Of a DNA stretch of 64,000 nt, positions 1 to 64,000 are shown piece by piece. The stretch is from the NCBI RefSeq assembly GCF_017939745.1, contig NZ_JAGKQQ010000002.1, positions 620,001 through 684,000 of the forward strand, in the 5' to 3' direction. Within the stretch, counting starts at the first letter, position 1; each line of letters starts with the position of its first letter. The notes beneath the pieces are model-generated. The model was not told the origin of the DNA, ran no database searches, and worked only from the letters and a program-made list of their open reading frames with translations. Source of the DNA: Gemmata palustris (GTDB lineage Bacteria > Planctomycetota > Planctomycetia > Gemmatales > Gemmataceae). The position numbers were made by a program, and so were the translations under genes.

Positions 1-361
1 CCACAACAAACTCGACCCGCTCGGCTTCGGGCTGGAGAACTTCGACGGCATCGGCGGCTGGCGCACGCAGGACAACAAGAAGGACATTGATTCGACGGGT
101 GAACTTCCCGGCGGGCTGAAATTCAACGGCCCCGCGGACCTGCGGAAGGTGCTGTTGGGGAAGGCCGACCAGTTCCGCAACTGTTTCGCGGAAAAATTGC
201 TTACCTTCGGCCTGGGGCGCGGGTTAGAGTATTACGATAAGTGCGCGATCGACGACATTGTGAAGGCCTCGAAGACCGAGGGCGATAAGTTCTCGGCGCT
301 GGTACTCGCGGTCGTGAAGTCCGACCCGTTCCAAAAGCGCAAGGGTAAACGAACCGAGTGA
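1..361 (+). CDS. C-terminal end of a PSD1-type (DUF1588/DUF1585) protein, 5' end outside the window
   Basis: Reading from base 2 the frame is open for 119 codons to a TGA at 359-361. The first visible residues HNKLDPLGFGLENFDGIGGW are the signature of the DUF1588/DUF1585 end of large secreted planctomycete proteins that usually carry an N-terminal cytochrome-like domain. The tail contains the typical KLLTFGLGRGLEYYD and an ending in SDPF. These proteins are commonly encoded immediately upstream of a DUF1552 gene, as here. Their biochemical role is not established; an extracytoplasmic redox or polymer-related role is only inferred. The start and any heme motif are outside the window. Confidence 0.93.
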   Translation, partial: HNKLDPLGFGLENFDGIGGWRTQDNKKDIDSTGELPGGLKFNGPADLRKVLLGKADQFRNCFAEKLLTFGLGRGLEYYDKCAIDDIVKASKTEGDKFSALVLAVVKSDPFQKRKGKRTE

Positions 362-396
362 CATGCCCCGCACTCTGTTGGCCTAGCGGTTTTGGT

Positions 397-457
397 TTCG
401 TGGCACGGGCCTCTGGCCTGTGCGTCACAAACACAGGCCAGAGGCCCGTGCCACGAA
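397..457. repeat. 26-bp perfect inverted repeat with 9-base loop
   Basis: Arms at 397-422 and 432-457 are exact reverse complements and the loop is 423-431. The arms read TTCGTGGCACGGGCC... on the left. It lies between two same-direction genes and is followed by no clear T-run, so it is more like a dispersed palindromic repeat than a classical terminator, although it could end the upstream transcript. Confidence 0.9.
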
Positions 458-568
458 CAAGATTTTCACAAATAGCACCCGCCCGAGTGATCCTGCCGTT
501 TGCATGCTACCTGCCCGTGTGCCCCCGTCCACAAGGGCGAGGGGCCAACAATCCGGAGCACGCTGCCA

Positions 569-1915
569 ATGAAGAAGTCCATTTCCCGCCGGACCGCGCT
601 GAAGGGACTCGGCACTGCCATTGCCCTGCCCTTCCTCGAATCGCTCGCGGTCGCGGCGCCCGCAGCTAAAGTCACGGCCGGCGCGCCCAAGCGCCTCGCG
701 TTCATCTACGTGCCCAACGGCGTGAACATGGCCGCGTGGACGCCCGCCGCGGAAGGGAAGTTCCAGGAACTGACGGGCATCCTCGAACCGCTCAATGCGT
801 ACAAGGAATACGTCAACGTGATGTCCGGCTTGGCCGTGGACAAGGCCCGCGCCAACGGCGACGGCCCCGGCGACCACGCCCGCGCCATGTCCGCGTTCCT
901 CACGGGCCGGCAGGCGCGCAAGACGCACGGCGCCGACATCCGGGCGGGCATGTCCGCCGACCAGCACGTCGCCACCGTGATCGGCGACAAGACACGGTTC
1001 CCCTCGCTGGAGCTCGGCATCGAGCGCGGGCAGCAGGCCGGGAACTGCGACAGCGGGTACTCGTGCGCGTACTCCTCCAACCTGTCGTGGCGCGGGGAAT
1101 CGACGCCCAACGCCAAAGAGTGCGACCCGAAGGCCGTGTTCGATCGGCTCTTTAGTGGCACCGACCCGAAGGAACTCGCCGAGGCCCGCGCCAAGCGCGA
1201 GCTTTACAACAAGAGCGTCCTCGACTTCGTGATGGAAGACGCGAAGGGGCTGAACGCGACCCTCGGCGCCGGCGACCAGAAGAAGCTCGACGAGTACCTG
1301 TCGAGCGTGCGCGAGGTCGAACAGCAGATCCAGAAGGCGCGCGAAGCGAGCAAGGCGCCGGTGCCGAAGCCGAACATGGCCGCGCCGACCGGCATCCCGA
1401 AGGAACTGCAAGACCACATGCGGCTGATGGCGGACCTGATGGTGCTCGCGTTCCAGACGGACCTGACGCGGGTCGCCACCCTGCCCTTCGCCAACGAGGG
1501 GAGCAACAAGCCGTACAAGATGATCGACGTGCCCGAGGGCCACCACGACCTCTCGCACCACGGCAACGACGCGGCCAAGCTCGCGAAGATCAAGAAGATC
1601 AACACGTTCCACATGGAGCAGTTCGCGTACATGATCGGCAAGATGAGGGCCGTGAAGGAACCGAACGGGAGCTGCCTGCTCGACAACGTGATGATCGTGT
1701 ACGGTAGCGGCAACGGCGACGGGAACCGGCACAACCACGACGACCTGCCGGTCCTGCTCGTCGGTAAGGGCGGCGGCACGATCGAGTCGGGCCGGCACGT
1801 CGTGTTCCCGAAGCGCACCGACACGCCGATCACGAACCTGTACCTCGCGCTCTTCGAGCGGATGGGCGCGCCGGCCAAGTCCTTCGGCGACAGCACCGGC
1901 GTGCTGAAGCTCTGA
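569..1915 (+). CDS. DUF1552 family secreted protein with Tat-like signal
   Basis: A 448-residue protein. The start at 569 is chosen because it gives MKKSISRRTALKGLG followed by a hydrophobic stretch ending in AVAAP, a twin-arginine-like export signal; the frame is open further upstream but that part is not protein-like. The mature part has the features of DUF1552 proteins, including FIYVPNGVNM, FLTGRQARKT and a C-terminal region with YGSGNGDGNRHNHDDLPVLL, which is reminiscent of the alkaline-phosphatase-like fold of the related DUF1501 group. Its function is unknown. It follows the PSD1-type gene, the usual planctomycete arrangement, so the two probably act together outside the cytoplasm. The spacer of about 200 bases carries an inverted repeat. 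Confidence 0.93.
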   Translation: MKKSISRRTALKGLGTAIALPFLESLAVAAPAAKVTAGAPKRLAFIYVPNGVNMAAWTPAAEGKFQELTGILEPLNAYKEYVNVMSGLAVDKARANGDGPGDHARAMSAFLTGRQARKTHGADIRAGMSADQHVATVIGDKTRFPSLELGIERGQQAGNCDSGYSCAYSSNLSWRGESTPNAKECDPKAVFDRLFSGTDPKELAEARAKRELYNKSVLDFVMEDAKGLNATLGAGDQKKLDEYLSSVREVEQQIQKAREASKAPVPKPNMAAPTGIPKELQDHMRLMADLMVLAFQTDLTRVATLPFANEGSNKPYKMIDVPEGHHDLSHHGNDAAKLAKIKKINTFHMEQFAYMIGKMRAVKEPNGSCLLDNVMIVYGSGNGDGNRHNHDDLPVLLVGKGGGTIESGRHVVFPKRTDTPITNLYLALFERMGAPAKSFGDSTGVLKL

Positions 1916-1935
1916 GCCCGCGAACGATAACCAAG

Positions 1936-1969
1936 AACGCGGCCGGGGCAAAAAGGCCCCGGCCGCGTT
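1936..1969. terminator. Bidirectional terminator hairpin between convergent genes
   Basis: A perfect 14-bp stem (1936-1949 with 1956-1969) closes a six-base A-rich loop. The stem is GC-rich and starts with AA and ends with TT, followed by another T, so it can terminate the DUF1552 gene and the convergent minus-strand gene ending at 1984. Confidence 0.8.
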
Positions 1970-1983
1970 TCGTTCCGGGACAC

Positions 1984-2547
1984 CTACGGCTTCTTGATTT
2001 CGATCAGTTGCATCGACCAAGTCGTTGGAGCACTTCCGCCCGCGTTCCGTTCCGACTTCACGACCCGCCCGGGCACGCCGTCCGCGATCCACACTTTACC
2101 TTCGGTCGTCAGGTTCGCCGATTCGGTTTTGAACTTGAACCAGCGCGTTTTCATTTTTGTTCCGCACACGTCGATCGTCTCAGTGCCCTCATCCGTTGTT
2201 CCCGCGGGACGCCCGGCGAGCACGTCTTCTTTCTTCGCCCCCTTCGCCAACGCGATCGTCTTGGGCACCTCCCGGCGCAGCGCGTTCGGCTTGATAGTGT
2301 TCCCCCGAACAACGACGATGACTTCCGTCACGATCGCCACCTTGTCGTCTGCGACCTCCACGAGCGTCTCGGTGAGCGTCTGTTCCGCCGGTTTCCCGTT
2401 CACCGTGGCGATCGATTGCAACGTGATCGATGTACCCTTTTTGAACTGGCTCCAGTTCGTGAATTCGGGGTTCTCCACCTTCTCATCGGCAGCCACCGGA
2501 CCACCGAACGCGAGCAACACAACCGAAGCGAGGGCAGCGACGCGCAT
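1984..2547 (-). CDS. Secreted hypothetical protein
   Basis: A 187-residue protein with an N-terminal signal peptide (MRVAALASVVLLAFGGPVAADE). The rest is a soluble, probably beta-rich domain with repeated threonine/valine strands and one cysteine (DVCGTKM). It resembles the many small secreted planctomycete proteins that describe a conversion factor or a marker such as KVWIADGVPGRVV near the C-terminus, which is like LolA/outer-membrane lipoprotein-sorting folds; that comparison is only an impression. The gene starts about 30 bases downstream of the end of the oxygenase-like gene and may be read with it. No specific function can be assigned. Confidence 0.85.
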   Translation of the reverse strand: MRVAALASVVLLAFGGPVAADEKVENPEFTNWSQFKKGTSITLQSIATVNGKPAEQTLTETLVEVADDKVAIVTEVIVVVRGNTIKPNALRREVPKTIALAKGAKKEDVLAGRPAGTTDEGTETIDVCGTKMKTRWFKFKTESANLTTEGKVWIADGVPGRVVKSERNAGGSAPTTWSMQLIEIKKP

Positions 2548-2578
2548 CGGAAATCTCCTTGTGAAACGGGTGGTGAAC

Positions 2579-3238
2579 TCAATCCAAATCGTCTCGCGTG
2601 AGGAAGCGTTCCCGTTCCGCGGGCGGCAGTCCGGTCACGTTCTCCGAGCGCGGCGTGAACCCGATGGAGTTGATGACCCGGCGCCCGTTCGGGTCCGGCG
2701 ATTCGATCACCGCCTTGTGCAGCACGCCGAGCGGGTTCCCCGCGCCGGGGTCGAAGGGCAACAGGCTGTTATTCGCGACCACAATGAATGATTCGCCGTG
2801 GGGCAGATCGAGTTCGGTAATAACCGACACGAGTTCGGCTTCGCCCGCGGGGAACATCGGGTTGTGCGCGGCGAGATAGGCCGACAACGACAAATTGGCG
2901 CGAACGGCCGCCGCGGACGCATCGGCGAGCCAAAATCGGCTCCGCACGCGGGTCGATTCGTAGCCCAATACGAGCAGCGAAGCCGGGGGCGCGCCGTCGC
3001 GGTGGAACTTCGAGCTCACCTGTTGATCGAACCGGCCGAACCGTTCGGGCACGAACGCGACCGGGAACGCCGCAACGAGTTCCACCATCGCGCGCCGCAA
3101 TTCGCGCGAGTTCACCTCCCGCGTCAAACGCAAAAGCGCGAAGCCGGGCTGATCGAGGGTCGAGCGCCACACGTGCTGGAACACAGTTGGAGCGATCGCG
3201 GATACATTGTCGGGTTTAAGGAGAAGTGGTTCGATCAT
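2579..3238 (-). CDS. Putative 2-oxoglutarate/Fe(II)-oxygenase-like protein
   Basis: A 219-residue protein. The start at 3238 is chosen because ATG overlaps the TGA of the upstream gene as ATGA, a sign of translational coupling; the longer open frame upstream is antisense-like. The middle has KFHRDGAPPASLLVLGYE, which could supply the HxD pair of a 2OG-Fe(II) oxygenase, followed later by GVLHKAV as a possible distal histidine and GRRVINSIGF as the arginine that binds 2-oxoglutarate. This spacing fits the fold, but the assignment is tentative. Its substrate is unknown. It is always to be considered with the DUF4058 gene in front of it. Confidence 0.85.
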   Translation of the reverse strand: MIEPLLLKPDNVSAIAPTVFQHVWRSTLDQPGFALLRLTREVNSRELRRAMVELVAAFPVAFVPERFGRFDQQVSSKFHRDGAPPASLLVLGYESTRVRSRFWLADASAAAVRANLSLSAYLAAHNPMFPAGEAELVSVITELDLPHGESFIVVANNSLLPFDPGAGNPLGVLHKAVIESPDPNGRRVINSIGFTPRSENVTGLPPAERERFLTRDDLD

Positions 3239-3963
3239 ACGACCAGCTTCCGGCCGCGGCAGGCGGCGGCGTAGGTCTCTTCGAGTTCGACCGGCACGAA
3301 GAGGCCCGCGACCACGCGCAGCGGCATCGTGGGTAACGGTTCCCCGACCCGCAACGGGTTCACCCACACGTCGACATTCATCTTCTTTTTTCGGATGATC
3401 GGGCGGTAAGTCGCGGCGTACAGGTATGCCTCTTCGGGCATGGCCAGCGCGTCGGCACCGAGCCGCGCGACGATCTCGTTGTGCAGGTTCGCGTGCCGCG
3501 CGGTGACGATGTCCACGATCACCACGCACGCACCGCCGGCGAGGTAGTCGAGGCACTTGGCGAGAAACAGCTCGCGCTTCTCGCCGCGATCCTTATTGCC
3601 GGGGCTGATCAGTTCGACGGCGCCGACCAGTTGTCCGGAGCCTTCGTTCTCGACCCGAATCTCGACCGTGTGCGGGAACTCGTACTGAGCGACTCCGGTT
3701 GCGACCGGCGGCGCGTAGACCGCCCGCGCCGCGGCGACCGCGGTCCCGCCCCCGTTCGTCGCGGGCACGGGCGCCGGGTCCCCTTCCTCCTCGATCCCGA
3801 TGTCGATCTCCAGGCCACCGCCGAAGCTCTTCTGGTCGAGCGCGATGTACCCCGGCGGCAGGAGTGCGTTCATGCGCTCCGCGAGGTGGCCGATCCACCC
3901 GCTGTGAATCGAGCGCCACGGGACGCGGGACACGGGCGGGCGGAAGTGGTCGAGTAGCGGCAT
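3235..3963 (-). CDS. DUF4058 family protein
   Basis: A 242-residue protein starting [12 protein letters not shown] and continuing with [20 protein letters not shown] and LEIDIGIEE, the pattern of DUF4058 proteins common in planctomycetes and cyanobacteria. In the middle [10 protein letters not shown] resembles the E-x-K part of PD-(D/E)xK nuclease folds, as in Uma2-like proteins. A nuclease activity is not shown. The stop overlaps the ATG of the oxygenase-like gene, so the two are one transcription unit. It is divergent from the MoxR-like gene, with about 108 bases between the starts. Confidence 0.92.
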
Positions 3964-4071
3964 TTGTGGCTCTCCCTCTCAGATTGCCATCATACCACGG
4001 CGCCCGCACTTTGTTCCGCCCCGGGTCGGTGCGTAAAATGCCGCGTGCCACTTCACCGAGCAAGGACATCT

Positions 4072-5484
4072 ATGACCGGTACCCGACCCACTTCGCTCAA
4101 AGAACTCCGCGCCAGCGGCTGGCAATCCAAGTCCGTCAAACACGAACTCCGCGACAACTACCTCGCGGCCCTCCCGAGCGGCGAACCGCTGTTCCCCGGG
4201 ATCGTCGGCTACGATGACACGGTGGTCCCCGAAATCAGCATCGCGGTGCTCGCGGGGCACGACATGCTGTTCTTGGGCGAGAAGGGGCAAGCGAAGAGCC
4301 GCCTCATGCGCGCGCTCGTGCGGTTCCTCGACGAGTACGTTCCGTACCTCGATCTCCCGGGCTGCCCGATCCACGAAGACCCGTTCAATCCCATCACCCG
4401 GGCCGCAAAGGAGTACGTCGCGAACACGCCCGAAGACCAGGTCCGCATCGCGTGGTGGCACCGGAAGGACCGCTACGCGGAGCGCCTCGCCCCGGGCACC
4501 AAGTTCGCGGACGTAATCGGCGAGATCGACCCCGCGAAGCTCGCGGCCGGCACCAGCATGTCCGCAGAAGACGCGCTGCACTTCGGGCTCATCCCGCGCA
4601 TGCACCGCGCGATCTTCGCGATGAACGAGATCCCGGAGTTGGACGAACTCATTCAGGTCGGGTTGTTCAACATCCTCGAAGAGCGCGACGTGCAAATCCG
4701 CGGGTACCCGATCCAGTTCGACCTCGACGTGCTGATCCTCTTCAGCGCGAACCCGGCCACGTTCAACCGGTCGGGTAAGGTGATCCCGCAACTCAAGGAC
4801 CGCATCGGGTCGCTGATTCAGACGCACTACCCGCGCGAGCGCGCGCTGGGCATCGAGATCATGGAGCAGGAAGCGAAACCGGACGCGGGCGGGGCGGCCC
4901 CGGTGTTCGTGCCGTACTTCATGAAGGAAATCATCGAGCAGATCAGCGTGAGCGCGCGGAAGAGCAAGTACGTGGACCAGTCGAGCGGCGTGAGCGCGCG
5001 GTTCAGCATCGCGAACTACCGGACGATGGTCGCGAGCGCGCAACACCGGGGCGTGCGCCTGGGCGAAGCGCCCGCCGTTCCGCGCATCAGCGACCTGGGC
5101 CACCTCCCCACGTCGTCGCTCGGCAAGCTCGAACTCGACCTGATGGGTTCGCACCAGATGGGCGAGAAGCAGGTACTGGAAGCGATCATCGCGGACGCGA
5201 TCCGCACGGTGTTCGAGGAATACGTTGAGGCGCACGGTCTGGAGGAGATCGCCGACGTGTTCTCGAAGGGCGTGAAGATCGAGGTCGGCGACATGCTGCC
5301 GAGCGCGGAGTACGCGAAGCGCCTGAAGCGCGTGCCGAAAGCCTGGGAAAAGGCGTTCGAGGTGAACGCGGGCGCGAGCGACGCGGTGCGCGCCAGTTGC
5401 GTGGAGTTCGTGTTGGCCGGGCTGTATGCTAGTGACAGAATCAGCCGCGCCACCCGCCACGGCCGCATGACCTACGAAACGTGA
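4072..5484 (+). CDS. MoxR-like AAA+ ATPase (magnesium-chelatase/sigma-54-interaction type)
   Basis: A 470-residue AAA+ protein. The ATG at 4072 is preceded by AAGGACATCT and gives [17 protein letters not shown]; the frame is open upstream but that part is promoter-region sequence. The Walker A segment is GEKGQAKSR (about residues 77-85), the Walker B/NE segment is [13 protein letters not shown], followed by [12 protein letters not shown] and an arginine-rich KDRIGSLI, all typical of the MoxR/chelatase-I branch. These ATPases usually remodel partner proteins and are normally encoded beside a von Willebrand A protein. Here the next gene is a nucleotidyltransferase starting on the stop codon, and no VWA gene is visible. 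The partner is therefore open. Confidence 0.93.
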
Positions 5485-6128
5485 GCCGAGCAATGGAAGC
5501 CGTCGTCCCCTACGAACAGCGGTTGAAGCGCGACTTCGCCTGGGCGCTTCGGGAGGGCAGTATGCACTTCGAGGACGGGAGCGCGGTCCAACAAACGCTC
5601 CGGCGCATCACCCAGCGCCTGGACGAACTGGAGATCCCCTACGCCGTCGTCGGCGGGCTGGCGCTGTTCTTCCACGGCTACCGACGGTTCACCGAAGACG
5701 TTGACATCCTCGTGACGAAAGACGACCTCAAGGCCATCCACGAACACCTCGAAGGACGGGGGTACTTACCGCCGTTTGAAAAAAGCAAGCACCTCCGCGA
5801 CACGGTCACGGGGGTGAAAGTGGAGTTTCTGACGACGGGAGATTACCCCGGCGACGGGAAACCGAAGCCGGTCACGTTCCCGAACCCCGCCGAGGTGCGC
5901 GTCGAGGGCGCGGGCATCTGGTTCCTGTCGCTCCCCGCGCTGGTGGAACTCAAACTCGCGTCCGGGCTCACGAACCCGCTTCGCGGCAAAGACATTGTGG
6001 ACGTGCAAGAACTGATTACCGAGTTAAACCTCGGCGACGAACTGGCTTTCCAGCTCAACGAATTCGTGCGGGGAGAGTATCTGCGTTTAGTGAAACTCGT
6101 TCGCGACAATCCGAAGCCGGCCGAGTGA
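5481..6128 (+). CDS. Nucleotidyltransferase-fold protein (AbiEii/MNT-like)
   Basis: About 215 residues from a GTG at 5481 that overlaps the preceding TGA as GTGA; an ATG at 5493 is an alternative start. Residues around 55-80 read [20 protein letters not shown], the GG...DxD signature of minimal nucleotidyltransferases used in toxin-antitoxin and abortive-infection systems and in small-molecule modification. A third acidic residue may be in VKVEFLT. The C-terminal half is helical ([12 protein letters not shown]). The tight coupling to a MoxR-like ATPase suggests that the two work together. Substrate and whether it is a toxin, antitoxin or housekeeping enzyme cannot be read from the sequence. 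Confidence 0.9.
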
Positions 6129-6369
6129 TGTCGCGTGCCCGCGGCGATCACTCCGCGAGCCCAACTCGACCACGTTCCCGGCCCCCACCCGACAACCGGC
6201 AAAACACGGGGCACTCGCCACCAAACCAGCCCATTCCCCCTGTGCCCCCATTTTACCAGCGTGTATATTTTCACCAACTCTCCATTTACGGCACGCAACA
6301 CACACTTGCGGCCCGGGCCGCACTCGGCCCGGCTCTCGCTCCACGACACCGACACCCCGAGGCACCGTC

Positions 6370-7374
6370 GTGACCCGTTTCATCCGTCGCCAGCGACCCG
6401 CGTTCACGCTGATCGAGTTACTGGTGGTGATCGCCATCATCGCGATCCTCATCGGCCTTCTGCTCCCCGCCGTGCAAAAGGTGCGAGAAGCCGCCGCGCG
6501 GCTCAAGTGCCAGAACAATCTGAAGCAAATCGGTCTGGCACTCCACAACTACGAGAGCTCGACCGGACACTTCCCGCCCAACGGCGTCTACCCGGTCGGC
6601 GCAACGGCCCCGGACTCGTACTCCGCCCTCGCCCGGATCTTGCCCTACGTCGAGCAGGCCAACTTGTATCAGTTGGTCGATCTGAGCGCCGCGGCCAACG
6701 CACAGACCGCGGTCACGTCGCAGCGGATTCCGATCTACCTGTGCCCGAGTGAGGTCAACGACAGAGCCAAACCGGGCTCCACCCCCACGGCCATCACGCG
6801 CTACCCGTTGAACTACGCGGCCAACGTCGGGTCGTGGTTGGTGTGGAACCCGACCACCGGACAGGGCGGCGATGGGGCCGTCACGCTCACCAGTAACCCC
6901 AACGGCGGGACGCGGATCAGCGACTTCACGGACGGCACGAGCAACACGGTCGGGTTCGGCGAGGTGAAAGCATACGGGGCGTACCTGCTCGGCGGGGCAC
7001 CGACGGTCGCGCCCCCGAGCGACCCGGCCGGACAACTCGCGCTGGGCGGAGCACTCAAAACTGATGCGACCCACACCGGTTGGACCGAGGGGCAGACGTT
7101 CCACAACGGGGTGACGTTCGTCCAAACGCCCAACACGGTGGTGACGTTCTCGAGCGCCGGGACGAACTACACCGTGGATTACGTGTCGAGCCGGGACGGG
7201 TCGTCCGCGACCGCGCCGTCTTACGCGGCGATGACCGCCCGCAGCTACCACACGAACCTGGTCAACGTGGTGCTGATGGACGGGTCGGTGCGGTCGGTAG
7301 CTTCGTCTGTTTCGCTACTCGCCTGGCGCGCGGCCGGAACGCGGAACGGCGGGGAAGTCATCGGGTTGAATTAG
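6370..7374 (+). CDS. DUF1559 pseudopilin-like protein
   Basis: A 334-residue protein from a GTG start. The N-terminus is a type IV prepilin-like signal: basic residues, then [20 protein letters not shown], with the glutamate at position +5 of the mature helix, followed by [14 protein letters not shown] and [15 protein letters not shown]. The globular part contains YLCPSE and [14 protein letters not shown], and the C-terminus has [12 protein letters not shown], the H-x9-DG-type motif of the family ([12 protein letters not shown]). DUF1559 proteins occur in tens to hundreds of copies in planctomycete genomes. They are probably exported by a type II/IV pilus-like machine, but their function is unknown. 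A second member lies at 35467-36357. Confidence 0.95.
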
Positions 7375-7387
7375 CGCCCGGGCCGAG

Positions 7388-8002
7388 TCACTTGTTAGGT
7401 TTGGGCGAATCGGGGCGCCTGGTCAGCACGAGTTCCATCACCAGCCGCTCCTTGCCTTCTGCGTCGATCGCGTGCTGGCGGTGGACGATCGTCTTGCCGT
7501 CCTCCTCCAGCGTGGTCACCGTCTGCGAGCGCCGCGCGTCCCTCGCGGCCTCACCGAGTGCCTTGCCGACCAGCACGATCTTCTTGCCGTCGAACTTCTC
7601 CCCGCTCTGCCGGAACGACATCCGCGTCTGCCGCGAATCGACCCACGAACTCGTGAACGCACCGGTTTCCGGCTCGAACCCGATCAGTCCGGTCCCGGTC
7701 GTCTTCTCGGCACCGGTTCCGAAGGTGAACTCGGACTGGAGGAACCGGCCGGCGTGGATCATCGTTTGCCGGCACGTCCCCGTACCCCGAACCGGGTCGC
7801 CCGTGCGCGGGTGGAACGTCTTCACCACGTCCCAATCGCCCACGAACTTCTCCAGAAACTTCTGGCCCTCACCGGGTTTGGAGCGCGGCTCGAACTTGGC
7901 CTGCGGATCTTTCTTGTCGTCGCCCTTGGGCGGCTGCGACGAACCCGCGAGTCCCCCAAAAACGACCATCGCGAACCCGGCCAGGAGCACGAAACGAGTC
8001 AC
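7388..8002 (-). CDS. DUF1579 secreted protein
   Basis: A 204-residue protein with a signal peptide (MTRFVLLAGFAMVVFGGLAG). The mature part has FVGDWDVVKTFHP, MIHAGRFLQSEF, GTGLIGFEPETG and SWVDSRQTRM, the ordered pattern of DUF1579, a beta-barrel-like domain that in these bacteria is thought to bind small ligands or act as a marker protein; no reaction is known. It converges with the DUF1559 gene, whose stop is 14 bases away, so the two ends probably share a terminator. Confidence 0.92.
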   Translation of the reverse strand: MTRFVLLAGFAMVVFGGLAGSSQPPKGDDKKDPQAKFEPRSKPGEGQKFLEKFVGDWDVVKTFHPRTGDPVRGTGTCRQTMIHAGRFLQSEFTFGTGAEKTTGTGLIGFEPETGAFTSSWVDSRQTRMSFRQSGEKFDGKKIVLVGKALGEAARDARRSQTVTTLEEDGKTIVHRQHAIDAEGKERLVMELVLTRRPDSPKPNK

Positions 8003-8062
8003 GAGCGGTCCCCAATTGGTTCCAGAATTTTGCCGTCGAAACGATCGCGTGCTCCGCGGACC

Positions 8063-10366
8063 CTACGAATTCCGATCCAACACTTCGCGCACCTTGCGCG
8101 CGAGGGCCATTGGGGTGTACGGCTTCTGGAGGAACGCGGCGTCCGCTTCCAGAACGCCGTGCCGCACCACGGCGTCGTCCGTGTAGCCGCTCGTGAACAG
8201 AACCTTGAGCCCCGGGTACCGGTGCCGGAGCACTTCGGCCAGCTCCCGACCGCTCATCCCCGGCATCACCACGTCGGTGACCAGGAGGTCCACCGGCGCT
8301 CCGGCCCCGACCAGATAAAGCGCGTCCCGCCCGTCGGTCGCGGGCGTGACCGCGTACCCGTAGGTCTGGAGCGCGAGTAGGGCGAACGTCCGCACGTTCA
8401 CCTGGTCCTCGACCAGGAGGACGGATTCCGTTCCGCCGCGCACCACGACCGAATCGGAACTCGTGCTCGCGCTCCCCCCGTCGACGACCGGGAGGTACAC
8501 CTTGAACGTGGTGCCGACCCCGATTTCGCTGTACACCTCGATGTGCCCGCCGCTCTGCTTGATGATCCCGTAGGTCGTCGCCAGCCCCAGCCCCGTTCCC
8601 TTCCCGACCTCTTTGGTCGTGAAGAACGGCTCGAAGATCCGCTCTTTCACCGCGCCGCTCATTCCGGTCCCCGTGTCGGCGACCGCGGTCAGCACGTACC
8701 GCCCCGGGAGCACGCCCGTGTGAACCCGGGCGTACTCCTCGTCCAACTCGACGTCCCGCGTCTCGATGGTCAGTTGCCCGCCGCGCGGCATCGCGTCCCG
8801 GGCGTTCACCGCCAGGTTAATCAGCACCTGCCCGACCTGCCCCGGGTCCGCGCGCACCCGGCTGACCGCGGGGTCGAGCGAGGTGACCAGGGAAATGTCC
8901 TCCCCGATCAGGCGCCGGAGCAGGCGCCCGGTTTCGTCGACCACGGTGTTCGGGTCCAGCACCTTCGGCTCCAGCACCGCGCGGCGGCTGAACGCCAGGA
9001 GTTGCGCGGTCAGTCCGGCGGCGCGCTCGCCCGCGTCGCGGATCGCGTCGAGCGAGGGGCGGTCCGCGGCCGAGACGGTACCGAGGAGCAGGTCCGAGTA
9101 CCCGTTGATGACCGTGAGGAGGTTGTTGAAGTCGTGGGCCACGCCGCCGGCGAGCTGCCCGAACGCTTCCATCTTCTGGGCCTGCCGGAAGTGTTCTTCG
9201 AGCCGCTTGCGCTCGGTCACGTCCTGGGTCACGCCGATGATCCCCGCGATGCGCCCGTCCGCGTCCAGGGCCGGTTCGCCGCGGACGTTGACCCACTTGG
9301 TGCGCTCGCCGACGACGAGCCGGTGCTCGATCTCGAACGGCACCCCGGCCAGGGCCCGGTGCAGCGCGCCGTCGACGCGCGGGCGGTCGTCCGGGTGGAC
9401 CCGGCGGGCCAGTTCCTCGCCGGCGTGCGGACCGGGGGCGCACTCGCAGATCCGGCTCCCCTCTTCCGAGCTGACGTACGCGCCGTCGCGCGCGTCGTAG
9501 GTCCAGCCCGCGACGTGGGCCATGCTCTCGGCCTGGCGCAACAGCGCCTCGCTCCGGCGCAGGGCCTCCTCGGACCGGTTCCGCTCGGTGACGTCCCGCA
9601 CCACCACGGTGTGGAACCGGCGCCCGCTCGCCTCGCCCCGCGAAACGGTCGCCTCCAGCGGGAACTCCGCGCCGCTCGCCCTCCGCCCGCGGGTCCCCGA
9701 CCGGATCCGGCTCGACAGCGAACCGGTCCCGCCCTCGGCCCCGTTCTCCCCCTCGTCCGGGGCGACTAGTTCGTTCGGGATGAAGTCGGTGAGGGGCCGC
9801 CCCATCGCGCGCGGGGCCGGGCACCCGAACATGCGCTCCGCGGCCGGGTTGAACAGGCTGATGCGCCGATTCTCCTCGACCACGATCACCGCGTCCTTCG
9901 CGGACTCGATGATCCCCGTCAACCGGGCCTCGGACTCGGCCAGCCGGCGCTCGGTCCCGACCTGCCGCAGGATCCGGGCGACCGCTTCCGGGAGGTAGTC
10001 CAAATACTCCAGCGACTTGGTGACGAAGTCCCGGACCCCGACCCGCAGGGCCTGGATCACGGTCGCCTCGTTACTGAACCCGGTCACCAGGATCACCGGC
10101 AGGTCGTACCCGGCGGCCTTCACGCGGGCGTAAAAATCGAGCCCGTCCGTCCCGCCGGGGAGCCGGTAGTCGAGCAGGACGAGGTCGATCGCCCCCTTCC
10201 CGACTTCCACCAGCGCCTCGTCCGCGGTCGCGGCGAGGACCACACTGTACCCCGCCTCTTCGAGCCGGCTCCGCTCGAGTTCGGCGATCCCCGGGTCGTC
10301 CTCGACGACCAGGACGGTGGCGGCGTAAGTGACGGACGGAACGGCGGTTATGAGGGATGCAGGCAT
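8063..10366 (-). CDS. Hybrid histidine kinase with N-terminal and C-terminal receivers
   Basis: A 767-residue soluble protein. Domains in order: receiver (about 17-130, [12 protein letters not shown] and [10 protein letters not shown] with the phospho-acceptor aspartate, conserved K in DFVTKS), PAS (about 145-260), second PAS (about 285-400), HisKA with the phosphorylated histidine in [11 protein letters not shown] (about residue 412), HATPase_c with [25 protein letters not shown] and GTGLGLAT, and a C-terminal receiver (about 645-765, [13 protein letters not shown]). There is no membrane segment, so it senses an internal signal or receives phosphate from a partner. It is the last gene of a three-gene minus-strand unit, 14 bases after the stand-alone receiver. 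Confidence 0.95.
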
Positions 10367-10380
10367 CTCATCGGCTCCAG

Positions 10381-10830
10381 CTACACCCGGTCATCTTCTC
10401 GGGGCACTTTTACGATCGCCAGAAACAGCCCGAGGCGCCGAACCGCCTCGACGAACCGGTCGTACTCCACCGGCTTGGTGACGTAACTGGAGCAGCCCAG
10501 TTCGTAGCACCGCTTGACCTCGCGCGGGTCGTCGGTGGTGGTCAGCATGATGACCGGGAACTCGGTCGTTTTCGGGTCCGCCTTGATCTGGCGGAGCACC
10601 TCGACCCCGTCCACGCGGGGCATGTTGATGTCCAGGAGCAGCAGCAGCGGCCCGTTCGGGGTGCGCTCGTGGTACGCCCCCTCGCACCGGACGTAGTCGA
10701 GGGCCTCCTGCCCGTCCTTCACGTGGACGATCCGGTTGGCGAGCCCGGCGTCCAGGAGGTTCTGCTGCACCAAATAGGCGTGCCCCTCGTCGTCCTCGGC
10801 CAGAAGAATGACCAGTCCGCGATCGGCCAT
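10381..10830 (-). CDS. Single-domain response regulator (Rcp1-like)
   Basis: A 149-residue receiver without an output domain. Acidic residues [11 protein letters not shown], the phospho-acceptor in [14 protein letters not shown], the conserved T in VIMLTTTDD and the K in [11 protein letters not shown] are present. The insert between helix 2 and strand 3 ([11 protein letters not shown]) is typical of the Rcp1 group that partners phytochrome-like kinases. The start codon shares one base with the stop of the large kinase upstream (TAATG), so it is translated with it, and it is probably phosphorylated by that kinase. Confidence 0.95.
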
Positions 10831-13637
10831 TAGGCGCTCCTCGGGGCGAAAAGTGACCCGTCACCGGGCGCCGGCAGGGCCACGAAAAATGTACTGCCCG
10901 CGCCGGGCCGCGACTCGACCCAGACCCGCCCCCGGTGGCGCTCGGCGACGCGGGACACGATCGCCAGCCCGAGCCCCTCCCCGGACCCGATCCCCGGGTG
11001 GGCGCGCTGGAACGCCTGGAAGATCTTCTGGCGGTGCCCCTCGGCGATCCCCAACCCGTTGTCCCGAACGAAGTAGGTCCGAAATCCGCTCGGCACGTCG
11101 GGCGCGCCAGGCGCACCGGGCGGCAGGCACCCGACCTCGATCACCCCGGGCCGGACCGGGTCCAAATAGGTCAGGGCGTTCCCGATCAGGTTCCCGAACA
11201 GTTGTTCGAGCGCGGTCCGATCGCCCCGGGCGGCGGGCAAATCGCCCACCCGGACAACGGCCCCGCGCTCGGTGATGGTGCCCTGGGCGGCCCCCACGAC
11301 CTGCGCAACGACGCGGTCCAAATCGACGACCTCCCAACGATATTCAATGCGCCCGGCACGGGACAGCCGCAACAGGGCGTCAATGATCCCGCTCAGTCGG
11401 AGAACGGCGGTCTGGATGAATCCGACCGATTTGGCCATCTTTCCCTCGAGGAGCGCGCGCCCCCGGGTCCGAACGTCCGGTGGAACGCTTTCTTCGTTGA
11501 CCAGGGCCGTGAGTTGTTGGCACCCCTTCTCCAGCTCCTTGCTGAACCCCTGGAGGTTAACGAGCGGGCTCCGCAAGTCGTGCGACACACTGTACACGAA
11601 CATTTCGTTCTCGGTGTTCTTCTGGGCCAGATCCCGGTTCGCCTCGGCCAGCGCCGCGCTCCGCTCCCGAACGGCCTCCGCCGCGGCCTTCCGCTCGGTA
11701 ATGTCCTGCACCTGGCCGACGTACATCTGTGGCCGCCCGCCCGGGCCGCGGATCACGGCGACGTTCGTCAGCCCCCAGAGCACGTGCCCGTCCTTGTGCC
11801 GGTACTGCTTCTCCATCTGGAAGTAATCGCCCGCGCCCGCCAGCAGCACCTTCCGCCGGTCCAGGCTCTCGCCCAGGTGGTCCGGGTGCGTGACGTCGGC
11901 CAGGCCCAGCCCCTGCAGTTCGTCCGGCGCCGCGTACCCGAACAACTGGGCGAACGCCGCGTTCGCGCGGAGGAACCGGTTGTCGAGGTCCGTCAGCACC
12001 ATCGCCATGTTCGTGGTGTCGAACGCGCCGCGGAACAGGGCCTCCTCCTCGCGCAGGGCGGCGTTCGCCCGGTCCAGTTCGGCCGTTCGCGCGCGGACCC
12101 GGTCCTCCAGTTCCTCGTTCAGGCGGCGCACCTCGGCCTCCGCGCGCTTGCGGGCGGAAACGTCCTGAAACGCGATCCCCACGGACCGGTCCGGGAGCGG
12201 GAACGCGAGGACGGACCACCACCGCTCCTCGACCCGCGCGTCCCCGTACCGGAACTCCCCCAGGTCGTCCGCCGCGCCCGACTCCGCGACCGCGGTGTAC
12301 CGGCGCAGTTGGTCCTCGGGGATCGCCGGGAACACGTCCGTGACCGCGCGCCCGAGCGCCGCGTCGAGCGCAATGCCCAGCAACCGGGCCGCGCCGCGGT
12401 TGCCCGAGCGGACGCGCAAGAGCGCCCCGGCCCCCGGGCCGTCGAGTTGGTAGATGAGCAGGCCGATGGGGATGTTCTGCGCGACGTCCGCGAACAGCCG
12501 CAGTGCGGCCTCGGCCCGCTTGCGCTCGGTCAGGTCGGTCAGCATCGTGCGACTGCGCAGGTACCGCCCTTCGGGATCGCGGACCGATGAGGAGTTGACC
12601 AGGACGGGAAACGTGGTGCCGTCCTTGCGCACCAGATCGAGTTCGACACCGACGACGGCCCCCTCCTCTCGCACCTGATCGAACCCCTGCTGGTAGGCCC
12701 CGCGGCTGTTCGCGCTCACCAAGTCCGCGAACCGCCGCCGCCCGATCACTTCGTCGGCTTCGTACCCGAGCCACTGCAGTTCGGTCCGGTTGACCGCGAC
12801 GAGCACCCCGTCCTGGTCGACCGAGTGGTACCCGCACGGGGCGTTGTCGTACAGGTCCTTCACCCGGTCCGACGCCCGGGTAAGGGCCTCGGCCATGTCC
12901 CGGAACGCGCGGTCGAGGACCGCAATTTCGTCGTTCCCCTTGAGGGGCGGCGGGAGCTCATCCCCCGTCGCCAACCGATGGGCGTTGGCCTCCAGCTCGG
13001 CGAACCGGCGCGCGATGCCCCGGTGGAACGCGAACCCGAGTGCGAAGGTGCTGATGACGACCGCGAGGCCCCCGAAAACGAACAGCCGGTTGAGCCGCAC
13101 GCGGGACCGCTCCAGGGTCGTGAGGCGCTCCCGGTCGAGGCGCTCCTCTTCGTCCAGGAACGTTTTGACCTCCCGGCGAAAGTCGGCCATCAGGACGCGC
13201 CCGCGCCCGGACCGGACCCGCCCCACCGCTTCGTCCGTCGCTCCCCCTCGAATCAGGCTCTCGATGTCGCTCTGCCACGCGAGCAACTCCCCCGCACGGG
13301 TCCGAATCGCGCGGAAGTGCTCGGCCTGCTCCGGGTTGTCCGCGAGGCGCCCTTCGAGGTCATTGAAATGCCCGGGCAGCTCCCGAACCGCGTCCCAATA
13401 GCTCTGGGCGAAGGTCGCGTCGCCGGAAATGACGTACCCGCGGACCGAGGCGTGGGCGTCGGCCACCGTGCTGTGGATCTCGTGGGCCCGGGCCATCACG
13501 TCCTTGGTGTGTGCGGCCCACCGCTCCGCGTCTTCGTGATCGCGCTGCAACCGAACGGCCACAAGAACAAAAACGAGTTGGAGCAATAGGGGCAGGGCGA
13601 TGAGGACCAGACCCTTTTGAAACACGGTCAAATTCAC
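10830..13637 (-). CDS. Membrane PAS-rich sensor histidine kinase with CHASE3-like input
   Basis: A 935-residue kinase. TM1 at about 8-28, an extracytoplasmic helical domain (about 35-185) with SVRGYVISGDATFAQSYWDA typical of CHASE3, TM2 at about 187-207, HAMP (about 205-260), three PAS domains (about 265-375, 385-500, 530-640), HisKA with SVSHDLRSPLVNLQGFSKEL, and HATPase_c with NLIGNALTYL, VRDNGLGI and GEGLGLAIV. The HisKA sequence is of the phytochrome/Cph1 type, which matches the Rcp1-like receiver next to it. It is the first gene of the signalling operon. A perfect TATAAT lies at 13873-13878 on the minus strand, but without a convincing -35. Confidence 0.95.
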   Translation of the reverse strand: MNLTVFQKGLVLIALPLLLQLVFVLVAVRLQRDHEDAERWAAHTKDVMARAHEIHSTVADAHASVRGYVISGDATFAQSYWDAVRELPGHFNDLEGRLADNPEQAEHFRAIRTRAGELLAWQSDIESLIRGGATDEAVGRVRSGRGRVLMADFRREVKTFLDEEERLDRERLTTLERSRVRLNRLFVFGGLAVVISTFALGFAFHRGIARRFAELEANAHRLATGDELPPPLKGNDEIAVLDRAFRDMAEALTRASDRVKDLYDNAPCGYHSVDQDGVLVAVNRTELQWLGYEADEVIGRRRFADLVSANSRGAYQQGFDQVREEGAVVGVELDLVRKDGTTFPVLVNSSSVRDPEGRYLRSRTMLTDLTERKRAEAALRLFADVAQNIPIGLLIYQLDGPGAGALLRVRSGNRGAARLLGIALDAALGRAVTDVFPAIPEDQLRRYTAVAESGAADDLGEFRYGDARVEERWWSVLAFPLPDRSVGIAFQDVSARKRAEAEVRRLNEELEDRVRARTAELDRANAALREEEALFRGAFDTTNMAMVLTDLDNRFLRANAAFAQLFGYAAPDELQGLGLADVTHPDHLGESLDRRKVLLAGAGDYFQMEKQYRHKDGHVLWGLTNVAVIRGPGGRPQMYVGQVQDITERKAAAEAVRERSAALAEANRDLAQKNTENEMFVYSVSHDLRSPLVNLQGFSKELEKGCQQLTALVNEESVPPDVRTRGRALLEGKMAKSVGFIQTAVLRLSGIIDALLRLSRAGRIEYRWEVVDLDRVVAQVVGAAQGTITERGAVVRVGDLPAARGDRTALEQLFGNLIGNALTYLDPVRPGVIEVGCLPPGAPGAPDVPSGFRTYFVRDNGLGIAEGHRQKIFQAFQRAHPGIGSGEGLGLAIVSRVAERHRGRVWVESRPGAGSTFFVALPAPGDGSLFAPRSA

Positions 13638-14446
13638 GGGACCACCGTCGAGTGCGGAGAGCAGGCGGCTTGCGAGCGCCGAAACGGGGCGCGGGCGGTC
13701 AGGTCTTCGGGGTCAATCGAGCCGATCCGCGAGCGCGTGATACGGAGCCGGTACGGAGCGATCGGCGCATCTACCGGCCCGGCGTACTCATAGGATTACA
13801 ACCACAACCGGACAGCGCGCCAAGCGAAAACATCGAACGTGTAATTACAACAGTTACACAAATCACAAATCTATTATAGACTTGACCAATCACGAACCGT
13901 GACGCGGACCATTTCTGACGCGATCTTGGGGCTGAAAACAACGGAACCAGAGTTCCAAATCTTCGTCAAACTGATCCGGCACTAACATTCGCTCACATTT
14001 CCAGCACTTGGCAGCCTAATTGCCGGAAGCAATCGATCATAAATTCAATATTCACCGGAACTTCCGTCTCAATTCCACATGAGCTCACCGGCGTAAATCC
14101 GCACCAATGGCTAACAAACGCTGGCTTTCCAAGATTCAAATCACTTCCGGTCTCGAAACACGCCACTGGCGCCAAAAAAGTCGCAACTGCTTACGCAGTA
14201 AATACTAACACGATAAACTGTGCACAAAATCGCACTACATCATTTGCCGCCATCGACACGAATTTGAAACAGAGTGGCTCACCGCCGAACGCGGCGGCTT
14301 CTGGCGAAGTCATTGCGGACAGCGGTTTGTGGCGACGAGACGAATTGACTGAAGTGCGAGAGCTTTCAAAGGCGGCGTAACGAACGGATGAGGGGATTCT
14401 TCGCGGGTGAATATCGCGCGCCGAAAGTTGCCCAAGAAGGGCCGTA
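13638..14446. other. Gene-poor interval of about 0.8 kb
   Basis: Base composition falls well below the surrounding genes, especially in 13790-13900. I see no ORF with clear coding character. It contains a recurrent 10-bp-period motif at 13981-14000 (listed separately) and a minus-strand TATAAT at 13873-13878 that may belong to the kinase promoter. A short minus-strand frame at 13993-14175 is discussed under rejected items. Confidence 0.6.
13981..14000. promoter_or_regulatory. Copy 1 of a motif made of two 10-bp near-repeats
   Basis: The sequence ACTAACATTCGCTCACATTT can be read as two 10-base units, ACTAACATTC and GCTCACATTT. Bases 13983-14000 match 58351-58368 at 17 of 18 positions, about 44 kb away. 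A 10-base period puts both units on one face of the helix, as in a direct-repeat protein-binding site. It is about 345 bases upstream of the membrane kinase start. The function is inferred only. Confidence 0.45.
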
Positions 14447-14704
14447 TCAGTTCGGCCGATCGGGGGCTCCCCGATCCGGGCCGAGTTGCGCGGCCTTCTC
14501 GCGCCCGCGCGCGGACAGGCCGTAGCGGGCGCTGCGCCCGGTCGTTCGGCGCTCGAACCAGCCGTGAGACAGAGCGGCAACGGCCGCGAACCGGTGCGTA
14601 CCCAAACCGACCTCGATTTCTGGAATCGTGAGCGTTTCCCGGTCGGCGAGTAACTGAACCAGAGCGAGCCTCCGCTCCATCATGGAGGGATACTTGTCGT
14701 CCAC
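14447..14704 (-). CDS. Small winged-helix-like protein
   Basis: An 85-residue protein from a GTG at 14702-14704. The start is supported by GAGGAG seven bases or so upstream on the minus strand. The sequence MERRLALVQLLADRETLTIP, then a helix (FAAVAALSHGWFERR) and TTGRSARYGLSARGREKA looks like a compact winged helix-turn-helix in which the last part is the wing. It could be a stand-alone transcription regulator. It stands alone in a gene-poor interval. An alternative is that it is a remnant of a larger gene, but the good ribosome-binding site argues for expression. Confidence 0.55.
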   Translation of the reverse strand: MDDKYPSMMERRLALVQLLADRETLTIPEIEVGLGTHRFAAVAALSHGWFERRTTGRSARYGLSARGREKAAQLGPDRGAPDRPN

Positions 14705-15070
14705 AACATCTCCTCGTCACCGCCCCATCCTCGGGTGGCACCGATTTCAGGGACGATCTCTTGCGCGCAAACTAACCTTTCATAATTTCTATTCTGCCCC
14801 AATCGCCCGCGACGAGTCGCGGAATCACAAGAAATTCTCGCGAGACGTCGTGGTCAGTCCGTGGGCACAACGTTGTTCCCACGTCACCTGAATTCACGCC
14901 AGTGGTGAGATCGCAAGCGCGCGAATCAGAAGGGCAGAAGCAGCATTCGTGCCCGGCGAACGGGGCCACACTTGCAAGGGTCGTGAACGGAAATGCTCTT
15001 TGTCAAAGCGCTTTCGGCAACGGCAGTTGAGCACTCGTGAACGCGGCCGTGCCCCACTTCACCCCGACAC
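14705..15070. other. Intergenic interval, no gene seen
   Basis: Frames here are short and have no family resemblance or ribosome-binding site. The interval separates the small winged-helix gene from the terminator of the S9 peptidase gene. Nothing else was recognised. Confidence 0.5.
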
Positions 15071-15106
15071 AAAACAAAAAGCGCCCCCGGGAAGTCCCGG
15101 AGGCGC
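15071..15106 (-). terminator. Intrinsic terminator of the S9 peptidase gene
   Basis: Read on the minus strand, a 12-bp GC-rich stem with one imperfect pair (15106-15095 with 15092-15081) and a two-base loop is followed directly by TTTTTGTTTTGT. It lies about 40 bases after the peptidase stop codon. Stem plus T-run is the classical intrinsic form. Confidence 0.85.
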
Positions 15107-15145
15107 GTCGTGACCATTCGTGCGCGCAAAATACCCGCAACGGGC

Positions 15146-18037
15146 TTATTTCCGCTTCACGTCCTTAATGTTGATGTCCGCCCCGGTTTGGCGATCGTTC
15201 AGCAAATTTTCTGCGAAGAAGTCCCACATCCGCTGCGTGAAGTACGGCTGGGCGGCGCCGAAGGCGTGTCGCGCGCCGGGGATCATCAGCATGTCGAAGC
15301 GCTTGTTCGCTTTGATGAGCGCGTCCACGAGGCGCATCGTGTTCGCGGGGTGAACGTTGTTATCGATCTCCCCGTGAACGAGCATCAGGTGCCCCTTCAG
15401 GTTCGCGGCCAGTTCCGCGTTCGTCGGGATGTGGATGTCGAACCGCATCGCCGGCAGCGTGACGACCGGGAGAGCGGTACCCGCCGTGCGCGGGGGCGGC
15501 GCTTGCTGAGCCTGGGCCGCCGAGTTCTTGAGCGCGGCCAGTTTCGCGTTCAGGTCCGCGAGCTTGCGCTCCAGGTCCGCGACCGAGTCCTCGTTCCGCG
15601 GATCGAACGATTCGAGGAGGTCTTCGAGTTCGGATTCGAGCGCCTGTTCCGGCGTCGGCCCCTTCTTGCGCCCGCCCGTGCCCTTCCCGAAGCCCTTTCC
15701 GGCCCCGGTGTTCGCATCGGTCGCGGTGGAGGTACCCTTCCCGTCCCCTACCGGAACCTCTTTCATGCCGTGATAGGTCTCGGACCAGTTGTCGTTGTAG
15801 ATGTTGTTGTCGTGGTTACCGGCGCTGGCGACCGCGGCCTTGAAGAACTCGTTGTATGGCTTCTGCAGCACCGCCGCGGCCGACATGAACCCGCCGCCGG
15901 AGTGCCCGTAAATGCCCACACGATCGATATCGATAAAGCTGTGGCGCGCAGCGAGGGCTTCGAGGGCGGCTTTCTTGTCCACCAGCCCGTAGTCACGCAA
16001 GTTGAAATAACCAAATGAGTGGTACGCCTTCGACCGCTCCGGGCTGCCGCCACGGTGCCCCACCTGAATGACGATGAACCCGAGTTGTGCTAACTGCATC
16101 GTCTGGCTGTGGGCCGAGAACCGGTAAACGACGCCCTCCGTTTGCGGCCCCGGGTACACGTGTGCAATAATCGGGTACTTCTTCTTCGCGTCGAAGTCGA
16201 ACGGCTTCCACATGTTCCCGTAGAGGTCGGTGACACCGTCCGCGGCCTTCACCGTGAACGTTTCCGGCATCTGCCAGCCGGTCTTCTTCAGCGCGGACAG
16301 GTCGGTCGTTTCCAGCACCATCAGCACCTTGCCGGCGTCGTCGCGGAGCGTGGCGAACGGCGCGTAGTCCACCCGCGTGCTGTTGGTCACAACGAACTTC
16401 TTCGACGGCGACAGCGACGACGACTGGTTGAAGCCACTCAGGGGCTGCTTCTCGCTCCCTTCAACCAGGGAGACGATCGGAGCCGAGTTCGGTTCCTCGC
16501 TCGGGTCGAGGCAGGTCAACCCGGTGCCGTCAAGTTTCACGCGGTAGAGGTGCGTGTAGTACAGGTTCTCGCCCGGTTCGCGCCCGTTGCCGATGATGTA
16601 GACGAACCCGGCCTTCGCATCGATCTCGACGATCCGGCTCGCGCGCCACGCGCCGCTCGTGAGGGCGTTCTTGAACGTGCCGTCGCGCCCGTAGCGGTAG
16701 AAGTGGCCCCACCCGCTGCGCTCCGACCACCACACGAACTCGTCGGTTTCCTCGATGTAGCGCGGCGTTTGCATTTCGAGGTACGCGGCATCGAACGCCT
16801 CGTTCACGAGGCACTTGCAGGTGCTGCTGAACACATCAAAGGCGCAGATTTCGAGGTTCCGCCGGAGCCGGTCGCGGCGGATGAACCGCAACTCGCCCGG
16901 GCCCTTGCCCCAACGCAGGTCCGAGTACCGCTCGTCCTTCCATTTCTGCGTGATCCGCGTGAGCGCTTTGGACTCGACGACACAGTAGTAGAGTTCCGTC
17001 TTGCGAACGAGTTCTTCGCCCGGCATCGGGTACTTGTACTGTTCGAGCTTGGGCCGCGGGTCGGCGATCGAGTCCACGAGGTAGAGGTCCTTCACCCCGC
17101 GGCTATCGGCCCGCGTGATGTAGAACGCCTTCGAGTCCGTCGACCACGTCACGTTGGGCCGCGTCTTGCGGTCCGCCGGCGCTGAAGCGCCGGCGCCCGT
17201 GCCCTTCCCGGTGTTGTTCCCCTTCCCGAACCCGCCGCCCCCACCGCCGAAGCCGCCCACGAACGTGTACTCTTCCGCGCCGTCCGTCGAGAGCTGCGCC
17301 GCCTTGTCTTCGGGTTGCCCCTCGTCGCAGAGGTAGAGGTTGTACTTCAAGAGGAACACGTACTTCTTCTTGTCCGGCGAGTAGTTCTTGTACGAAGACG
17401 CCGGCTCGGTCGGGGTCTTGGGCTGCGCCTCCCCCATGCCGCCCATGCCACCCGTTCCGCCACCCATATCGTCCTTCTTCTGCTCGGTTTCGCCCTCGCG
17501 CAACCGGCGGAGCATCTCGTTCACGCGCTCATCACCGAGCTGCCCGCGCAGGCGCTCGATGGCTTCCGCGTTGAGGGGGCCGGTCCCGCTCGCGGACGCC
17601 TTGCCGGTGGACTTCAGTTTGCCCGCACCCAGGTCGAACTCGTACTGGTTCTCGCTGAACGCGAAGGTGAATTTCTTCCCGTCCGCGGCGACAACCACGC
17701 GATCGAGCCGCAGCGTGTCGCCGTCGAGCGGCTTTTTCGACGCTTCCGAAAGCGCCGAGGCCAACGCCACGTGATCGAACAACGGCGCCCGTTCCTTCTT
17801 CGTGGGATCGACGCGCCAGTACCGGTTCCCGGTCGCGGTGCGGGCCGCGTACCAGAACGTGTCCGACTTGCCGATCCACTGCGGCGCAACGGACGCCTCT
17901 TGAACGTGGCGCGTCACGAAATCGCGGTCGAACTTCTGGGCGAGAGGGTAGTTGGCCCCTGTGATCCGCTCTTGAGCGGAAACGAGCGGGGCGAGCGCGA
18001 TCACGAAGATCGCGACAATCGCGTGGCAGCGAGTCAT
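15146..18037 (-). CDS. S9 family (prolyl oligopeptidase/DPP IV-like) secreted peptidase
   Basis: A 963-residue protein with a signal peptide (VAIFVIALAPLVSAQE). A beta-propeller N-terminal half precedes an alpha/beta-hydrolase catalytic domain with the nucleophile in GIYGHSGGG, the acid in HGEIDNNVHP and the histidine in PGARHAFG. Three insertions are unusual: a methionine/glycine-rich run near residue 190 (GGGTGGMGGMGEAQ), a glycine-rich run near residue 265-290 (VGGFGGGGGGFGKG), and between nucleophile and acid about 90 residues of GKGFGKGTGGRKKG followed by a coiled-coil-like ADLERKLADLNAKLAALK. The gene is probably monocistronic; an insertion sequence sits 61 bases upstream of its start. 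It likely cleaves exported peptides. Confidence 0.95.
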   Translation of the reverse strand: MTRCHAIVAIFVIALAPLVSAQERITGANYPLAQKFDRDFVTRHVQEASVAPQWIGKSDTFWYAARTATGNRYWRVDPTKKERAPLFDHVALASALSEASKKPLDGDTLRLDRVVVAADGKKFTFAFSENQYEFDLGAGKLKSTGKASASGTGPLNAEAIERLRGQLGDERVNEMLRRLREGETEQKKDDMGGGTGGMGGMGEAQPKTPTEPASSYKNYSPDKKKYVFLLKYNLYLCDEGQPEDKAAQLSTDGAEEYTFVGGFGGGGGGFGKGNNTGKGTGAGASAPADRKTRPNVTWSTDSKAFYITRADSRGVKDLYLVDSIADPRPKLEQYKYPMPGEELVRKTELYYCVVESKALTRITQKWKDERYSDLRWGKGPGELRFIRRDRLRRNLEICAFDVFSSTCKCLVNEAFDAAYLEMQTPRYIEETDEFVWWSERSGWGHFYRYGRDGTFKNALTSGAWRASRIVEIDAKAGFVYIIGNGREPGENLYYTHLYRVKLDGTGLTCLDPSEEPNSAPIVSLVEGSEKQPLSGFNQSSSLSPSKKFVVTNSTRVDYAPFATLRDDAGKVLMVLETTDLSALKKTGWQMPETFTVKAADGVTDLYGNMWKPFDFDAKKKYPIIAHVYPGPQTEGVVYRFSAHSQTMQLAQLGFIVIQVGHRGGSPERSKAYHSFGYFNLRDYGLVDKKAALEALAARHSFIDIDRVGIYGHSGGGFMSAAAVLQKPYNEFFKAAVASAGNHDNNIYNDNWSETYHGMKEVPVGDGKGTSTATDANTGAGKGFGKGTGGRKKGPTPEQALESELEDLLESFDPRNEDSVADLERKLADLNAKLAALKNSAAQAQQAPPPRTAGTALPVVTLPAMRFDIHIPTNAELAANLKGHLMLVHGEIDNNVHPANTMRLVDALIKANKRFDMLMIPGARHAFGAAQPYFTQRMWDFFAENLLNDRQTGADINIKDVKRK

Positions 18038-18092
18038 GGCGTAGTGCCCTGGTGATAAAGGTGCCGTTTAGCCAGATTATCCAGGTTGTTGC

Positions 18093-18098
18093 AGAAGT
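18093..18098. repeat. Target-site duplication, left copy
   Basis: AGAAGT directly abuts the left inverted end of the insertion sequence and is repeated exactly after the right end. Confidence 0.75.
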
Positions 18099-18121
18099 CT
18101 GTACTTTCCGCGAAGTTATAG
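18099..18121 (+). repeat. Left terminal inverted repeat of the insertion sequence
   Basis: Begins CTGTACTTTCCGCGAA. It matches the reverse complement of 19558-19580 at 22 of 23 positions. Confidence 0.9.
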
Positions 18122-18177
18122 GCGGTTGGCGTAAGTTGTGGGGTCGGGAGTAGACGAGTGCCGGCCCGTCCGGGAGG

Positions 18178-19554
18178 ATGGCGTTACCACACGACCTCCC
18201 GACCCGAACGGACGCGGCCATGCCATCTTCGCATACTCCGGCCCCTCGGTGCCACTGGTTTTCAACCCTGGCCAAGGCTCTGGACCCGCGGTCCGGGCGG
18301 CGGCTCGCGGTCCTGTTCCTCGGGATCATCCTGACCCGCGGGCGCCGCACCCTCGCGGGTTGGATCCGGGCCGCCGGGCTGTCGCCCCAGTACCGCCGGT
18401 GCTACGCCACGGCCGCGGCCGTGGGGCGCCGCACCGAGCGTATCGCCATGCGGTTGTTGGTCGAGGTTCTCAAGCCCATGGTGGCCGGTGCGCCTCGGGT
18501 GGTGCTGGCCCTCGACGACACCCCGACGGAGCGGTACGGGCCCAAGGTTCGAGGGGCCGGGGCGCACCACAACCCGACACCCGGGCCGGCCGGGGGCCCG
18601 TTCGTGTACGGGCACGTGTGGGTGGTCCTCGGGTTGTTGGTGGGACACCCCCTCGGGGGGATTGTGGCCCTCCCCCTGTTGGCCCGCCTGTACATCCGCC
18701 GCAAAGATCTCGGGGCCATCCCCGGGCCGGACCGGCCCGAGTTCGCAACCAAGTTGGTGATGGCCGTGGACCTGGTCCGGTGGGCCCACGGGTGGCTGAA
18801 GACGTGGGGCCGGGCCGTGTGGGTGGTGGCCGACGGGGCGTACGCCAAGGCCCCGGTGCTCAAGGCCCTACTCGCGCTCCGGGTGACCATGGTGAGCCGG
18901 CTCCGCAAGGACGCGGCCCTGTGGACGGTGCCCCCGGCCCGCGATCCGAGCGCCCGCGGGCGGCCCCGCGTGTACGGGGAGCAGCGGGTGTCGCTCGCCA
19001 AGCGGGCCGGGCACAAGGGCGGGTGGACCACGGGCACGTTCACCCTGTATGGGAAGCCCGTGGAGAAGCGGTACAAGACGTTCGAGGCCACGTGGCGGCC
19101 GGCCGGGGGCACGATCCGGGTCGTCCTGGTGGACGAACCCAAGGGGTGGGTCGCGTTCTTCTGCACGGACCCCACGGCCTCCGTGGCCGACATCCTGGGC
19201 CTGATCGCGGACCGGTTCTCGTTGGAAACCTGTTTTCGAGATCTCAAACAGGTCGCGGGCGCCGGTCACCAGCAGGTACGCGGGGTCGCGTCGAACGTGG
19301 GATGCTTCCACCTGTGTGCGTGGTCCCTCACGCTCACCGAGGTGTGGGCCTGGAACCAGAAGGCGGATGAACTGGTGGCCCATCGGGCGGCCTCCCCGTG
19401 GGACGATCCGAACCGGCGCCCGAGCCACGCGGACAAGCGCCGGGCCTGGCAACGGGAGCTGCTGGCCGAGGAAATTCAGGCCGTTGTGGGCGAGCACCAC
19501 GACCCCGCGAGAATCCGCGCCCTCGCGCACCGGTGCCTGGATCTGGCTGCTTAA
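18178..19554 (+). CDS. DDE transposase (IS4/IS701-like)
   Basis: A 458-residue transposase (an inner ATG at 18220 would give 444). Catalytic residues can be placed as D in VVLALDDTPTERYG, D in WVVADGAYAKAP and E in RFSLETCFRDLKQ, the last being the usual helix of IS4-superfamily enzymes with the family's E and R/K spacing. The middle has VYGHVWVVLGLLV. The IS701 assignment rests on overall look and DDTP motif; the observed 6-bp target duplication is not the value I would expect for typical IS701 elements, so family is left open. The gene is intact. Confidence 0.92.
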   Translation: MALPHDLPTRTDAAMPSSHTPAPRCHWFSTLAKALDPRSGRRLAVLFLGIILTRGRRTLAGWIRAAGLSPQYRRCYATAAAVGRRTERIAMRLLVEVLKPMVAGAPRVVLALDDTPTERYGPKVRGAGAHHNPTPGPAGGPFVYGHVWVVLGLLVGHPLGGIVALPLLARLYIRRKDLGAIPGPDRPEFATKLVMAVDLVRWAHGWLKTWGRAVWVVADGAYAKAPVLKALLALRVTMVSRLRKDAALWTVPPARDPSARGRPRVYGEQRVSLAKRAGHKGGWTTGTFTLYGKPVEKRYKTFEATWRPAGGTIRVVLVDEPKGWVAFFCTDPTASVADILGLIADRFSLETCFRDLKQVAGAGHQQVRGVASNVGCFHLCAWSLTLTEVWAWNQKADELVAHRAASPWDDPNRRPSHADKRRAWQRELLAEEIQAVVGEHHDPARIRALAHRCLDLAA

Positions 19555-19557
19555 ACG

Positions 19558-19580
19558 CTATAAGTTCGCGGAAAGTACAG
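19558..19580 (-). repeat. Right terminal inverted repeat of the insertion sequence
   Basis: Starts four bases after the transposase stop codon and ends at AAAGTACAG. One mismatch against the left end. Confidence 0.9.
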
Positions 19581-19586
19581 AGAAGT
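19581..19586. repeat. Target-site duplication, right copy
   Basis: AGAAGT, identical to 18093-18098. Confidence 0.75.
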
Positions 19587-19885
19587 GCAAACTGATAGCA
19601 GGAAAGCAGTTAATCGCCACAAGCCGTAGTAACAACGTGAACTATGGATGAAGATAAAATGAGATCCCCCCGTATACAACACAGAACTCTAATGACTTTG
19701 CTGATTATATCGATTGAGTGAATAATAAGCGTCACGCAGTCTGTATCAATCACATCCTTTGCGTTCTCCATATCGTTGCCAATTCTGTGCTGAAGGAGCG
19801 GTGTTACGCGACGAAGATTACCGTTTGAAATTGCGTAACGACATTACTGGCCTGAGTCTTCGCCGCTCGCGATTCAGGAGACGTC
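19587..19885. other. AT-richer intergenic interval between the insertion sequence and the SGNH gene
   Basis: About 300 bases with no coding frame. It is probably the original upstream region shared by the divergent peptidase and SGNH genes before the insertion. AGGAGACGTC in front of 19886 is the ribosome-binding site of the SGNH gene. Confidence 0.5.
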
Positions 19886-21679
19886 ATGGATTATGGCCCC
19901 CGCGCGTTCGCCCCCGCACTTCGCATCCCGTTGCGCATGGAAGACCTGGAGGCGCGGTGGCTGCTCACGTCTTATACGCTCACGCCGGTCGTTCCCGTAA
20001 TTGATGCGGCAATGGCGGCCCGGCTCTCGACCGTGATCCAGCGCGGGGCCGCACTGGGGAACCAGGCGAACGTTTTTACGCGCGCCGGCGACAGCATCAC
20101 GTTCTCGAACAACTTCCTCGTGCCGCTCGGAATGCCCACCGCGGGGGTCGATCTCGCGGGGGACGGCTCGCTCAACGACACACTCGCGTACTTCCGCTCC
20201 GGCCAGGTCGGGACGACGAACTACTTCACGCACCCGAGCGCCGCGGCGGTCAGCGGGTACAAGTCCGCTGATGTGCTGGGGCTACTGCCCAGCGAACTCG
20301 CGGTTAGTAAGCCCGCGTTCGTGCTCATCATGATCGGAACGAACGACATTGCCGCCGGCGTGACCCTCGACACGTTCCGGCAGAATTTGACGCGGATCGT
20401 CCAAACGGCCCTGAACGCGGGCGTGGTCCCGGTCCTCAGCACGATCCCGGACAGCAAGTTCTCGGCGGAACTGGAGCGGCTGCAACCGAGCTACAACCAG
20501 GTCATCGAAGATGTGAGCGAAGCGCTCCAGGTGCCGCTCTGGAACTACTGGCGGGCGCTCCAACGGCTCCCGAATTCGGGGATCAGCGCGGACGGCGTTC
20601 ACCCCAGCGTTTCACCGGCCGGTGGCGGCGACCTGACCGAAAGGGGGCTGCAGTTCGGCTACAACGTCCGCAACCTCACCGCACTGCAAACGCTCGACAA
20701 ACTGCGCCGCGTGCTGATCTCGGGTCAGTCGCCCGATCTGCCGAGCGACAACCAGTCGTGGGCGCCTCTCACGAACGCGCTCGCGGTGGCCGCGGGGGAC
20801 ACGACCGGGTTCCAGGTCGAAGTGATCGACACGACCACCCGGCGCGTGCTGTTCCGCTTCGATCCGTTCCCCGGGTTCGATGGGAGCGTCCGCGTCGCGC
20901 TGGCGGACGTGAACCACGACGGGGTACCGGACCTCATCGCGTCGGTCGGTCCCGGCGGTCCCCCGCACGTCAAAGTCTTCGACGGCCAAACGGGAACACT
21001 GATCGCGAGCTTCTACGCCTTCGACACGGGATTGACGACCGGCCTGAGCATCGCGACCGGCGACGTGAACCGCGACGGCTTCGCCGACATCATCGTGTGC
21101 CCGGAAGCCAACGCCCCCGCACACGTGAAGGTCTTCAACGGCGCGGGCGAACTGCTGGACAGTTTCCTCGCGTTCGCGTCGTCGTTCACGGGTGGGGGAC
21201 GGGTCGCGAGCGGCGATGTGAACCGCGACGGCTTCGCCGACATCATCGTTGCGGCCGGGACCGGCGGACAGGGGCACGTCGTCGTGTTTTCGGGAACGGA
21301 CCTGGGGCTGTTAGCCAGTTTCTTCGCGTTCGGACCCGCGTTCAGTGGCACAGTGTCATTGGCTGCAGACGACTTCGATGGCGACGGACTCGCAGAGGTC
21401 GCCGTCGCGCCCTCGTCGGCGGGATACGATCCACACGTCAAAGTGCTCCGCCCACTGACGGAAAAACTGGTGAGCAGCTTCTACGCCTACGATTCCGGGT
21501 TCCGCGGAGGTGTGCAGCTCGCAACGACGAACCGTAACGGGCACAGCGCGCTCGTCACCGCGACAAACACGGCAGCCGCAACGGACGTTCGGGTCTTCGA
21601 GTCGCCCTCGAACGGGCTCCTGGATGCGTTCTTCGTCTACGAAACCGGCTTCCGCTTCGGCGCATCATTCGGCGGGTGA
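19886..21679 (+). CDS. SGNH/GDSL hydrolase fused to FG-GAP (VCBS) repeats
   Basis: A 597-residue protein with a well-placed AGGAG before the ATG. Near the N-terminus MEDLEARWLLT resembles the LEPRxLL-type segment of planctomycete exported giants. An SGNH hydrolase domain (about 50-250) shows the nucleophile in GDSITFSN, the block III in MIGTNDIAAG and the catalytic pair in ADGVHPS. From about residue 280 to the end there are calcium-binding-like repeats DVNHDGVPDLI, DVNRDGFADII (twice) and DFDGDGLAEVA, forming a beta-propeller. It is likely an exported esterase or deacetylase acting on a surface polysaccharide or lipid; the substrate is unknown. Confidence 0.93.
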   Translation: MDYGPRAFAPALRIPLRMEDLEARWLLTSYTLTPVVPVIDAAMAARLSTVIQRGAALGNQANVFTRAGDSITFSNNFLVPLGMPTAGVDLAGDGSLNDTLAYFRSGQVGTTNYFTHPSAAAVSGYKSADVLGLLPSELAVSKPAFVLIMIGTNDIAAGVTLDTFRQNLTRIVQTALNAGVVPVLSTIPDSKFSAELERLQPSYNQVIEDVSEALQVPLWNYWRALQRLPNSGISADGVHPSVSPAGGGDLTERGLQFGYNVRNLTALQTLDKLRRVLISGQSPDLPSDNQSWAPLTNALAVAAGDTTGFQVEVIDTTTRRVLFRFDPFPGFDGSVRVALADVNHDGVPDLIASVGPGGPPHVKVFDGQTGTLIASFYAFDTGLTTGLSIATGDVNRDGFADIIVCPEANAPAHVKVFNGAGELLDSFLAFASSFTGGGRVASGDVNRDGFADIIVAAGTGGQGHVVVFSGTDLGLLASFFAFGPAFSGTVSLAADDFDGDGLAEVAVAPSSAGYDPHVKVLRPLTEKLVSSFYAYDSGFRGGVQLATTNRNGHSALVTATNTAAATDVRVFESPSNGLLDAFFVYETGFRFGASFGG

Positions 21680-21725
21680 TCGGGCGCGGTACGAAACACG
21701 ACGATGATTCCAGGAGGTGGGAGCA

Positions 21726-21881
21726 CCCCTCACCCCGCCGCGAAGCGCGGCGACCCTCTCCCGCAAGGGGAGAGGGCAAAACCAAAACCCTGATTTAGCT
21801 CGCATCTTCACCGCGGAGACCTGACTTTTGCCCTCTCCCCTTGCGGGAGAGGGTCGCCGCGCTTCGCGGCGGGGTGAGGGG
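21726..21881. repeat. 56-bp perfect inverted repeat with 44-base spacer
   Basis: Arms 21726-21781 and 21826-21881 are exact reverse complements. The arm contains the inner palindromes CGCCGCGAAGCGCGGCG and CTCTCCCGCAAGGGGAGAG. It fills the spacer between two convergent genes, so it could terminate both, but its length and perfection suggest a dispersed repeat (two opposed copies of one unit). Confidence 0.92.
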
Positions 21882-21956
21882 TTACTTCCCGATCCAATAG
21901 ACTCCCCCTCCCTCGCGCGAAACAAGCACACATTCAACGGCCCTGCCACCCGTGAA

Positions 21957-23804
21957 TCACTTCCCGAACAGCGGGCCGTTCGGAGTAATCAGCCGAGTGA
22001 CCTTGCTCTCAGTCGAGACGCCCAAGAACACGAAACACATCTCGCTGGTCGTCTGCTCCCCGAACCGCACCGCTTGCGGCGGGGAACTCGGGTTGTGCGG
22101 GTTGCCGGCCGAGTTGTCGTAGGTCGCGCGCACCCGGAGCACGGTGCCCTTCGGTAACTTCATCGGTTCCTTGAGTTCGTACTGCTCCTGCCAGTTGTAG
22201 TCCCACGCCGGGATTCGCACGAGCGTCTGCTCTTTCCCGCTGGGAACGGTCGCGGTCAGTTCGATGTCCTTGCCGAGCAGGTGCATGTGCGGCGACATGC
22301 GGTACAGCGTCACGTCCTCTGCCAGTTTCCACGACGAATCGACTTTGAACTGCTTCTCGCCGGCCGGGATCGACAGGAACACGCCGGTCGCGGGGATCGT
22401 GCGGAACGGCTGCGTGACGGGCGCTTTGGCGAAGTACAGCCCGATCTTGGTGCGGTCCTTCTCTTCCTTGCCGGTGCGGTGGTAGTGGAACTGCACGCAC
22501 AGATCCGCGCCTTTCGGGAGTTTCTGCCCGATGCCGTCGGGGAGTTTCTTCGGCAGCGAACCCGGCGCCCACCCGCCGACCATCCCGCTGCGGTCCGGCA
22601 GGAAGCCCCAACCCATGCTCACCGGGTACCCCGGGCCGTGGTCCGCGTCGTCGGCTTTCGGCTTCGCTTTGGCCTGGAGCGCGCGAGCCTTGCCCGACGT
22701 ATCGACCAGTTGAAGCGTGTGGTGAACGACCCGCGGGTTCCCCGGCTTCACCTCCATCGCGACGATGAACTTGTCTTCGGACAGGTTCGTGGGGAACACC
22801 ACGACGCGGAAGTGGTCCTTACCGCTGGCCGCGATCGTCGTCTCGCTCGGCGCTTCGAGGATGAGGTCTGGCTCACCGAGCGTCCACCCGTCGGTGAACT
22901 TCGGCGCCGCGGGCGCGTCCTTCGGGTCGCCTTCGAGTTTACCTCCGACGATCCATTTCTCGACTACCTTGACCGCCTCGTCCGGGATCGCCCGTGTGCC
23001 GGTCAGGAGCGGGTTCGGGGCGGGCTTCCACGGCGGCATCCGCTTCGCGTGCATCTCTTCGAGCGACGTGTCCGCCCACTTCGCCACCTGCTTGTAGTTC
23101 ACGAGGCTGAACGGCCCCACCTGGTCCGGACGGTGGCACGACTGGCAGTGGTTCTGCATCACGGGCAGCACGTCCTTGTAGAACGTGACCGGCGCATCTG
23201 CCGCGGCCTCCTTAACCGGGTCCGGGATCGGGCACCCGAACGCCTTCGTTTCCGGCACGCTCACCGGCTTCCCCGCGAGGATTTCATCCAGCGCGGTGAC
23301 GAGATCTTGTCGCGAAACGGTGGCCTTCGGCTTCATCCGCGCGGAGTACCCGTCATCGATCCGCCCGCGGTACCGCACCACCAACTTCTCGTCCAGAATC
23401 ACGACTTCCGGCGTGGTCTTGGCACCCAGCAGAGCAGTGGCCGCATGGGTCGGGTCGCGCAGCACCGTGAAAGGGATCTTGTACTCCTTCGTGTGTTTGG
23501 CGACGCGCTCCGCGGATTCGTCCGGGTCCGCGTGGATGCCGACGACCACGACGCCCTTATCCGCGAACTTGGTGGCGACATCGGCGAGGGCGGGTATGTA
23601 GCCGTTAGACATCGGGCACTCGCACGACAGGAACGCGAAGACCACGGCCTTCGCCTTCTGGTCCGCGAGCGCCCACGTCTTGCCAGCGGGGTCGGTGAGT
23701 GTGAAGTTCGCGACGGGCTTCGGGTCGGATTTGGGATCGGCAGGTGCCCCGACGAGGGGTACGACGAGAGCAAGAAGGATCGGCACAACGAGCAGGCGTT
23801 TCAC
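21957..23804 (-). CDS. Redoxin - c-type cytochrome - copper monooxygenase-like fusion protein
   Basis: A 615-residue exported protein (signal peptide MKRLLVVPILLALVVPLVGA). Residues about 30-190 form a thioredoxin-like AhpC/TSA domain with FAFLSCECPMSNGYIPAL. About residue 230 is one heme-c site, MQNHCQSCHRPDQ. From about 320 to the end there is a two-domain fold like peptidylglycine/dopamine copper monooxygenases, with possible copper-ligand histidines in VVHHTLQ, QFHYHRTG and SPHMHLLGKD. Similar three-part proteins are frequent in planctomycetes. A redox or hydroxylation reaction outside the cytoplasm is inferred; the substrate is not known. It is followed downstream on the minus strand by the long inverted repeat. 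Confidence 0.94.
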   Translation of the reverse strand: MKRLLVVPILLALVVPLVGAPADPKSDPKPVANFTLTDPAGKTWALADQKAKAVVFAFLSCECPMSNGYIPALADVATKFADKGVVVVGIHADPDESAERVAKHTKEYKIPFTVLRDPTHAATALLGAKTTPEVVILDEKLVVRYRGRIDDGYSARMKPKATVSRQDLVTALDEILAGKPVSVPETKAFGCPIPDPVKEAAADAPVTFYKDVLPVMQNHCQSCHRPDQVGPFSLVNYKQVAKWADTSLEEMHAKRMPPWKPAPNPLLTGTRAIPDEAVKVVEKWIVGGKLEGDPKDAPAAPKFTDGWTLGEPDLILEAPSETTIAASGKDHFRVVVFPTNLSEDKFIVAMEVKPGNPRVVHHTLQLVDTSGKARALQAKAKPKADDADHGPGYPVSMGWGFLPDRSGMVGGWAPGSLPKKLPDGIGQKLPKGADLCVQFHYHRTGKEEKDRTKIGLYFAKAPVTQPFRTIPATGVFLSIPAGEKQFKVDSSWKLAEDVTLYRMSPHMHLLGKDIELTATVPSGKEQTLVRIPAWDYNWQEQYELKEPMKLPKGTVLRVRATYDNSAGNPHNPSSPPQAVRFGEQTTSEMCFVFLGVSTESKVTRLITPNGPLFGK

Positions 23805-23868
23805 GTTTGTTCTCCTGGGCTGCGGAAAGGCCGCGTCTCAGAAGAACAACCCGCGACACTTACCCCGG

Positions 23869-24828
23869 TTACATCCCGCGAAACACGATTTCGCCGATTT
23901 GCTGAATCAGGAGGCGCCGACGCAGGTTCGGCTTGGTGCGGTCGTGGACCAGCGCCCCGGGCTTGATGTGCCCCTCTGGGGTGAACACTGCGTCGTCCTT
24001 GGAAACCGTTTCGAGTAGCGCGAACGTGAGCGCCGTGGTCCCTTCGCCGAGCGCCTTTCGCCGCACCACCAACGAGCGGACGATTTTGGTGTGCTTCTCG
24101 ATCACCAGTTCGGCCGACGCGATGTGCAGCGGGCGCACGTCCCCGCGGCGCACAGCGGTCACGGAATAGGTTTCCGCCGCGCGCTCGGGCGGTTCGGTCC
24201 AGGTGAGGTCGAAATTGGCGAGCACCTCATCAAGTAGCGAATCGAGTTCGAGTTCGTGAATCTTGACCGCGTTGCGCAGCGCGACGGGCAATTCACTTTC
24301 GTCGAACGCCACGGCCCCCTCAATGGTAGGGGCGACCCACACCCGACCCGATCCGTCACTACCCCACGCCCCCCTTCCGCCAAATCCCGGCTCGACAACG
24401 AACCGGTCGCCGCGCGTACAGAGCACGCGCGGGCTGGTATCGAGTGCGAGGAGCGGAAGCGCTTCGCGCAAGCGCGGGGGTAACTCGATCGTGACGCGGT
24501 AGCACCGCGCCTCGTTTCGGGTGTAGGCGTCGCGTGCCCCCTGCACGACTTGCGCGGGCGACGCGACCACCTCGCGCGGACCGGAGAGCGCGAACACCGC
24601 AATCAGCACCGCCGCGGCCAACCCCACCACCCCGGCGACGGACGCCACTCGGCGCCACACCCGCACGCGGCGAAGTGTGGGAGTCGGTTCTGCGTCCGCC
24701 GCGAGCTGCGCCAGAACGCGGTCGGCCATCCCCTGCGCGTCCATACGGGCCGCGTCCGCGTCGAGCTGCGCGCGAACGAGTTCGTCGATTCCCGGTTCAG
24801 GTTCGGGAAACGAATTGGGTGGAAGCAT
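23869..24828 (-). CDS. Single-pass membrane protein, probable partner (anti-sigma) of the ECF sigma factor
   Basis: A 319-residue protein; the ATG at 24828 is chosen since it gives MLPPNSFPEPEPGIDELVRA, and the upstream extension is not protein-like. An N-terminal cytoplasmic part of about 60 residues is followed by one membrane segment (VAGVVGLAAAVLIAVFAL) and a large outer domain. It lies about 200 bases downstream of an ECF sigma factor gene in the same direction. That position and topology are those of anti-sigma factors, but I see no zinc-binding HxxxCxxC motif, so it would be a zinc-free type. The outer domain is not recognised (contains ELPVALRNAVKIHELEL). Confidence 0.85.
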   Translation of the reverse strand: MLPPNSFPEPEPGIDELVRAQLDADAARMDAQGMADRVLAQLAADAEPTPTLRRVRVWRRVASVAGVVGLAAAVLIAVFALSGPREVVASPAQVVQGARDAYTRNEARCYRVTIELPPRLREALPLLALDTSPRVLCTRGDRFVVEPGFGGRGAWGSDGSGRVWVAPTIEGAVAFDESELPVALRNAVKIHELELDSLLDEVLANFDLTWTEPPERAAETYSVTAVRRGDVRPLHIASAELVIEKHTKIVRSLVVRRKALGEGTTALTFALLETVSKDDAVFTPEGHIKPGALVHDRTKPNLRRRLLIQQIGEIVFRGM

Positions 24829-25022
24829 CACAGGTTCTCGCGCACGAAGCCCGCGAAGGAATCGCGGGCCGAAAGCGGTCGGAACATTATTAACTCTGCC
24901 TTGAGCCCACCTCACTCAGCACACACGATGCTGGTAAGACAGGTGCAAGGCTTAAAACCGATGCCAAACGTTAACAGCAAACGCGGTCGGCAATAGAGAA
25001 CAACCCACGCCACGCAAGGCGG

Positions 25023-25574
25023 TTACACCTTGTCATCGGAATCCGCGATATTGTGCAATGATTCCAGTTCACGGGCGAGCGCGTGGCGCCCGCGGTGAAC
25101 GAGAACGCCCGCGTTCGTCGCGGAGACGCCCAGCGCCTCGCCGATCTCCTCCTTCGACATCCCCAGCGCTCGCAACTCGACCGCGGCTCGTTGGAGCGGC
25201 GGGAGCCTCTGCAGCGCGTCACATATCGCCTGTTCGAGTTCGCGGTGCTGGAGGATTTGTTCGGGTCGCAGCGCCACCGGATCGGCCACTGTAATTGGAG
25301 AATCGTCGGGGTGGGAGGAGTCGAGGCTGAGAAGGGCCTTTTCGCGCGTCGCCTGGTTGATGCACAGATTGGAGATCGCTTTGAAGAGGATCTTCACGCC
25401 GTCGCGTTCAAGGTCGTAAGCGTCCGCCCGGCGAAGGAGCCGGTAGAAGCACTCCTGAACGACGTCGTCGGCCCGCGACGGGTCGCGCACGAGCGACCGG
25501 GCGTAGGCGGTCGCACGCGGGCCGATGGCGACCACCCACGCCCCGAAGCGCTGCCGCTGTTCGTTCGTCAACAT
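25023..25574 (-). CDS. ECF-type RNA polymerase sigma factor
   Basis: A 183-residue protein. The ATG at 25574 gives MLTNEQRQRFGAWVVAIGPR; an in-frame GTG at 25598 exists but its purine stretch is too close to be a normal ribosome-binding site. Region 2 is seen in DDVVQECFYRLLRR (core and -10 recognition) and region 4 in LPPLQRAAVELRALGMSKEEIGEALG, the helix-turn-helix that reads the -35. It faces the sdh genes divergently and precedes its presumed membrane partner. It probably controls an extracytoplasmic stress or envelope response; the target genes cannot be told from the window. Confidence 0.93.
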   Translation of the reverse strand: MLTNEQRQRFGAWVVAIGPRATAYARSLVRDPSRADDVVQECFYRLLRRADAYDLERDGVKILFKAISNLCINQATREKALLSLDSSHPDDSPITVADPVALRPEQILQHRELEQAICDALQRLPPLQRAAVELRALGMSKEEIGEALGVSATNAGVLVHRGRHALARELESLHNIADSDDKV

Positions 25575-25695
25575 TGCGGTCGTTCCCCGGTCCGCCACAT
25601 CCTATCAACCGCGTCCAGCGAAACAGGTTCCGGACACGAAAGCGTTCGATCTCGAACCGGCGCCGGATACGGCCAACCGTTTCCTCTTTAAAAAC

Positions 25696-25724
25696 TTGCA
25701 CCCGTTCGACTGTACGCATATTAT
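25696..25724 (+). promoter_or_regulatory. Sigma-70-type promoter of the succinate dehydrogenase genes
   Basis: TTGCAC at 25696-25701 and TATTAT at 25719-25724, separated by exactly 17 bases, in a local AT-rich dip. The start codon of the membrane subunit is at 25767, giving a leader of about 35 bases. Found by eye. Confidence 0.5.
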
Positions 25725-25766
25725 CTGGTCTCACAGTTCAGGATTCTCTCTCACCCTGAGCGTGGC

Positions 25767-26570
25767 ATGGCGAGTACCCCTCTCCCGGTTCTCCGGCAGC
25801 GGTCGTTCGGCGAAACGGCGCGGCGCGACCGCTGGTGGCTCCAGCCGTTGCTCGTGTTCCTCGGATTCGGCACGTTCCTCGTGTACGCGAACTGGGCCGC
25901 GTTCCAGGGCGCGCACTACACCTACGGCCCGTACCTGTCGCCGTTCTACTCGCCGGAACTCTTCGGGAATTCACCGCACGCATGGTTCGGCCCCCAACCG
26001 GCGTGGTGGCCGAGTTGGTTGCCGTTCTCGCCCGCGCTCATCATCCTCTGGGCGCCCGCCGGGTTCCGCCTCACCTGCTATTACTACCGCGGCGCGTACT
26101 ACAAGGCGTTCTGGGCCGACCCGCCCAATTGCGCCGTCGGCGAACCGCGGAAGCACTACATCGGCGAGAGCAACTGGCCGCTCCGCATTCAGAACATCCA
26201 TCGCTACTTCCTCTATTTCGCGATCCTGTTCCTTTTCATGCTCGCATACGACGCGGCCTCTGCGTTCTGGTTCAAGGACGCGAACGGAAAGGGGAACTTC
26301 GGCATCGGGGTCGGCTCGCTCGTACTCACGGCAAACGTGATCCTGCTTTCTGGCTACACGCTCGGGTGCCACTCGCTGCGCCACCTCGTCGGCGGCCGGC
26401 GCGACTGCATCTCAACATCACCACTGTGCCACAAGGCCTACAAGGGGTGCAGCGCGCTGAACAAGCGGCACATGCTCTGGGCGTGGGTGAGCCTCGTGGG
26501 GGTAATGTTCACCGACGTTTATGTGCGGCTCTGCTCGATGGGCGTGTGGACGGACGTCCGCATTCTTTGA
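25767..26570 (+). CDS. sdhC: Membrane subunit of succinate dehydrogenase (cytochrome b-like)
   Basis: A 267-residue protein with about five membrane helices (WLQPLLVFLGFGTFLVY, FSPALIILWAPAGFRL, YFLYFAILFLFMLAYD, GSLVLTANVILLSGYTL, WAWVSLVGVMFTDVYV). Histidines in NIHRYF and CHSLRHLV could hold heme b. It is the first gene of sdhC-sdhA-sdhB with 60 bases to sdhA. It resembles the single five-helix anchor of B-type succinate dehydrogenases/quinol:fumarate reductases more in layout than in sequence. It passes electrons between the flavoprotein/iron-sulfur subunits and quinone in the cytoplasmic membrane. A promoter lies directly upstream. Confidence 0.85.
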   Translation: MASTPLPVLRQRSFGETARRDRWWLQPLLVFLGFGTFLVYANWAAFQGAHYTYGPYLSPFYSPELFGNSPHAWFGPQPAWWPSWLPFSPALIILWAPAGFRLTCYYYRGAYYKAFWADPPNCAVGEPRKHYIGESNWPLRIQNIHRYFLYFAILFLFMLAYDAASAFWFKDANGKGNFGIGVGSLVLTANVILLSGYTLGCHSLRHLVGGRRDCISTSPLCHKAYKGCSALNKRHMLWAWVSLVGVMFTDVYVRLCSMGVWTDVRIL

Positions 26571-26630
26571 CCCACGCGCTACAGATCGGTACGGACTTGT
26601 GTTTCAACCACTCGGCCGGAGTCCGGATTC

Positions 26631-28496
26631 ATGTCTGTCGAGTTCCAGACTCACGAACACGACGTGATCGTCATCGGGGCCGGGGGCGCGGGCCTTCGTG
26701 CCGCGATCGAGGCGAGCGCGACCGGCGTGTCGGTCGGGTTGGTGTGCAAATCACTGCTCGGCAAAGCCCATACCGTGATGGCCGAGGGCGGGATCGCTGC
26801 GGCGCTCGCGAACGTCGATAACCGCGACAACTGGAAGGTCCACTTCGCCGACACGATGCGCGGCGGGCAGTACGTCAACAACTGGCGGATGGCCGAACTT
26901 CACGCGCGCGAGGCCCCGGACCGCGTGCGCGAACTTGAAAAATGGGGCGCGGTGTTCGATCGCACGCCCGACGGCAAGATTCTGCAGCGGAACTTCGGCG
27001 GGCACAAGTACCCGCGCCTCGCGCACGTCGGCGACCGCACCGGCCTCGAACTCATTCGCACGCTCCAGGACCACGGCATCCACCGGGGCATCGCCGTGTA
27101 CATGGAGCGCACCGTCATTCGGCTCCTGAAGGACGGCGACCGCGTGAGCGGCGCGCTGGCCTACGACCGCGAGCGCGGTCGGTGGACCGTGTTCCGCGCG
27201 AAGGCCATCGTGCTCGCGACCGGCGGGATCGGGAAGGCGTACAAGATCACATCGAACTCGTGGGAGTACACCGGCGACGGGCACACGCTCGCCTACGACG
27301 CGGGCGCGGAACTCATCGACATGGAGTTCGTGCAGTTCCACCCGACGGGAATGGTGTGGCCGCCGAGCGTGCGCGGCATCCTGGTCACCGAGGGCGTGCG
27401 CGGCGAGGGCGGTGTGCTGCGGAACAACACGGGCAATCGGTTCATGTTCGGCGACATCCCGGACAATTACCGCCCCCAAACCGCGAAGGACGAAGAAGAA
27501 GGCTTCCGCTACGTGCTCGGCGACAAAGAATCCAACCGCCCGCCGGAACTGCTCACGCGCGACCACGTGGCCCGGTGCATCGTGCGCGAGGTGCGCGAGG
27601 GGCGCGGGAGCCCGCACGGGGGCGTGTTCCTCGAATTGCAAACGTTCGCCGGGTGGTACGGCCAGCGCGCGAAGAAGTTCGACGCGGCCGAGCACTGGAA
27701 GAAAAAGCTGCCGAGCATGTACCACCAGTTCAAGGAACTCGGCGGGCTGGACATCACGAAGGAGCCGATGGAAGTCGGCCCGACGACGCACTACATGATG
27801 GGCGGCGTCCGCGTCGACGCAGACACGCAGATGTCGCGCGTCCCCGGGCTGTTCGCGTGCGGCGAGTGCGCGGCCGGGATCAACGGCGCGAACCGCCTGG
27901 GCGGGAACTCACTTTCCGACCTGCTCGTTCTCGGCAAGCGCGCGGGGGAATTCGCCGCGAAGTACGCGAGCGAGCAAAACTCTGCGGGAGCCGTTCCCAC
28001 GGATCAAGTCAATGCCGCTGCGAAATGGGCGCTGGCCCCGTTTGATCGCGAGGCATCAGAGAACCCGTTCAAGGTTCAACAGGACTTGCAGGACATGATG
28101 CAAGACCTCGTCGGGATCGTGCGGAAAAAAGACGAGATGCTTCGTGCCCTCGACGGACTGGAAAAACTCCGCACCCGCGCCGCGAAGGTGCAAGTCACCG
28201 GGAACCGCGAGTACAACCCCGGCTGGCACACCGCAATGGACCTTCACAACCTCCTGACCGTTTCCGAAGCCGTGACGCGCGCCGCGATCCTGCGCAAAGA
28301 GAGCCGCGGCGCGCAGTTCCGCGACGACTATCCGAAAAAGGACAACGCGAAGTTCGGGAAGGTGAACAGCATCATCGCGAAAGGTACAGACGGCACGATG
28401 CAGATCCGCCTGGAACAGATTCCGCCCGTGCCCGACGAACTAAAGGATGCCATTAAAGCGGAAGCGAACGGTGTGCTTCCGGACGAGCTGAAATGA
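26631..28496 (+). CDS. sdhA: Succinate dehydrogenase/fumarate reductase flavoprotein subunit
   Basis: A 621-residue flavoprotein that oxidises succinate to fumarate in the TCA cycle. The FAD-binding start is VIVIGAGGAGLRAAIEA; the histidine of covalent FAD attachment is in LLGKAHTVMAEGGIAAAL; substrate-binding and catalytic regions include EFVQFHPTGM, LVTEGVRGEGG and MGGVRVD; the C-terminal cap of the FAD domain has CAAGINGANRLGGNSLSDLL. The length is usual for the family. It is encoded between the membrane subunit and the iron-sulfur subunit; a 48-bp inverted repeat occupies the gap to sdhB. Confidence 0.97.
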   Translation: MSVEFQTHEHDVIVIGAGGAGLRAAIEASATGVSVGLVCKSLLGKAHTVMAEGGIAAALANVDNRDNWKVHFADTMRGGQYVNNWRMAELHAREAPDRVRELEKWGAVFDRTPDGKILQRNFGGHKYPRLAHVGDRTGLELIRTLQDHGIHRGIAVYMERTVIRLLKDGDRVSGALAYDRERGRWTVFRAKAIVLATGGIGKAYKITSNSWEYTGDGHTLAYDAGAELIDMEFVQFHPTGMVWPPSVRGILVTEGVRGEGGVLRNNTGNRFMFGDIPDNYRPQTAKDEEEGFRYVLGDKESNRPPELLTRDHVARCIVREVREGRGSPHGGVFLELQTFAGWYGQRAKKFDAAEHWKKKLPSMYHQFKELGGLDITKEPMEVGPTTHYMMGGVRVDADTQMSRVPGLFACGECAAGINGANRLGGNSLSDLLVLGKRAGEFAAKYASEQNSAGAVPTDQVNAAAKWALAPFDREASENPFKVQQDLQDMMQDLVGIVRKKDEMLRALDGLEKLRTRAAKVQVTGNREYNPGWHTAMDLHNLLTVSEAVTRAAILRKESRGAQFRDDYPKKDNAKFGKVNSIIAKGTDGTMQIRLEQIPPVPDELKDAIKAEANGVLPDELK

Positions 28497-28512
28497 ACAC
28501 GATTCAAATAAG

Positions 28513-28647
28513 TCACAGGGCTTCCGCCCTGTGCTACGAACGCCGGCCCCTCCGGGGCGAATCATGACGGGTGAACCCGTTGTCTTTAGTTTTCGGTCTT
28601 CGCCCCGGAGGGGCCGGCGTTCGTAGCACAGGGCGGAAGCCCTGTGA
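28513..28647. repeat. 48-bp perfect inverted repeat between sdhA and sdhB
   Basis: Arms 28513-28560 and 28600-28647 are exact reverse complements with a 39-base spacer. Each arm itself contains the palindromes ACAGGGCTTCCGCCCTGT and GCCCCTCCGGGGC, so several alternative hairpins are possible in the mRNA. It begins 17 bases after the sdhA stop and ends 36 bases before the sdhB start. Confidence 0.93.
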
Positions 28648-28683
28648 TCTAGTTTTGCCGTTGTGAAACAGGGAGCGCTCCTA

Positions 28684-29457
28684 ATGTCCACAACGTTCCG
28701 CATCTGGCGCGGGGACGCCACGAAGGGCGAGTTCCGCGACTACACCGCCGAAGCGGGCGAGGGGATGGTCGTTCTCGACGCCGTTCACCAGATCCAGGCC
28801 ACACAAGCGCCGGATCTCGCGTGCCGGTGGAACTGCAAAGCGGGTAAGTGCGGGTCGTGCTCCGCCGAGATCAACGGCGCGCCCAAGCTCATGTGCATGA
28901 CGCGCCTCGACGACCTGCCGCCGGACGAGATCGTCATCGTCGAGCCGATGCAGGCGTTCCCGCTGGTGAAGGACTTGGTCACGGACGTGTCGTGGAACTA
29001 CGAGGTGAAGAAGCGCATCAAGCCCTTCCGCCCGCGGAAACCCGACAACCCCGACGGCACCTGGAAGATGGCCCAGGAAGACGCTGATCGTGTGCAGGAA
29101 TTCCGCAAGTGCATCGAGTGCTTTCTCTGCCAGGACGTGTGCCACGTGCTGCGCGACCACCACAAGCACGCCGAGTTCATCGGCCCGCGGTTCCTCGTGT
29201 ACTCGGCCGCACTGGAGATGAACCCGCTCGACACCGCGGACCGCGTGCGCGACCTGAAAGAGACACAGGGGATCGGCTACTGCAACATCACGAAGTGCTG
29301 CACGAAGGTGTGCCCCGAGCACATCACCATCACGGACAACGCGATCATCCCGTTGAAGGAGCGCGTCGTGGACGAGTTCTACGACCCGGTGATGAAGCTG
29401 ATCCAGTTGGTGTTCCGGCCCCGGAAGAAGGAGGATCTGGGCGGAACGGCGGATTGA
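28684..29457 (+). CDS. sdhB: Succinate dehydrogenase iron-sulfur subunit
   Basis: A 257-residue protein from the ATG at 28684 (MSTTFRIWRG), preceded by GGGAG; a GTG at 28663 is less likely. The [2Fe-2S] ligands are in CRWNCKAGKCGSCS and the following MCMTRL, and the [4Fe-4S]/[3Fe-4S] ligands in CIECFLCQDVC and CNITKCCTKVCPEHI. It carries electrons from the flavoprotein to the membrane subunit. The extra C-terminal part (EFYDPVMKLIQLVFRPRKK) resembles that of the longer bacterial forms found with five-helix anchors. Confidence 0.97.
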   Translation: MSTTFRIWRGDATKGEFRDYTAEAGEGMVVLDAVHQIQATQAPDLACRWNCKAGKCGSCSAEINGAPKLMCMTRLDDLPPDEIVIVEPMQAFPLVKDLVTDVSWNYEVKKRIKPFRPRKPDNPDGTWKMAQEDADRVQEFRKCIECFLCQDVCHVLRDHHKHAEFIGPRFLVYSAALEMNPLDTADRVRDLKETQGIGYCNITKCCTKVCPEHITITDNAIIPLKERVVDEFYDPVMKLIQLVFRPRKKEDLGGTAD

Positions 29458-29505
29458 GGGACGAACCGTGTTTCGTATCGACGCGACCGCGTCGGGGAGG
29501 GCGCC

Positions 29506-30012
29506 ATGAATTTGGAACTCAAGATCCTGCGTCGGGACGCGATCCCGGCCGCACTCGAAAAGGCGCACCGCTACCGGCTCCTCAACGAACCGGAGCAGGC
29601 CGAGAGCATCTGCGAGGACGTGCTGAGCATCGACCCGGGCAACCAGGCCGCGCTCGCCTCGCTGATCCTCGCACTCACGGACCGCTTCGGCAGCCCGCGC
29701 CCGGTGCCGCCGCGGTACGTCCGCGAACTATTGCCGCGGCTGACCGGCGACTACGAGCGCGCGTACTTCGCCGGGATCATCGCCGAGCGCGAGGGGATCG
29801 CGTGGCTGCGGTCGGGTCAACCGCGGTCCGGTGGGGCCGCGTTCGTGTGCTTCCACGACGCGATGAACCACTTTGAAACGGCCGAGGCGGTCAGCCCGCC
29901 GGCCAACGACGACGCGCTCCTGCGGTGGAACAGTTGCGCCCGGATGATTATGAAGCACCCCGACGTCTACCCGACCGAAGAGATCGCGAGCGAGGTCTAC
30001 GTCGGCGACTGA
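29506..30012 (+). CDS. Hypothetical TPR-like protein downstream of sdhB
   Basis: A 168-residue soluble protein. Residues about 14-55 (ALEKAHRYRLLNEPEQAESI, then LSIDPGNQAALASLILALTD) form a TPR-like helical pair. The rest is helical with conserved-looking HDAMNHFETAEAVSPPANDD, as in the last helices of TPR arrays. It begins 48 bases after the sdhB stop in the same direction, so it is likely co-transcribed. It has no signal peptide. It could be an assembly or regulatory partner of the dehydrogenase, but this is a guess based only on position. Confidence 0.85.
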   Translation: MNLELKILRRDAIPAALEKAHRYRLLNEPEQAESICEDVLSIDPGNQAALASLILALTDRFGSPRPVPPRYVRELLPRLTGDYERAYFAGIIAEREGIAWLRSGQPRSGGAAFVCFHDAMNHFETAEAVSPPANDDALLRWNSCARMIMKHPDVYPTEEIASEVYVGD

Positions 30013-30158
30013 CCCGGGCGCCGGTTCGAGAGGTTTACAAGAAGCGCCATTTCAGTCGCCCTCACCGAGCTACGGGCGGCCGCGGCTCGGTGAGCGAGAA
30101 ACGGTCTTTACTAGGGCGCGATTTCGCCGACCGTGCAACCGCGCGGCCCGTAAGGATT

Positions 30159-33100
30159 TTATCCGTCGGTCCGGTGCTCCCTAATCAGGCGCAGGCAGTC
30201 CTGGGCCACCCGCCGTCCCGAAAAATCGAGCCCGCTACCCCCGCCCCGCCCGTCCCGCGCGCCCCAAGCCACCAGAGCGAGTTTGAAAAAGGCTTCCGCC
30301 TCCTCGATCTGCCCCGCTTCCATCGCGAGCAAGCCGCCCACCACGTGAGCGTTCGCCTCCCGGCGCAGACTCGTTGTGATCTGATGGACCTCCTCGTACA
30401 GCCCCTCCCGCACGAGAGCGTTGTGCACGAAGGTACTGGGGGTACCGGAGATAAAGGGCGTTGACAGTAGCGCCCGGCCGACATCGTAAGACGCCTGCGC
30501 GTGCGGGGTCGGCAAGCGACTCGGAACCCGTAACAGGGCGCCCGCGACGTTGCGCATCTCCGGGCCGGTGTCCCGGTAATCGCCGGTGACGGCCGCGAGA
30601 CAGGCCAGGATCTCGTGGTACGTCGCGGCCCCGACGCTCTTCTCCAGTTCCGGGTCCAACCAGGCGCGGATGTCATTTCCCCGGCCCGCCCAAAGGAGCA
30701 GGTCGAGCTCGAGTTTCGCGCCTTCCGGCCCGAACTCCGAGGCGTCGGACTTGAGAAGGAGCTTCAAGGCGCGGTCCGGCAACCCGGCCCCGGCCGCTTC
30801 GCGGGCCTGGTCGAGCGCCCGCCTCCCGGCGCCGCCCTCGCAGAGCGCCTCGCGGCGCCGCACTTCGGTACCGAGGCCCTCGTATTCGCGCTCGAGGGCC
30901 GCGAGCGCTTGGCGCGCGCCCTCGGGCGTTTCTCCGGGCTGCGGGCCGCGCGCCCGGGTCGCCTTGATCAACCCGTCCAAGTGGTGGAGGGCGAGATCCA
31001 AACTGCCGCGGTCCCGGTAGAGGCGCGCCAACCGCCCGTGCGCGGCCGCGGAATCCGGCCGGAGGATCAGAACCTTCTGGAACGCGGTGATCGCCTGCAC
31101 TTGTCGAATTCGGTCGAACGCCGGGAGGAGGTACCTCCAGGTGCGCTCCCGGGTCGCTTGCGCCAGCCTCAAATAAGCTTCGCCGAGCAGAAAATAGCTC
31201 CTCGCATCATCGGGGTTCTCTCGGACCGCCCGGCGGGCCGATCGGACGGCGAGCACGGGCGCGCCCAGCGAGCCGTCGTCTCGGCCGGCAAGAAATGCGT
31301 TCCACGCGCCGGGAACCCCGAAGATCCATTGACCGATGTCCGCCGCGCCCGGCCCCGGCCCCGGCGCGGGAGCGGCAAGGTTCCCGAGCAGGCTGGCGCT
31401 CTGACTCGCGAGCCACGTCGCGCGGTTCTGAGCATCGTAGGTGCCCCGTTGCCCGTCGAAGTACGCGAGGTACAGCGCGGCTTCGTCCTGCTCCTGGGGG
31501 GCGCCCGGGTTCGGGGCCGCGAACGCGCGCGCCCACGCCCGTGCGCCAGGCTCCCGGTCGGCCCCTCCGAGAGGGGCCGTGTCGCTCAAAGCGGGAGAAA
31601 AGGCCCTCCGCTCGGGTGACAATCGCAGGGGGGCGAACCGGTCCCCGGCGCCGCGGGCGGCCGGGTCTTGCCACCCGAAGACGACCGTTCGCCCGCGCAG
31701 GTACAGGAGGGTCCACTCGTCGGGCGCTCCGGCCAGTCGGGTCACTACGCGCTCGGTCGGCACCGCACCGCCGCTGTGGAGGATGAGGTAGCTGATGCCG
31801 CGCTTACGAAAAACTTCGCGCCAACCGGCCGCCCCCGGCTCACCGTCGCCCTCGGGCAGCAGCCCGGCTCGGACCGTTGCGAAATCGAGCGCACCACTTT
31901 GTTCGCCGGTTCCTTGCGCGCCACCTTCTCCGAACCAGGACCGGTAATCGGCCACCTCGGGCGAGAGCGCGACCCCGTTCTCGTTCGGGCCGAGCGCGCC
32001 TTCGCGGCGCCAGCGTTCAATCACCAGCACCGCATCGCGCAACGAATCATCGGTATCCACGGACCACGCCGGGCGCCCCAGCGGGCGCCCGGTCGCCCAC
32101 CCGGTCCAGCCGACCGCGAGTAGCGCGCCGGCCCCGGCCAACACAAATACCCACCCGGTGAACCGCACCGCCCGGCCCCAGCGCCGGCCCGCCCCCGGGA
32201 GCGCGGGCAGTTGGGCCGAAGCAAGGCCGAGCGCCGCGGTCGGCCCGGCGACGACCGCAAAGAGCGGAGCGACAACCGGCCAGCGGGCGGCCCCGACCAG
32301 TAGCAGGAACCACACCGGCGCCCAGGCGCGCGCCCCCCGGTCTCGCCAAAACGCGAACAGACCGAGCAGAACGAGGCCCGCGTAGCCCGCCCCGACGATC
32401 GGTGATCCGGTCCGGTACCACGCGGGCCAAAACGGTGAGGCGCTCGGCCCCGCCCCCTCCCACCCCACCGTGTGGGCCGGGGTCCAAACCGTCCAGTGGT
32501 TCGGGCTCAGCAGAGAAGCACCGAGGCCGATTAGGAAGAGTTCCCCGAGAACCCACGCGGCCGGGGTGCGCCCCCGCCACGCGACCAGTGCCATTGAGCC
32601 AATGGTAACAGGCCCCACTACGACCCAGCGGTCGACGTTCGCCCAGACCGCGAAGAGGACGAACACCTGCCAGCGCGCCCCCCCCGTACCCCTCGCGCCG
32701 GACTCGGCCCGGAGCGCCGCGCTCCGTAAGAGCAACATCGTGAGCGCCAAGAACAGGTAGGAAGCGACCCGCGGGCCGAGTTCGAGCCAGGGGCCGACGC
32801 ACAGGACCGTCACGAGGGCACAGGCGCCCGCGGGCGCGGAACGGCCCGGGGTCCGGCCCGTGCGGAACACCACGAAGGCGAGCAGCGCGGCCGCCCCCGC
32901 GTTCAGCGCCGCGGCCCCCGCCCCGCCCAAGAAACGGAACCCCGCATAAAGGGGGAGGTCATAAAGAACCGACACGTGCGCGCCCCGCGCATTCGGGGGC
33001 GAGAGCAACCCGTCGTCGCGAGCGGGGTGCGGGCGCCCTTCGGCCACGGCCCGCCCCCGGGCCAAGTGCGACCAGATTTCCGGTTCGCGCACCGGGGCGG

Positions 33101-33209
33101 ACGCGAGCACAACCGCCAACGCGACCGCGACCAGCGCGAGCCCCGACCCGAACCGACTACCGGTTCGGACCGGCGCGCCGGAAGGGAGGGGGGAACTGCC
33201 GGCACTCAT
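30159..33209 (-). CDS. Large membrane protein with C-terminal TPR region
   Basis: A 1016-residue protein. The N-terminal half has about ten hydrophobic segments, beginning SGLALVAVALAVVLASAP and including FLFLALTMLLLRSA-like and LVLLGLFAFWRD helices, in a layout like oligosaccharyltransferase/GT-C-type or O-antigen ligase-like proteins (EIWSHLARGR after the first helix). The C-terminal 400 residues have tetratricopeptide-like pairs, e.g. SYFLLGEAYLRLAQA, AITAFQKVLILRPDS and HGRLARLYRDRG. It is the second gene of a minus-strand pair, 40 bases after a TPR protein. A role in glycan or envelope-polymer assembly is inferred from topology only. Confidence 0.88.
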   Translation of the reverse strand: MSAGSSPLPSGAPVRTGSRFGSGLALVAVALAVVLASAPVREPEIWSHLARGRAVAEGRPHPARDDGLLSPPNARGAHVSVLYDLPLYAGFRFLGGAGAAALNAGAAALLAFVVFRTGRTPGRSAPAGACALVTVLCVGPWLELGPRVASYLFLALTMLLLRSAALRAESGARGTGGARWQVFVLFAVWANVDRWVVVGPVTIGSMALVAWRGRTPAAWVLGELFLIGLGASLLSPNHWTVWTPAHTVGWEGAGPSASPFWPAWYRTGSPIVGAGYAGLVLLGLFAFWRDRGARAWAPVWFLLLVGAARWPVVAPLFAVVAGPTAALGLASAQLPALPGAGRRWGRAVRFTGWVFVLAGAGALLAVGWTGWATGRPLGRPAWSVDTDDSLRDAVLVIERWRREGALGPNENGVALSPEVADYRSWFGEGGAQGTGEQSGALDFATVRAGLLPEGDGEPGAAGWREVFRKRGISYLILHSGGAVPTERVVTRLAGAPDEWTLLYLRGRTVVFGWQDPAARGAGDRFAPLRLSPERRAFSPALSDTAPLGGADREPGARAWARAFAAPNPGAPQEQDEAALYLAYFDGQRGTYDAQNRATWLASQSASLLGNLAAPAPGPGPGAADIGQWIFGVPGAWNAFLAGRDDGSLGAPVLAVRSARRAVRENPDDARSYFLLGEAYLRLAQATRERTWRYLLPAFDRIRQVQAITAFQKVLILRPDSAAAHGRLARLYRDRGSLDLALHHLDGLIKATRARGPQPGETPEGARQALAALEREYEGLGTEVRRREALCEGGAGRRALDQAREAAGAGLPDRALKLLLKSDASEFGPEGAKLELDLLLWAGRGNDIRAWLDPELEKSVGAATYHEILACLAAVTGDYRDTGPEMRNVAGALLRVPSRLPTPHAQASYDVGRALLSTPFISGTPSTFVHNALVREGLYEEVHQITTSLRREANAHVVGGLLAMEAGQIEEAEAFFKLALVAWGARDGRGGGSGLDFSGRRVAQDCLRLIREHRTDG

Positions 33210-33249
33210 GAACGCTTCCTCAATTCACGACAGACGGGTTCGCGCCGTG

Positions 33250-34542
33250 TCAGCGCAAGTTGGCGAGTTGTTGGCGGTGGAAGTCGGCTTTCCCAGCCGA
33301 ATCCGGGCCACCTACCGCCTCGAAATGGTCTCGCAGTTGTTCGTGGGCGCGGCGGCAGGTCGGTGCGAGCTTCAGCGCCGCGTGCAGCCAGTAAATGCCC
33401 CGCTCGTGGAGCCCCATCCGCAAGTAGATCTCTCCCAACTCGCACCGGAGCTCGGCGTTCGTCGGGTGCGCGTGGAACTCTTGCGTCGTCAACTGGATCA
33501 GCCGCTTCTGGTCCTTCTCGATCTGTTCAAATCGCTCGCGCGCCTGGGTCGCTTCGCTGTCGCGCCCGAGGGCCCTCAAACACAACATCCAGTTATAGCA
33601 GGCGTCTACGTTTCGTGGGTCACTCTCCAAGGTCCGCCGGAGGAGCGGTTCCGCAAGCTCCGGGCGGTCCGATCGGAACTCTACCATACCGCTCATCCAA
33701 AGATATGCGGCGGCCTCTCTCTTGTCGGGCGGTATCACCGCGAGTTGCTCGCGGGCCTCATTAGTCTTACCCAACTCGAGATACGCCTGAGCGAGCCCCA
33801 GGATCGCGTCGGCGTTTCCGGGCGACTGTCGCAACACGGTCCGGTACTCTTCGGCAACCTCGGTAAATTGTTTGTCGGCCCGTATGATCTCGGCATAAGT
33901 TAGGCGAATATCGATCCGCTCGGGGTCGAGCTCCAGTGCCCGGCGGAAGTCGGCGGCGGCCTCGCGCGTATTCTGCTGTTGAGCGTACCAGGTTCCCCGC
34001 CAGAAAATTGCCTCAACGTTCGTTGGCTGCATCTCGTTCCAACGCGAGAGAAAGCTCCACGCAAGGTCGCTCCGGTACTTCCCCATGTAGGCGCGAGAAA
34101 GTGATTCGAGGACCAGGGGCGTCAGCGGCCCCTCTTGAATCAAGTACGGGAGCAAATAGTTGAAGACCTCGTCGACCTCGCCGGTTTGCGCGCGTAAAAG
34201 GTACCCTTCGACCTGCTGTTCTTCGGAAACGCCGCTTTGCAGCTCCCGGCACCTCTGAAGGTGCTCCCGGGCGGTCGAAAAATTACCGGCCCGCCGCGCC
34301 GTTCGCGCAACGAGCAAATTAATATTAGGGCTATCAGGACGATACCGGAGCGCCTGTTGATACGCGGCCAGTGCCTTTGGGTATTGCTGTTTCTCGAGAG
34401 CTTTCGCCGCACTGCGCTCGTAGTAGTTAGCCAAAAGTGGTTTAGCCGCTGCCCACAGACCGAACGCGGTTAAGCCGAGCAAAAAACAGCCGAGGAGAAT
34501 TCGCATCACTCTACGGGGTGGCACCCACACGAACATAATCAC
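33250..34542 (-). CDS. TPR repeat protein with N-terminal membrane anchor
   Basis: A 430-residue protein. An N-terminal helix (ILLGCFLLGLTAFGLWAAAK) anchors it in the membrane, with the rest probably outside. It then has about eight TPR units, for instance KQQYPKALAAYQQALRYRPD, YLLRAQTGEVDEVFNYL and QTRE/AADFRRALELDPER-type pairs. An inner ATG at 34506 is an alternative start that trims 12 residues. It is upstream of the big membrane/TPR gene on the same strand with a 40-base gap, and both share TPR architecture, so they may form one complex. Function unknown. Confidence 0.92.
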   Translation of the reverse strand: MIMFVWVPPRRVMRILLGCFLLGLTAFGLWAAAKPLLANYYERSAAKALEKQQYPKALAAYQQALRYRPDSPNINLLVARTARRAGNFSTAREHLQRCRELQSGVSEEQQVEGYLLRAQTGEVDEVFNYLLPYLIQEGPLTPLVLESLSRAYMGKYRSDLAWSFLSRWNEMQPTNVEAIFWRGTWYAQQQNTREAAADFRRALELDPERIDIRLTYAEIIRADKQFTEVAEEYRTVLRQSPGNADAILGLAQAYLELGKTNEAREQLAVIPPDKREAAAYLWMSGMVEFRSDRPELAEPLLRRTLESDPRNVDACYNWMLCLRALGRDSEATQARERFEQIEKDQKRLIQLTTQEFHAHPTNAELRCELGEIYLRMGLHERGIYWLHAALKLAPTCRRAHEQLRDHFEAVGGPDSAGKADFHRQQLANLR

Positions 34543-34746
34543 TTACCCCAAAAAGGGGACAGAGCCGCCTTACTGACAATTGAAACGCAGAATTGCAGTT
34601 ACGAAATGAGCACGGGCTGACTTCCGGCGATCAATGTCGGCACTGACGTAATTAAAACAATCTTACGCACCAAAGATTTCAAGCCGAATCATCGTGCCCC
34701 GGTCATCCGCTCGGAGCACGAGTTCCACACGGGCCGAATCTGTTAT

Positions 34747-35328
34747 CTACTTTGTGACCTTCGCATCAAACGTGTTGTCGCCCCTCGATACCTTTACCGT
34801 CCATCCCGACTGGTTTGGATCAGAATACTTCTCGGGAATTCCGCTAATCAGGGGAAGTGTTTCTTTTTGAAGGCGGCTTGCTTCGGCGCTATTTTTCTGT
34901 TGTTGCGCGAGCTGCTCTTTTGCCTCGGGCGGGATGTTCGCGCCCGCGCCGGGGTTCAAGCTTTTCTGTTTGGCGGCATCGTCCCCGCTCATTTTCCCGA
35001 ACTTGGCAGCCATTCCCGCCGGGCCTGTTTTTGGAGCCGTTTGTTCCGCGATCGTTTTGAGGTTTCGTAAATCAAGGGACACTTTGACATCGCCCGTCGG
35101 GACGCCTTCGGCCGAGTATTTACCGTCGTGAATCTCAGCAACAACCGACGGCCCGCTCTCGGGGGTGAAGACGATATTTCCCATCGGTAACGGTTTCCCG
35201 CCTACCGTGACCGTCCCGGAAACGTTCCCTTTACCACCTCCACAACCACTAACGAAAGCGAAGAGGAAGAGAGACAAACAGAGGAATCCCCAACGCCGAG
35301 TCAGACGGGGGCGCTCGGAGAGCATCAC
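34747..35328 (-). CDS. Planctomycete lipoprotein with carboxypeptidase-regulatory-like fold
   Basis: A 193-residue protein with a lipobox (LFAFVSGCGGGKG). After the lipid-attachment cysteine comes VSGTVTVGGKPLPMGNIVF, the beginning of a beta-sandwich typical of the small lipoproteins that follow DUF1559 genes, and later DGKYSAEGVPTGDVKVSL. The middle is a charged, glutamine-rich helix (PEAKEQLAQQQKNSAEASRL). It follows the DUF1559 gene on the same strand, separated by a strong hairpin, which suggests different expression levels of the two. Both are probably part of one envelope function that is not known. Confidence 0.9.
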   Translation of the reverse strand: MMLSERPRLTRRWGFLCLSLFLFAFVSGCGGGKGNVSGTVTVGGKPLPMGNIVFTPESGPSVVAEIHDGKYSAEGVPTGDVKVSLDLRNLKTIAEQTAPKTGPAGMAAKFGKMSGDDAAKQKSLNPGAGANIPPEAKEQLAQQQKNSAEASRLQKETLPLISGIPEKYSDPNQSGWTVKVSRGDNTFDAKVTK

Positions 35329-35372
35329 GTAAAACCTCGCGGGAAAGGAAACAGAAGGTATGAAGGCTTACA

Positions 35373-35413
35373 CCAGCGGGATTTACAGTTTCAAAAACTG
35401 TAAATCCCACTGG
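35373..35413 (-). terminator. 19-bp hairpin between the DUF1559 gene and the lipoprotein gene
   Basis: Arms 35373-35391 and 35395-35413 pair with one mismatch around the three-base loop CAA. The stem holds GGGATTTACAGTTT. On the minus-strand transcript no T-run follows the stem, so a processing or stabilising role for the upstream mRNA, or a leaky terminator, is more likely than full termination. Confidence 0.8.
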
Positions 35414-35466
35414 CCGAAGTTCAATGAAGAGCGAAGCTGAAAGACTATCAAGTCGTCAGAGCGTGC

Positions 35467-36357
35467 TTACCAGTCACTACCAAGAACGCCCCCATCGGAC
35501 GGGTGGTTCGCAGTGTACCACGTCGCCGGGGTAATACTGGTTGTCACCGAGCGGACGGAACCGTCCAACATGGCAACCTGAACACCGGAGGCATTATAAG
35601 CGTTGGGCCGGTCCCACAGAGCTGTCTGCGGTGGCTGCGTCGTAAACACGGGGGAGGTGGTCGTCGCCAAGTAAGACGGACCGTTGCAGCGACCGCCGTT
35701 CGGACAAGCCGCATTATCCATCGAGTACCACCAATAATTGGTAGTCCCGTTTGGGACCGCGAACCCTTCCGCAAATGCGACGGTACTCGAGGTTCCATCC
35801 GAGAACGTCGCGGGGAGGCGGGGGCCGTCCCAACTGGTACCGGCGTTGGCCGGCGGGGTAGCGAACGCGAGCAAATTGGTTCGGTAGCTTGAAAGGTCTT
35901 TTGTGGTATCGTTGGTCGGATCCGAGGGAGCAATGTAAGTTTTGACCGTCCGCGCTTTGCCGGCCCACTGGAGCTGCGCGCCGAGGTGCCCCGAGGTACC
36001 CGTTGCCGCAGAATTGTACATGTTCCCCTGCTCAATGAACGGGAGCAGGTGGAAGTAGATCGGCCCTTCGGCCCCGCTCTGCTGCCAGTCGTTCGACGCC
36101 GCGTCGGTCCCCTTCGGGAAGAATCCATACGCCGGGGGGAGCCGCCCGTCACTGGTGTTGCTGGCCACGTTGTGCAGCGCCAGCGACATCTGCTTGAGGT
36201 TGTTCTGGCTGCTCATCCGAGCGGCCGCCTCGCGAACTTTCTGAACGGCCGGTAAAAGCAACCCGATCAAGATCGCAATGATCGCGATTACTACCAGCAA
36301 TTCGATCAACGTAAATCCGCGCCTACGGCGGCAACCGAAATTTGTGAAATAAAACAT
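35467..36357 (-). CDS. DUF1559 pseudopilin-like protein
   Basis: A 296-residue protein from the ATG at 36357 ([20 protein letters not shown]); the frame is open upstream but crosses the promoter. It has the prepilin-type helix with the conserved glutamate, then [17 protein letters not shown] and [12 protein letters not shown]. The body shows [14 protein letters not shown] and the C-terminus [11 protein letters not shown] with ending GGVLGSDW. It is followed by the lipoprotein gene. A good promoter is upstream. As for other family members, the role is unknown. Confidence 0.95.
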
Positions 36358-36492
36358 GGAAGGCCCTTCGGGAGAAACAAAGCCTTGAAAAAACGAGAAC
36401 ACGGCCGAGAAAATGCGCCGCTCAAGCGTCCGCAATTCGCTCAATATCCACAGGGAAATTAGTTCCAATTATGAACCGGCAAGGTCAGTGTT

Positions 36493-36520
36493 ATCATAAA
36501 TTTGCTGTGAAGGTTGTCAA
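36493..36520 (-). promoter_or_regulatory. Consensus sigma-70-type promoter of the DUF1559 gene
   Basis: On the minus strand, TTGACA (36520-36515) and TATGAT (36498-36493) are 16 bases apart in an AT-rich patch. Transcription would start near 36486, leaving a leader of about 130 bases before the ATG at 36357. It is the best match to the housekeeping consensus I saw in the window. Confidence 0.55.
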
Positions 36521-36593
36521 TACCAAATCGCTCTGCTGCGGACAAGGTTCGTTCCAGTCCGATGGTTCGGGGGAGGTCAGTTCACGGTTTGTT

Positions 36594-38385
36594 GGGGGCT
36601 AGCAGTGTTTCGAGGGCGGGATAGGAAATCCCCAACCCGTCGTCGACGCAACCTCAAGGCAGGACGAGCCATGCCGACGCCCCGCTTCACGCCCGAGGAA
36701 CTCCGCCAACTCCACGACCTCGCCCGGCAGTGGGCCAAGATCGTCTCCAAGCGGGCCTTCGGCGACGACGGCCCCGGACTCGACGTGGACTTCCGAGCCA
36801 TGGAGCAGATCGCCACCGCCGCGGCCCGGGGACTCACCGAGGGCACACTCGAACTGCTGCTCCAACAGCAGGCCGACAAGCTCTCCACCGAACAGCCGTG
36901 TCCGGCGTGCGGCACGCTCTGTCCCACGACGCCGCACACCCGACCGCTCACCGCGGACGGAGCCGAGGTCGAGCAGACGGAACGCAAGGCCCACTGTCCC
37001 GACTGCCGCCGGGACTTTTTCCCCCCTGCGGACGGCTCTGGGCCTGGATGAGCACGGGTACAGTTCCTCCGTCCTCGAGCGTATCGTCACCGCCGCCGCC
37101 CGGTTCGCGTCGTTCCGCGATGCCACCTTCGCCGTGCAGATGTCGCGGGTCGGCATCAGCGAGAGCCAGGTCCGCCGGCTGGCCCACAAGGTCGGGGCGG
37201 AACTGGTCGCCGAACGGGACCGGAAGGCGGTCGAGCACCGCCGCCGGCAACTGGCCTCGCGGACGGGGGTGGTTCCCGAGGTCGTCGTGGTGGAGGTCGA
37301 TGGGGGGCGCATCCGTACCCGCGCGGCGGGGGCGGCCCCTGGTGTCCACGAAGCCCAGAACAAGGAGGACAAGATCGCCGGTCTGGCCACGTTGAAGGGT
37401 CCGACGTTCGCCGCCGACCCGTGCCCCGAACCGCCGGAGTCGTTCCTCTGCCCCCGCCGGGTGCAACGTCTGGTGAGCCAGATGAAGGGGCACTCGGGTC
37501 GGGACGATACCCAAGAAACCCCGGACGAATCGACCACGGCCGGAGTCGAGCCGATCGCGACCGGGTCGGCCGGGCGGTGGTCACCGGAGAAGTTGGTGCG
37601 GACGTGTGTGGCGAGCCTGGGATCGAGTTGTTCGTTCGGCCCGTTGGTGGCGGCGGAGGCCCAAGAGCGGCACTTCTACGAGGCGAGGCGCCGGGCGTTC
37701 GTGGCCGACGGGGCGGCGTACAACTGGTCGATCCACGAGGGGTACTTCCGGGACTTCGAGCCGGTCGTGGACCTGTTGCACGTGCTGTGCTACGTGTACT
37801 CGTCGGCGCGTGCGGTGGGCGGGGACGAGTCGGGCGGGTGGCGACAGTACGAGGCGTGGATGCGTTCGTGTTGGAAGGGCCGGGTCGCCGAGGTGCTGGT
37901 GGAGTTGGACGGGTGGCACGAACGCCTGGGAGAGTCGCCGGCGGGTGAGGCAAGGACGGCGGAGGACCGCCGTGACCCACGTCGGTTGGTGGCCGAGGCG
38001 AGGTGCTACCTGAGGAACAACGAGAAGCGGATGGACTACCCGAGATACCGGCGTGAGGGGTTGCCGACGACGAGCAGCCTGGTGGAGTCGCTGGTGGGTG
38101 AGTTCAGCGCTCGTGTGAAAGGGAAGCAGAAGCACTGGAACCGCCCGGACGGGGCCGAATCCATCCTGCAACTCCGGGCGGCCGTTCTGAGCGAGGACGA
38201 TCGCTTGAGTCGGTACTTCACTGACCGATCCGGAAGCCCGTTCCGGAAACGGCAGCCAGTGGAGAAAGACGACACCCCAAACACGCAAACCGCGGCGTGA
38301 CCTCGGTTCGGGGAATCCATCCCTGGGCTGAACTCGTCACGCGATCTGAGTGATCTCGGGCCTGATCCGTCGTCAGGAGCCCCCC
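36594..38385 (+). mobile_element. ISKra4-like insertion sequence, ends tentative
   Basis: The region contains one transposase-type coding region in two frames. A possible pair of ends starts GGGGGCT at 36594-36600, repeated in inverted form at 38378-38385, but the longer arms do not match well and no target duplication was found. The boundaries are therefore uncertain by up to some tens of bases. The coding content is the secure part. Confidence 0.5.
36671..38300 (+). pseudogene. ISKra4-family transposase with a frameshift at a T5C6 run
   Basis: The start at 36671 (MPTPRFTPEELRQLHDL) follows AGGACGAG. The first part has the zinc-finger-like CPACGTLCP and CPDCRRDFFPP. At 37016-37026 the sequence TTTTTCCCCCC breaks the frame; in the other frame it goes on as LRTALGLDEHGYSSSVLERI, then VGISESQVRRLAHKVGAEL and DGGRIRTR, to a TGA at 38298-38300 after TQTAA. 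With five instead of six C the two parts would be one protein of about 540 residues. Catalytic residues are probably in the second part (VVVVEVDGG, FVADGAAYNW). It could be a broken gene, or one read by slippage. Confidence 0.85.
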
Positions 38386-38583
38386 ACCGACAATCACCCC
38401 ACCGTTTCCTCTGCTGCGGCTACTGCGACGCCGCGTCGCGCTCGACGAGGGGCACCCTCATCGATTTCATTGACTAAAAAATTCAGGAGGGCGGGGCGTG
38501 ACTCCGCCCCAGATTCTGTTACGCTGCTCGAGCACAATCGCAAGACCAGCACACGAAGCCAAAACCTCACCACCCGTCATCTC
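38301..38583. other. Spacer upstream of the multiheme cytochrome gene
   Basis: It holds the right end of the insertion sequence and a short hairpin GGGGCG/CGCCCC near 38494-38511. The frame of the cytochrome gene is open through most of it but not protein-like. No further feature was seen. Confidence 0.45.
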
Positions 38584-40542
38584 ATGTCAGGAATTCCACG
38601 CACCGGTCGACTCGTTGCGGCCGTGATGGTTGTTGGCACAACGGTGTGTGCGTGGTACGCGGTCTGCATCCCCAGAGTCCCCCCTCCGGCCGCCCTCCCC
38701 CGTACACAATCGGAAACCGGCGAACCCGTGCTCGGTCCGCCCCCGGCCGATCCGCGGCTAACATTCGCCACACCGTTCCGGAACGTTAAACCCGAAATTC
38801 AGTACCTGGGAGACGCGAGCTGCGCGGCGTGTCACAGTAAAATCTGCGCGTCGTATCACGCGCACCCGATGGGCCGGTCCGCTGCTCCCGTCGAAAGCGC
38901 CACGCCGATCGAGAAATACGACGGTGCGGCCAACAACCCGTTCCGGTCCGGGGGGTACCAACTGCGCGTGAGCCGCGGCAGTGGCGGCGTGGTTCACCAC
39001 GTGGCGGCAAACGACGCGGCCGGGAACCCGCTCCCGGAATACACCGTCCCGGCGAACCTCGTAATCGGCTCGGGCACGCGCGGGCGCTCCTATCTCTCCA
39101 CGGAATCGGGAGTGGTGTGGCAATCACCCGTGAGTTGGTTCTCGCCGGACTCGCGCTGGGACCTCTCTCCGGGCTTCGATCTCGGGAACGGCGGGCGCCG
39201 GCCGATCAGCCCCGGGTGCCTGTTCTGCCACGTCGATCGGGTCGAACCGGTTCCGCAAGCGCTGAACCGTTACCGCCCCCCGCTCCTCCCGCTCCAAGCG
39301 GCGATCGGCTGCGAACGGTGCCACGGCCCCGGTGAGTTACACGTCACGGAGCGGAAAAACGGGCTCGTGCCCGAAGGTATCGACACGTCAATTGTTAACC
39401 CGAAACACCTGTCGCCCGAATTGCGCGCGTCGGTGTGCGCGCAGTGCCACCTTCAGGGCGAGGAGCGGATCCCGCGGCGGGGGCGCGAGGTGTTCGAGTT
39501 CCGCCCCGGGTTGCCGTTCGAGCAGTTCGTAACGGTTTTCGTTCGGCCCCCCGACGGCGCGAACGCGAACCGGTCGGTGGGTCAGTTCGAGCAGTTGGAA
39601 CAGAGCCGGTGCTTCGCCGCGAGTGCCGGGCAATTGGGATGCACGAACTGCCACGACCCGCACAGAACCCCGCCCCCCGCCGAGCGCGAACCGTTCTATC
39701 GCGACCGGTGCAACAGTTGCCACGCGCGGAGGGACTGTTCCGCCCCCCAAGCGGACCGCCAAAGTCGGCAGGACAATTGCGTCGCGTGCCACATGCCCCG
39801 GACGGGGAGCGCGAACATTCCCCACACAAGCGTCACCGATCACCGGATCTTGCGGCGCCCGACGCAGCCCCCTGTGATTAAGCGCCCGCCCGCGGGCGGA
39901 TTGCCCCTGGTCGCGTTCCAGACGGGCCGCGACGGGCCAACAAAAGAGGAGCGCGAGCGCGACCTCGGTATCGCGCTCGCGTGGGCGACTGTGAAACTAC
40001 CGGCCGGCCCCGGGAGCCCCCAACGCGCGATCGCGGCCATCGCGCGGGACCGACTCGAGGGCTCTCTGGGCACCTGGCACGGCGACGCCGATGCCTGGCT
40101 CGCCCTGAGTTTCGCGCGGGCCGCCGGGGGCGACGCGGAAAAGCGATTCGCCGCAGCGACCCGCGCGACTCAACTCGCCCCCGGCTCCGATGCCGCGCTC
40201 GCAGAATTAGTCGAAGCGGCCCTGGCCGTGCGGAAGGACGAACTCGCGGAGGAGGCCGCGGCGAGTTGGGTGCGACTGAACCCGACGAGCGTTGAACCCC
40301 ACCTCGCCCGCGCAACGGTGTTCTCGCGGCGCGGGCAGTGGGGCAAAGCCGAAGCCGAAGCACGAGCGGCCCTTGGCATCCAGCCCCTCCATCCGGAAGC
40401 GCGCCTCTACTTGGCACTGTGCCGCCACCGCCTCGGGGACGCGGCGGGCGGCCGGAAAGAAGCGGATACCGCGATCGGGCTCGCCACCGCCCCGCAGCAG
40501 CGCGATAGAATGTCGGACTGGTACCTCCGACAAACGCGCTAA
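38584..40542 (+). CDS. Multiheme c-type cytochrome with C-terminal TPR
   Basis: A 652-residue exported protein. The ATG at 38584 gives MSGIPRTGRLVAAVMVVGTTV, a membrane/signal segment. Seven CxxCH heme motifs are visible: CAACH, CLFCH, CERCH, CAQCH, CTNCH, CNSCH and CVACH, with spacings reminiscent of cytochrome c554/NrfA-like proteins. The last about 180 residues are TPR-like (ALAELVEAALAVRKDELAEE, AEAEARAALGIQPLHPEARL). It is the first of three same-strand genes with a heme-bearing VCBS protein and a CRTAC1 lipoprotein. It probably moves electrons outside the cytoplasmic membrane; electron donors and acceptors are unknown. Confidence 0.94.
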   Translation: MSGIPRTGRLVAAVMVVGTTVCAWYAVCIPRVPPPAALPRTQSETGEPVLGPPPADPRLTFATPFRNVKPEIQYLGDASCAACHSKICASYHAHPMGRSAAPVESATPIEKYDGAANNPFRSGGYQLRVSRGSGGVVHHVAANDAAGNPLPEYTVPANLVIGSGTRGRSYLSTESGVVWQSPVSWFSPDSRWDLSPGFDLGNGGRRPISPGCLFCHVDRVEPVPQALNRYRPPLLPLQAAIGCERCHGPGELHVTERKNGLVPEGIDTSIVNPKHLSPELRASVCAQCHLQGEERIPRRGREVFEFRPGLPFEQFVTVFVRPPDGANANRSVGQFEQLEQSRCFAASAGQLGCTNCHDPHRTPPPAEREPFYRDRCNSCHARRDCSAPQADRQSRQDNCVACHMPRTGSANIPHTSVTDHRILRRPTQPPVIKRPPAGGLPLVAFQTGRDGPTKEERERDLGIALAWATVKLPAGPGSPQRAIAAIARDRLEGSLGTWHGDADAWLALSFARAAGGDAEKRFAAATRATQLAPGSDAALAELVEAALAVRKDELAEEAAASWVRLNPTSVEPHLARATVFSRRGQWGKAEAEARAALGIQPLHPEARLYLALCRHRLGDAAGGRKEADTAIGLATAPQQRDRMSDWYLRQTR

Positions 40543-40736
40543 GTGCCCGGGCCGCGATCGACCGCGAACGGATTTCGACCTGTCGAGTCCGAGAATGTCC
40601 GGCGGCACGAACGCGGACACAAAAAACGTTCCACACCATGTCCGCACGCACGAGCCCGTGAGCGGCCCGGAACCGGCCGGTACCGTATCGCGAACTTGAA
40701 ATGTGTGTGTTTGTATTGAAGGGCACTGGGCAATTT

Positions 40737-42311
40737 ATGCTTGCGACACCGCGCGGGCGCGTGGGACTCACCATTGTTCTTGTGCTCCTCGCCGCGATCG
40801 GGCTCGCGTGGGCAACGGGCGCTGGTTGGTGGAAGAAAGCACCGGACCCGCTGTCCGCGGACCAACCGAACGACGCGCTCCCTGCGGACATTGAGGCCCA
40901 AGTTCACGGCTTTTGTGCGGCCTGTCACCAGTACCCTGCTCCCGACACCTTTCCCCGCGCGCACTGGCGGGCCGAGGTCGAGCGCGGGTACCGATTCTTT
41001 GAAAAATCGCGACTCCCGTTGAAGCCCCCGCACCTCGAGCACGCGGTGCGCTACTACGAGGACCGGGCGCCGGCCGACTACCCGGCCCCGCCGGGCGCGC
41101 CCGCGTCCGGTCCGGCCCCGAAGTTTGAACAGGTGAGTTTCCCTCCCCCGCCCGGCTCAAAAACCTGGATCTCACACGTCCAGGCGGTCCGGTTGCCGCC
41201 ACCCGGCGTGGTCGATCCCGCGGCAATCGCGCGCGAACCGTTCACACTCGTCGCCTGCGATATGGAAGGGGGGCGGGTTCTCGCGCTGCGCCCGACCGAC
41301 CCGGCCCCGGCGTGGAAGACGCTGGCAACGGTGCGCAACCCCGCCCGCGTTGAGGTCGTCGATCTCGACCGGGACGGGGTCACCGACCTTCTCGTCGCCG
41401 ATCTCGGCAGTTTTCTCCCCACGGACCGGCTGCTCGGCAGCCTGGTCTGGTTGCGCGGCAAGCGGGACGGCTCATACGAGCCGATTCCCCTGCTCTCTTA
41501 CACCGGTCGCGTGGCCGACGTCAGGGCCGCGGAATTTTGTGGGAGCGGGAAATTGGACTTGGTCGTCGCCGTGTTCGGCCTCCACGACACCGGCGAAATC
41601 CTGCTCCTCAAGAACCAGACGACGGACTGGAGCAAGCCACAGTTCGAGCGCCGCGTACTCGACCCCCGTCACGGAACGATTCACGTCCCCGTCGCGGACC
41701 TCAACGGCGACGGCAAACCGGATTTCGTTGCGCTGATTTCTCAGGAGCACGAAACGGTGGTCGCGTTTCTGAACGAGGGCGGCGGCACCTTCCGCAAAAA
41801 AATTCTCTACACCGCCCCGCACCCCGGGTGGGGGAGCAGCGGGATCGAACTGACCGACGTGAACGCCGACGGGCGCCTCGACGTCCTGTACACGAACGGA
41901 GACATTCTCGATGAGCCGCACCTGTGGAAACCGTTCCACGGGGTCCAGTGGCTCGAAAACAAGGGCGATCTGGACTTTGAATACCACCGCGTCGCGGACA
42001 TGTTTGGCGCCCACCGGGCGGTCGCGGCGCGGATCACCGGCGGAAAACTCCCGGACCTTCTCGCGGTCAGTTTTTTGCCGGTCGCGAAATTCCCGGACCG
42101 GGACCGGCGCCGACCGGACGCGATCACGTTGTTTGAACAAGTCGCACCGGGAAAGTTCGTTAGACACCCCCTAGCAATAGGTGCGTGTGACGCCGTGGTG
42201 TGTTGCGCTGCGGACGTGTACGGGACCGGGCGTCCCGATCTCGTGATCGGTAATTTTGGCGCGCCAAACACCGACGCCCCCGTCACAATTTGGAAGAACA
42301 TGGGAAAGTGA
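40737..42311 (+). CDS. FG-GAP/VCBS repeat protein with one heme-c motif
   Basis: A 524-residue protein. The ATG at 40737 gives MLATPRGRVGLTIVLVLLAA, a membrane or signal segment; an ATG at 40701 would add 12 residues. Near residue 60 there is one heme motif, HGFCAACHQYPAPDTFPR. Then comes a beta-propeller with blades such as VEVVDLDRDGVTDLLVADL, VADLNGDGKPDFVALI and LTDVNADGRLDVLYTNGD. It follows the multiheme cytochrome gene by about 200 bases. The single heme plus propeller layout suggests a partner in an outer-surface electron chain, or a heme-containing structural protein; neither is proven. Confidence 0.92.
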   Translation: MLATPRGRVGLTIVLVLLAAIGLAWATGAGWWKKAPDPLSADQPNDALPADIEAQVHGFCAACHQYPAPDTFPRAHWRAEVERGYRFFEKSRLPLKPPHLEHAVRYYEDRAPADYPAPPGAPASGPAPKFEQVSFPPPPGSKTWISHVQAVRLPPPGVVDPAAIAREPFTLVACDMEGGRVLALRPTDPAPAWKTLATVRNPARVEVVDLDRDGVTDLLVADLGSFLPTDRLLGSLVWLRGKRDGSYEPIPLLSYTGRVADVRAAEFCGSGKLDLVVAVFGLHDTGEILLLKNQTTDWSKPQFERRVLDPRHGTIHVPVADLNGDGKPDFVALISQEHETVVAFLNEGGGTFRKKILYTAPHPGWGSSGIELTDVNADGRLDVLYTNGDILDEPHLWKPFHGVQWLENKGDLDFEYHRVADMFGAHRAVAARITGGKLPDLLAVSFLPVAKFPDRDRRRPDAITLFEQVAPGKFVRHPLAIGACDAVVCCAADVYGTGRPDLVIGNFGAPNTDAPVTIWKNMGK

Positions 42312-42640
42312 CGCGATCGCTAAAATCCGATGATTGCCGTTGAGAACCAACTCAGCGCGTTTAATAGGCCCGCGCACGGACCCAGCGGGTCATCATTTGG
42401 CTTTTCGGCGTTAGGATTTGGAGCCCGATGCCCAACAGTGCAATCGCATACGATCACCGCGGTTGGCCCGCCGTGAAAGCGAGTTCCCCTTTTACCCCTC
42501 GTCTCGCAAATCCTCCGAGCCAAGAACCAAATCCGCTGGGTCCGCATAATCCTGAACGCGCCACCCTGTAGTTCTCACCCTCAGTGCCCTGTTATTCTGA
42601 TTACGATAGACGGCACTTCATAACTCTCCGAGGTCATCTC
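42312..42640. other. Spacer between the VCBS and CRTAC1 genes
   Basis: About 330 bases with no convincing coding frame, hairpin or promoter. The start of the CRTAC1 gene is taken at 42641. Confidence 0.5.
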
Positions 42641-44437
42641 GTGTCCGAACGAAGTAACTCACACTTGAGGTCGCGCGCGACCATAGTGGGGATTTTCGCT
42701 GTCAGCGTTCTAATTGCGGTAGCCCTTGTCGCCATTCCCGCGTGCTCTTCTCCCCCTCCCTCGACCGCCACTGCACCGGCGCGGGACGAAGAGGAAGCCC
42801 CCGGTCCGCCGCCGTTCGCCGACGTGACCGCGACCTGCGGGATCGGGTTCACGTACCGCAACGGGGAGGAGGCCGGGAACTTCGCCATCATCGAATCTCT
42901 CGGGGGCGGGGTGGCGCTCATCGACTTCGACGGCGACGGTCTCCTGGACGTGTTCCTACCGGCCGGCGGACATTACGAGGGGAAACAGGTGCTCGGCCAC
43001 CCGTGCAAACTGTACCGCAACCTCGGGGGGTTCAAGTTCGCGGACGCGACCGCCGGCGCGGGTCTCGATAAAGTCGCGTTCCAGTACAGCCACGGCGCCG
43101 CCGCGTTCGACTACGACCGCGACGGGTGGACCGACCTGCTCGTCACCGGGTACAACCGGCTCGTGCTCCTTCACAACGAGCCCAACCCGGCCGGGGGCCG
43201 GCGGTTCGTCGATGTCACCCCGAAGTCCGGGCTGAGTGACGCGCTGTGGTCCACGTCGGCCGCGTGGGGCGACCTGGACGGGGACGGGTACCCCGAGGTC
43301 TACGTGTGCCACTACGGGAACTGGGGCTTCGAGACCAACCACCCCACCGACTGCACCTACAACGGCAAAACCCGGGACGTGTGCCAGCCGGCCAAGTTCA
43401 AGCCGCTCCCGCACACGATCTACCAGAACAATCGCGACGGCACCTTCACCGACGTGACGCCGAAACTGAAGCTGCGCAAGGACGGCAAGGGGATCGGCGC
43501 CCTGCTCGTGGACGTGAACAACGACGCGCGCCCGGACATCTACGCGGCCAACGACACGGACGACAACTTCCTCTACGTGAACCGCGGTAAGCCCGGCGAA
43601 CTGGTACTCGAGGAGATGGGACTGTTCGCCGGGGTCGCGCGCGACGACCGGGGGATCGCGAACGGGAGCATGGGGCTCGGCGCGAGCGACTACGACCGCA
43701 CCGGGCGCGCCTCGATCTTCGTGACCAACTACGAGAACGAGCTGCCCGCGCTCTACAAGAACCAGAGCACCGACCGCCAGGTGCGGTTCCTGCACAACAC
43801 GGTCCCGAGCGGCATCGGCGCCATCGGGGGCAATTACGTGAGTTGGGGCACGGGGTTCTCCGACTTCGACCTCGACGGCTGGGAAGACATCATGATCGTC
43901 AGCGGGCACGCGATCCGGTTCCCGACGAAGATCGACCGGCGCCAGAAGCCGGTCCTGTTGAGCAACCAGAACGGAAAATTCAAACCGCTCGCGACCGCCG
44001 GGTGGCCCTACCTCCGCGACCCGCACAACGCCCGCGGCATCGCGCTCGGGGATCTCGACAACGACGGCAAGATCGACGCCGTGGTGAGCCACCTGAACGA
44101 ACCGGTTGCGGTGCTGCAGAACGTGACGCCGACCGACGGCCGGCACTGGATCGGCATCAACCTGGTCGGCGCGAAGAACGCCAACAGCGTGGGCGCCCGC
44201 GTCGTGATCGAAACGGCCGGAGGGAAGCAGACGAAGTTCGCCCGGGGGGGCGGCAGTTACGGCACCACGAACGACCCGCGCCTGCACGCCGGTCTGGGCG
44301 CGGACACCAAAATCAACAAGGCCACCGTTTACTGGCCGTCTGGTAAGGTCGAGGAGATCGCCGGCCTGGAACCGGACGCCTACTGGACCGTTACCGAGGG
44401 CGGGCCGAAGCCCGAGAAAGCGGCCGCAAAACCGTAA
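42641..44437 (+). CDS. CRTAC1-family lipoprotein (FG-GAP repeats with ASPIC/UnbV domain)
   Basis: A 598-residue protein. The start is a GTG at 42641 with GAGG seven bases in front; a GTG at 42584 is an alternative. The N-terminus is a lipobox (LVAIPACSSPPPS). A seven-bladed propeller follows with calcium-loop repeats (LIDFDGDGLLDVFLPAG, AFDYDRDGWTDLLVTGYN, WGDLDGDGYPEVYVC, LVDVNNDARPDIYAANDTD), and the C-terminus is an ASPIC/UnbV domain with GRHWIGINLVGAKNANSVGA and GLGADTKINKATVYWPSG. CRTAC1 proteins are extracellular. It is third in the row with the two heme proteins. Its role is not known. Confidence 0.95.
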   Translation: MSERSNSHLRSRATIVGIFAVSVLIAVALVAIPACSSPPPSTATAPARDEEEAPGPPPFADVTATCGIGFTYRNGEEAGNFAIIESLGGGVALIDFDGDGLLDVFLPAGGHYEGKQVLGHPCKLYRNLGGFKFADATAGAGLDKVAFQYSHGAAAFDYDRDGWTDLLVTGYNRLVLLHNEPNPAGGRRFVDVTPKSGLSDALWSTSAAWGDLDGDGYPEVYVCHYGNWGFETNHPTDCTYNGKTRDVCQPAKFKPLPHTIYQNNRDGTFTDVTPKLKLRKDGKGIGALLVDVNNDARPDIYAANDTDDNFLYVNRGKPGELVLEEMGLFAGVARDDRGIANGSMGLGASDYDRTGRASIFVTNYENELPALYKNQSTDRQVRFLHNTVPSGIGAIGGNYVSWGTGFSDFDLDGWEDIMIVSGHAIRFPTKIDRRQKPVLLSNQNGKFKPLATAGWPYLRDPHNARGIALGDLDNDGKIDAVVSHLNEPVAVLQNVTPTDGRHWIGINLVGAKNANSVGARVVIETAGGKQTKFARGGGSYGTTNDPRLHAGLGADTKINKATVYWPSGKVEEIAGLEPDAYWTVTEGGPKPEKAAAKP

Positions 44438-44452
44438 AGTTCGTTCCGAAGG

Positions 44453-44485
44453 CTGCGGGGCGCAATCACAACTCGCGCCCCGCAG
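44453..44485 (+). terminator. Hairpin after the CRTAC1 gene
   Basis: An 11-bp perfect GC-rich stem (44453-44463 with 44475-44485) and 11-base loop, 15 bases after the stop. There is no T-run, so termination strength is uncertain. Confidence 0.5.
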
Positions 44486-44924
44486 AACCAGCCTCAGCGC
44501 ACGTCGGCGAAGTTCGGTGCCACCATAATCTCGGCCGCCCATCCAATAATCAAACAACGAACGGTCGCGTCTACTCATAACGGGCGCGATTCCGACCCCG
44601 AGCCGTCTCCACATCTCGAAACCGTTCACGTGCTGCCCCGGGCAGCTTTCAGAGCGACCGAGCAATTCCACGTGTTTTGAGCCGCACCTGGAGCGCGCTG
44701 ACCCTAGTTTGTAAAACCCAAATCCGTGCGAACGGCTCCCGTCGGTTGCGAATTTTCAGCTCGTGAGGGAACTGGAGGATGAGAAACGGTCTCAAAATGA
44801 CGGAAGTTGAGGTGACGCGAGGTTCCGGGGCGTGCGGCCCCCGCGCGTGAGCTAGAGTCGGAAGGGGCGGTGCGAGTTATCGGCACGCACGGACCCGCGA
44901 ACCCGCCAAGTACCGAGTCGCCGT
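44486..44924. other. Intergenic interval, no gene seen
   Basis: No coding frame with family resemblance. The interval precedes the hybrid kinase gene and must hold its promoter, but I could not find a good -10/-35 pair. Confidence 0.45.
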
Positions 44925-47060
44925 ATGCCTTGCCGGATCGAACTATCCTCAGTGCCCCCGGCCCCCGCGGGTTCCGGTGTGTTCGCGGCCGCGTTCGCCG
45001 GCTCGTACTCCGTCGGATTGGCACTGAGTCTCACGGTTCTCGTCCCGGCCCTGCTCGTTACGATCGCGCTGCGGGTCCGCCGCAAGCGCCGGGCCGCTCC
45101 CCCCATTCCCGTTCTCGTTCCGGCCCCGATCGCGCCCTCAGCATTCCAAGCCCGGCCCGAATCGGACGGGGTCTTCCGACTCCTGTTCGAGAACCACCCG
45201 GCGCCCGCGTGGGTGTTCGACGAGGACACGCTCCGGTTCGTCGCGGTGAACGACGCCGTGCTCCGGCGCTACGGGTACACGCGCGAGCGGTTCCTCGGGC
45301 TCACGATCCGCGACGTGTGCCCGGAAGCGGACGCGGACCGGCTCACCGGTACCCCGGGAACGCTTCAGTGGCGCCACCGGATCTCGTCGGGCGCCCTCAT
45401 CGCGATCGAAGTGACCTCGCACCGCATCCCGACCGAGGGGCGGTTACTGCGATTGATCGTGGCCAGCGACGCCACGGACCGCCGGAAAGCGGAAGGCGCC
45501 CTGAAAGAGCGCGACGAACTGCTACAGGACGTGCTCACCAACGTGCCGTGTGCGGTGTCCTGGAAGGACCGCGCGTCCATTTACATCGGGTGCAACGACC
45601 AGGCCGCGCGCGACCACGGGCTGAGCGTGCCGGGCGAGGTGATCGGCCAAACGGACTACGACCTCGCGCGCGTTTCCGAGGAGGCCGAGAGCGTCCGCGC
45701 CAGCGACCTGCGGGTCATCGAGTCCGGCGCCCCGCTGCTCGACGTGGAAGAGACCCGCACGCTCGCGACCGGGGCGAAGGCGACGTTCCTGACGAACCGC
45801 GTCCCGCTCCGCGACTCGGGCGGGCGCGTGGTAGGCGTCGTCGGCGTGGCGCAGAACGTGACCGAGCGCAAGCGCCTGGAGGACGAGCTGCGGCACTCGC
45901 AAAAGATGGAGGCGGTGGGCCGGCTCGCCGGGGGCGTCGCGCACGACTTCAACAACCTGCTCACGATCGTGACCGGGAGCGTTCACCTCATCCGGTCGCT
46001 GCCGCCCGGCGACACCTCGGTCGGCACCTACGTCGACGAGATCCAGGCCGCGGTCGATCGCGCCACGGCGCTCACGCGCCAGCTCCTCGCGTTCAGCCGC
46101 AAGCAGCCCTCGCGCCCGGAAGTGCTCGACTTGAACGAGGTCGTCACGGGCCTGGCGAGCCTCCTGCGCCGGCTCCTCGGGAACCGCGTCACGGTGCGAA
46201 CCGAACTCGACGCCGAGTCGGTCCGCGTCCGGGCCGACCGCGGGCACCTGGAACAGATCCTCATGAACCTCGCGGTGAACGCGCGCGACGCGATGCCCAA
46301 TGGGGGCGCGCTGACCATCGCGACCGCACCCGACCTCGCGAGCCAGCTCGCCCGGCTCACCGTCACCGATACCGGGACGGGCATGACGGACGAGGTGAAG
46401 GCCAAAATCTTCGAGCCGTTCTTCACCACAAAGGAAATCGGTAAGGGAACCGGACTGGGGTTGGCCACGGTTCACGGCATCGTCCAGCAGGCCGGGGGCG
46501 GGATCGAGGTCACGTCCGTACTGGGTACCGGGACGACGTTCTCGATCCGGTTCCCCTGGTGCGCGGCACCGACGCCCCCGCCGTCCGGTTCGCTCACCCC
46601 GCTAGCCCCGTTCGCCGCCCGCGCCGGGCGCTCGGTGCTGCTCGTCGAGGACGAAGAGCGGGTCCGCAAACTGGTGCGCGGAACGCTGGAGGGTTGGGGC
46701 TACGCGGTCACCGAGGCGGACCGGGCAGAAGAGGCCCTGGCGCTGCTCGCGGTCGACCGCGAGTTCGAGCTCCTCGTTACGGACCTCGTGATGCCGGGGA
46801 TGGACGGGCGCGAGCTGGCGGCCCGCGTGCGCGCGGAGCGCCCCAATACCGCTATCGTCTTTATCTCCGGGTACGTCCCGGACATCAAACGCCTCGACGG
46901 GTTCTCCGACGGCGTGTTCCTGCCCAAACCGTTCACCCCGTTCGACCTGCTCCGGTGCGCGGAGCGGGCCCTGCGCCAGCGGAAAGCGGACGGCGCGCGC
47001 CCCCCGAGTGTGCCCCCCGTGCCGGCTCCCGGCTCCCCCGTCGGAGCGCAGGACCTATGA
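44925..47060 (+). CDS. Hybrid histidine kinase with PAS domains and C-terminal receiver
   Basis: A 711-residue protein with one N-terminal membrane helix (VGLALSLTVLVPALLVTIAL). It continues with two PAS domains (about 80-190 and 200-315), HisKA with the histidine in [16 protein letters not shown], HATPase_c with [30 protein letters not shown] and [11 protein letters not shown], and a receiver at about 570-690 with LLVTDLVMPGMDGREL. Its stop overlaps the start of the HDOD gene as ATGA, so the two are one unit. It lies upstream of the flagellar genes; a link to motility control is possible but not shown. Confidence 0.95.
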   Translation: MPCRIELSSVPPAPAGSGVFAAAFAGSYSVGLALSLTVLVPALLVTIALRVRRKRRAAPPIPVLVPAPIAPSAFQARPESDGVFRLLFENHPAPAWVFDEDTLRFVAVNDAVLRRYGYTRERFLGLTIRDVCPEADADRLTGTPGTLQWRHRISSGALIAIEVTSHRIPTEGRLLRLIVASDATDRRKAEGALKERDELLQDVLTNVPCAVSWKDRASIYIGCNDQAARDHGLSVPGEVIGQTDYDLARVSEEAESVRASDLRVIESGAPLLDVEETRTLATGAKATFLTNRVPLRDSGGRVVGVVGVAQNVTERKRLEDELRHSQKMEAVGRLAGGVAHDFNNLLTIVTGSVHLIRSLPPGDTSVGTYVDEIQAAVDRATALTRQLLAFSRKQPSRPEVLDLNEVVTGLASLLRRLLGNRVTVRTELDAESVRVRADRGHLEQILMNLAVNARDAMPNGGALTIATAPDLASQLARLTVTDTGTGMTDEVKAKIFEPFFTTKEIGKGTGLGLATVHGIVQQAGGGIEVTSVLGTGTTFSIRFPWCAAPTPPPSGSLTPLAPFAARAGRSVLLVEDEERVRKLVRGTLEGWGYAVTEADRAEEALALLAVDREFELLVTDLVMPGMDGRELAARVRAERPNTAIVFISGYVPDIKRLDGFSDGVFLPKPFTPFDLLRCAERALRQRKADGARPPSVPPVPAPGSPVGAQDL

Positions 47061-48250
47061 CGCGCCGCGTGCTGCTCGTGACCGAAGACCCCGGCGCGCA
47101 CCTCGCGCTGCGGGACACGTTCGCCCCGCTCGCGGCGGAGTGGGACGCGGAGTTCTCCCGCGGCGGCCCCGAAGCCCTGAACCACTTGAACCGCCCGGCC
47201 TACGACGCGCTCGTCGCCGACGCCCACCTCCCCGCCAACGGGTGCGCGGAACTGCTCACCGAGGCCCGGCGCCGGCACCCGCCGATGGTGCGCATCGTGC
47301 TCGCGGCCCCGGGCCGGATGGAGGTGATCGGGCTCGTCACGCTCGCGCACCGGATGCTGCCCAAAATGTGCCCGCCGGCCGAGCTGATCGGCGCGATCCA
47401 GCGGGCGCACTCCCTGCGCGAACTGCTCGGCAGCCCGTCCCTTGCGGCCCTCGTCGGCCGGCTCGCGAGCGTCCCGGCGCTGTCCGCGGTGTACACCCGG
47501 ATCGCGGAAGAACTCGCGTTCCCGGACTTCTCGCTCGCGGCCGTGGGCGGGTTGGTGTCGCAAGACGTCGGGATCGCAGCCAAGTTGCTCCAGATGGCCA
47601 ATTCCGCGCTCGTCGGGCTGCGCAAACCGGCTTCGACGCCGTCCCAGGCGGTGCGCATTCTGGGCGCGGACCTGACGCGCACGCTGGTCCTGGCGGTGGA
47701 CCTGTTCTCGCGCTACAACCCGCACGCGCTCAAGCCGTTCTCGATCGAGGCGCTGTGGGACCGCAGCCAGGCGGTCGGGGAGCTTGCGGCGACCATCGCC
47801 GCGACCGAGCGCGCCGAGGAGCACGTGGTGCGCGAGTCCGCTCTGGCGGGGCTGTTCCTCGACATCGGCCGCCTCACGCTCGCGAGCCAGCTCACCGGGC
47901 CGTACAAGGAAATTCTGGCGCTGATGCGCAAAGAGAACCTGGAAGCGGCCGAGGCCGAGCGCCGGGTGCTGGGTACCTCGCACGCCGAGGTCGGGGCGTA
48001 CCTCCTCGGGCTCTGGGGGATGCCCGACGGCCTGGTCGAAGCGGTCGCGTGGCACCACAACCCGGCCGGGTGCCCGGGCAGCGTGTTCACCCCACTCACC
48101 GCCGTTCACGCCGCCGACACGATCCTCACGGAAGGCGTAAAAGCTGCCCCTGATTGGGCCTACCTCGCGCGGCTCGGTCTCACAGAACGGTACGCGACGT
48201 GGCGGAAGATGTGGCAGGATCGCAGTAAGCGCGACGAGCGGGAGGTTTGA
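47057..48250 (+). CDS. HDOD-domain protein with a receiver-like N-terminus
   Basis: A 397-residue protein. The first about 120 residues have a receiver-like fold (VLLVTEDPGAHLALRDTF, DALVADAHLPANGC), but the typical conserved lysine and threonine are not clear, so it may not be phosphorylated. From about 125 on is an HDOD domain (ALSAVYTRIAEELAFPDFSL, LQMANSALVGLRKPASTPSQ, ALAGLFLDIGRLTLASQL, AEVGAYLLGLWGMPDGLVEA). HDOD proteins are related to HD-type hydrolases and often regulate motility or development, with no catalytic metal site in many. It is translationally coupled to the kinase. Confidence 0.93.
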   Translation: MTRRVLLVTEDPGAHLALRDTFAPLAAEWDAEFSRGGPEALNHLNRPAYDALVADAHLPANGCAELLTEARRRHPPMVRIVLAAPGRMEVIGLVTLAHRMLPKMCPPAELIGAIQRAHSLRELLGSPSLAALVGRLASVPALSAVYTRIAEELAFPDFSLAAVGGLVSQDVGIAAKLLQMANSALVGLRKPASTPSQAVRILGADLTRTLVLAVDLFSRYNPHALKPFSIEALWDRSQAVGELAATIAATERAEEHVVRESALAGLFLDIGRLTLASQLTGPYKEILALMRKENLEAAEAERRVLGTSHAEVGAYLLGLWGMPDGLVEAVAWHHNPAGCPGSVFTPLTAVHAADTILTEGVKAAPDWAYLARLGLTERYATWRKMWQDRSKRDEREV

Positions 48251-48362
48251 AAGAGGATCGCACGCGGTCGTGTGCCCGATTCTCTTTGGGGACGCAGGTA
48301 CCTGCCCGGTTACGAAGTGGAAGCGGGCGCAGTGCGCGCAACAGCAACGCGCACGGCTCCGC

Positions 48363-48632
48363 TCACGTGGGGCGGTTCACGCGGTGCAGAAAGGCCAGGA
48401 TCGCGGCCACCGCGCGGTACACTTCGGGCGGGATCTCCTGATCGAGATTCAGCCGACTCAAGACCTGCACGAGCGTCGGGTCCGCGCGCACCGGGACCGC
48501 GTTCTTGCGCGCCAGCGCGAGGATCTGCTCCGCGGTGCGCCCCTTCCCCTTCGCGACGACGGTGGGGGCCTTGTCTCGCGCCGGGTCGTAGCGGAGCGCG
48601 ACCGCGCGCTTCTGTTTCGGTTTCTCGGCCAT
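48363..48632 (-). CDS. Small FlhB C-terminal-like protein (FhlB/FlhX type)
   Basis: An 89-residue soluble protein equal to the cytoplasmic domain of FlhB without the membrane part. VALRYDPARDKAPTVVAKGK matches AVALRYDANRDSAPVVIAKG of the full FlhB encoded at 61792-62859, and PPEVYRAVAAILAFLHRVN matches its end. The autocleavage NPTH site is absent. In other bacteria such proteins can replace the cleaved FlhB C-domain in the export switch. It follows the FliK-like gene by one base on the minus strand, which fits a role in export-specificity control. Confidence 0.9.
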   Translation of the reverse strand: MAEKPKQKRAVALRYDPARDKAPTVVAKGKGRTAEQILALARKNAVPVRADPTLVQVLSRLNLDQEIPPEVYRAVAAILAFLHRVNRPT

Positions 48633-48633
48633 A

Positions 48634-50130
48634 TCACACTTTCACGTCCAGTAGGGAAGCGAAGGCCGCCGGGCGCCCGGCGGTCATGGCGGAGGACTGC
48701 TGACGGGTGCGGGCGGGCAGGTCGGCGGTCGAGCGCACGTCGAGGAACACTTCACCGAACCCCTCGGTCCGCAGTTCCGAATGCAGTTCGGGTAGCGCGG
48801 CGCTCACGCGCTCGCGCACCGCGGCGCGGTCGATGAAGATCGCGGCGCGGAAACTGTCGCCGGCCAATCCCGCGTCGATCCACGTCTCGCCCAACTCGCT
48901 CAGCGGGACGTGCATGAGCATCCGGAAGCGGCCGGGGCGCTCGGGATCGTTGCCGCGGTCCGGTTGCTCCTCCGGCTCGACGGACAGGTGGAGCGTGCGC
49001 CACTGGTCGCGATCCGGGAACGGAACCTGAAGCACATACGGCGTCCCGGTCGCCTGCGCGAGTGTTTGGGTCGCCTGTTGTGACTCGATCCCGTCGAGTG
49101 TGGCTTTTGCGGCCGGAATCTGCGACGCGACGCCCAACTCGCGCGCCGTCTGGAGCAACCGCAGCAGATCGCCCTTGAGGTCCGCCTTCAGTTCGTGTGC
49201 GACGTCGGGTTTCGGCGCCGGTCCGTTCGCCGGCGCGGGATCTTTTGTAGGCGATTGCTCGTTCTTGAGAGCGGAGTGTTTTGCGGCACTGGCGGCACCC
49301 GCCGGGTCCGAACTCGCGGGGTCCGGGGCGACCAGCCGCGCGAGCTTCGCTTCAAACTGAATCCCGCCGTTCTCAACGAGGCTTTGGAGCTCGGTCGCGT
49401 TCAACACACGCGGCGAACTCGGGACGATAGTTTTTATTGTGTCGCTCACCGCGATCGCGGCCTCGCGCACGCGGGCGGGAACGACCGCCGCGGGTTCGCC
49501 CTTCCCCGACTGCGGCTGCGACTCGATCAGTGTCTTTAGCTCGGCCTGGAGCGGTTTCAGGTTCGAGGCGAGGTCGGGCGCGGGTGTCGCGCGAATGATC
49601 GCCGTCGCGATTTCCGTGGGCAGCGCGGGGGTTTCGGCCGGAGCTTTGAGCACGATTCCCTTCGTCGTCGTACTCACTTCCAAAACGAACCGGCCCGGTA
49701 CGAGGGGGTCGCGCGTCGTCGCAGTCTGCTCCTGCCCCTCGATCTGCACGAGCACGCGACCATCGGGAAGCGCCGCGGTCACGTCCACGACTTTGAGTTG
49801 CGTCGATCCCGTTGGAATGTTGAGCGGCGCCAGCGGTTTCGGTTCGCGCGTTGGCGCCGCTGCAATTTCCAGTGTTCCGTTGCCGGCTTTCGGCACCCGC
49901 ACGAATAGTACCGATCCGGCCTGAAGTCCGACCGACGGGCTGACCGTGAGGGACTGCCCGTTGACGTTCAAAACCGCGTCGCGCGGGTTCACCTGAGTAA
50001 CGGTCGCTTGCAAGAGCGAGCCGAGCGGGACCGCCGTAAGACTCCCGGCCAAAATGCGCAGATTCGCAGCGGACGCCGCTTGCGCCGGTGGTGGAGGGGG
50101 GAGCACGATCTCGGTCGCGTTGATCTGCAT
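48634..50130 (-). CDS. fliK: Flagellar hook-length-control-like protein (FliK)
   Basis: A 498-residue protein. The C-terminal about 100 residues have the Flg_hook domain pattern RFRMLMHVPLSELGETWID, AIFIDRAAVRERVSAALP and LRTEGFGEVFLDVRS, the region that in FliK interacts with FlhB to switch export from hook to filament. The long N-terminal and middle part is alanine-, proline- and threonine-rich and is the expected ruler-like segment. It starts divergently from flgB with a 120-base spacer and is followed by the FlhB-C-like gene, a functional pair. The N-terminus MQINATEIVLPPPPPAQ has no signal peptide, as usual. Confidence 0.85.
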   Translation of the reverse strand: MQINATEIVLPPPPPAQAASAANLRILAGSLTAVPLGSLLQATVTQVNPRDAVLNVNGQSLTVSPSVGLQAGSVLFVRVPKAGNGTLEIAAAPTREPKPLAPLNIPTGSTQLKVVDVTAALPDGRVLVQIEGQEQTATTRDPLVPGRFVLEVSTTTKGIVLKAPAETPALPTEIATAIIRATPAPDLASNLKPLQAELKTLIESQPQSGKGEPAAVVPARVREAAIAVSDTIKTIVPSSPRVLNATELQSLVENGGIQFEAKLARLVAPDPASSDPAGAASAAKHSALKNEQSPTKDPAPANGPAPKPDVAHELKADLKGDLLRLLQTARELGVASQIPAAKATLDGIESQQATQTLAQATGTPYVLQVPFPDRDQWRTLHLSVEPEEQPDRGNDPERPGRFRMLMHVPLSELGETWIDAGLAGDSFRAAIFIDRAAVRERVSAALPELHSELRTEGFGEVFLDVRSTADLPARTRQQSSAMTAGRPAAFASLLDVKV

Positions 50131-50250
50131 AAACTCTACTTTAGCCCATCTTGCGCGATTTTGCCGAATTCGTTCAAATCGCCGGTACAGCCCGCACTAC
50201 CGGCGCGATTGGTTCAAGTTTCCGCGCAAATCTTCCGACTTATCAACCAC

Positions 50251-50601
50251 ATGGAAACAAACTTACCCGGCCTGAGCACGCTGGCGCAGGTGCTCGATAC
50301 GAGCGCTCTGCGGCACCGCGTCATCGCACAAAACGTGGCGAACGTGAACACGCCCGGCTACCGCCGGCAAACGGTCGCGTTCGAATCGGACCTCGCACGA
50401 GCCCTGGCCTCGCCCACGAGCGACGCGCCGGTGCGGTCGCGCATCGTGACGGCCGACGGCCCGGAGCGGGCCGACGGCAACACGGTGGACATCGACCGCG
50501 AGATGAACGACATGACCAAGAACGCCCTACTGTACCAGGCCGCGACCCAGATCATGGCGAGCCGCGTCGCGTCGCTGCGGGCCGCGATCGCCGGCCGCTA
50601 A
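50251..50601 (+). CDS. flgB: Flagellar basal-body rod protein FlgB
   Basis: A 116-residue protein (family usually 110-140). The conserved N-terminal rod signature is seen in LRHRVIAQNVANVNTPGYRR, and the C-terminal part NALLYQAATQIMASRVASLR forms the partner helix. It makes the proximal rod of the flagellum. The ATG at 50251 gives METNLPGLSTLAQVLD. No good Shine-Dalgarno sequence is in front. TCAAGTTT at 50214-50221 and TCCGACTT at 50234-50241 resemble a sigma-28-type promoter, but the spacing is one base long and the -10 match is poor, so I do not call it. It is first gene of the plus-strand flagellar run. Confidence 0.95.
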   Translation: METNLPGLSTLAQVLDTSALRHRVIAQNVANVNTPGYRRQTVAFESDLARALASPTSDAPVRSRIVTADGPERADGNTVDIDREMNDMTKNALLYQAATQIMASRVASLRAAIAGR

Positions 50602-50621
50602 CGCGGAAACGAGGAACCCAG

Positions 50622-51053
50622 ATGCCCTTCAACGACCTATTTTCGGCCTCGGTCATCAGCAGCTCCGGCATGTCGGCCGAGCGGCTGCGGATGGAAGTGG
50701 TCGCGAACAACATCGCGAACGCGAACGCCACCCGGTCCGCGAACGGCGGCCCGTACCGCCGGCAGGACGTGGTGTTCGCCGAGGTGCTCGGCGCCGCCCA
50801 CCGCGGCACCGGGCCGGACATGCGCGGGGTGGAAGCGGTCGAGCTGATCGAGGACCAGAGCGAACTGCCCCGCGTGTACCAGCCCGGGCACCCGGACGCG
50901 GACGCCGAGGGCTTCGTGCGGATGCCCAACGTTCAGCTCCCGATCGAAATGGTCAACCTGTTAACCGCGTCGCGGGCGTATGAAGCGAACCTGCGCACGG
51001 CCCAAACGTTCCGCCAAATGAACGAGCAGGCCCTCGCGCTGCTCCGGGGGTAA
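50622..51053 (+). CDS. flgC: Flagellar basal-body rod protein FlgC
   Basis: A 143-residue protein. The N-terminal MSAERLRMEVVANNIANANA is the rod-family signature, and the C-terminal VQLPIEMVNLLTASRAYEAN with RTAQTFRQMNEQALALL is the conserved C-helix of FlgC. It is a proximal rod subunit. The ATG at 50622 has GAGGAA upstream at the right distance, which sets the start. It lies 20 bases after flgB and three bases before fliE. Confidence 0.95.
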   Translation: MPFNDLFSASVISSSGMSAERLRMEVVANNIANANATRSANGGPYRRQDVVFAEVLGAAHRGTGPDMRGVEAVELIEDQSELPRVYQPGHPDADAEGFVRMPNVQLPIEMVNLLTASRAYEANLRTAQTFRQMNEQALALLRG

Positions 51054-51056
51054 GCC

Positions 51057-51365
51057 ATGCCAGTCGATTCCATCGCGACCGTCGGCCCGCTCACGCGGCT
51101 CCAACCGCTCGTCGCCCCGCAAATGCCGGCCGAGGCGCCGTCCTCGGTCCCGTTCGCGGGCGTGCTGAACGGCGTCCTCGCGGGCAACGCCCAGGCCCAG
51201 GTCACCGCCGATAACGCCGTGCGCGACCTCGCGAACGGCAACGCGCAAGACCTCCACACGGTCAGCCTCGCGGTCGCGCAGGCCGACATCTCGTTCCGGC
51301 TGATCCTGGAGCTGCGGAACCGGCTCGCGGACGCGCTCCAAGAAGTGACCCGTATGCAGGTGTAG
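51057..51365 (+). CDS. fliE: Flagellar hook-basal body protein FliE
   Basis: A 102-residue protein, the usual FliE size. The C-terminal two-thirds has SLAVAQADISFRLILELRNR and ADALQEVTRMQV, the conserved helix that links the MS ring to the rod; the middle has AVRDLANGNAQDLHTV. It is the first exported rod-base part in other bacteria. It begins three bases after the flgC stop, so it is coupled with it. It is followed by a spacer with a short hairpin before fliF. Confidence 0.95.
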   Translation: MPVDSIATVGPLTRLQPLVAPQMPAEAPSSVPFAGVLNGVLAGNAQAQVTADNAVRDLANGNAQDLHTVSLAVAQADISFRLILELRNRLADALQEVTRMQV

Positions 51366-51379
51366 TGCGGGTGGTTCGT

Positions 51380-51400
51380 CGGGCGGGCGGAGCCCGCCCG
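51380..51400. repeat. 9-bp hairpin between fliE and fliF
   Basis: CGGGCGGGC at 51380-51388 pairs exactly with 51392-51400 around GGA. No T-run follows. It may lower or process the transcript between the rod and ring genes. Confidence 0.55.
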
Positions 51401-51452
51401 GCGCGAACGGTGGCCGGGCCGGACCTCAAGACCAGACTCGATCGGGTGACGC

Positions 51453-53003
51453 ATGGAACCTTTGAACCGCCTTCTGGCCCAGACCCGCGCGTACTGGGCG
51501 GGGCTGAGCGCCGGGCGCCGAACGGGCGCGGTAATCGGCGCGCTCGGTATCGTGATCGCGCTCGCGGCCGTTGCGTACCTCTCGCCGGGCGCGCACTACG
51601 TGCCGCTCTCGCAGGCCCCGCTCCCGGCGGAAGAAGTCGCGGCGATGCGCGCCAAGCTCACCGCGGACAACATCACCAACCGCCTCGCGAACGGCGGCAC
51701 GAGCCTCGAGGTCCCGGAAGAACGGTACCCCGAGGCCGTCGTCTCGCTCGCCGCGGGCGGCATCCCGGCGCGCGGCGGGAAGGGCTACGAGCTGTTCGAC
51801 GAAACGTCACTCATGACGACGCCGTTCGTCCAGAGCGTGAACTACCAGCGGGCGCTCCAGGCCGAACTCGCGCGCTCGATCATGCAGATGGAAGCGGTGC
51901 AGTCGGCCCGGGTCATCATCGCGAAGCCGGACCCGTCGCCGTTCGTCCGCGACCAGAAGCAACCGACCGCCAGCGTGGTCATCAAGCTGAAACCGCGGGC
52001 GCGCATGGCCCCGGCGACCGCGTCCGGCATCGTGTCCCTTGTGGCGCACAGTATCGAAGGGTTGCGCCCGGAAAACGTTACGGTCATGGAAACGGGCGGC
52101 CGGCTCCTCTCGGACCCACACGCGGCCGAGCGCGGGAACCTGCCCACCCCGCAACTCGAGTACCTGGAGCGGCTCGAGACGTATCTGTCGACAAAAGCCG
52201 AGGAAATGCTGGCAAAAACCCTAGGGCCGGGGCGGGCCGTCATCCGGGTCAGTGCGGACGTCAACTTCCAGAAAATCAAAGAGCGGTTGAAAACTTATTC
52301 GCCAGATGGGAGAGTAGCGTTAGCTGAACGGACGGCGAACTCGACGAGCTCTGGTGGAACGGCCCGCGGACCCGCAGGGGCCGTCAGCAACGTGGCCCGT
52401 GCCGGCGGCGTGCCTTCCAGCTCGGGCGGCGGTAGTGGTACGGCTAAAGAAGAGGTGATTCAGACCGATTACCTCGTGTCCGAAACGATTCGTGACATTG
52501 AGGACGGCGCCGGGGCCGTGACGCGACTGAGTGTCGCCGCGATCGTGGATCTGGCCCCCCAGGGCGAGGGTCAGACGGTCATCAGCGCGACGGATGCCGA
52601 AGAAATCATTAAACAGGCTGTCGGGTTCCGCGTCGGTCGCGATAATGTTACACTGGCGCGGGCGCCGCTCAGCGGACCGGGTGTGGCCGAGCCGGACGAC
52701 ACGCTGGTCAAGCTCCAGCGGTTCCAGACGTATATCAGTCTGGCCCGGAACCTCAGCGTCGCCGTGGCGACCGTTTTGGCGGTCCTTGTGGCCGGGTTGC
52801 TCGTCCTCCGCCGGCGCAGGGTGCCGGTCGCAACCGATGCCGCAACGAACCCCGAAACCGCGGCTGCCGCGGCCGCCGAAGAAGCTCGGGTGAAAGAAGA
52901 ACGCCGAAACGCGGAACTCGGGCGGTTCCAAGAACTGGCCCGAAGCAAGCCCGGCGATGTGGCCAACGTGTTCCGTCTGTTGATCGGCGAACCCGCCGTG
53001 TGA
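51453..53003 (+). CDS. fliF: Flagellar MS-ring protein FliF
   Basis: A 516-residue protein forming the MS ring in the cytoplasmic membrane. TM1 is at about 25-47 (AVIGALGIVIALAAVAYL), the YscJ/FliF ring-building motif region follows (VNYQRALQAELARSIMQMEA, ARVIIAKPDPSPFVRD), then a second ring domain, and TM2 near the C-terminus (LSVAVATVLAVLVAGLLVL). The C-terminal tail ELGRFQELARSKPGDVANVF is the FliG-binding part. A serine/glycine-rich linker (TSSGGTARGPAGAVSN) occurs at about 290-325. Its length is in the usual range. Confidence 0.95.
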   Translation: MEPLNRLLAQTRAYWAGLSAGRRTGAVIGALGIVIALAAVAYLSPGAHYVPLSQAPLPAEEVAAMRAKLTADNITNRLANGGTSLEVPEERYPEAVVSLAAGGIPARGGKGYELFDETSLMTTPFVQSVNYQRALQAELARSIMQMEAVQSARVIIAKPDPSPFVRDQKQPTASVVIKLKPRARMAPATASGIVSLVAHSIEGLRPENVTVMETGGRLLSDPHAAERGNLPTPQLEYLERLETYLSTKAEEMLAKTLGPGRAVIRVSADVNFQKIKERLKTYSPDGRVALAERTANSTSSGGTARGPAGAVSNVARAGGVPSSSGGGSGTAKEEVIQTDYLVSETIRDIEDGAGAVTRLSVAAIVDLAPQGEGQTVISATDAEEIIKQAVGFRVGRDNVTLARAPLSGPGVAEPDDTLVKLQRFQTYISLARNLSVAVATVLAVLVAGLLVLRRRRVPVATDAATNPETAAAAAAEEARVKEERRNAELGRFQELARSKPGDVANVFRLLIGEPAV

Positions 53004-53044
53004 CGACGATCCTGCCTTGACTGCTGTAGACGTGGCTCCTACTG

Positions 53045-53989
53045 GTGCTATGGATGGCCAACGTTCCTGGAGAAGATGTCGCGGTCCTGTTACTGCGCGT
53101 CCTGCCCGCAGACCTCGCCGAGAATGTTCTCGGTCAGATGGGTGCGGACGAGGAAGCGCGGCTCAGGACCAAACTGCGCGCGGCCCCGGCCGAACCGCCG
53201 CCGCCGACCGAGCTCGACGCGGCGCTCGCTCAATTTTTTGATGTCGACCGTATCGTCTCCAGTATTTCAAGGGCGACAAAGGGGAACGAGCCGGCCGAAG
53301 AGCCCGGCCCCCCTGTTAACCCGATCGACGAGCTCCGCACGATCCCCGCGGATCAGCTCGCCCGTGCCCTTGACGGCGAGCAGTCCGGCGCGATCGCGAT
53401 GCTCCTCTCGGCCCTGGACGCGAAAACGACCGGGAACGTCATCCGCCGGTTGCCGGCCGAGATCCGGCCCGAAATCGCTCTGCGTCTCACGAAACCCGGC
53501 CCGCGGAACCTGGCCCTCCTGCACCCGCTCGCGAAGGCGGTCCTGGAGAAGATTCGCCGACTCAAGGACGTACCGGCGGAGCCGTCGCAGGACGAGTTGA
53601 TTCAGAACCTGGCCGACATGCTCCGCACGTTCCCGCGAACGGACCGGACGCCGGTGGTTCTCAAACTCGAAGAGACCGATCCCGAACTGGCCGCTCGAGT
53701 TATCGAAAAGCTGTACCGGATCGAAGACATCCTGCGCATCCCCGATCGGCAGGTTCAGATGCTGCTCGGGAAGCTGGACGTGAAGACCGTCGCGGTGGCA
53801 CTGAAGGGCGCGGCCCCGACGATCCGCCAGAAGGTCACCTCGAACATGTCGAGCCGGTCGAAGTCGGTTCTGGAAGAGGAAAGCGAACTCCTCGGGTCCA
53901 TTGCCGATTCCGTTGTTCGCGAAGCACAAAGCAGCGTCCTCGGCGCGATCCGCAAGGGCGAAGAGGACGGCCAAATTACGATGGACTGA
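53045..53989 (+). CDS. fliG: Flagellar motor-switch protein FliG, divergent
   Basis: A 314-residue protein from a GTG at 53045; an ATG at 53054 (MANVPGEDVAVLLL) is as likely, and no clear ribosome-binding site decides. The middle part IAMLLSALDAKTTGNVIRRL, RPEIALRLTKPGP, and the C-terminal LKLEETDPELAARVIEKLY and VALKGAAPTIRQKVTSNMS show the FliG_M and FliG_C armadillo repeats. The EHPQ motif that contacts FliM in typical FliG is EQSG here. It torques the rotor through stator contact in the C-domain. It is followed by a strong terminator. Confidence 0.9.
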   Translation: MLWMANVPGEDVAVLLLRVLPADLAENVLGQMGADEEARLRTKLRAAPAEPPPPTELDAALAQFFDVDRIVSSISRATKGNEPAEEPGPPVNPIDELRTIPADQLARALDGEQSGAIAMLLSALDAKTTGNVIRRLPAEIRPEIALRLTKPGPRNLALLHPLAKAVLEKIRRLKDVPAEPSQDELIQNLADMLRTFPRTDRTPVVLKLEETDPELAARVIEKLYRIEDILRIPDRQVQMLLGKLDVKTVAVALKGAAPTIRQKVTSNMSSRSKSVLEEESELLGSIADSVVREAQSSVLGAIRKGEEDGQITMD

Positions 53990-54018
53990 CCTCAAAGTTC
54001 ACGGATTCCGCATTTTTC

Positions 54019-54072
54019 ACGGCTCCACAGCGCGTTTACCTTCGACAATGGGTAAACGGGCTGTGGAGCCGT
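54019..54072 (+). terminator. Terminator between fliG and fliH
   Basis: A 22-bp stem with one mismatch (54019-54040 with 54051-54072) and ten-base loop, followed by TTTGTTAT. It is 30 bases after the fliG stop and separates the rod/ring/switch genes from the export-ATPase genes. The 275 bases that follow hold no gene and must contain the fliH promoter. Confidence 0.85.
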
Positions 54073-54347
54073 TTTGTTATCCCAAACCGCACATATTCCA
54101 GAACCCGCTGAACCGTCTATTTCACTGCTGCAATAACTTTCTCGGTTCGGCTCCAATCCGGCCTTCCTACGCTTCCAATTTTGCCGAAAATCCCGATCCG
54201 CTCGCCCGCTATTGCGGAACCTGAGCCATTGTGGAATTGTTCACTTTCACCCACGGAATCCCTTGCGGAAATCGCCCCACGAGGGTATCCGCTCGCCGGG
54301 GTCTAACCGCACTCGCGCGGGGGTCAAAAGTGAGCCAAGGGGATAAT

Positions 54348-55040
54348 ATGCGGTCCACACCGGTCGCCCACCGGGGGAGTAATCCCGGCTCGCACGAGTT
54401 CCGCGTCCGGTTCTCCCGGCGCTTGCGAGACGCCCGGATCGTTGAGGCCAAGGAAGAAATCGTTTCCCCGCCCCCGGTCGCCCCGGCGCCCGTTGTCGCA
54501 CCCGCTACGACGCCCGCACCCCAACCCGCACCCGTTGCCGCAGCACAACCAATCGATTTTTGGACCACGAACGCCGGCCGGGAGATCCAGGCCGATCGCG
54601 AGCGCATCGAAGCGGCCCTCACGAACGTGAAGTCCGCCGTCGAGAACATTCGCACCGAGCGCGGCGAGCGCCTCCGCGAGTGGCAGCGGGCCGCGATCGA
54701 ACTGGCCCTCACCATCGCGACCCGCGTGCTACATGAACAGGTCGAGTCCGGGGCGTTCCCGATCGAGGCCAAGGTGCGCGACATGATCGCGCAGCTCGGT
54801 GAAGACGCCGCGGTCACGATCCGGTTGAATCCCGACGACCTCGCACTGCTCAACAAGCGACTGGGCGGCGACTCGCTGCTCCCCGACCAAATCAACCCGC
54901 GGCTCGTGCCGGACGCCAACCTCGGCCGCGGGGACTGCCAAGTAGAAGGCCGCGAGTCCATGCTCCTTTCGGACGTGACCCGCGAGCTCGAAGAAATTCG
55001 CGACGAACTTTTACGGAGCCTGAAGAATGCTCGGTCTTGA
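54348..55040 (+). CDS. fliH: Flagellar assembly protein FliH
   Basis: A 230-residue protein. The ATG at 54348 is preceded by AAGGGGATAAT, a good ribosome-binding site, and is preferred over the longer frame. A proline/alanine-rich linker (APVVAPATTPAPQPAPV) is followed by the long helix (REIQADRERIEAALTNVKSA) and the C-terminal domain with LALTIATRVLHEQVE and AAVTIRLNPDDLALLNKR, as in FliH/YscL. It binds FliI and regulates the export ATPase. Its stop overlaps fliI by 14 bases. Confidence 0.93.
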   Translation: MRSTPVAHRGSNPGSHEFRVRFSRRLRDARIVEAKEEIVSPPPVAPAPVVAPATTPAPQPAPVAAAQPIDFWTTNAGREIQADRERIEAALTNVKSAVENIRTERGERLREWQRAAIELALTIATRVLHEQVESGAFPIEAKVRDMIAQLGEDAAVTIRLNPDDLALLNKRLGGDSLLPDQINPRLVPDANLGRGDCQVEGRESMLLSDVTRELEEIRDELLRSLKNARS

Positions 55041-56343
55041 TATGCCCGCGATGAACCGAAGCATCGTCCAGACGCCCCTCTACCGCATGGGCGGCCGGCT
55101 GAAGAGTGTCACGGGGCTGATGACCTGCAACATCCCCGCCGCGGTCGGCGACCACTGCGCGATCATTCCCCGCGACGGCGACCCCGTCCTGGCCGAAGTG
55201 ATCGGGTTCGAGAACGACCTCGCCTACCTCGTGCCGTTCGACGCGGCCGAGAACCTCCAGCCCGGCATGCCGGTGCTGCGGAAGGGCAAGGGCCTGATGG
55301 TCCCGACCGGGCGCAACCTGCTCGGGCGCGTGATCGACGGCCTGGGGCGCCCGCTCGACGGCAAGGGGCCGATCACGGACTGCCCGCTGCGCCCGGTGAA
55401 CCGCCCGGCCCCGCCCGCGATGGAGCGCCAGCGGATCCGGGACCCGTTCGTCACCGGGATCCGCGCGATCGACAGCATGCTCACCTGCGGCGGCGGCCAG
55501 CGCATCGGGATCTTCGCCGGGTCGGGCGTCGGCAAGAGCACGCTCTTGGGCGAAGTCGCCAACGGGTCGCAGGCCGACGTGAACGTGATCGCCCTCATCG
55601 GCGAGCGCGGGCGCGAAGTGGCCCCGTTCCTCGAAGACGTGCTCGGACCGGAGGGCATGGCCCGGTCCGTCGTGATCGTCGCGACGTGCGAGCAGACCCC
55701 GCTCATGCGGGTGCGGGCCTCGCAAGCGGCCATCGCCATCGCCGACTACTTCCGGGGCGAGGGCCAGAACGTCCTCTTCGTCATCGACAGCCTGACGCGG
55801 CTCGCGATGGCCCAGCGCGAACTCGGGCTCCTGTTGGGCGAGCCCCCCAGCAGCCGCGGGTACACCCCGAGCGTGTTCCAGACCCTCGCGAACACCGTCG
55901 AGCGGCTTGGCAACGCGGCCGTCGGCGGGATCACCGCCCTGCTCACCGTCCTCGTGGACGGCGGCGACATGGACGAGCCGATCGCGGACTACGTGCGCGG
56001 GCTGGTGGACGGCCACATCGTGCTGGACCGCAAGATCGCGGAGCGCGGGTTCTACCCGGCCATCGACGTCTCGCGGAGCATCAGCCGGGTCGCGACCGAC
56101 GTCGTGGACCGCGACTTCGCGAAAGCGGCCCGCAAGGTCCGTGCGATCCTCGCGACGCACGCGGAAGTGCTGGACCTGATCCGCATCGGGGCCTACGTCC
56201 GCGGGTCGAGCCAGCAGGTCGACAAGGCCATCGAACTCATGCCGCGGGTCGAGAAGTTCCTGAAGCAGGACGTGGGCGAACGGGCCACGTTCGAGGAGAC
56301 CCGGACCGGCCTGCTCCAGATCGCCGGCGCCTGGCCCTTCTAA
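55027..56343 (+). CDS. fliI: Flagellum-specific ATP synthase-like ATPase FliI
   Basis: A 438-residue hexameric ATPase of the flagellar type III export system. Walker A is IFAGSGVGKSTLLG, the glutamate and Walker B regions are in ALIGERGREVAPFLED and VLFVIDSLTRLAMAQRE, and the family signature is seen in PPSSRGYTPSVFQTLANTV. The N-terminal beta-barrel and C-terminal helical part are present and length is usual. It is translated with fliH by overlapping frames. It works with FliH and FliJ to drive substrates to the export gate. Confidence 0.97.
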   Translation: MLGLDMPAMNRSIVQTPLYRMGGRLKSVTGLMTCNIPAAVGDHCAIIPRDGDPVLAEVIGFENDLAYLVPFDAAENLQPGMPVLRKGKGLMVPTGRNLLGRVIDGLGRPLDGKGPITDCPLRPVNRPAPPAMERQRIRDPFVTGIRAIDSMLTCGGGQRIGIFAGSGVGKSTLLGEVANGSQADVNVIALIGERGREVAPFLEDVLGPEGMARSVVIVATCEQTPLMRVRASQAAIAIADYFRGEGQNVLFVIDSLTRLAMAQRELGLLLGEPPSSRGYTPSVFQTLANTVERLGNAAVGGITALLTVLVDGGDMDEPIADYVRGLVDGHIVLDRKIAERGFYPAIDVSRSISRVATDVVDRDFAKAARKVRAILATHAEVLDLIRIGAYVRGSSQQVDKAIELMPRVEKFLKQDVGERATFEETRTGLLQIAGAWPF

Positions 56344-56365
56344 CCGGCCCGAATTTTCACACGCT

Positions 56366-56474
56366 CTCGCGGGCACGCGCGGTTCTCCAAACATGTGAGA
56401 ACCGCGCGTGCCCGCGAGCGTTCGGCCCGGGCGCGTGCTACGCTACATGAAGCACCGGCTCGGGCCGAACGCTC
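56366..56474. repeat. Composite inverted repeats in the fliI-fliJ spacer
   Basis: A 22-bp perfect inverted repeat (56366-56387 with 56397-56418) is directly followed by a second 14-bp perfect one (56416-56429 with 56461-56474). The two share the GAG/GAGCG junction. They fill most of the 190-base gap between fliI and fliJ. Confidence 0.9.
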
Positions 56475-56533
56475 GCACTTGACAAGCTCCCGCCGGTTCG
56501 CCATAACCCCGGCACCAACGGAGGTGCCTCGCC

Positions 56534-57019
56534 GTGAAACGATTCGAGTTCTCACTGGACCGACTGCTTCGCGTCAAGAAGCAGCTCGAACACATCGCCG
56601 AACTCGAACAGAAGCGCGCGCAAGAGGCGACCGAGCGCGCCCGCGCCACGCTCCTCGCGCTCCGCGACCAACTGGACCGCATTTCGGACAAGATCTCCGC
56701 TTCGGTCGGCCGCGTGATGGCCCCGCAGCAGTGGGCGTCCGCGTCCGACATGGCGGAGCGCGTCGGGGTCTCGATCCGCGCGTCCGAAACGGAAGTCGCG
56801 GAGGCCGAACAGCGGCTCCACGCCGCGGCCCAGGAGCGGGCGCAACTTGCCACCGAGGTCGAAGCGCTCTCCACGCTCCGCCGGCAGCAGGTCGAGAAGT
56901 GGCAGCAGGAAGCCCAGAAGTCCGACCAGAACCAACTCGACGAACTCATCCAGCAGCGGTGGCAGTCCGCCCAGAACGCGCCGGCGGTGGCGCTGTACCA
57001 GGCCGAACCCGCCGCGTAA
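56534..57019 (+). CDS. fliJ: Flagellar export chaperone-like FliJ
   Basis: A 161-residue, almost fully coiled-coil protein from a GTG with GGAGGTG seven bases upstream. It starts KRFEFSLDRLLRVKKQLEHI, the conserved FliJ beginning, and ends in long helices (EAEQRLHAAAQERAQLATEV, RRQQVEKWQQEAQKSDQNQL). FliJ forms the stalk in the FliI hexamer and hands substrates to FlhA. It is separated from fliI by the composite inverted repeats. Confidence 0.92.
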   Translation: MKRFEFSLDRLLRVKKQLEHIAELEQKRAQEATERARATLLALRDQLDRISDKISASVGRVMAPQQWASASDMAERVGVSIRASETEVAEAEQRLHAAAQERAQLATEVEALSTLRRQQVEKWQQEAQKSDQNQLDELIQQRWQSAQNAPAVALYQAEPAA

Positions 57020-57046
57020 CGACCCGACCCGCGAGCGGAGCCCGAC

Positions 57047-57784
57047 ATGAAAAACTTGCTGTTCCTGGGCGTGATCGCCCTCCTCCTGTTCTCGCTCTCG
57101 GCCGCGCTGTCGCTGTGGCTGAACCAGTCGCGCCAGCAACAGGAGACCGCGGACAAGGACAAGCCGGAGAAGCCGGCCCTGAAGCCCGGCCCCACCGGGG
57201 ACAACCCGAAAGACCCGCCCGCCGAGCCGAAGCCGATTTCCAAGCTCCCGCCGTCGGCCACCGGCCCCGACGTGACCTCGCTCGACCAGCAGGCGAAGCT
57301 GGAGCGGAAGGCGCTGCAGATCTCGCTCATCCTGCAAGACGTGCAGGCCCAGCGCGAGGCCACCGACGCGCTGCTCCGTCAGGTCACGACGGAACTGAAG
57401 ACCGCCGCGAAGAGCCCCGAGCCCGATCCGAAGCTCACGGACGACTTGAAGAAGCGGCAGGCCGAGGACCGCGCGAACGAGATCAAGAACTACGAGAAAC
57501 TCGCCGCCGTGTACGACGCGATGACGCCCGAGGGCGCGGCCCCGATCCTGAAGCAGATGGCCGAATCCGGGACCGGGAAGATGGAGCAAGCCGCCCAGAT
57601 CCTGGTTCGGATGAAGGAGCGCAACACGGCGCGGCTGATGGAAGCCCTGAACGACGCGCCCCTCGCCGCTCAGCTCATGGACAAGGTGCGCCAGTTGAAG
57701 GCGCTCAATGCCGCGAACGCGACCCCGGGTCTGGCTCCCGCACCAACGGCTGGTGGGGCAACGCCCGGTCGCCCCACGCCGTGA
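57047..57784 (+). CDS. MotE-like flagellar protein (membrane-anchored, MgtE-N-like domain)
   Basis: A 245-residue protein with one N-terminal membrane helix (LLFLGVIALLLFSLSAALSL), a proline-rich linker (PALKPGPTGDNPKDPPAEPK), a coiled-coil region and a C-terminal domain with KLAAVYDAMTPEGAAPILKQ and AQILVRMKERNTARLMEAL, like the MgtE N-terminal / MotE domain found downstream of fliJ in many bacteria. MotE acts as a chaperone for the MotC/stator part there. The order fliJ-motE is typical. It starts 27 bases after fliJ. Confidence 0.85.
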   Translation: MKNLLFLGVIALLLFSLSAALSLWLNQSRQQQETADKDKPEKPALKPGPTGDNPKDPPAEPKPISKLPPSATGPDVTSLDQQAKLERKALQISLILQDVQAQREATDALLRQVTTELKTAAKSPEPDPKLTDDLKKRQAEDRANEIKNYEKLAAVYDAMTPEGAAPILKQMAESGTGKMEQAAQILVRMKERNTARLMEALNDAPLAAQLMDKVRQLKALNAANATPGLAPAPTAGGATPGRPTP

Positions 57785-57810
57785 CGAACCACCCGAATTG
57801 AGAGGGCACG

Positions 57811-58323
57811 ATGCCCGACGCGAAGAAACCGAATCCCGTTCGCATCCCCCCCGTGCTGATTGGCGCGGGGGTGCTCATCATCGCTCTCGGCTTCGGCCTT
57901 CCCGGGTTCATCTCGTCCCCGACCCCGCTCCCGGACGCCCCGCCGCGGGCCGCGACCGAAGGGGCCGCGGCGTTCGCGCCGCGCCCGGAGTCTCAAGCCG
58001 GAACGTCCAAGTCCCCGGCGAGTGTCGGCCTCGGCCTCTTGCAACTCGTGGTCGCGCTCGTGGTGGTGTGCGGACTGTGCGTCATCACCACGCGGTGGAT
58101 GGGCCGGAAGCCCTCGGCCCCCGCGGACCAGTCGATGCGCGTGATAACCTCGCTCCGCGTCGGTCGGTGTGCGGTCCACCTCGTGCGTGCGGGGGACCGG
58201 CGCATGCTGATCGGGACGGACGTCACCGGCGTGAAGGCGCTCGTCGAACTCTCAGGCCCCGAGCCAGAACTCCCGGCCGCAACTCCCACCACCGAAACAA
58301 CTTCGATCGCACCGGCAGCGTGA
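57811..58323 (+). CDS. fliO: Flagellar biosynthesis protein FliO
   Basis: A 170-residue protein with two hydrophobic segments (VLIGAGVLIIALGFGLPGF near residue 16-34 and GLLQLVVALVVVCGLCVITT near 76-95) and a small C-terminal domain (RVGRCAVHLVRAGDRRMLIG), the FliO pattern. FliO helps to assemble FliP in the export gate. Position before fliP is typical, but here an unrelated secreted-protein gene (58728-59525) and about 400 bases of spacer interrupt the row. Confidence 0.85.
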   Translation: MPDAKKPNPVRIPPVLIGAGVLIIALGFGLPGFISSPTPLPDAPPRAATEGAAAFAPRPESQAGTSKSPASVGLGLLQLVVALVVVCGLCVITTRWMGRKPSAPADQSMRVITSLRVGRCAVHLVRAGDRRMLIGTDVTGVKALVELSGPEPELPAATPTTETTSIAPAA

Positions 58324-58347
58324 GTCGCCGGACCGTATCCACTCCGG

Positions 58348-58370
58348 GGCTAACATTCGCTAACATTTTC
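58348..58370. promoter_or_regulatory. Copy 2 of the 10-bp-period motif
   Basis: GCTAACATTC followed by GCTAACATTT, two units in register with a 10-base period. Bases 58351-58368 match 13983-14000 at 17 of 18 positions. It may be a direct-repeat protein-binding site. Confidence 0.45.
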
Positions 58371-58466
58371 GCCCCGCGGGGCTTCACTAAACCCTCTTTC
58401 TTGCCGCAATCTGTTCTCGGAAAATGTTTTACAGCAACATGGCGGCATCTCGCGATGGCGTTAAAA

Positions 58467-58489
58467 GGCTAACAATCACCAACATTCTC
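58467..58489. promoter_or_regulatory. Copy 3 of the 10-bp-period motif, diverged
   Basis: GCTAACAATC followed by ACCAACATTC. It agrees with copy 2 at 18 of 23 positions and lies 119 bases downstream of it in the same orientation. Confidence 0.35.
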
Positions 58490-58727
58490 CCGACTTTAGC
58501 GTTCGCTTCTCAGGTGTTGTTCAACTGCTGAATATCCGCCACTGCAATTCTACGCATTCAGTGAACGGAAATCCATTAAATCACTCCCTGAGTTGTTGAT
58601 TTCGCACCGGAAAGGCCGTCTTCACTGACAGGCCAGAAGGCGGTGTAACGGTTCGGTCACGCGGGCAATCGGATCAGCGTCGCACGTCGTCTCATTTTGC
58701 CCGCCTAAACACCGCACCGGAGTCACC

Positions 58728-59525
58728 ATGACCGCCCGCGTACTCGCAGCAGCCGTACTTGTCACTTTGTCTGCGAACTTGGCCCCCGCTACGGAGATCC
58801 GTTTCATCCCGATCCCGGAACGGGTCGCCTGTGCGGACGTCGTGGCCGTTGGAACGGTGACCAACATCGAAGAAAAGACGATCGAGGCCGAGCAGTACAA
58901 AGGGGGCAACAAGACCCAGTTCCGGATCGCGGTCGTGAAGGTGTCCGACCAAGTGTTTGGGGGCGGGGACGTGACGCACCTGCGCGTCGCGTTCGTTCCC
59001 AAAGAGGACCAACCCAGCGGCAAACTGAAGATTGGAACCCCGGTACTCGAGAAGGACGAAGAAGTGCTCCTCTTCCTACGTAAGCGCTCGGACGAGGGCT
59101 TCTACCGACTCGGCGGCCACTTCGGTGCGGTCAAGAAGTCCAACAAGCTCGACGAGGCCATCAAAGAAGCCAAAGCTGCCGGCAAAATCCTGGTCGACGC
59201 GGACAAGGCGCTGAAGTCGAAGGACCAAACCGAACGGATGACCGCCGCGTGGCTCCTCACCACGCGCTACCGCGCGTACCCGGCCGATGCCGTCATTGGC
59301 AAAACGTCCGAGGAACCGGTCGGGGCGGACGAGAGTCAGGCGATCGTGGAGGGGTTGCTCGCCCTGGCCGAAAAGAACTCTGATGCGTTTTACACGGCCG
59401 CGTCCTCACTGAACCTGTCGCGCGAGGACGGCTTCGGACCCAATTTCACCCCCGATAAGGCCAAAGCCTGGCTGAAAGACAACGCGAAGACGTACCGGAT
59501 CAAGAAAATCGTCCCGGCGAAATAG
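58728..59525 (+). CDS. Secreted hypothetical protein inserted among flagellar genes
   Basis: A 265-residue protein with a signal peptide (VLAAAVLVTLSANLAPATE). It has a beta-rich N-terminal half (CADVVAVGTVTNIEEKTIEA, RIAVVKVSDQVFGGG) and a helical C-terminal half (AIVEGLLALAEKNSDAFYTA). No family was recognised. It is not a known flagellar part and sits between fliO and fliP, two genes that are normally adjacent. It may be an independently acquired gene; its own promoter would be in the preceding spacer. Confidence 0.85.
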   Translation: MTARVLAAAVLVTLSANLAPATEIRFIPIPERVACADVVAVGTVTNIEEKTIEAEQYKGGNKTQFRIAVVKVSDQVFGGGDVTHLRVAFVPKEDQPSGKLKIGTPVLEKDEEVLLFLRKRSDEGFYRLGGHFGAVKKSNKLDEAIKEAKAAGKILVDADKALKSKDQTERMTAAWLLTTRYRAYPADAVIGKTSEEPVGADESQAIVEGLLALAEKNSDAFYTAASSLNLSREDGFGPNFTPDKAKAWLKDNAKTYRIKKIVPAK

Positions 59526-59532
59526 CAAACGG

Positions 59533-59609
59533 CCTCCTGGGACCGCGGACATCTTGCCCGCCCTCCTGCCACAACCGAAGAGCGGGCAAGATGCCCGCGG
59601 TCCCGGAGG
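59533..59609. repeat. Near-perfect inverted repeat upstream of fliP
   Basis: Arms 59533-59561 and 59582-59609 pair with one mismatch and one inserted base. The arm includes GCATCTTGCCCGC. It is placed between the secreted-protein stop and the fliP start. Confidence 0.85.
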
Positions 59610-59704
59610 TACCCCACCCGACGCGCCCCCTCACATCTTGTCCGCCTTGACTCATCTCGCCACCCGCGATAGACACCGCCCCCGAACGCACGGAGGCGCA
59701 GTTC

Positions 59705-60382
59705 ATGGGCGACATCGCCGACTTCATCAACAGCCCCAACGGGCTGAACTTCCAGAACCTGTCGCCGCCGGTCCAGATGGCCCTGATGCTCGGGCTGTCC
59801 ACGCTGCTGCCCGCGGCGCTGATGACCATGACGTGCTTCACGCGCGTCATCATCGTGCTCTCGTTCGTGCGCCAGGGGCTGGGCACCCAAAACGTCCCGC
59901 CCAACCTGGTCCTGACCGGCCTCGCGATATTCATCACGCTGTTCATCATGCAGCCGACCTTCGCGGAGATCGATCAGAAGGCGTACCAGCCGTATGTGAA
60001 CAAGCAAATGGCCGGCCCGCAGGCGCTCAAGGTCGGCATGGACATCTACAAGAAGTTCATGCTCCAGCAGACGCGCAAACAAGACCTCGCGCTCTTCCTG
60101 CACCTGTCGAAGAACACGACCGTGGAGCGCGCGGAGGACACGCCGTTCCTCACCGTGATCCCCGCGTTCCTCATCAGCGAGCTGAAGACCGCGTTCATCA
60201 TGGGGTTCTGCATCTACCTGCCGTTCCTGATGGTGGACCTGGTGGTGTCGAGCATCCTGACGTCGATGGGCATGGTGATGATGCCGCCGATCACGATCTC
60301 GGCCCCATTCAAGATCCTGCTGTTCGTCCTCGCGGACGGGTGGCACCTCGTTACTTACGCGATTGCACTGAGTTACGGATGA
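59705..60382 (+). CDS. fliP: Flagellar export-gate protein FliP
   Basis: A 225-residue membrane protein with four helices. Conserved stretches include PAALMTMTCFTRVIIVLSFV, RQGLGTQNVPPN, LTVIPAFLISELKTAFIMGF and VVSSILTSMGMVMMPPITIS. There is no cleavable signal peptide, unlike many FliP proteins, and the N-terminus MGDIADFINSPNGLNFQNLS is soluble. FliP, FliQ and FliR form the core of the export channel. A 127-base spacer with repeats separates it from fliQ. Confidence 0.97.
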   Translation: MGDIADFINSPNGLNFQNLSPPVQMALMLGLSTLLPAALMTMTCFTRVIIVLSFVRQGLGTQNVPPNLVLTGLAIFITLFIMQPTFAEIDQKAYQPYVNKQMAGPQALKVGMDIYKKFMLQQTRKQDLALFLHLSKNTTVERAEDTPFLTVIPAFLISELKTAFIMGFCIYLPFLMVDLVVSSILTSMGMVMMPPITISAPFKILLFVLADGWHLVTYAIALSYG

Positions 60383-60386
60383 CGCG

Positions 60387-60493
60387 GTGTTCAGCTCACA
60401 GTTTTCAGTGTTCGGATAGGCACGGGTCGCCTGCTGAGAGTCGAGTTCGCCCCTTAGTTTCTGGCTGAAAACTGAACACTGAGAACTGAACAC
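60387..60493. repeat. Repeats of a 14-base unit in the fliP-fliQ spacer
   Basis: Two tandem 14-base units TGAAAACTGAACAC and TGAGAACTGAACAC stand at 60466-60479 and 60480-60493. At 60387-60413 two degenerate copies appear in inverted orientation. The whole could fold into a large imperfect hairpin. It begins four bases after the fliP stop codon. Confidence 0.75.
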
Positions 60494-60509
60494 TCGCACG
60501 GAGCGCCGA

Positions 60510-60779
60510 ATGACAACCGACCACGTGATACGGATGACCCAGGAGCTGTTCCTGGTGGCGCTGGTGGTGGCCATGCCCGCGCTGGTGGTGAGCCTCGCCG
60601 TCGGGTTGATCGTGAGCATCTTCCAGACGGTCACGAGCATCCAGGACCAAACGCTCAGCTACGTCCCGCGCATCATCCTGGTGGGTTTGGTACTCGTGGT
60701 CACGCTCGGGTTCTCGTTCCAACAGGCGGTCGCGTTCACGCAGCGCATGATCGCCTATGCCGCGGGGAAAGGCACGTGA
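60510..60779 (+). CDS. fliQ: Flagellar export-gate protein FliQ
   Basis: An 89-residue protein with two membrane helices (LFLVALVVAMPALVVSLAVG and IILVGLVLVVTLGFSF), the usual FliQ size, with VGLIVSIFQTVTSIQDQTLS in the middle. It is a core channel subunit with FliP and FliR. Its stop overlaps the fliR start as GTGA. Confidence 0.97.
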   Translation: MTTDHVIRMTQELFLVALVVAMPALVVSLAVGLIVSIFQTVTSIQDQTLSYVPRIILVGLVLVVTLGFSFQQAVAFTQRMIAYAAGKGT

Positions 60780-61546
60780 CAATCTCCGGCATCGCTCTGG
60801 GACTTTTGCTGGCGCGGATCGGGGCGTTCGTCTCCGTGATGCCGCTGTTCTCGGGCCGCGCGCCGCGCTCGGTGCGCGCCGGGATGGTGCTCGTGTTCGC
60901 GGCGTTCTACGTCGGGCCGGCGAGCGCCGATCTGGGCGCGCTCCCGGCCGGGAGCGTCCGCGACGTCGACACCCTCCGCTACGGGCTCGTGGTCACGCGC
61001 GAAGCGCTGATCGGCGCCGCGATGGGCCTCGCGTTCGGGCTGTTCCTCCTGCCGGGGCGGATCGCGGGCGAGTTCGTGACGCAGCAGATCGGGTTGAACA
61101 TCTCGCCGCAAGTCGGTCCGACCGGGACCGATTCCGCCGGCCCGCTCACGAACATCCTCGAAACGGCCGGGGCCCTGATCTTCCTCCTCGTGGACGGGCA
61201 CCACATCGTCCTCGCGGTGTTCCACTCCTCGTTCGCCGCGCTCCCGCTCGGCGGGTCCGAGATCCCGGAAGCCGGCCCGATGGTGACCGGCCTGGCGAGC
61301 GCCTACGAAATGGGCCTGCTCCTCGCCGCGCCGCTCGCCCTGTGCCTGTTCTTGCTCGCGATCACGCTCGCGGTGATGGCCCGGGCCGCACCGCAATTGA
61401 ACATCTACTCGGTCGGCTTCACGCTCCAGGTGTTCGTCGCGCTCGTCGCGGGACTGGTCCTGGTCCCCGAGTTCGTGAACATCCTGACCGCGATCGTCGG
61501 GCGCACCGGCGAAATGCTCCCCAAGATGTTGAGCGGCCCCAAGTAA
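60776..61546 (+). CDS. fliR: Flagellar export-gate protein FliR
   Basis: A 256-residue membrane protein with about six helices, from a GTG that overlaps the fliQ stop. Conserved stretches include ARIGAFVSVMPLFSGRAPRS, FLLPGRIAGEFVTQQIGLNI, ILETAGALIFLLVDGHHIVL and APQLNIYSVGFTLQVFVALV. It caps the FliP/Q ring in the export channel. It is followed by a 245-base spacer with an 18-bp inverted repeat before flhB. Confidence 0.97.
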   Translation: MTISGIALGLLLARIGAFVSVMPLFSGRAPRSVRAGMVLVFAAFYVGPASADLGALPAGSVRDVDTLRYGLVVTREALIGAAMGLAFGLFLLPGRIAGEFVTQQIGLNISPQVGPTGTDSAGPLTNILETAGALIFLLVDGHHIVLAVFHSSFAALPLGGSEIPEAGPMVTGLASAYEMGLLLAAPLALCLFLLAITLAVMARAAPQLNIYSVGFTLQVFVALVAGLVLVPEFVNILTAIVGRTGEMLPKMLSGPK

Positions 61547-61571
61547 CGACTTGCGGGCGAGAAGTAGTCAA

Positions 61572-61690
61572 CGAGCCGCGACCGCAAGGAGCGGTTGCAG
61601 CGGCTCTCTCAGCAGCAGTAGATGGCGATCGTGTTGGTTCGGGAACCTTGATACTGGCCGTGCCTCCCATTCCCTTGCGGTCGCGGCTCG
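61572..61690. repeat. 18-bp perfect inverted repeat between fliR and flhB
   Basis: Arms 61572-61589 and 61673-61690 are exact reverse complements (CGAGCCGCGACCGCAAGG on the left) with an 83-base spacer. Confidence 0.9.
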
Positions 61691-61791
61691 CTCAACGAAC
61701 TCGGAACCGGCTCACGAAGAACCCGGCGTCGTTTGTAATTCCCCGGTGACTGGTGGCTCATCGGGCACGGTCATTCCCGAAAGGGTGACGA

Positions 61792-62859
61792 GTGGCTGAC
61801 GAAGTCGATGAGGAATCAAAAACAGAAGACCCGACACCGCGTCGGCGCGAGGAAGCGCGCCGACAGGGTCAGGTGCCGTTTAGTGCCGAATTGGTTGGGA
61901 GCCTCGTACTCGTTGTGGGTGTGGTCGGGCTGACGAACCTCGGACCGGACGTCTGGAACGCCCTCATCAACATCTTCCGCCACGACCTCCCCCGCGCGTT
62001 CCGGCCCGATTTCAACATTGATGTGGCTGTGGACCTCATGGCCCGTACCGGGCTCCGGGCGCTCGCAGCGCTCCTGCCGTTCTTCGGGCTCCTGCTCGCG
62101 GTAGGGGTGGTGGCGAGCGTCGCACAGGTGGGGCTCCAGATCAACACAGAAAAGCTCGAACTCAACTTCGACAAATTGAACCCGGCCACCGGGTTAGGTC
62201 GGCTGTTCTCCACCACGGCGCTGATCCGCGGGCTGCTTACCATCCTGAAAGTGATCGCGCTGGGGGTAGTCGCGTATGTGGTGCTCAACGGGCGCGGGGG
62301 GCTCGTCGCCAGTTTGGGTCAGGGGCGGGTGGCGGGCGCGGCGCCGGCAGCGTGGGCCGTCGTGATGAAACTGGCCCTGTACCTCTCGGCCGCGGTCGCC
62401 TTCGTTGCGATCTTCGACTACGCGCACCAGCGCCGGAAGTTCGAGATCTCCCTTCGGATGACGAAGGAAGAATTAAAACAGGAACTGAAGCAAGAAGACG
62501 GCGACCCGATGGTGAAGGCCCGCATCCGGCAAATCGCGCGCGAGCGCACCAAGCAAAAGATGCTGAAGGAAGTGCCGAAGGCGACCGTCGTCGTCACGAA
62601 CCCGACCCACTACGCGGTCGCACTCCGGTACGATGCGAACCGCGACAGTGCCCCCGTGGTCATCGCCAAGGGCAAGGGCGCGTTCGCGAAACGGATCACG
62701 AAACTCGCCCGCGATTCAGGTGTGCCGGTACTCGAGCGCCCGCCACTCGCGCGGGCGCTCCAGTCCATCCGCGAGGGGCAACCGATCCCCAACGTGCTGT
62801 TCCGGGCGGTGGCCGAGGTGCTCGCGTTCGTGATGAAGTTGCGCAGCGGAGCAGTGTAG
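61792..62859 (+). CDS. flhB: Flagellar export-switch protein FlhB
   Basis: A 355-residue protein from a GTG. It starts with a charged segment (EESKTEDPTPRRREEARRQG) that is the FlhB family beginning, has four membrane helices (ELVGSLVLVVGVVGL, LLPFFGLLLAVGVVASVAQV, IRGLLTILKVIALGVVAYVV, VVMKLALYLSAAVAFVAIFD), and a cytoplasmic domain with the autocleavage site TVVVTNPTHYAVALRYD and the end LFRAVAEVLAFVMKL. It switches substrate specificity together with FliK. A paralogue of its C-terminal part is at 48363-48632. Confidence 0.97.
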   Translation: MADEVDEESKTEDPTPRRREEARRQGQVPFSAELVGSLVLVVGVVGLTNLGPDVWNALINIFRHDLPRAFRPDFNIDVAVDLMARTGLRALAALLPFFGLLLAVGVVASVAQVGLQINTEKLELNFDKLNPATGLGRLFSTTALIRGLLTILKVIALGVVAYVVLNGRGGLVASLGQGRVAGAAPAAWAVVMKLALYLSAAVAFVAIFDYAHQRRKFEISLRMTKEELKQELKQEDGDPMVKARIRQIARERTKQKMLKEVPKATVVVTNPTHYAVALRYDANRDSAPVVIAKGKGAFAKRITKLARDSGVPVLERPPLARALQSIREGQPIPNVLFRAVAEVLAFVMKLRSGAV

Positions 62860-63323
62860 GGCGCGAGCGGAGCGGGGTCGCGGGTGTGCATGCCCGTTTT
62901 CCCGCGGGTGGCGCGGACGTTCTTGTCTGTGTGTGGTATTTGGCGGCCCGAGCGGAGCCGGAAATCGGTTCGCGGCTCTCGCTGGAGGGTTGGCGCACGG
63001 ACCGGAACAGTCTGTGCGACACAGCAACTAACGGGCACGCGCGTGTAAATCGGGCGGCTCATCGGCAGCGCCGAGAGTTGCGTCAAACGACGACGGATTG
63101 AGTGTTCGCGCCCTTACGGAGTGGCGCGGGAGCGTAGTTTTCAGGATCGGCGCAAAACCGGGCGCGGTATAACCCGAACGGGATTTTCGCCGGGGCCGAA
63201 TCCTGAGAGTGTGACAGGAAGAAAACTTCAGAAACGCTGCGTCTTCAGTGACTTCCGCGCGCCGGAAATCGGCTGCGTTCTAAATCATGGTGTCGCCGGA
63301 AACGGTGGCCGAATGGACTCCCG
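62860..63323. other. Spacer between flhB and flhA
   Basis: About 460 bases without a gene. No clear promoter or hairpin was found. Its length is unusual for genes that are normally adjacent, so flhA probably has its own promoter here. Confidence 0.55.
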
Positions 63324-64000
63324 ATGGCGAACGAAATCAAACCCGTGTCCGGCTCGCCCCTGCTGCGGAGCGAACTGCTCCTCTCGGTGGCCCTGCTCGG
63401 GTTACTCGTGATCTTCCTGGTCCCGCTCCCCACGCTGGTGCTGGACCTGCTGCTCGCGTTCAACATCAGCGCGACCATCCTGCTGTTGTTGGTCACGCTG
63501 ACCGTGAAGCAGCCACTGGAATTCTCGACGTTCCCGTCGCTACTTTTGCTCTTTACGCTTTTTCGGCTCGCACTGAACGTGGCGACGACCCGGCTCATCC
63601 TGCTGAACGCCGACGCCGGGGAGATCGTGGCGGCGTTCGGAAAGTTCGTCGTCGGCGGCAGCCTGATCGTCGGGTTGGTGATCTTCCTGATCCTGATCGT
63701 GATCCAGTTCGTGGTGATTACCAAGGGGGCCGGGCGGGTGTCGGAGGTCGCGGCGCGGTTCACCCTGGACTCGATGCCCGGCAAGCAGATGGCGATCGAC
63801 GCCGAGATGAACGCGGGGATGATCGACGAGGTCGAGGCCAAGAAGCGCCGAACGGCCCTGATGCGGGAGAGCGAGTTCTACGGCACGATGGACGGGGCCA
63901 GTCGGTTCGTCCGCGGGGACGCGGTGGCCGCGATCATCATCACGGCCGTGAACCTCGTGGGCGGCTTCATTATCGGTCTGACGAAGGGCATGCCGTTGAC
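63324..64000 (+). CDS. flhA: Flagellar export protein FlhA, 3' end outside the window
   Basis: The frame is open from an ATG at 63324 to the end of the window (225 codons). [10 protein letters not shown] is followed by membrane helices [38 protein letters not shown] and [20 protein letters not shown]. The conserved FHIPEP-type segments are seen in [50 protein letters not shown] and [20 protein letters not shown]. FlhA is the largest export-gate subunit and uses the proton motive force; only the membrane part is visible here. Confidence 0.96.

Follow-up and report, generated by a model that had tools for sequence, protein, structure and literature searches.

A candidate exchangeable envelope cassette with heme proteins, a CRTAC1-family gene and an oligosaccharyltransferase-like membrane protein in Gemmata palustris

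Introduction

In the oligosaccharyltransferases of the STT3/PglB/AglB type, the first external loops carry the acidic residues used in catalysis, and a WWDYG motif is present. In the extracellular electron conduits of the MtrCAB type, a multiheme cytochrome is inserted into a porin of the outer membrane. Gene clusters resembling those of hydrazine synthase and containing CRTAC1 genes were described by Hagglund et al. 2025 (PMC12758564), and some of the heme proteins in the sections cited here contain cytochrome c554 domains and propellers. The SBP_bac_10/N_methyl (DUF1559) pseudopilin genes of Planctomycetales were found to be often flanked by genes whose products have signal peptides in the Tuwongella proteome, according to the part of that study used here (PMC8567305).

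The DUF1559, CRTAC1 and TPR genes of planctomycetes are many and poorly understood. In the present study, a window of 64,000 nucleotides from Gemmata palustris was analysed, with the genes A, B and C at 38584-44437. The reading proposed here, with a probability of about 0.5, is that A, B and C belong, as one arm, to an exchangeable cassette of envelope genes of the family, in which a further protein, D, would attach glycans to exported members of a redox assembly at the cell surface.

Results

Genes of the locus

The following features were found in the window.

30032..42613, no strand: block differing from genome G010, apparently a swapped cassette allele (blastn)
30159..33209, minus strand: D, 1016-aa membrane protein with an STT3/PglB/AglB-like fold (about residues 9-523) and C-terminal TPR (AlphaFold2 model, Pfam TPR)
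33250..34542, minus strand: TPR protein with N-terminal hydrophobic segment (Pfam TPR_19 E 7e-32; 68% identity to the G026 cassette copy)
34747..35328, minus strand: small lipoprotein with FVSGC lipobox-like start, perhaps carboxypeptidase-regulatory-like (weak; PF13620 E 0.088, under cut-off; 60% identity to G026)
35467..36468, minus strand: DUF1559/SBP_bac_10 pseudopilin with prepilin N_methyl motif (PF07596 E 6e-26, PF07963 E 5e-10, both above cut-off)
36573..38304 (about), no strand: ISKra4-family insertion element between the divergent DUF1559 gene and A, with its transposase in two reading frames
38584..40542, plus strand: A, c-type cytochrome with seven hemes and a TPR domain (seven CxxCH; Cytochrom_c3_2 E 1.4e-5; TPR_14)
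40737..42311, plus strand: B, N-terminal monoheme domain and FG-GAP beta-propeller (FG-GAP_3 E 5e-24; CxxCH at 60-64)
42641..44437, plus strand: C, CRTAC1-family FG-GAP and ASPIC/UnbV protein, probable lipoprotein, resident gene (UnbV_ASPIC E 6e-17)

The earlier note had described A, B and C as a module of three exported proteins, and its account of the genes themselves was confirmed. Each reading frame is open at its coordinates on the plus strand, A contains seven CxxCH motifs followed by C-terminal TPRs (Pfam TPR_14 barely above cut-off), B contains one CxxCH followed by FG-GAP repeats, and C contains a propeller (FG-GAP_3 E 3e-32) followed by ASPIC/UnbV, with PF13517 and PF07593 both above cut-off. 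The spacer lengths given there, 194 bases for A-B and 329 for B-C, are correct provided that the predicted starts hold (ATG 38584, ATG 40737 and GTG 42641, for proteins of 652, 524 and 598 aa, respectively). That note had omitted the ISKra4 element just upstream of A and the divergent minus-strand genes at 30159-36468; the latter were found to belong to the same cassette as A and B.

A hydrophobic N-terminal stretch, judged by eye, was found in each of A, B and C. C is likely a lipoprotein, as suggested by a lipobox-like AIPAC-S near its N-terminus, and its relatives in G010 and G092 contain better lipoboxes (VSAC and FSGC). All seven CxxCH motifs of A were invariant across 20 aligned sequences, the window included, and the heme C, C and H of B were conserved at 96-98% in a 105-row alignment in which some genes stand twice, counted over the rows without a gap at these positions; these motifs are therefore not due to chance. 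Alignment A4 includes 60 of the 75 selected B ORFs, together with the window and G026. The model of A (pLDDT 83) was found to contain strands at residues 100-194, between hemes 1 and 2, and, for the TPRs, eleven consecutive helices from residue 454; the fold matches listed cover the TPR half and not the heme part. The cytochrome c554 family (PF13435) reached 20.5 bits on A against a cut-off of 20.8, and 13 of the 20 aligned A sequences match it at E 1e-3.

No terminator was listed on the plus strand of the B-C spacer, the one stem (42235-42250) being inside B, and the RNA fold of 42312-42500 was ordinary (z -0.46). No plasmid record was found to carry B over 80% of its length. The transposase of the insertion element matched NF033572 at E 2e-34 (119 bits, under the cut-off of 205). 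A degraded transposase beside A was considered and rejected on six more copies of the element in the same genome at 99-100% identity; the insertion upstream of A is thus regarded as recent, despite the two-frame transposase in the window.

Fold and conserved residues of D

The AlphaFold2 model of D (pLDDT 83) was found to contain the STT3/PglB/AglB membrane fold as Foldseek rank 1 (E 2.6e-4), and residues 9-523 were aligned with human OST-A (6s7o_A; Z 22.4, rmsd 4.8, 468 aligned, VIA-align). The best 26 rows of fold matches (Z 22.4 to 14.8) are by title entries holding an oligosaccharyltransferase or other membrane glycosyltransferases. The membrane part contained conserved acids, namely D/E44 in 23, D84 in 24 and D193 in all of the 26 D proteins, by sequence comparison. 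A WWDYG-like motif (WW[DENQ]x[GAS]) was missing in 25 of the 26, the remaining one containing WWDLA. D therefore differs from the usual enzymes of N-glycosylation; it may act on polysaccharide or be inactive. Outside the host order, D matches were few, being found in 13 genomes besides G000 among 246 sampled, mostly with the membrane half covered.

The tree of the 26 D proteins, mostly chosen for a nearby A or B and including two A-side rows without heme label, was found to divide into two groups according to whether the heme partner is A or B. It requires 2 changes of heme partner, the fewest possible, against a mean of 9.5 after shuffling, none of 200 shuffles being as low.

Comparison of the site in related genomes

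The homology between the window and G010 stops at 30031 and restarts at 42614 (blastn). The flanks and C were found to be syntenic in the two closest relatives, with 94-95% DNA identity up to 30031 and 85% from 42614, whereas the interval 30032-42613 is occupied there by a different, B-type allele of the same cassette, and the G010 DNA matches inside the block only within B (70%) and in a short DUF1559 piece (76%). The window block contains an A-type D, TPR protein, lipoprotein and DUF1559 protein, together with A and a B. D and these three partners showed 60-71% identity to G026 against 29-39% to G010, whereas C is 86% identical to its counterparts at the same site in G010 and G009. It therefore seems that A, B and C became contiguous through a cassette swap, in which A and B were apparently brought in beside a resident C. 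An A-type block would have replaced a B-type cassette and the neighbouring CRTAC1 gene would have been retained, the polarity being based on the gene order in G092 and G057.

The same site could be read as a serotype-like diversity region, in which a swapped centre between conserved flanks alters the surface coat, for example under phage or predator pressure, and the heme proteins are passengers. The in-place replacement by a diverged homologous set and the oligosaccharyltransferase-like D in the centre would fit this reading, as would the GC3 of the TPR, lipoprotein, DUF1559 and B genes, which at 0.62-0.78 is below that of seven flanking genes (0.85-0.91). This composition is weak evidence of transfer, however, since the codon scores of A and D were low in every copy checked and the lipoprotein and DUF1559 genes of the G010 and G026 cassettes also had a rather low GC3 (0.70-0.79). 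The site was found in three genomes with only two allele types, and the D groups track the heme partner, so the heme genes do not look like passengers. A diversity region is considered unlikely, and the exchangeable cassette with a proposed redox function is preferred.

Gene neighbourhood across genomes

The linkage counts comprised 99 A, 37 B, at least 148 C and 107 D rows (E limits of 1e-10 for A and B, 1e-40 for C and 1e-20 for D), with second gene fragments, contig-edge fragments, the weak A rows G100 and G101 and the weak B matches to giant FG-GAP proteins left out; some second fragments of D were kept, which only raises the expected numbers. The expected numbers are upper bounds, since they were calculated with 2.8 Mb per genome, the smallest size among the genomes with a match.

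A was found to adjoin B in 2 of the 47 A-bearing genomes of the host order. The two cases, among 99 A rows, are G000 and G026, of the same genus, and the A-B pair is thus no more frequent than chance would allow (P 0.12). B and C lay within 1 kb once among the matches listed, and no A-C pair within 1 kb was found among the matches listed for the 99 A rows. Within 10 kb, at least 7 of the 37 B rows had a C, where no more than 0.84 would be expected, and at least 7 of the 99 A rows had a C, where no more than 2.2 would be expected. The B-C linkage recurs in three phyla. All three families lie within 10 kb in G000 and G026 and occur together in 2 of the best 80 of 88 B loci (L188 and L204). The three-gene module of the earlier note was therefore rejected as a conserved unit on the counts across the host order, the trio being largely not neighbours in related genomes, whereas its families do keep company at the 10 kb scale. 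The larger cassette, which also comprises D, the TPR protein, the lipoprotein and DUF1559, is taken as the unit instead.

Of the 99 A rows, 17 had a D at a distance of up to 1 kb, where no more than 0.52 would be expected, and of the 37 B rows, 11 had a D at up to 10 kb, where no more than 0.73 would be expected; the other 82 and 26 rows were without D at these distances, many contigs being short. The best 80 of 88 B loci, which include order members also present in the linkage counts, contained CRTAC1-scored genes in 27 cases against 2 of 40 random regions (p 2e-4) and TPR genes in 39 against 3 of 40 (p 3e-6). UnbV_ASPIC was present in 7 of 8 CRTAC1-scored proteins scanned. No enrichment of DUF1559 (p 0.37), lipoprotein (p 0.56) or A (p 0.46) was found near B in these best 80 of 88 loci.

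The gene maps of 35 stretches repeatedly contained D, a heme protein (A or B), one or two TPR genes, a small lipoprotein and DUF1559, often with CRTAC1. The typing was done with six-frame HMMs of eleven families built from the clusters of this analysis, so little weight is given to a missing partner in the maps or B loci, and still less where the contig is short. The same genome contains a second full D cassette (L145) with no heme gene recognised nearby, and heme is therefore regarded as optional in the cassette.

A rival reading, after the view of the earlier note, takes A, B and C as a three-gene operon with a role in electron transfer at the outer surface or in the oxidation of polymers; it is improbable on these counts. 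The shared strand, the apparent export of all three proteins, the heme in two of them and the joint occurrence of the families in G026, L188 and L204 would agree with it, and the conserved residues R258, H316, E339 and H401 of B (from the alignment), with a propeller that weakly resembles aldos-2-ulose dehydratase (E 2.5e-8), would fit a sugar enzyme. The scarcity of A-B adjacency, the history of C, which differs from that of A and B, and the lack of a recognised non-porin electron-conduit partner speak against it. Chance clustering of CRTAC1, TPR and DUF1559 genes, abundant in planctomycetes, in an ordinary neighbourhood is very improbable, for although DUF1559 occurs in 13 of 40 random regions and the cited part of PMC8567305 predicts 91 proteins with both pseudopilin domains in Tuwongella immobilis, the A-D, B-D, B-C and B-TPR linkage far over expectation and the co-divergence of D and heme partner contradict it for D, B, C and TPR, a contradiction that does not extend to DUF1559 and the lipoprotein.

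Discussion

In the exchangeable cassette as proposed, D would transfer sugar from a lipid-linked donor to an exported partner, which may be the heme protein, CRTAC1 or the pseudopilin and would be held by the TPR tail of D. The pseudopilin and the lipoprotein may aid the export or display of the partners, and the heme proteins and propellers would build a cell-surface redox assembly, in which electron transfer may take place. A more specific form is put forward only tentatively and is rather doubtful: that an STT3-fold, TPR-tailed transferase is dedicated and matched to one particular heme protein that is exported. A surface assembly with cytochromes would then have an enzyme of its own for glycosylation, and the whole would be inherited and swapped as a unit. 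If true, this would be a glycosylation-coupled surface redox system, so far undescribed.

Some of the DUF1559, CRTAC1 and TPR genes are now placed in one cassette with an oligosaccharyltransferase-like D that co-diverges with a heme protein, and they thereby receive a testable role, in which redox proteins would be glycosylated in a partner-specific manner and displayed at the cell surface. The B family also makes possible a comparison of CxxCH and CxxxCH heme sites within one family.

Comparison with known systems

No prior description of the gene set was found in the open-access literature searched, and the cassette is a new variant built from known parts. The N-terminal half of D shares the fold of the STT3/PglB/AglB oligosaccharyltransferases and has conserved acids in the membrane part that may correspond to the catalytic ones, whereas D differs in its TPR tail, in the rarity of a WWDYG-like motif and in a neighbourhood of heme proteins and a pseudopilin. 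The hydrazine-synthase-like clusters, in the sections cited of PMC12758564, are alike in that heme proteins adjoin an FG-GAP gene of the CRTAC1 kind, in Planctomycetota and in other groups; they differ in that the heme of B stands before the propeller and not after it, and in that no STT3-like protein is described in those sections. The PDB sequence matches of A and B contained no hydrazine synthase, and no solved hydrazine synthase subunit was among the 34 chains matched by B at E 0.1 in a sequence search. For the DUF1559 pseudopilin genes of Tuwongella, no cytochrome, CRTAC1 or glycosyltransferase partner is named in the part of PMC8567305 used here.

A shares weak profile matches with the multiheme systems of Geobacter and Shewanella (MtrC, DmsE-type decaheme), but it lies under all DmsE and MtrC cut-offs and contains seven hemes with a fused TPR. 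It reached 22 bits against 30 for the MtrC/MtrF domain, and the assignment as a DmsE-type decaheme was rejected on the TIGR03508 score (43.7 bits against 192.2) and on seven CxxCH motifs against ten hemes. C matches cartilage acidic protein 1 of the CRTAC1/ASPIC-UnbV family (PDB 9etn) by sequence (E 6e-15) and by Pfam, whereas it is bacterial and probably lipid-anchored, and its cassette also encodes heme proteins and D.

Organisation and linkage of the heme, propeller and membrane-protein genes

The genes under study and the neighbouring element were placed in the window as follows.

30159-33209 (-): D, a 1016-aa membrane protein with a TPR tail, in which a simple scan counted nine hydrophobic segments
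about 36573-38304: ISKra4 element directly upstream of A, between the divergent cassette arms, its transposase split over two frames
38584-40542 (+): A, a cytochrome with TPR
40737-42311 (+): B, a monoheme protein with a propeller
42641-44437 (+): C, a CRTAC1-family protein

The A, B and C reading frames were found at the places and with the contents claimed earlier (ORF check, motif count and Pfam). A, B and C contained seven, one and no CxxCH motifs, respectively (motif count), with FG-GAP repeats in B and C and UnbV_ASPIC in C (Pfam). All seven heme motifs of A were invariant across 20 aligned sequences, the window counted.

Searches over 102 genomes of the order (E limits 1e-10, 1e-10, 1e-40 and 1e-20 for A, B, C and D, respectively) matched A in 47 genomes, B in 33, C in 65 and D in 55. 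A and B lay within 10 kb of each other in 2 of 99 A rows (the own genome and G026, of the same genus), not above chance (P 0.12). Proximity to C was above expectation for B (within 10 kb in 7/37 B rows, expected at most 0.84) and for A (7/99 A rows, expected at most 2.2). D was found within 1 kb of A in 17/99 A rows (expected at most 0.52) and within 10 kb of B in 11/37 B rows (expected at most 0.73); no D was found within these distances of 82/99 A rows and 26/37 B rows, many of the contigs being short.

The gene maps revealed two cassette types. The A-type contained A and D, with DUF1559, lipoprotein and TPR genes in most maps and C at times. The B-type contained D and B, and its fuller maps added two TPR genes, a lipoprotein, DUF1559 and often C. 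The window and G026 contained a mixed cassette, with a D of the A-type and both heme genes. Among incomplete maps, locus L157 contained only D and A, and L104 and L108 contained A with TPR and DUF1559 and without D.

In the window, the minus strand past ISKra4 contained a DUF1559 pseudopilin, a small lipoprotein, a TPR protein and D. The own genome contained six other copies of the element at 99-100% identity (seven near-identical in total). With it removed, the divergent DUF1559 and A starts would share a spacer of about 380 bases, given correct ORF starts.

A second cassette of the own genome (G000:C1:1472000-1491900, 6987-15261 of that stretch) was composed of D, DUF1559, lipoprotein, TPR and CRTAC1 genes; no heme gene was recognised adjacent, yet its D clusters with A-type partners. 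At G000:C1:7505023-7507212 there was a third D match, a partial one. Another multiheme set with PF13435 matches (G000:C1:4784000-4803900, 6203-14299) comprised three same-strand ORFs (5, 4 and 4 CxxCH) and an oppositely oriented ORF with 10. Further CRTAC1-scored genes, each adjoining a TPR gene, were found in the own-genome loci L147 (8307-11204) and L148 (6680-9516). Downstream of an A homologue in G043:C20:55000-74900 (8470-19341), three CRTAC1-scored ORFs flanked a 1044-aa ORF with five CxxCH.

Fold and tree of D

The AlphaFold2 model of D (26-sequence alignment) reached pLDDT 83 and pTM 0.84. When VIA-align was applied to Foldseek's top 1000, the top-placed chains were oligosaccharyltransferases, with human OST-A (Z 22.4, rmsd 4.8, 468 aligned), archaeal AglB (Z 20.3, rmsd 4.7, 467 aligned) and bacterial PglB (Z 19.1, rmsd 4.8, 431 aligned), followed by Pmt4, DPY19, ArnT and arabinosyltransferases. 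By this predicted fold, D is therefore likely a lipid-donor glycosyltransferase. Acidic positions 44, 84 and 193 were conserved among the 26 D proteins, and a WWDYG-like motif was absent from 25 of them.

In the tree of these proteins, all ten with B neighbours were placed on one side (support 95/94), and the other side contained all 12 with A neighbours, together with the window and G026 proteins and two rows that carried no label. The heme partner changed twice, the least possible, versus 9.5 in shuffles. At E 1e-40 the D profile matched 14 of 246 sampled genomes of the phylum, the own genome and 13 others; these 13 were listed under the same class or phylum, and their matches cover mostly the membrane half.

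History of the locus

The DNA of the window was 94-95% identical to that of the close relative G010 up to 30031 and 85% identical from 42614 onward, the latter stretch taking in C, whose protein was 86% identical, as well as the two-component genes after it. The right edge of the differing block (30032-42613) was about 30 bases or less from the C start. Between the corresponding points, G009 and G010, the closest relatives, contained their own D, B, two TPR genes, lipoprotein and DUF1559, and A was missing. The D, TPR, lipoprotein and DUF1559 of the window were 60-71% identical to those of G026 versus 29-39% to those of G010; B was 75% identical to the G026 copy and 65-68% to those of G009 and G010, and A 70% to that of G026. 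The new block was most likely received by the window, because the gene order of G010 recurs in two other genomes, G092 and, with C inverted, G057.

The GC3 of TPR, lipoprotein, DUF1559 and B was 0.62-0.78 versus 0.85-0.91 in flanking genes. Composition adds little on transfer, since lowish GC3 was also found for the lipoprotein and DUF1559 of G010 and G026, and the codon scores of A and D were low in every copy checked. The junction site between sdhB and an HDOD gene was found in 3 of 19 genomes of the genus (the own genome, G009 and G010); in three further drafts the two genes were on separate contigs.

Heme site, propeller and spread of B

The heme cysteines and histidine of B were 96-98% conserved, counted over the rows ungapped at the site, in an alignment of 105 rows in which some genes are present twice. 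The N-terminal part weakly matched diheme cytochrome c (E 0.0018). Conserved residues of the propeller may form a pocket, and the propeller weakly resembles aldos-2-ulose dehydratase (E 2.5e-8); it may therefore have an enzymatic role.

Among the 30 B loci fetched from the order, 14 contained CxxCH, 11 CxxxCH and five no motif (four without the domain, one with a broken frame). L183 also had CxxxCH, as did two loci whose titles name Acidobacteria. Several switches between the two motifs were observed within this one family (L035-L060, L183, L196, L199). For ImcH and CymA relatives, CX3CH has been recorded as an atypical motif for heme attachment (PMC6295460). In the B tree, the window and G026 copies, with CxxCH and beside A, nested among eight CxxxCH rows (100/99). 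This placement suggests that they went back to CxxCH, a single event that is no proof of a link to A.

Named genomes, searched by pattern, gave 88 B relatives, of which 80 loci were retained; by title most of these belonged to Planctomycetota, some to Acidobacteria or Verrucomicrobia and single loci to other groups, several MAGs being apparently misnamed and some loci repeating genomes of the order. They were compared with 40 random 20-kb stretches from five genomes of the order, not matched to them by phylum. The B loci were shorter (13.7 kb on average), so this bias runs against enrichment. CRTAC1 was scored in 27/80 B loci versus 2/40 random stretches, TPR in 39/80 versus 3/40 and D in 9/80 versus 0/40. 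No enrichment was found for DUF1559 (30/80 versus 13/40), lipoprotein (7/80 versus 3/40), DUF1501 (11/80 versus 7/40) or A (4/80 versus 1/40). UnbV_ASPIC was present in seven of eight CRTAC1-scored proteins scanned with Pfam, including three acidobacterial and two verrucomicrobial by title. The A, B and C families co-occurred in two of the 80 loci (L188, L204).

Proposed function and comparison with described systems

The cassette is documented by gene linkage, the predicted fold of D, co-divergence and an allele difference at one site. We favour the reading of an envelope cassette whose D would modify exported partner proteins, presumably by glycosylation, and whose heme proteins and propellers would assemble as a putative redox complex at the surface.

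No description of this gene set was found in the open-access literature searched. DUF1559 pseudopilin genes with signal-peptide genes on their flanks have been noted in Tuwongella (PMC8567305). The nearest described case found is a CRTAC1 gene within hydrazine-synthase-like clusters (PMC12758564).
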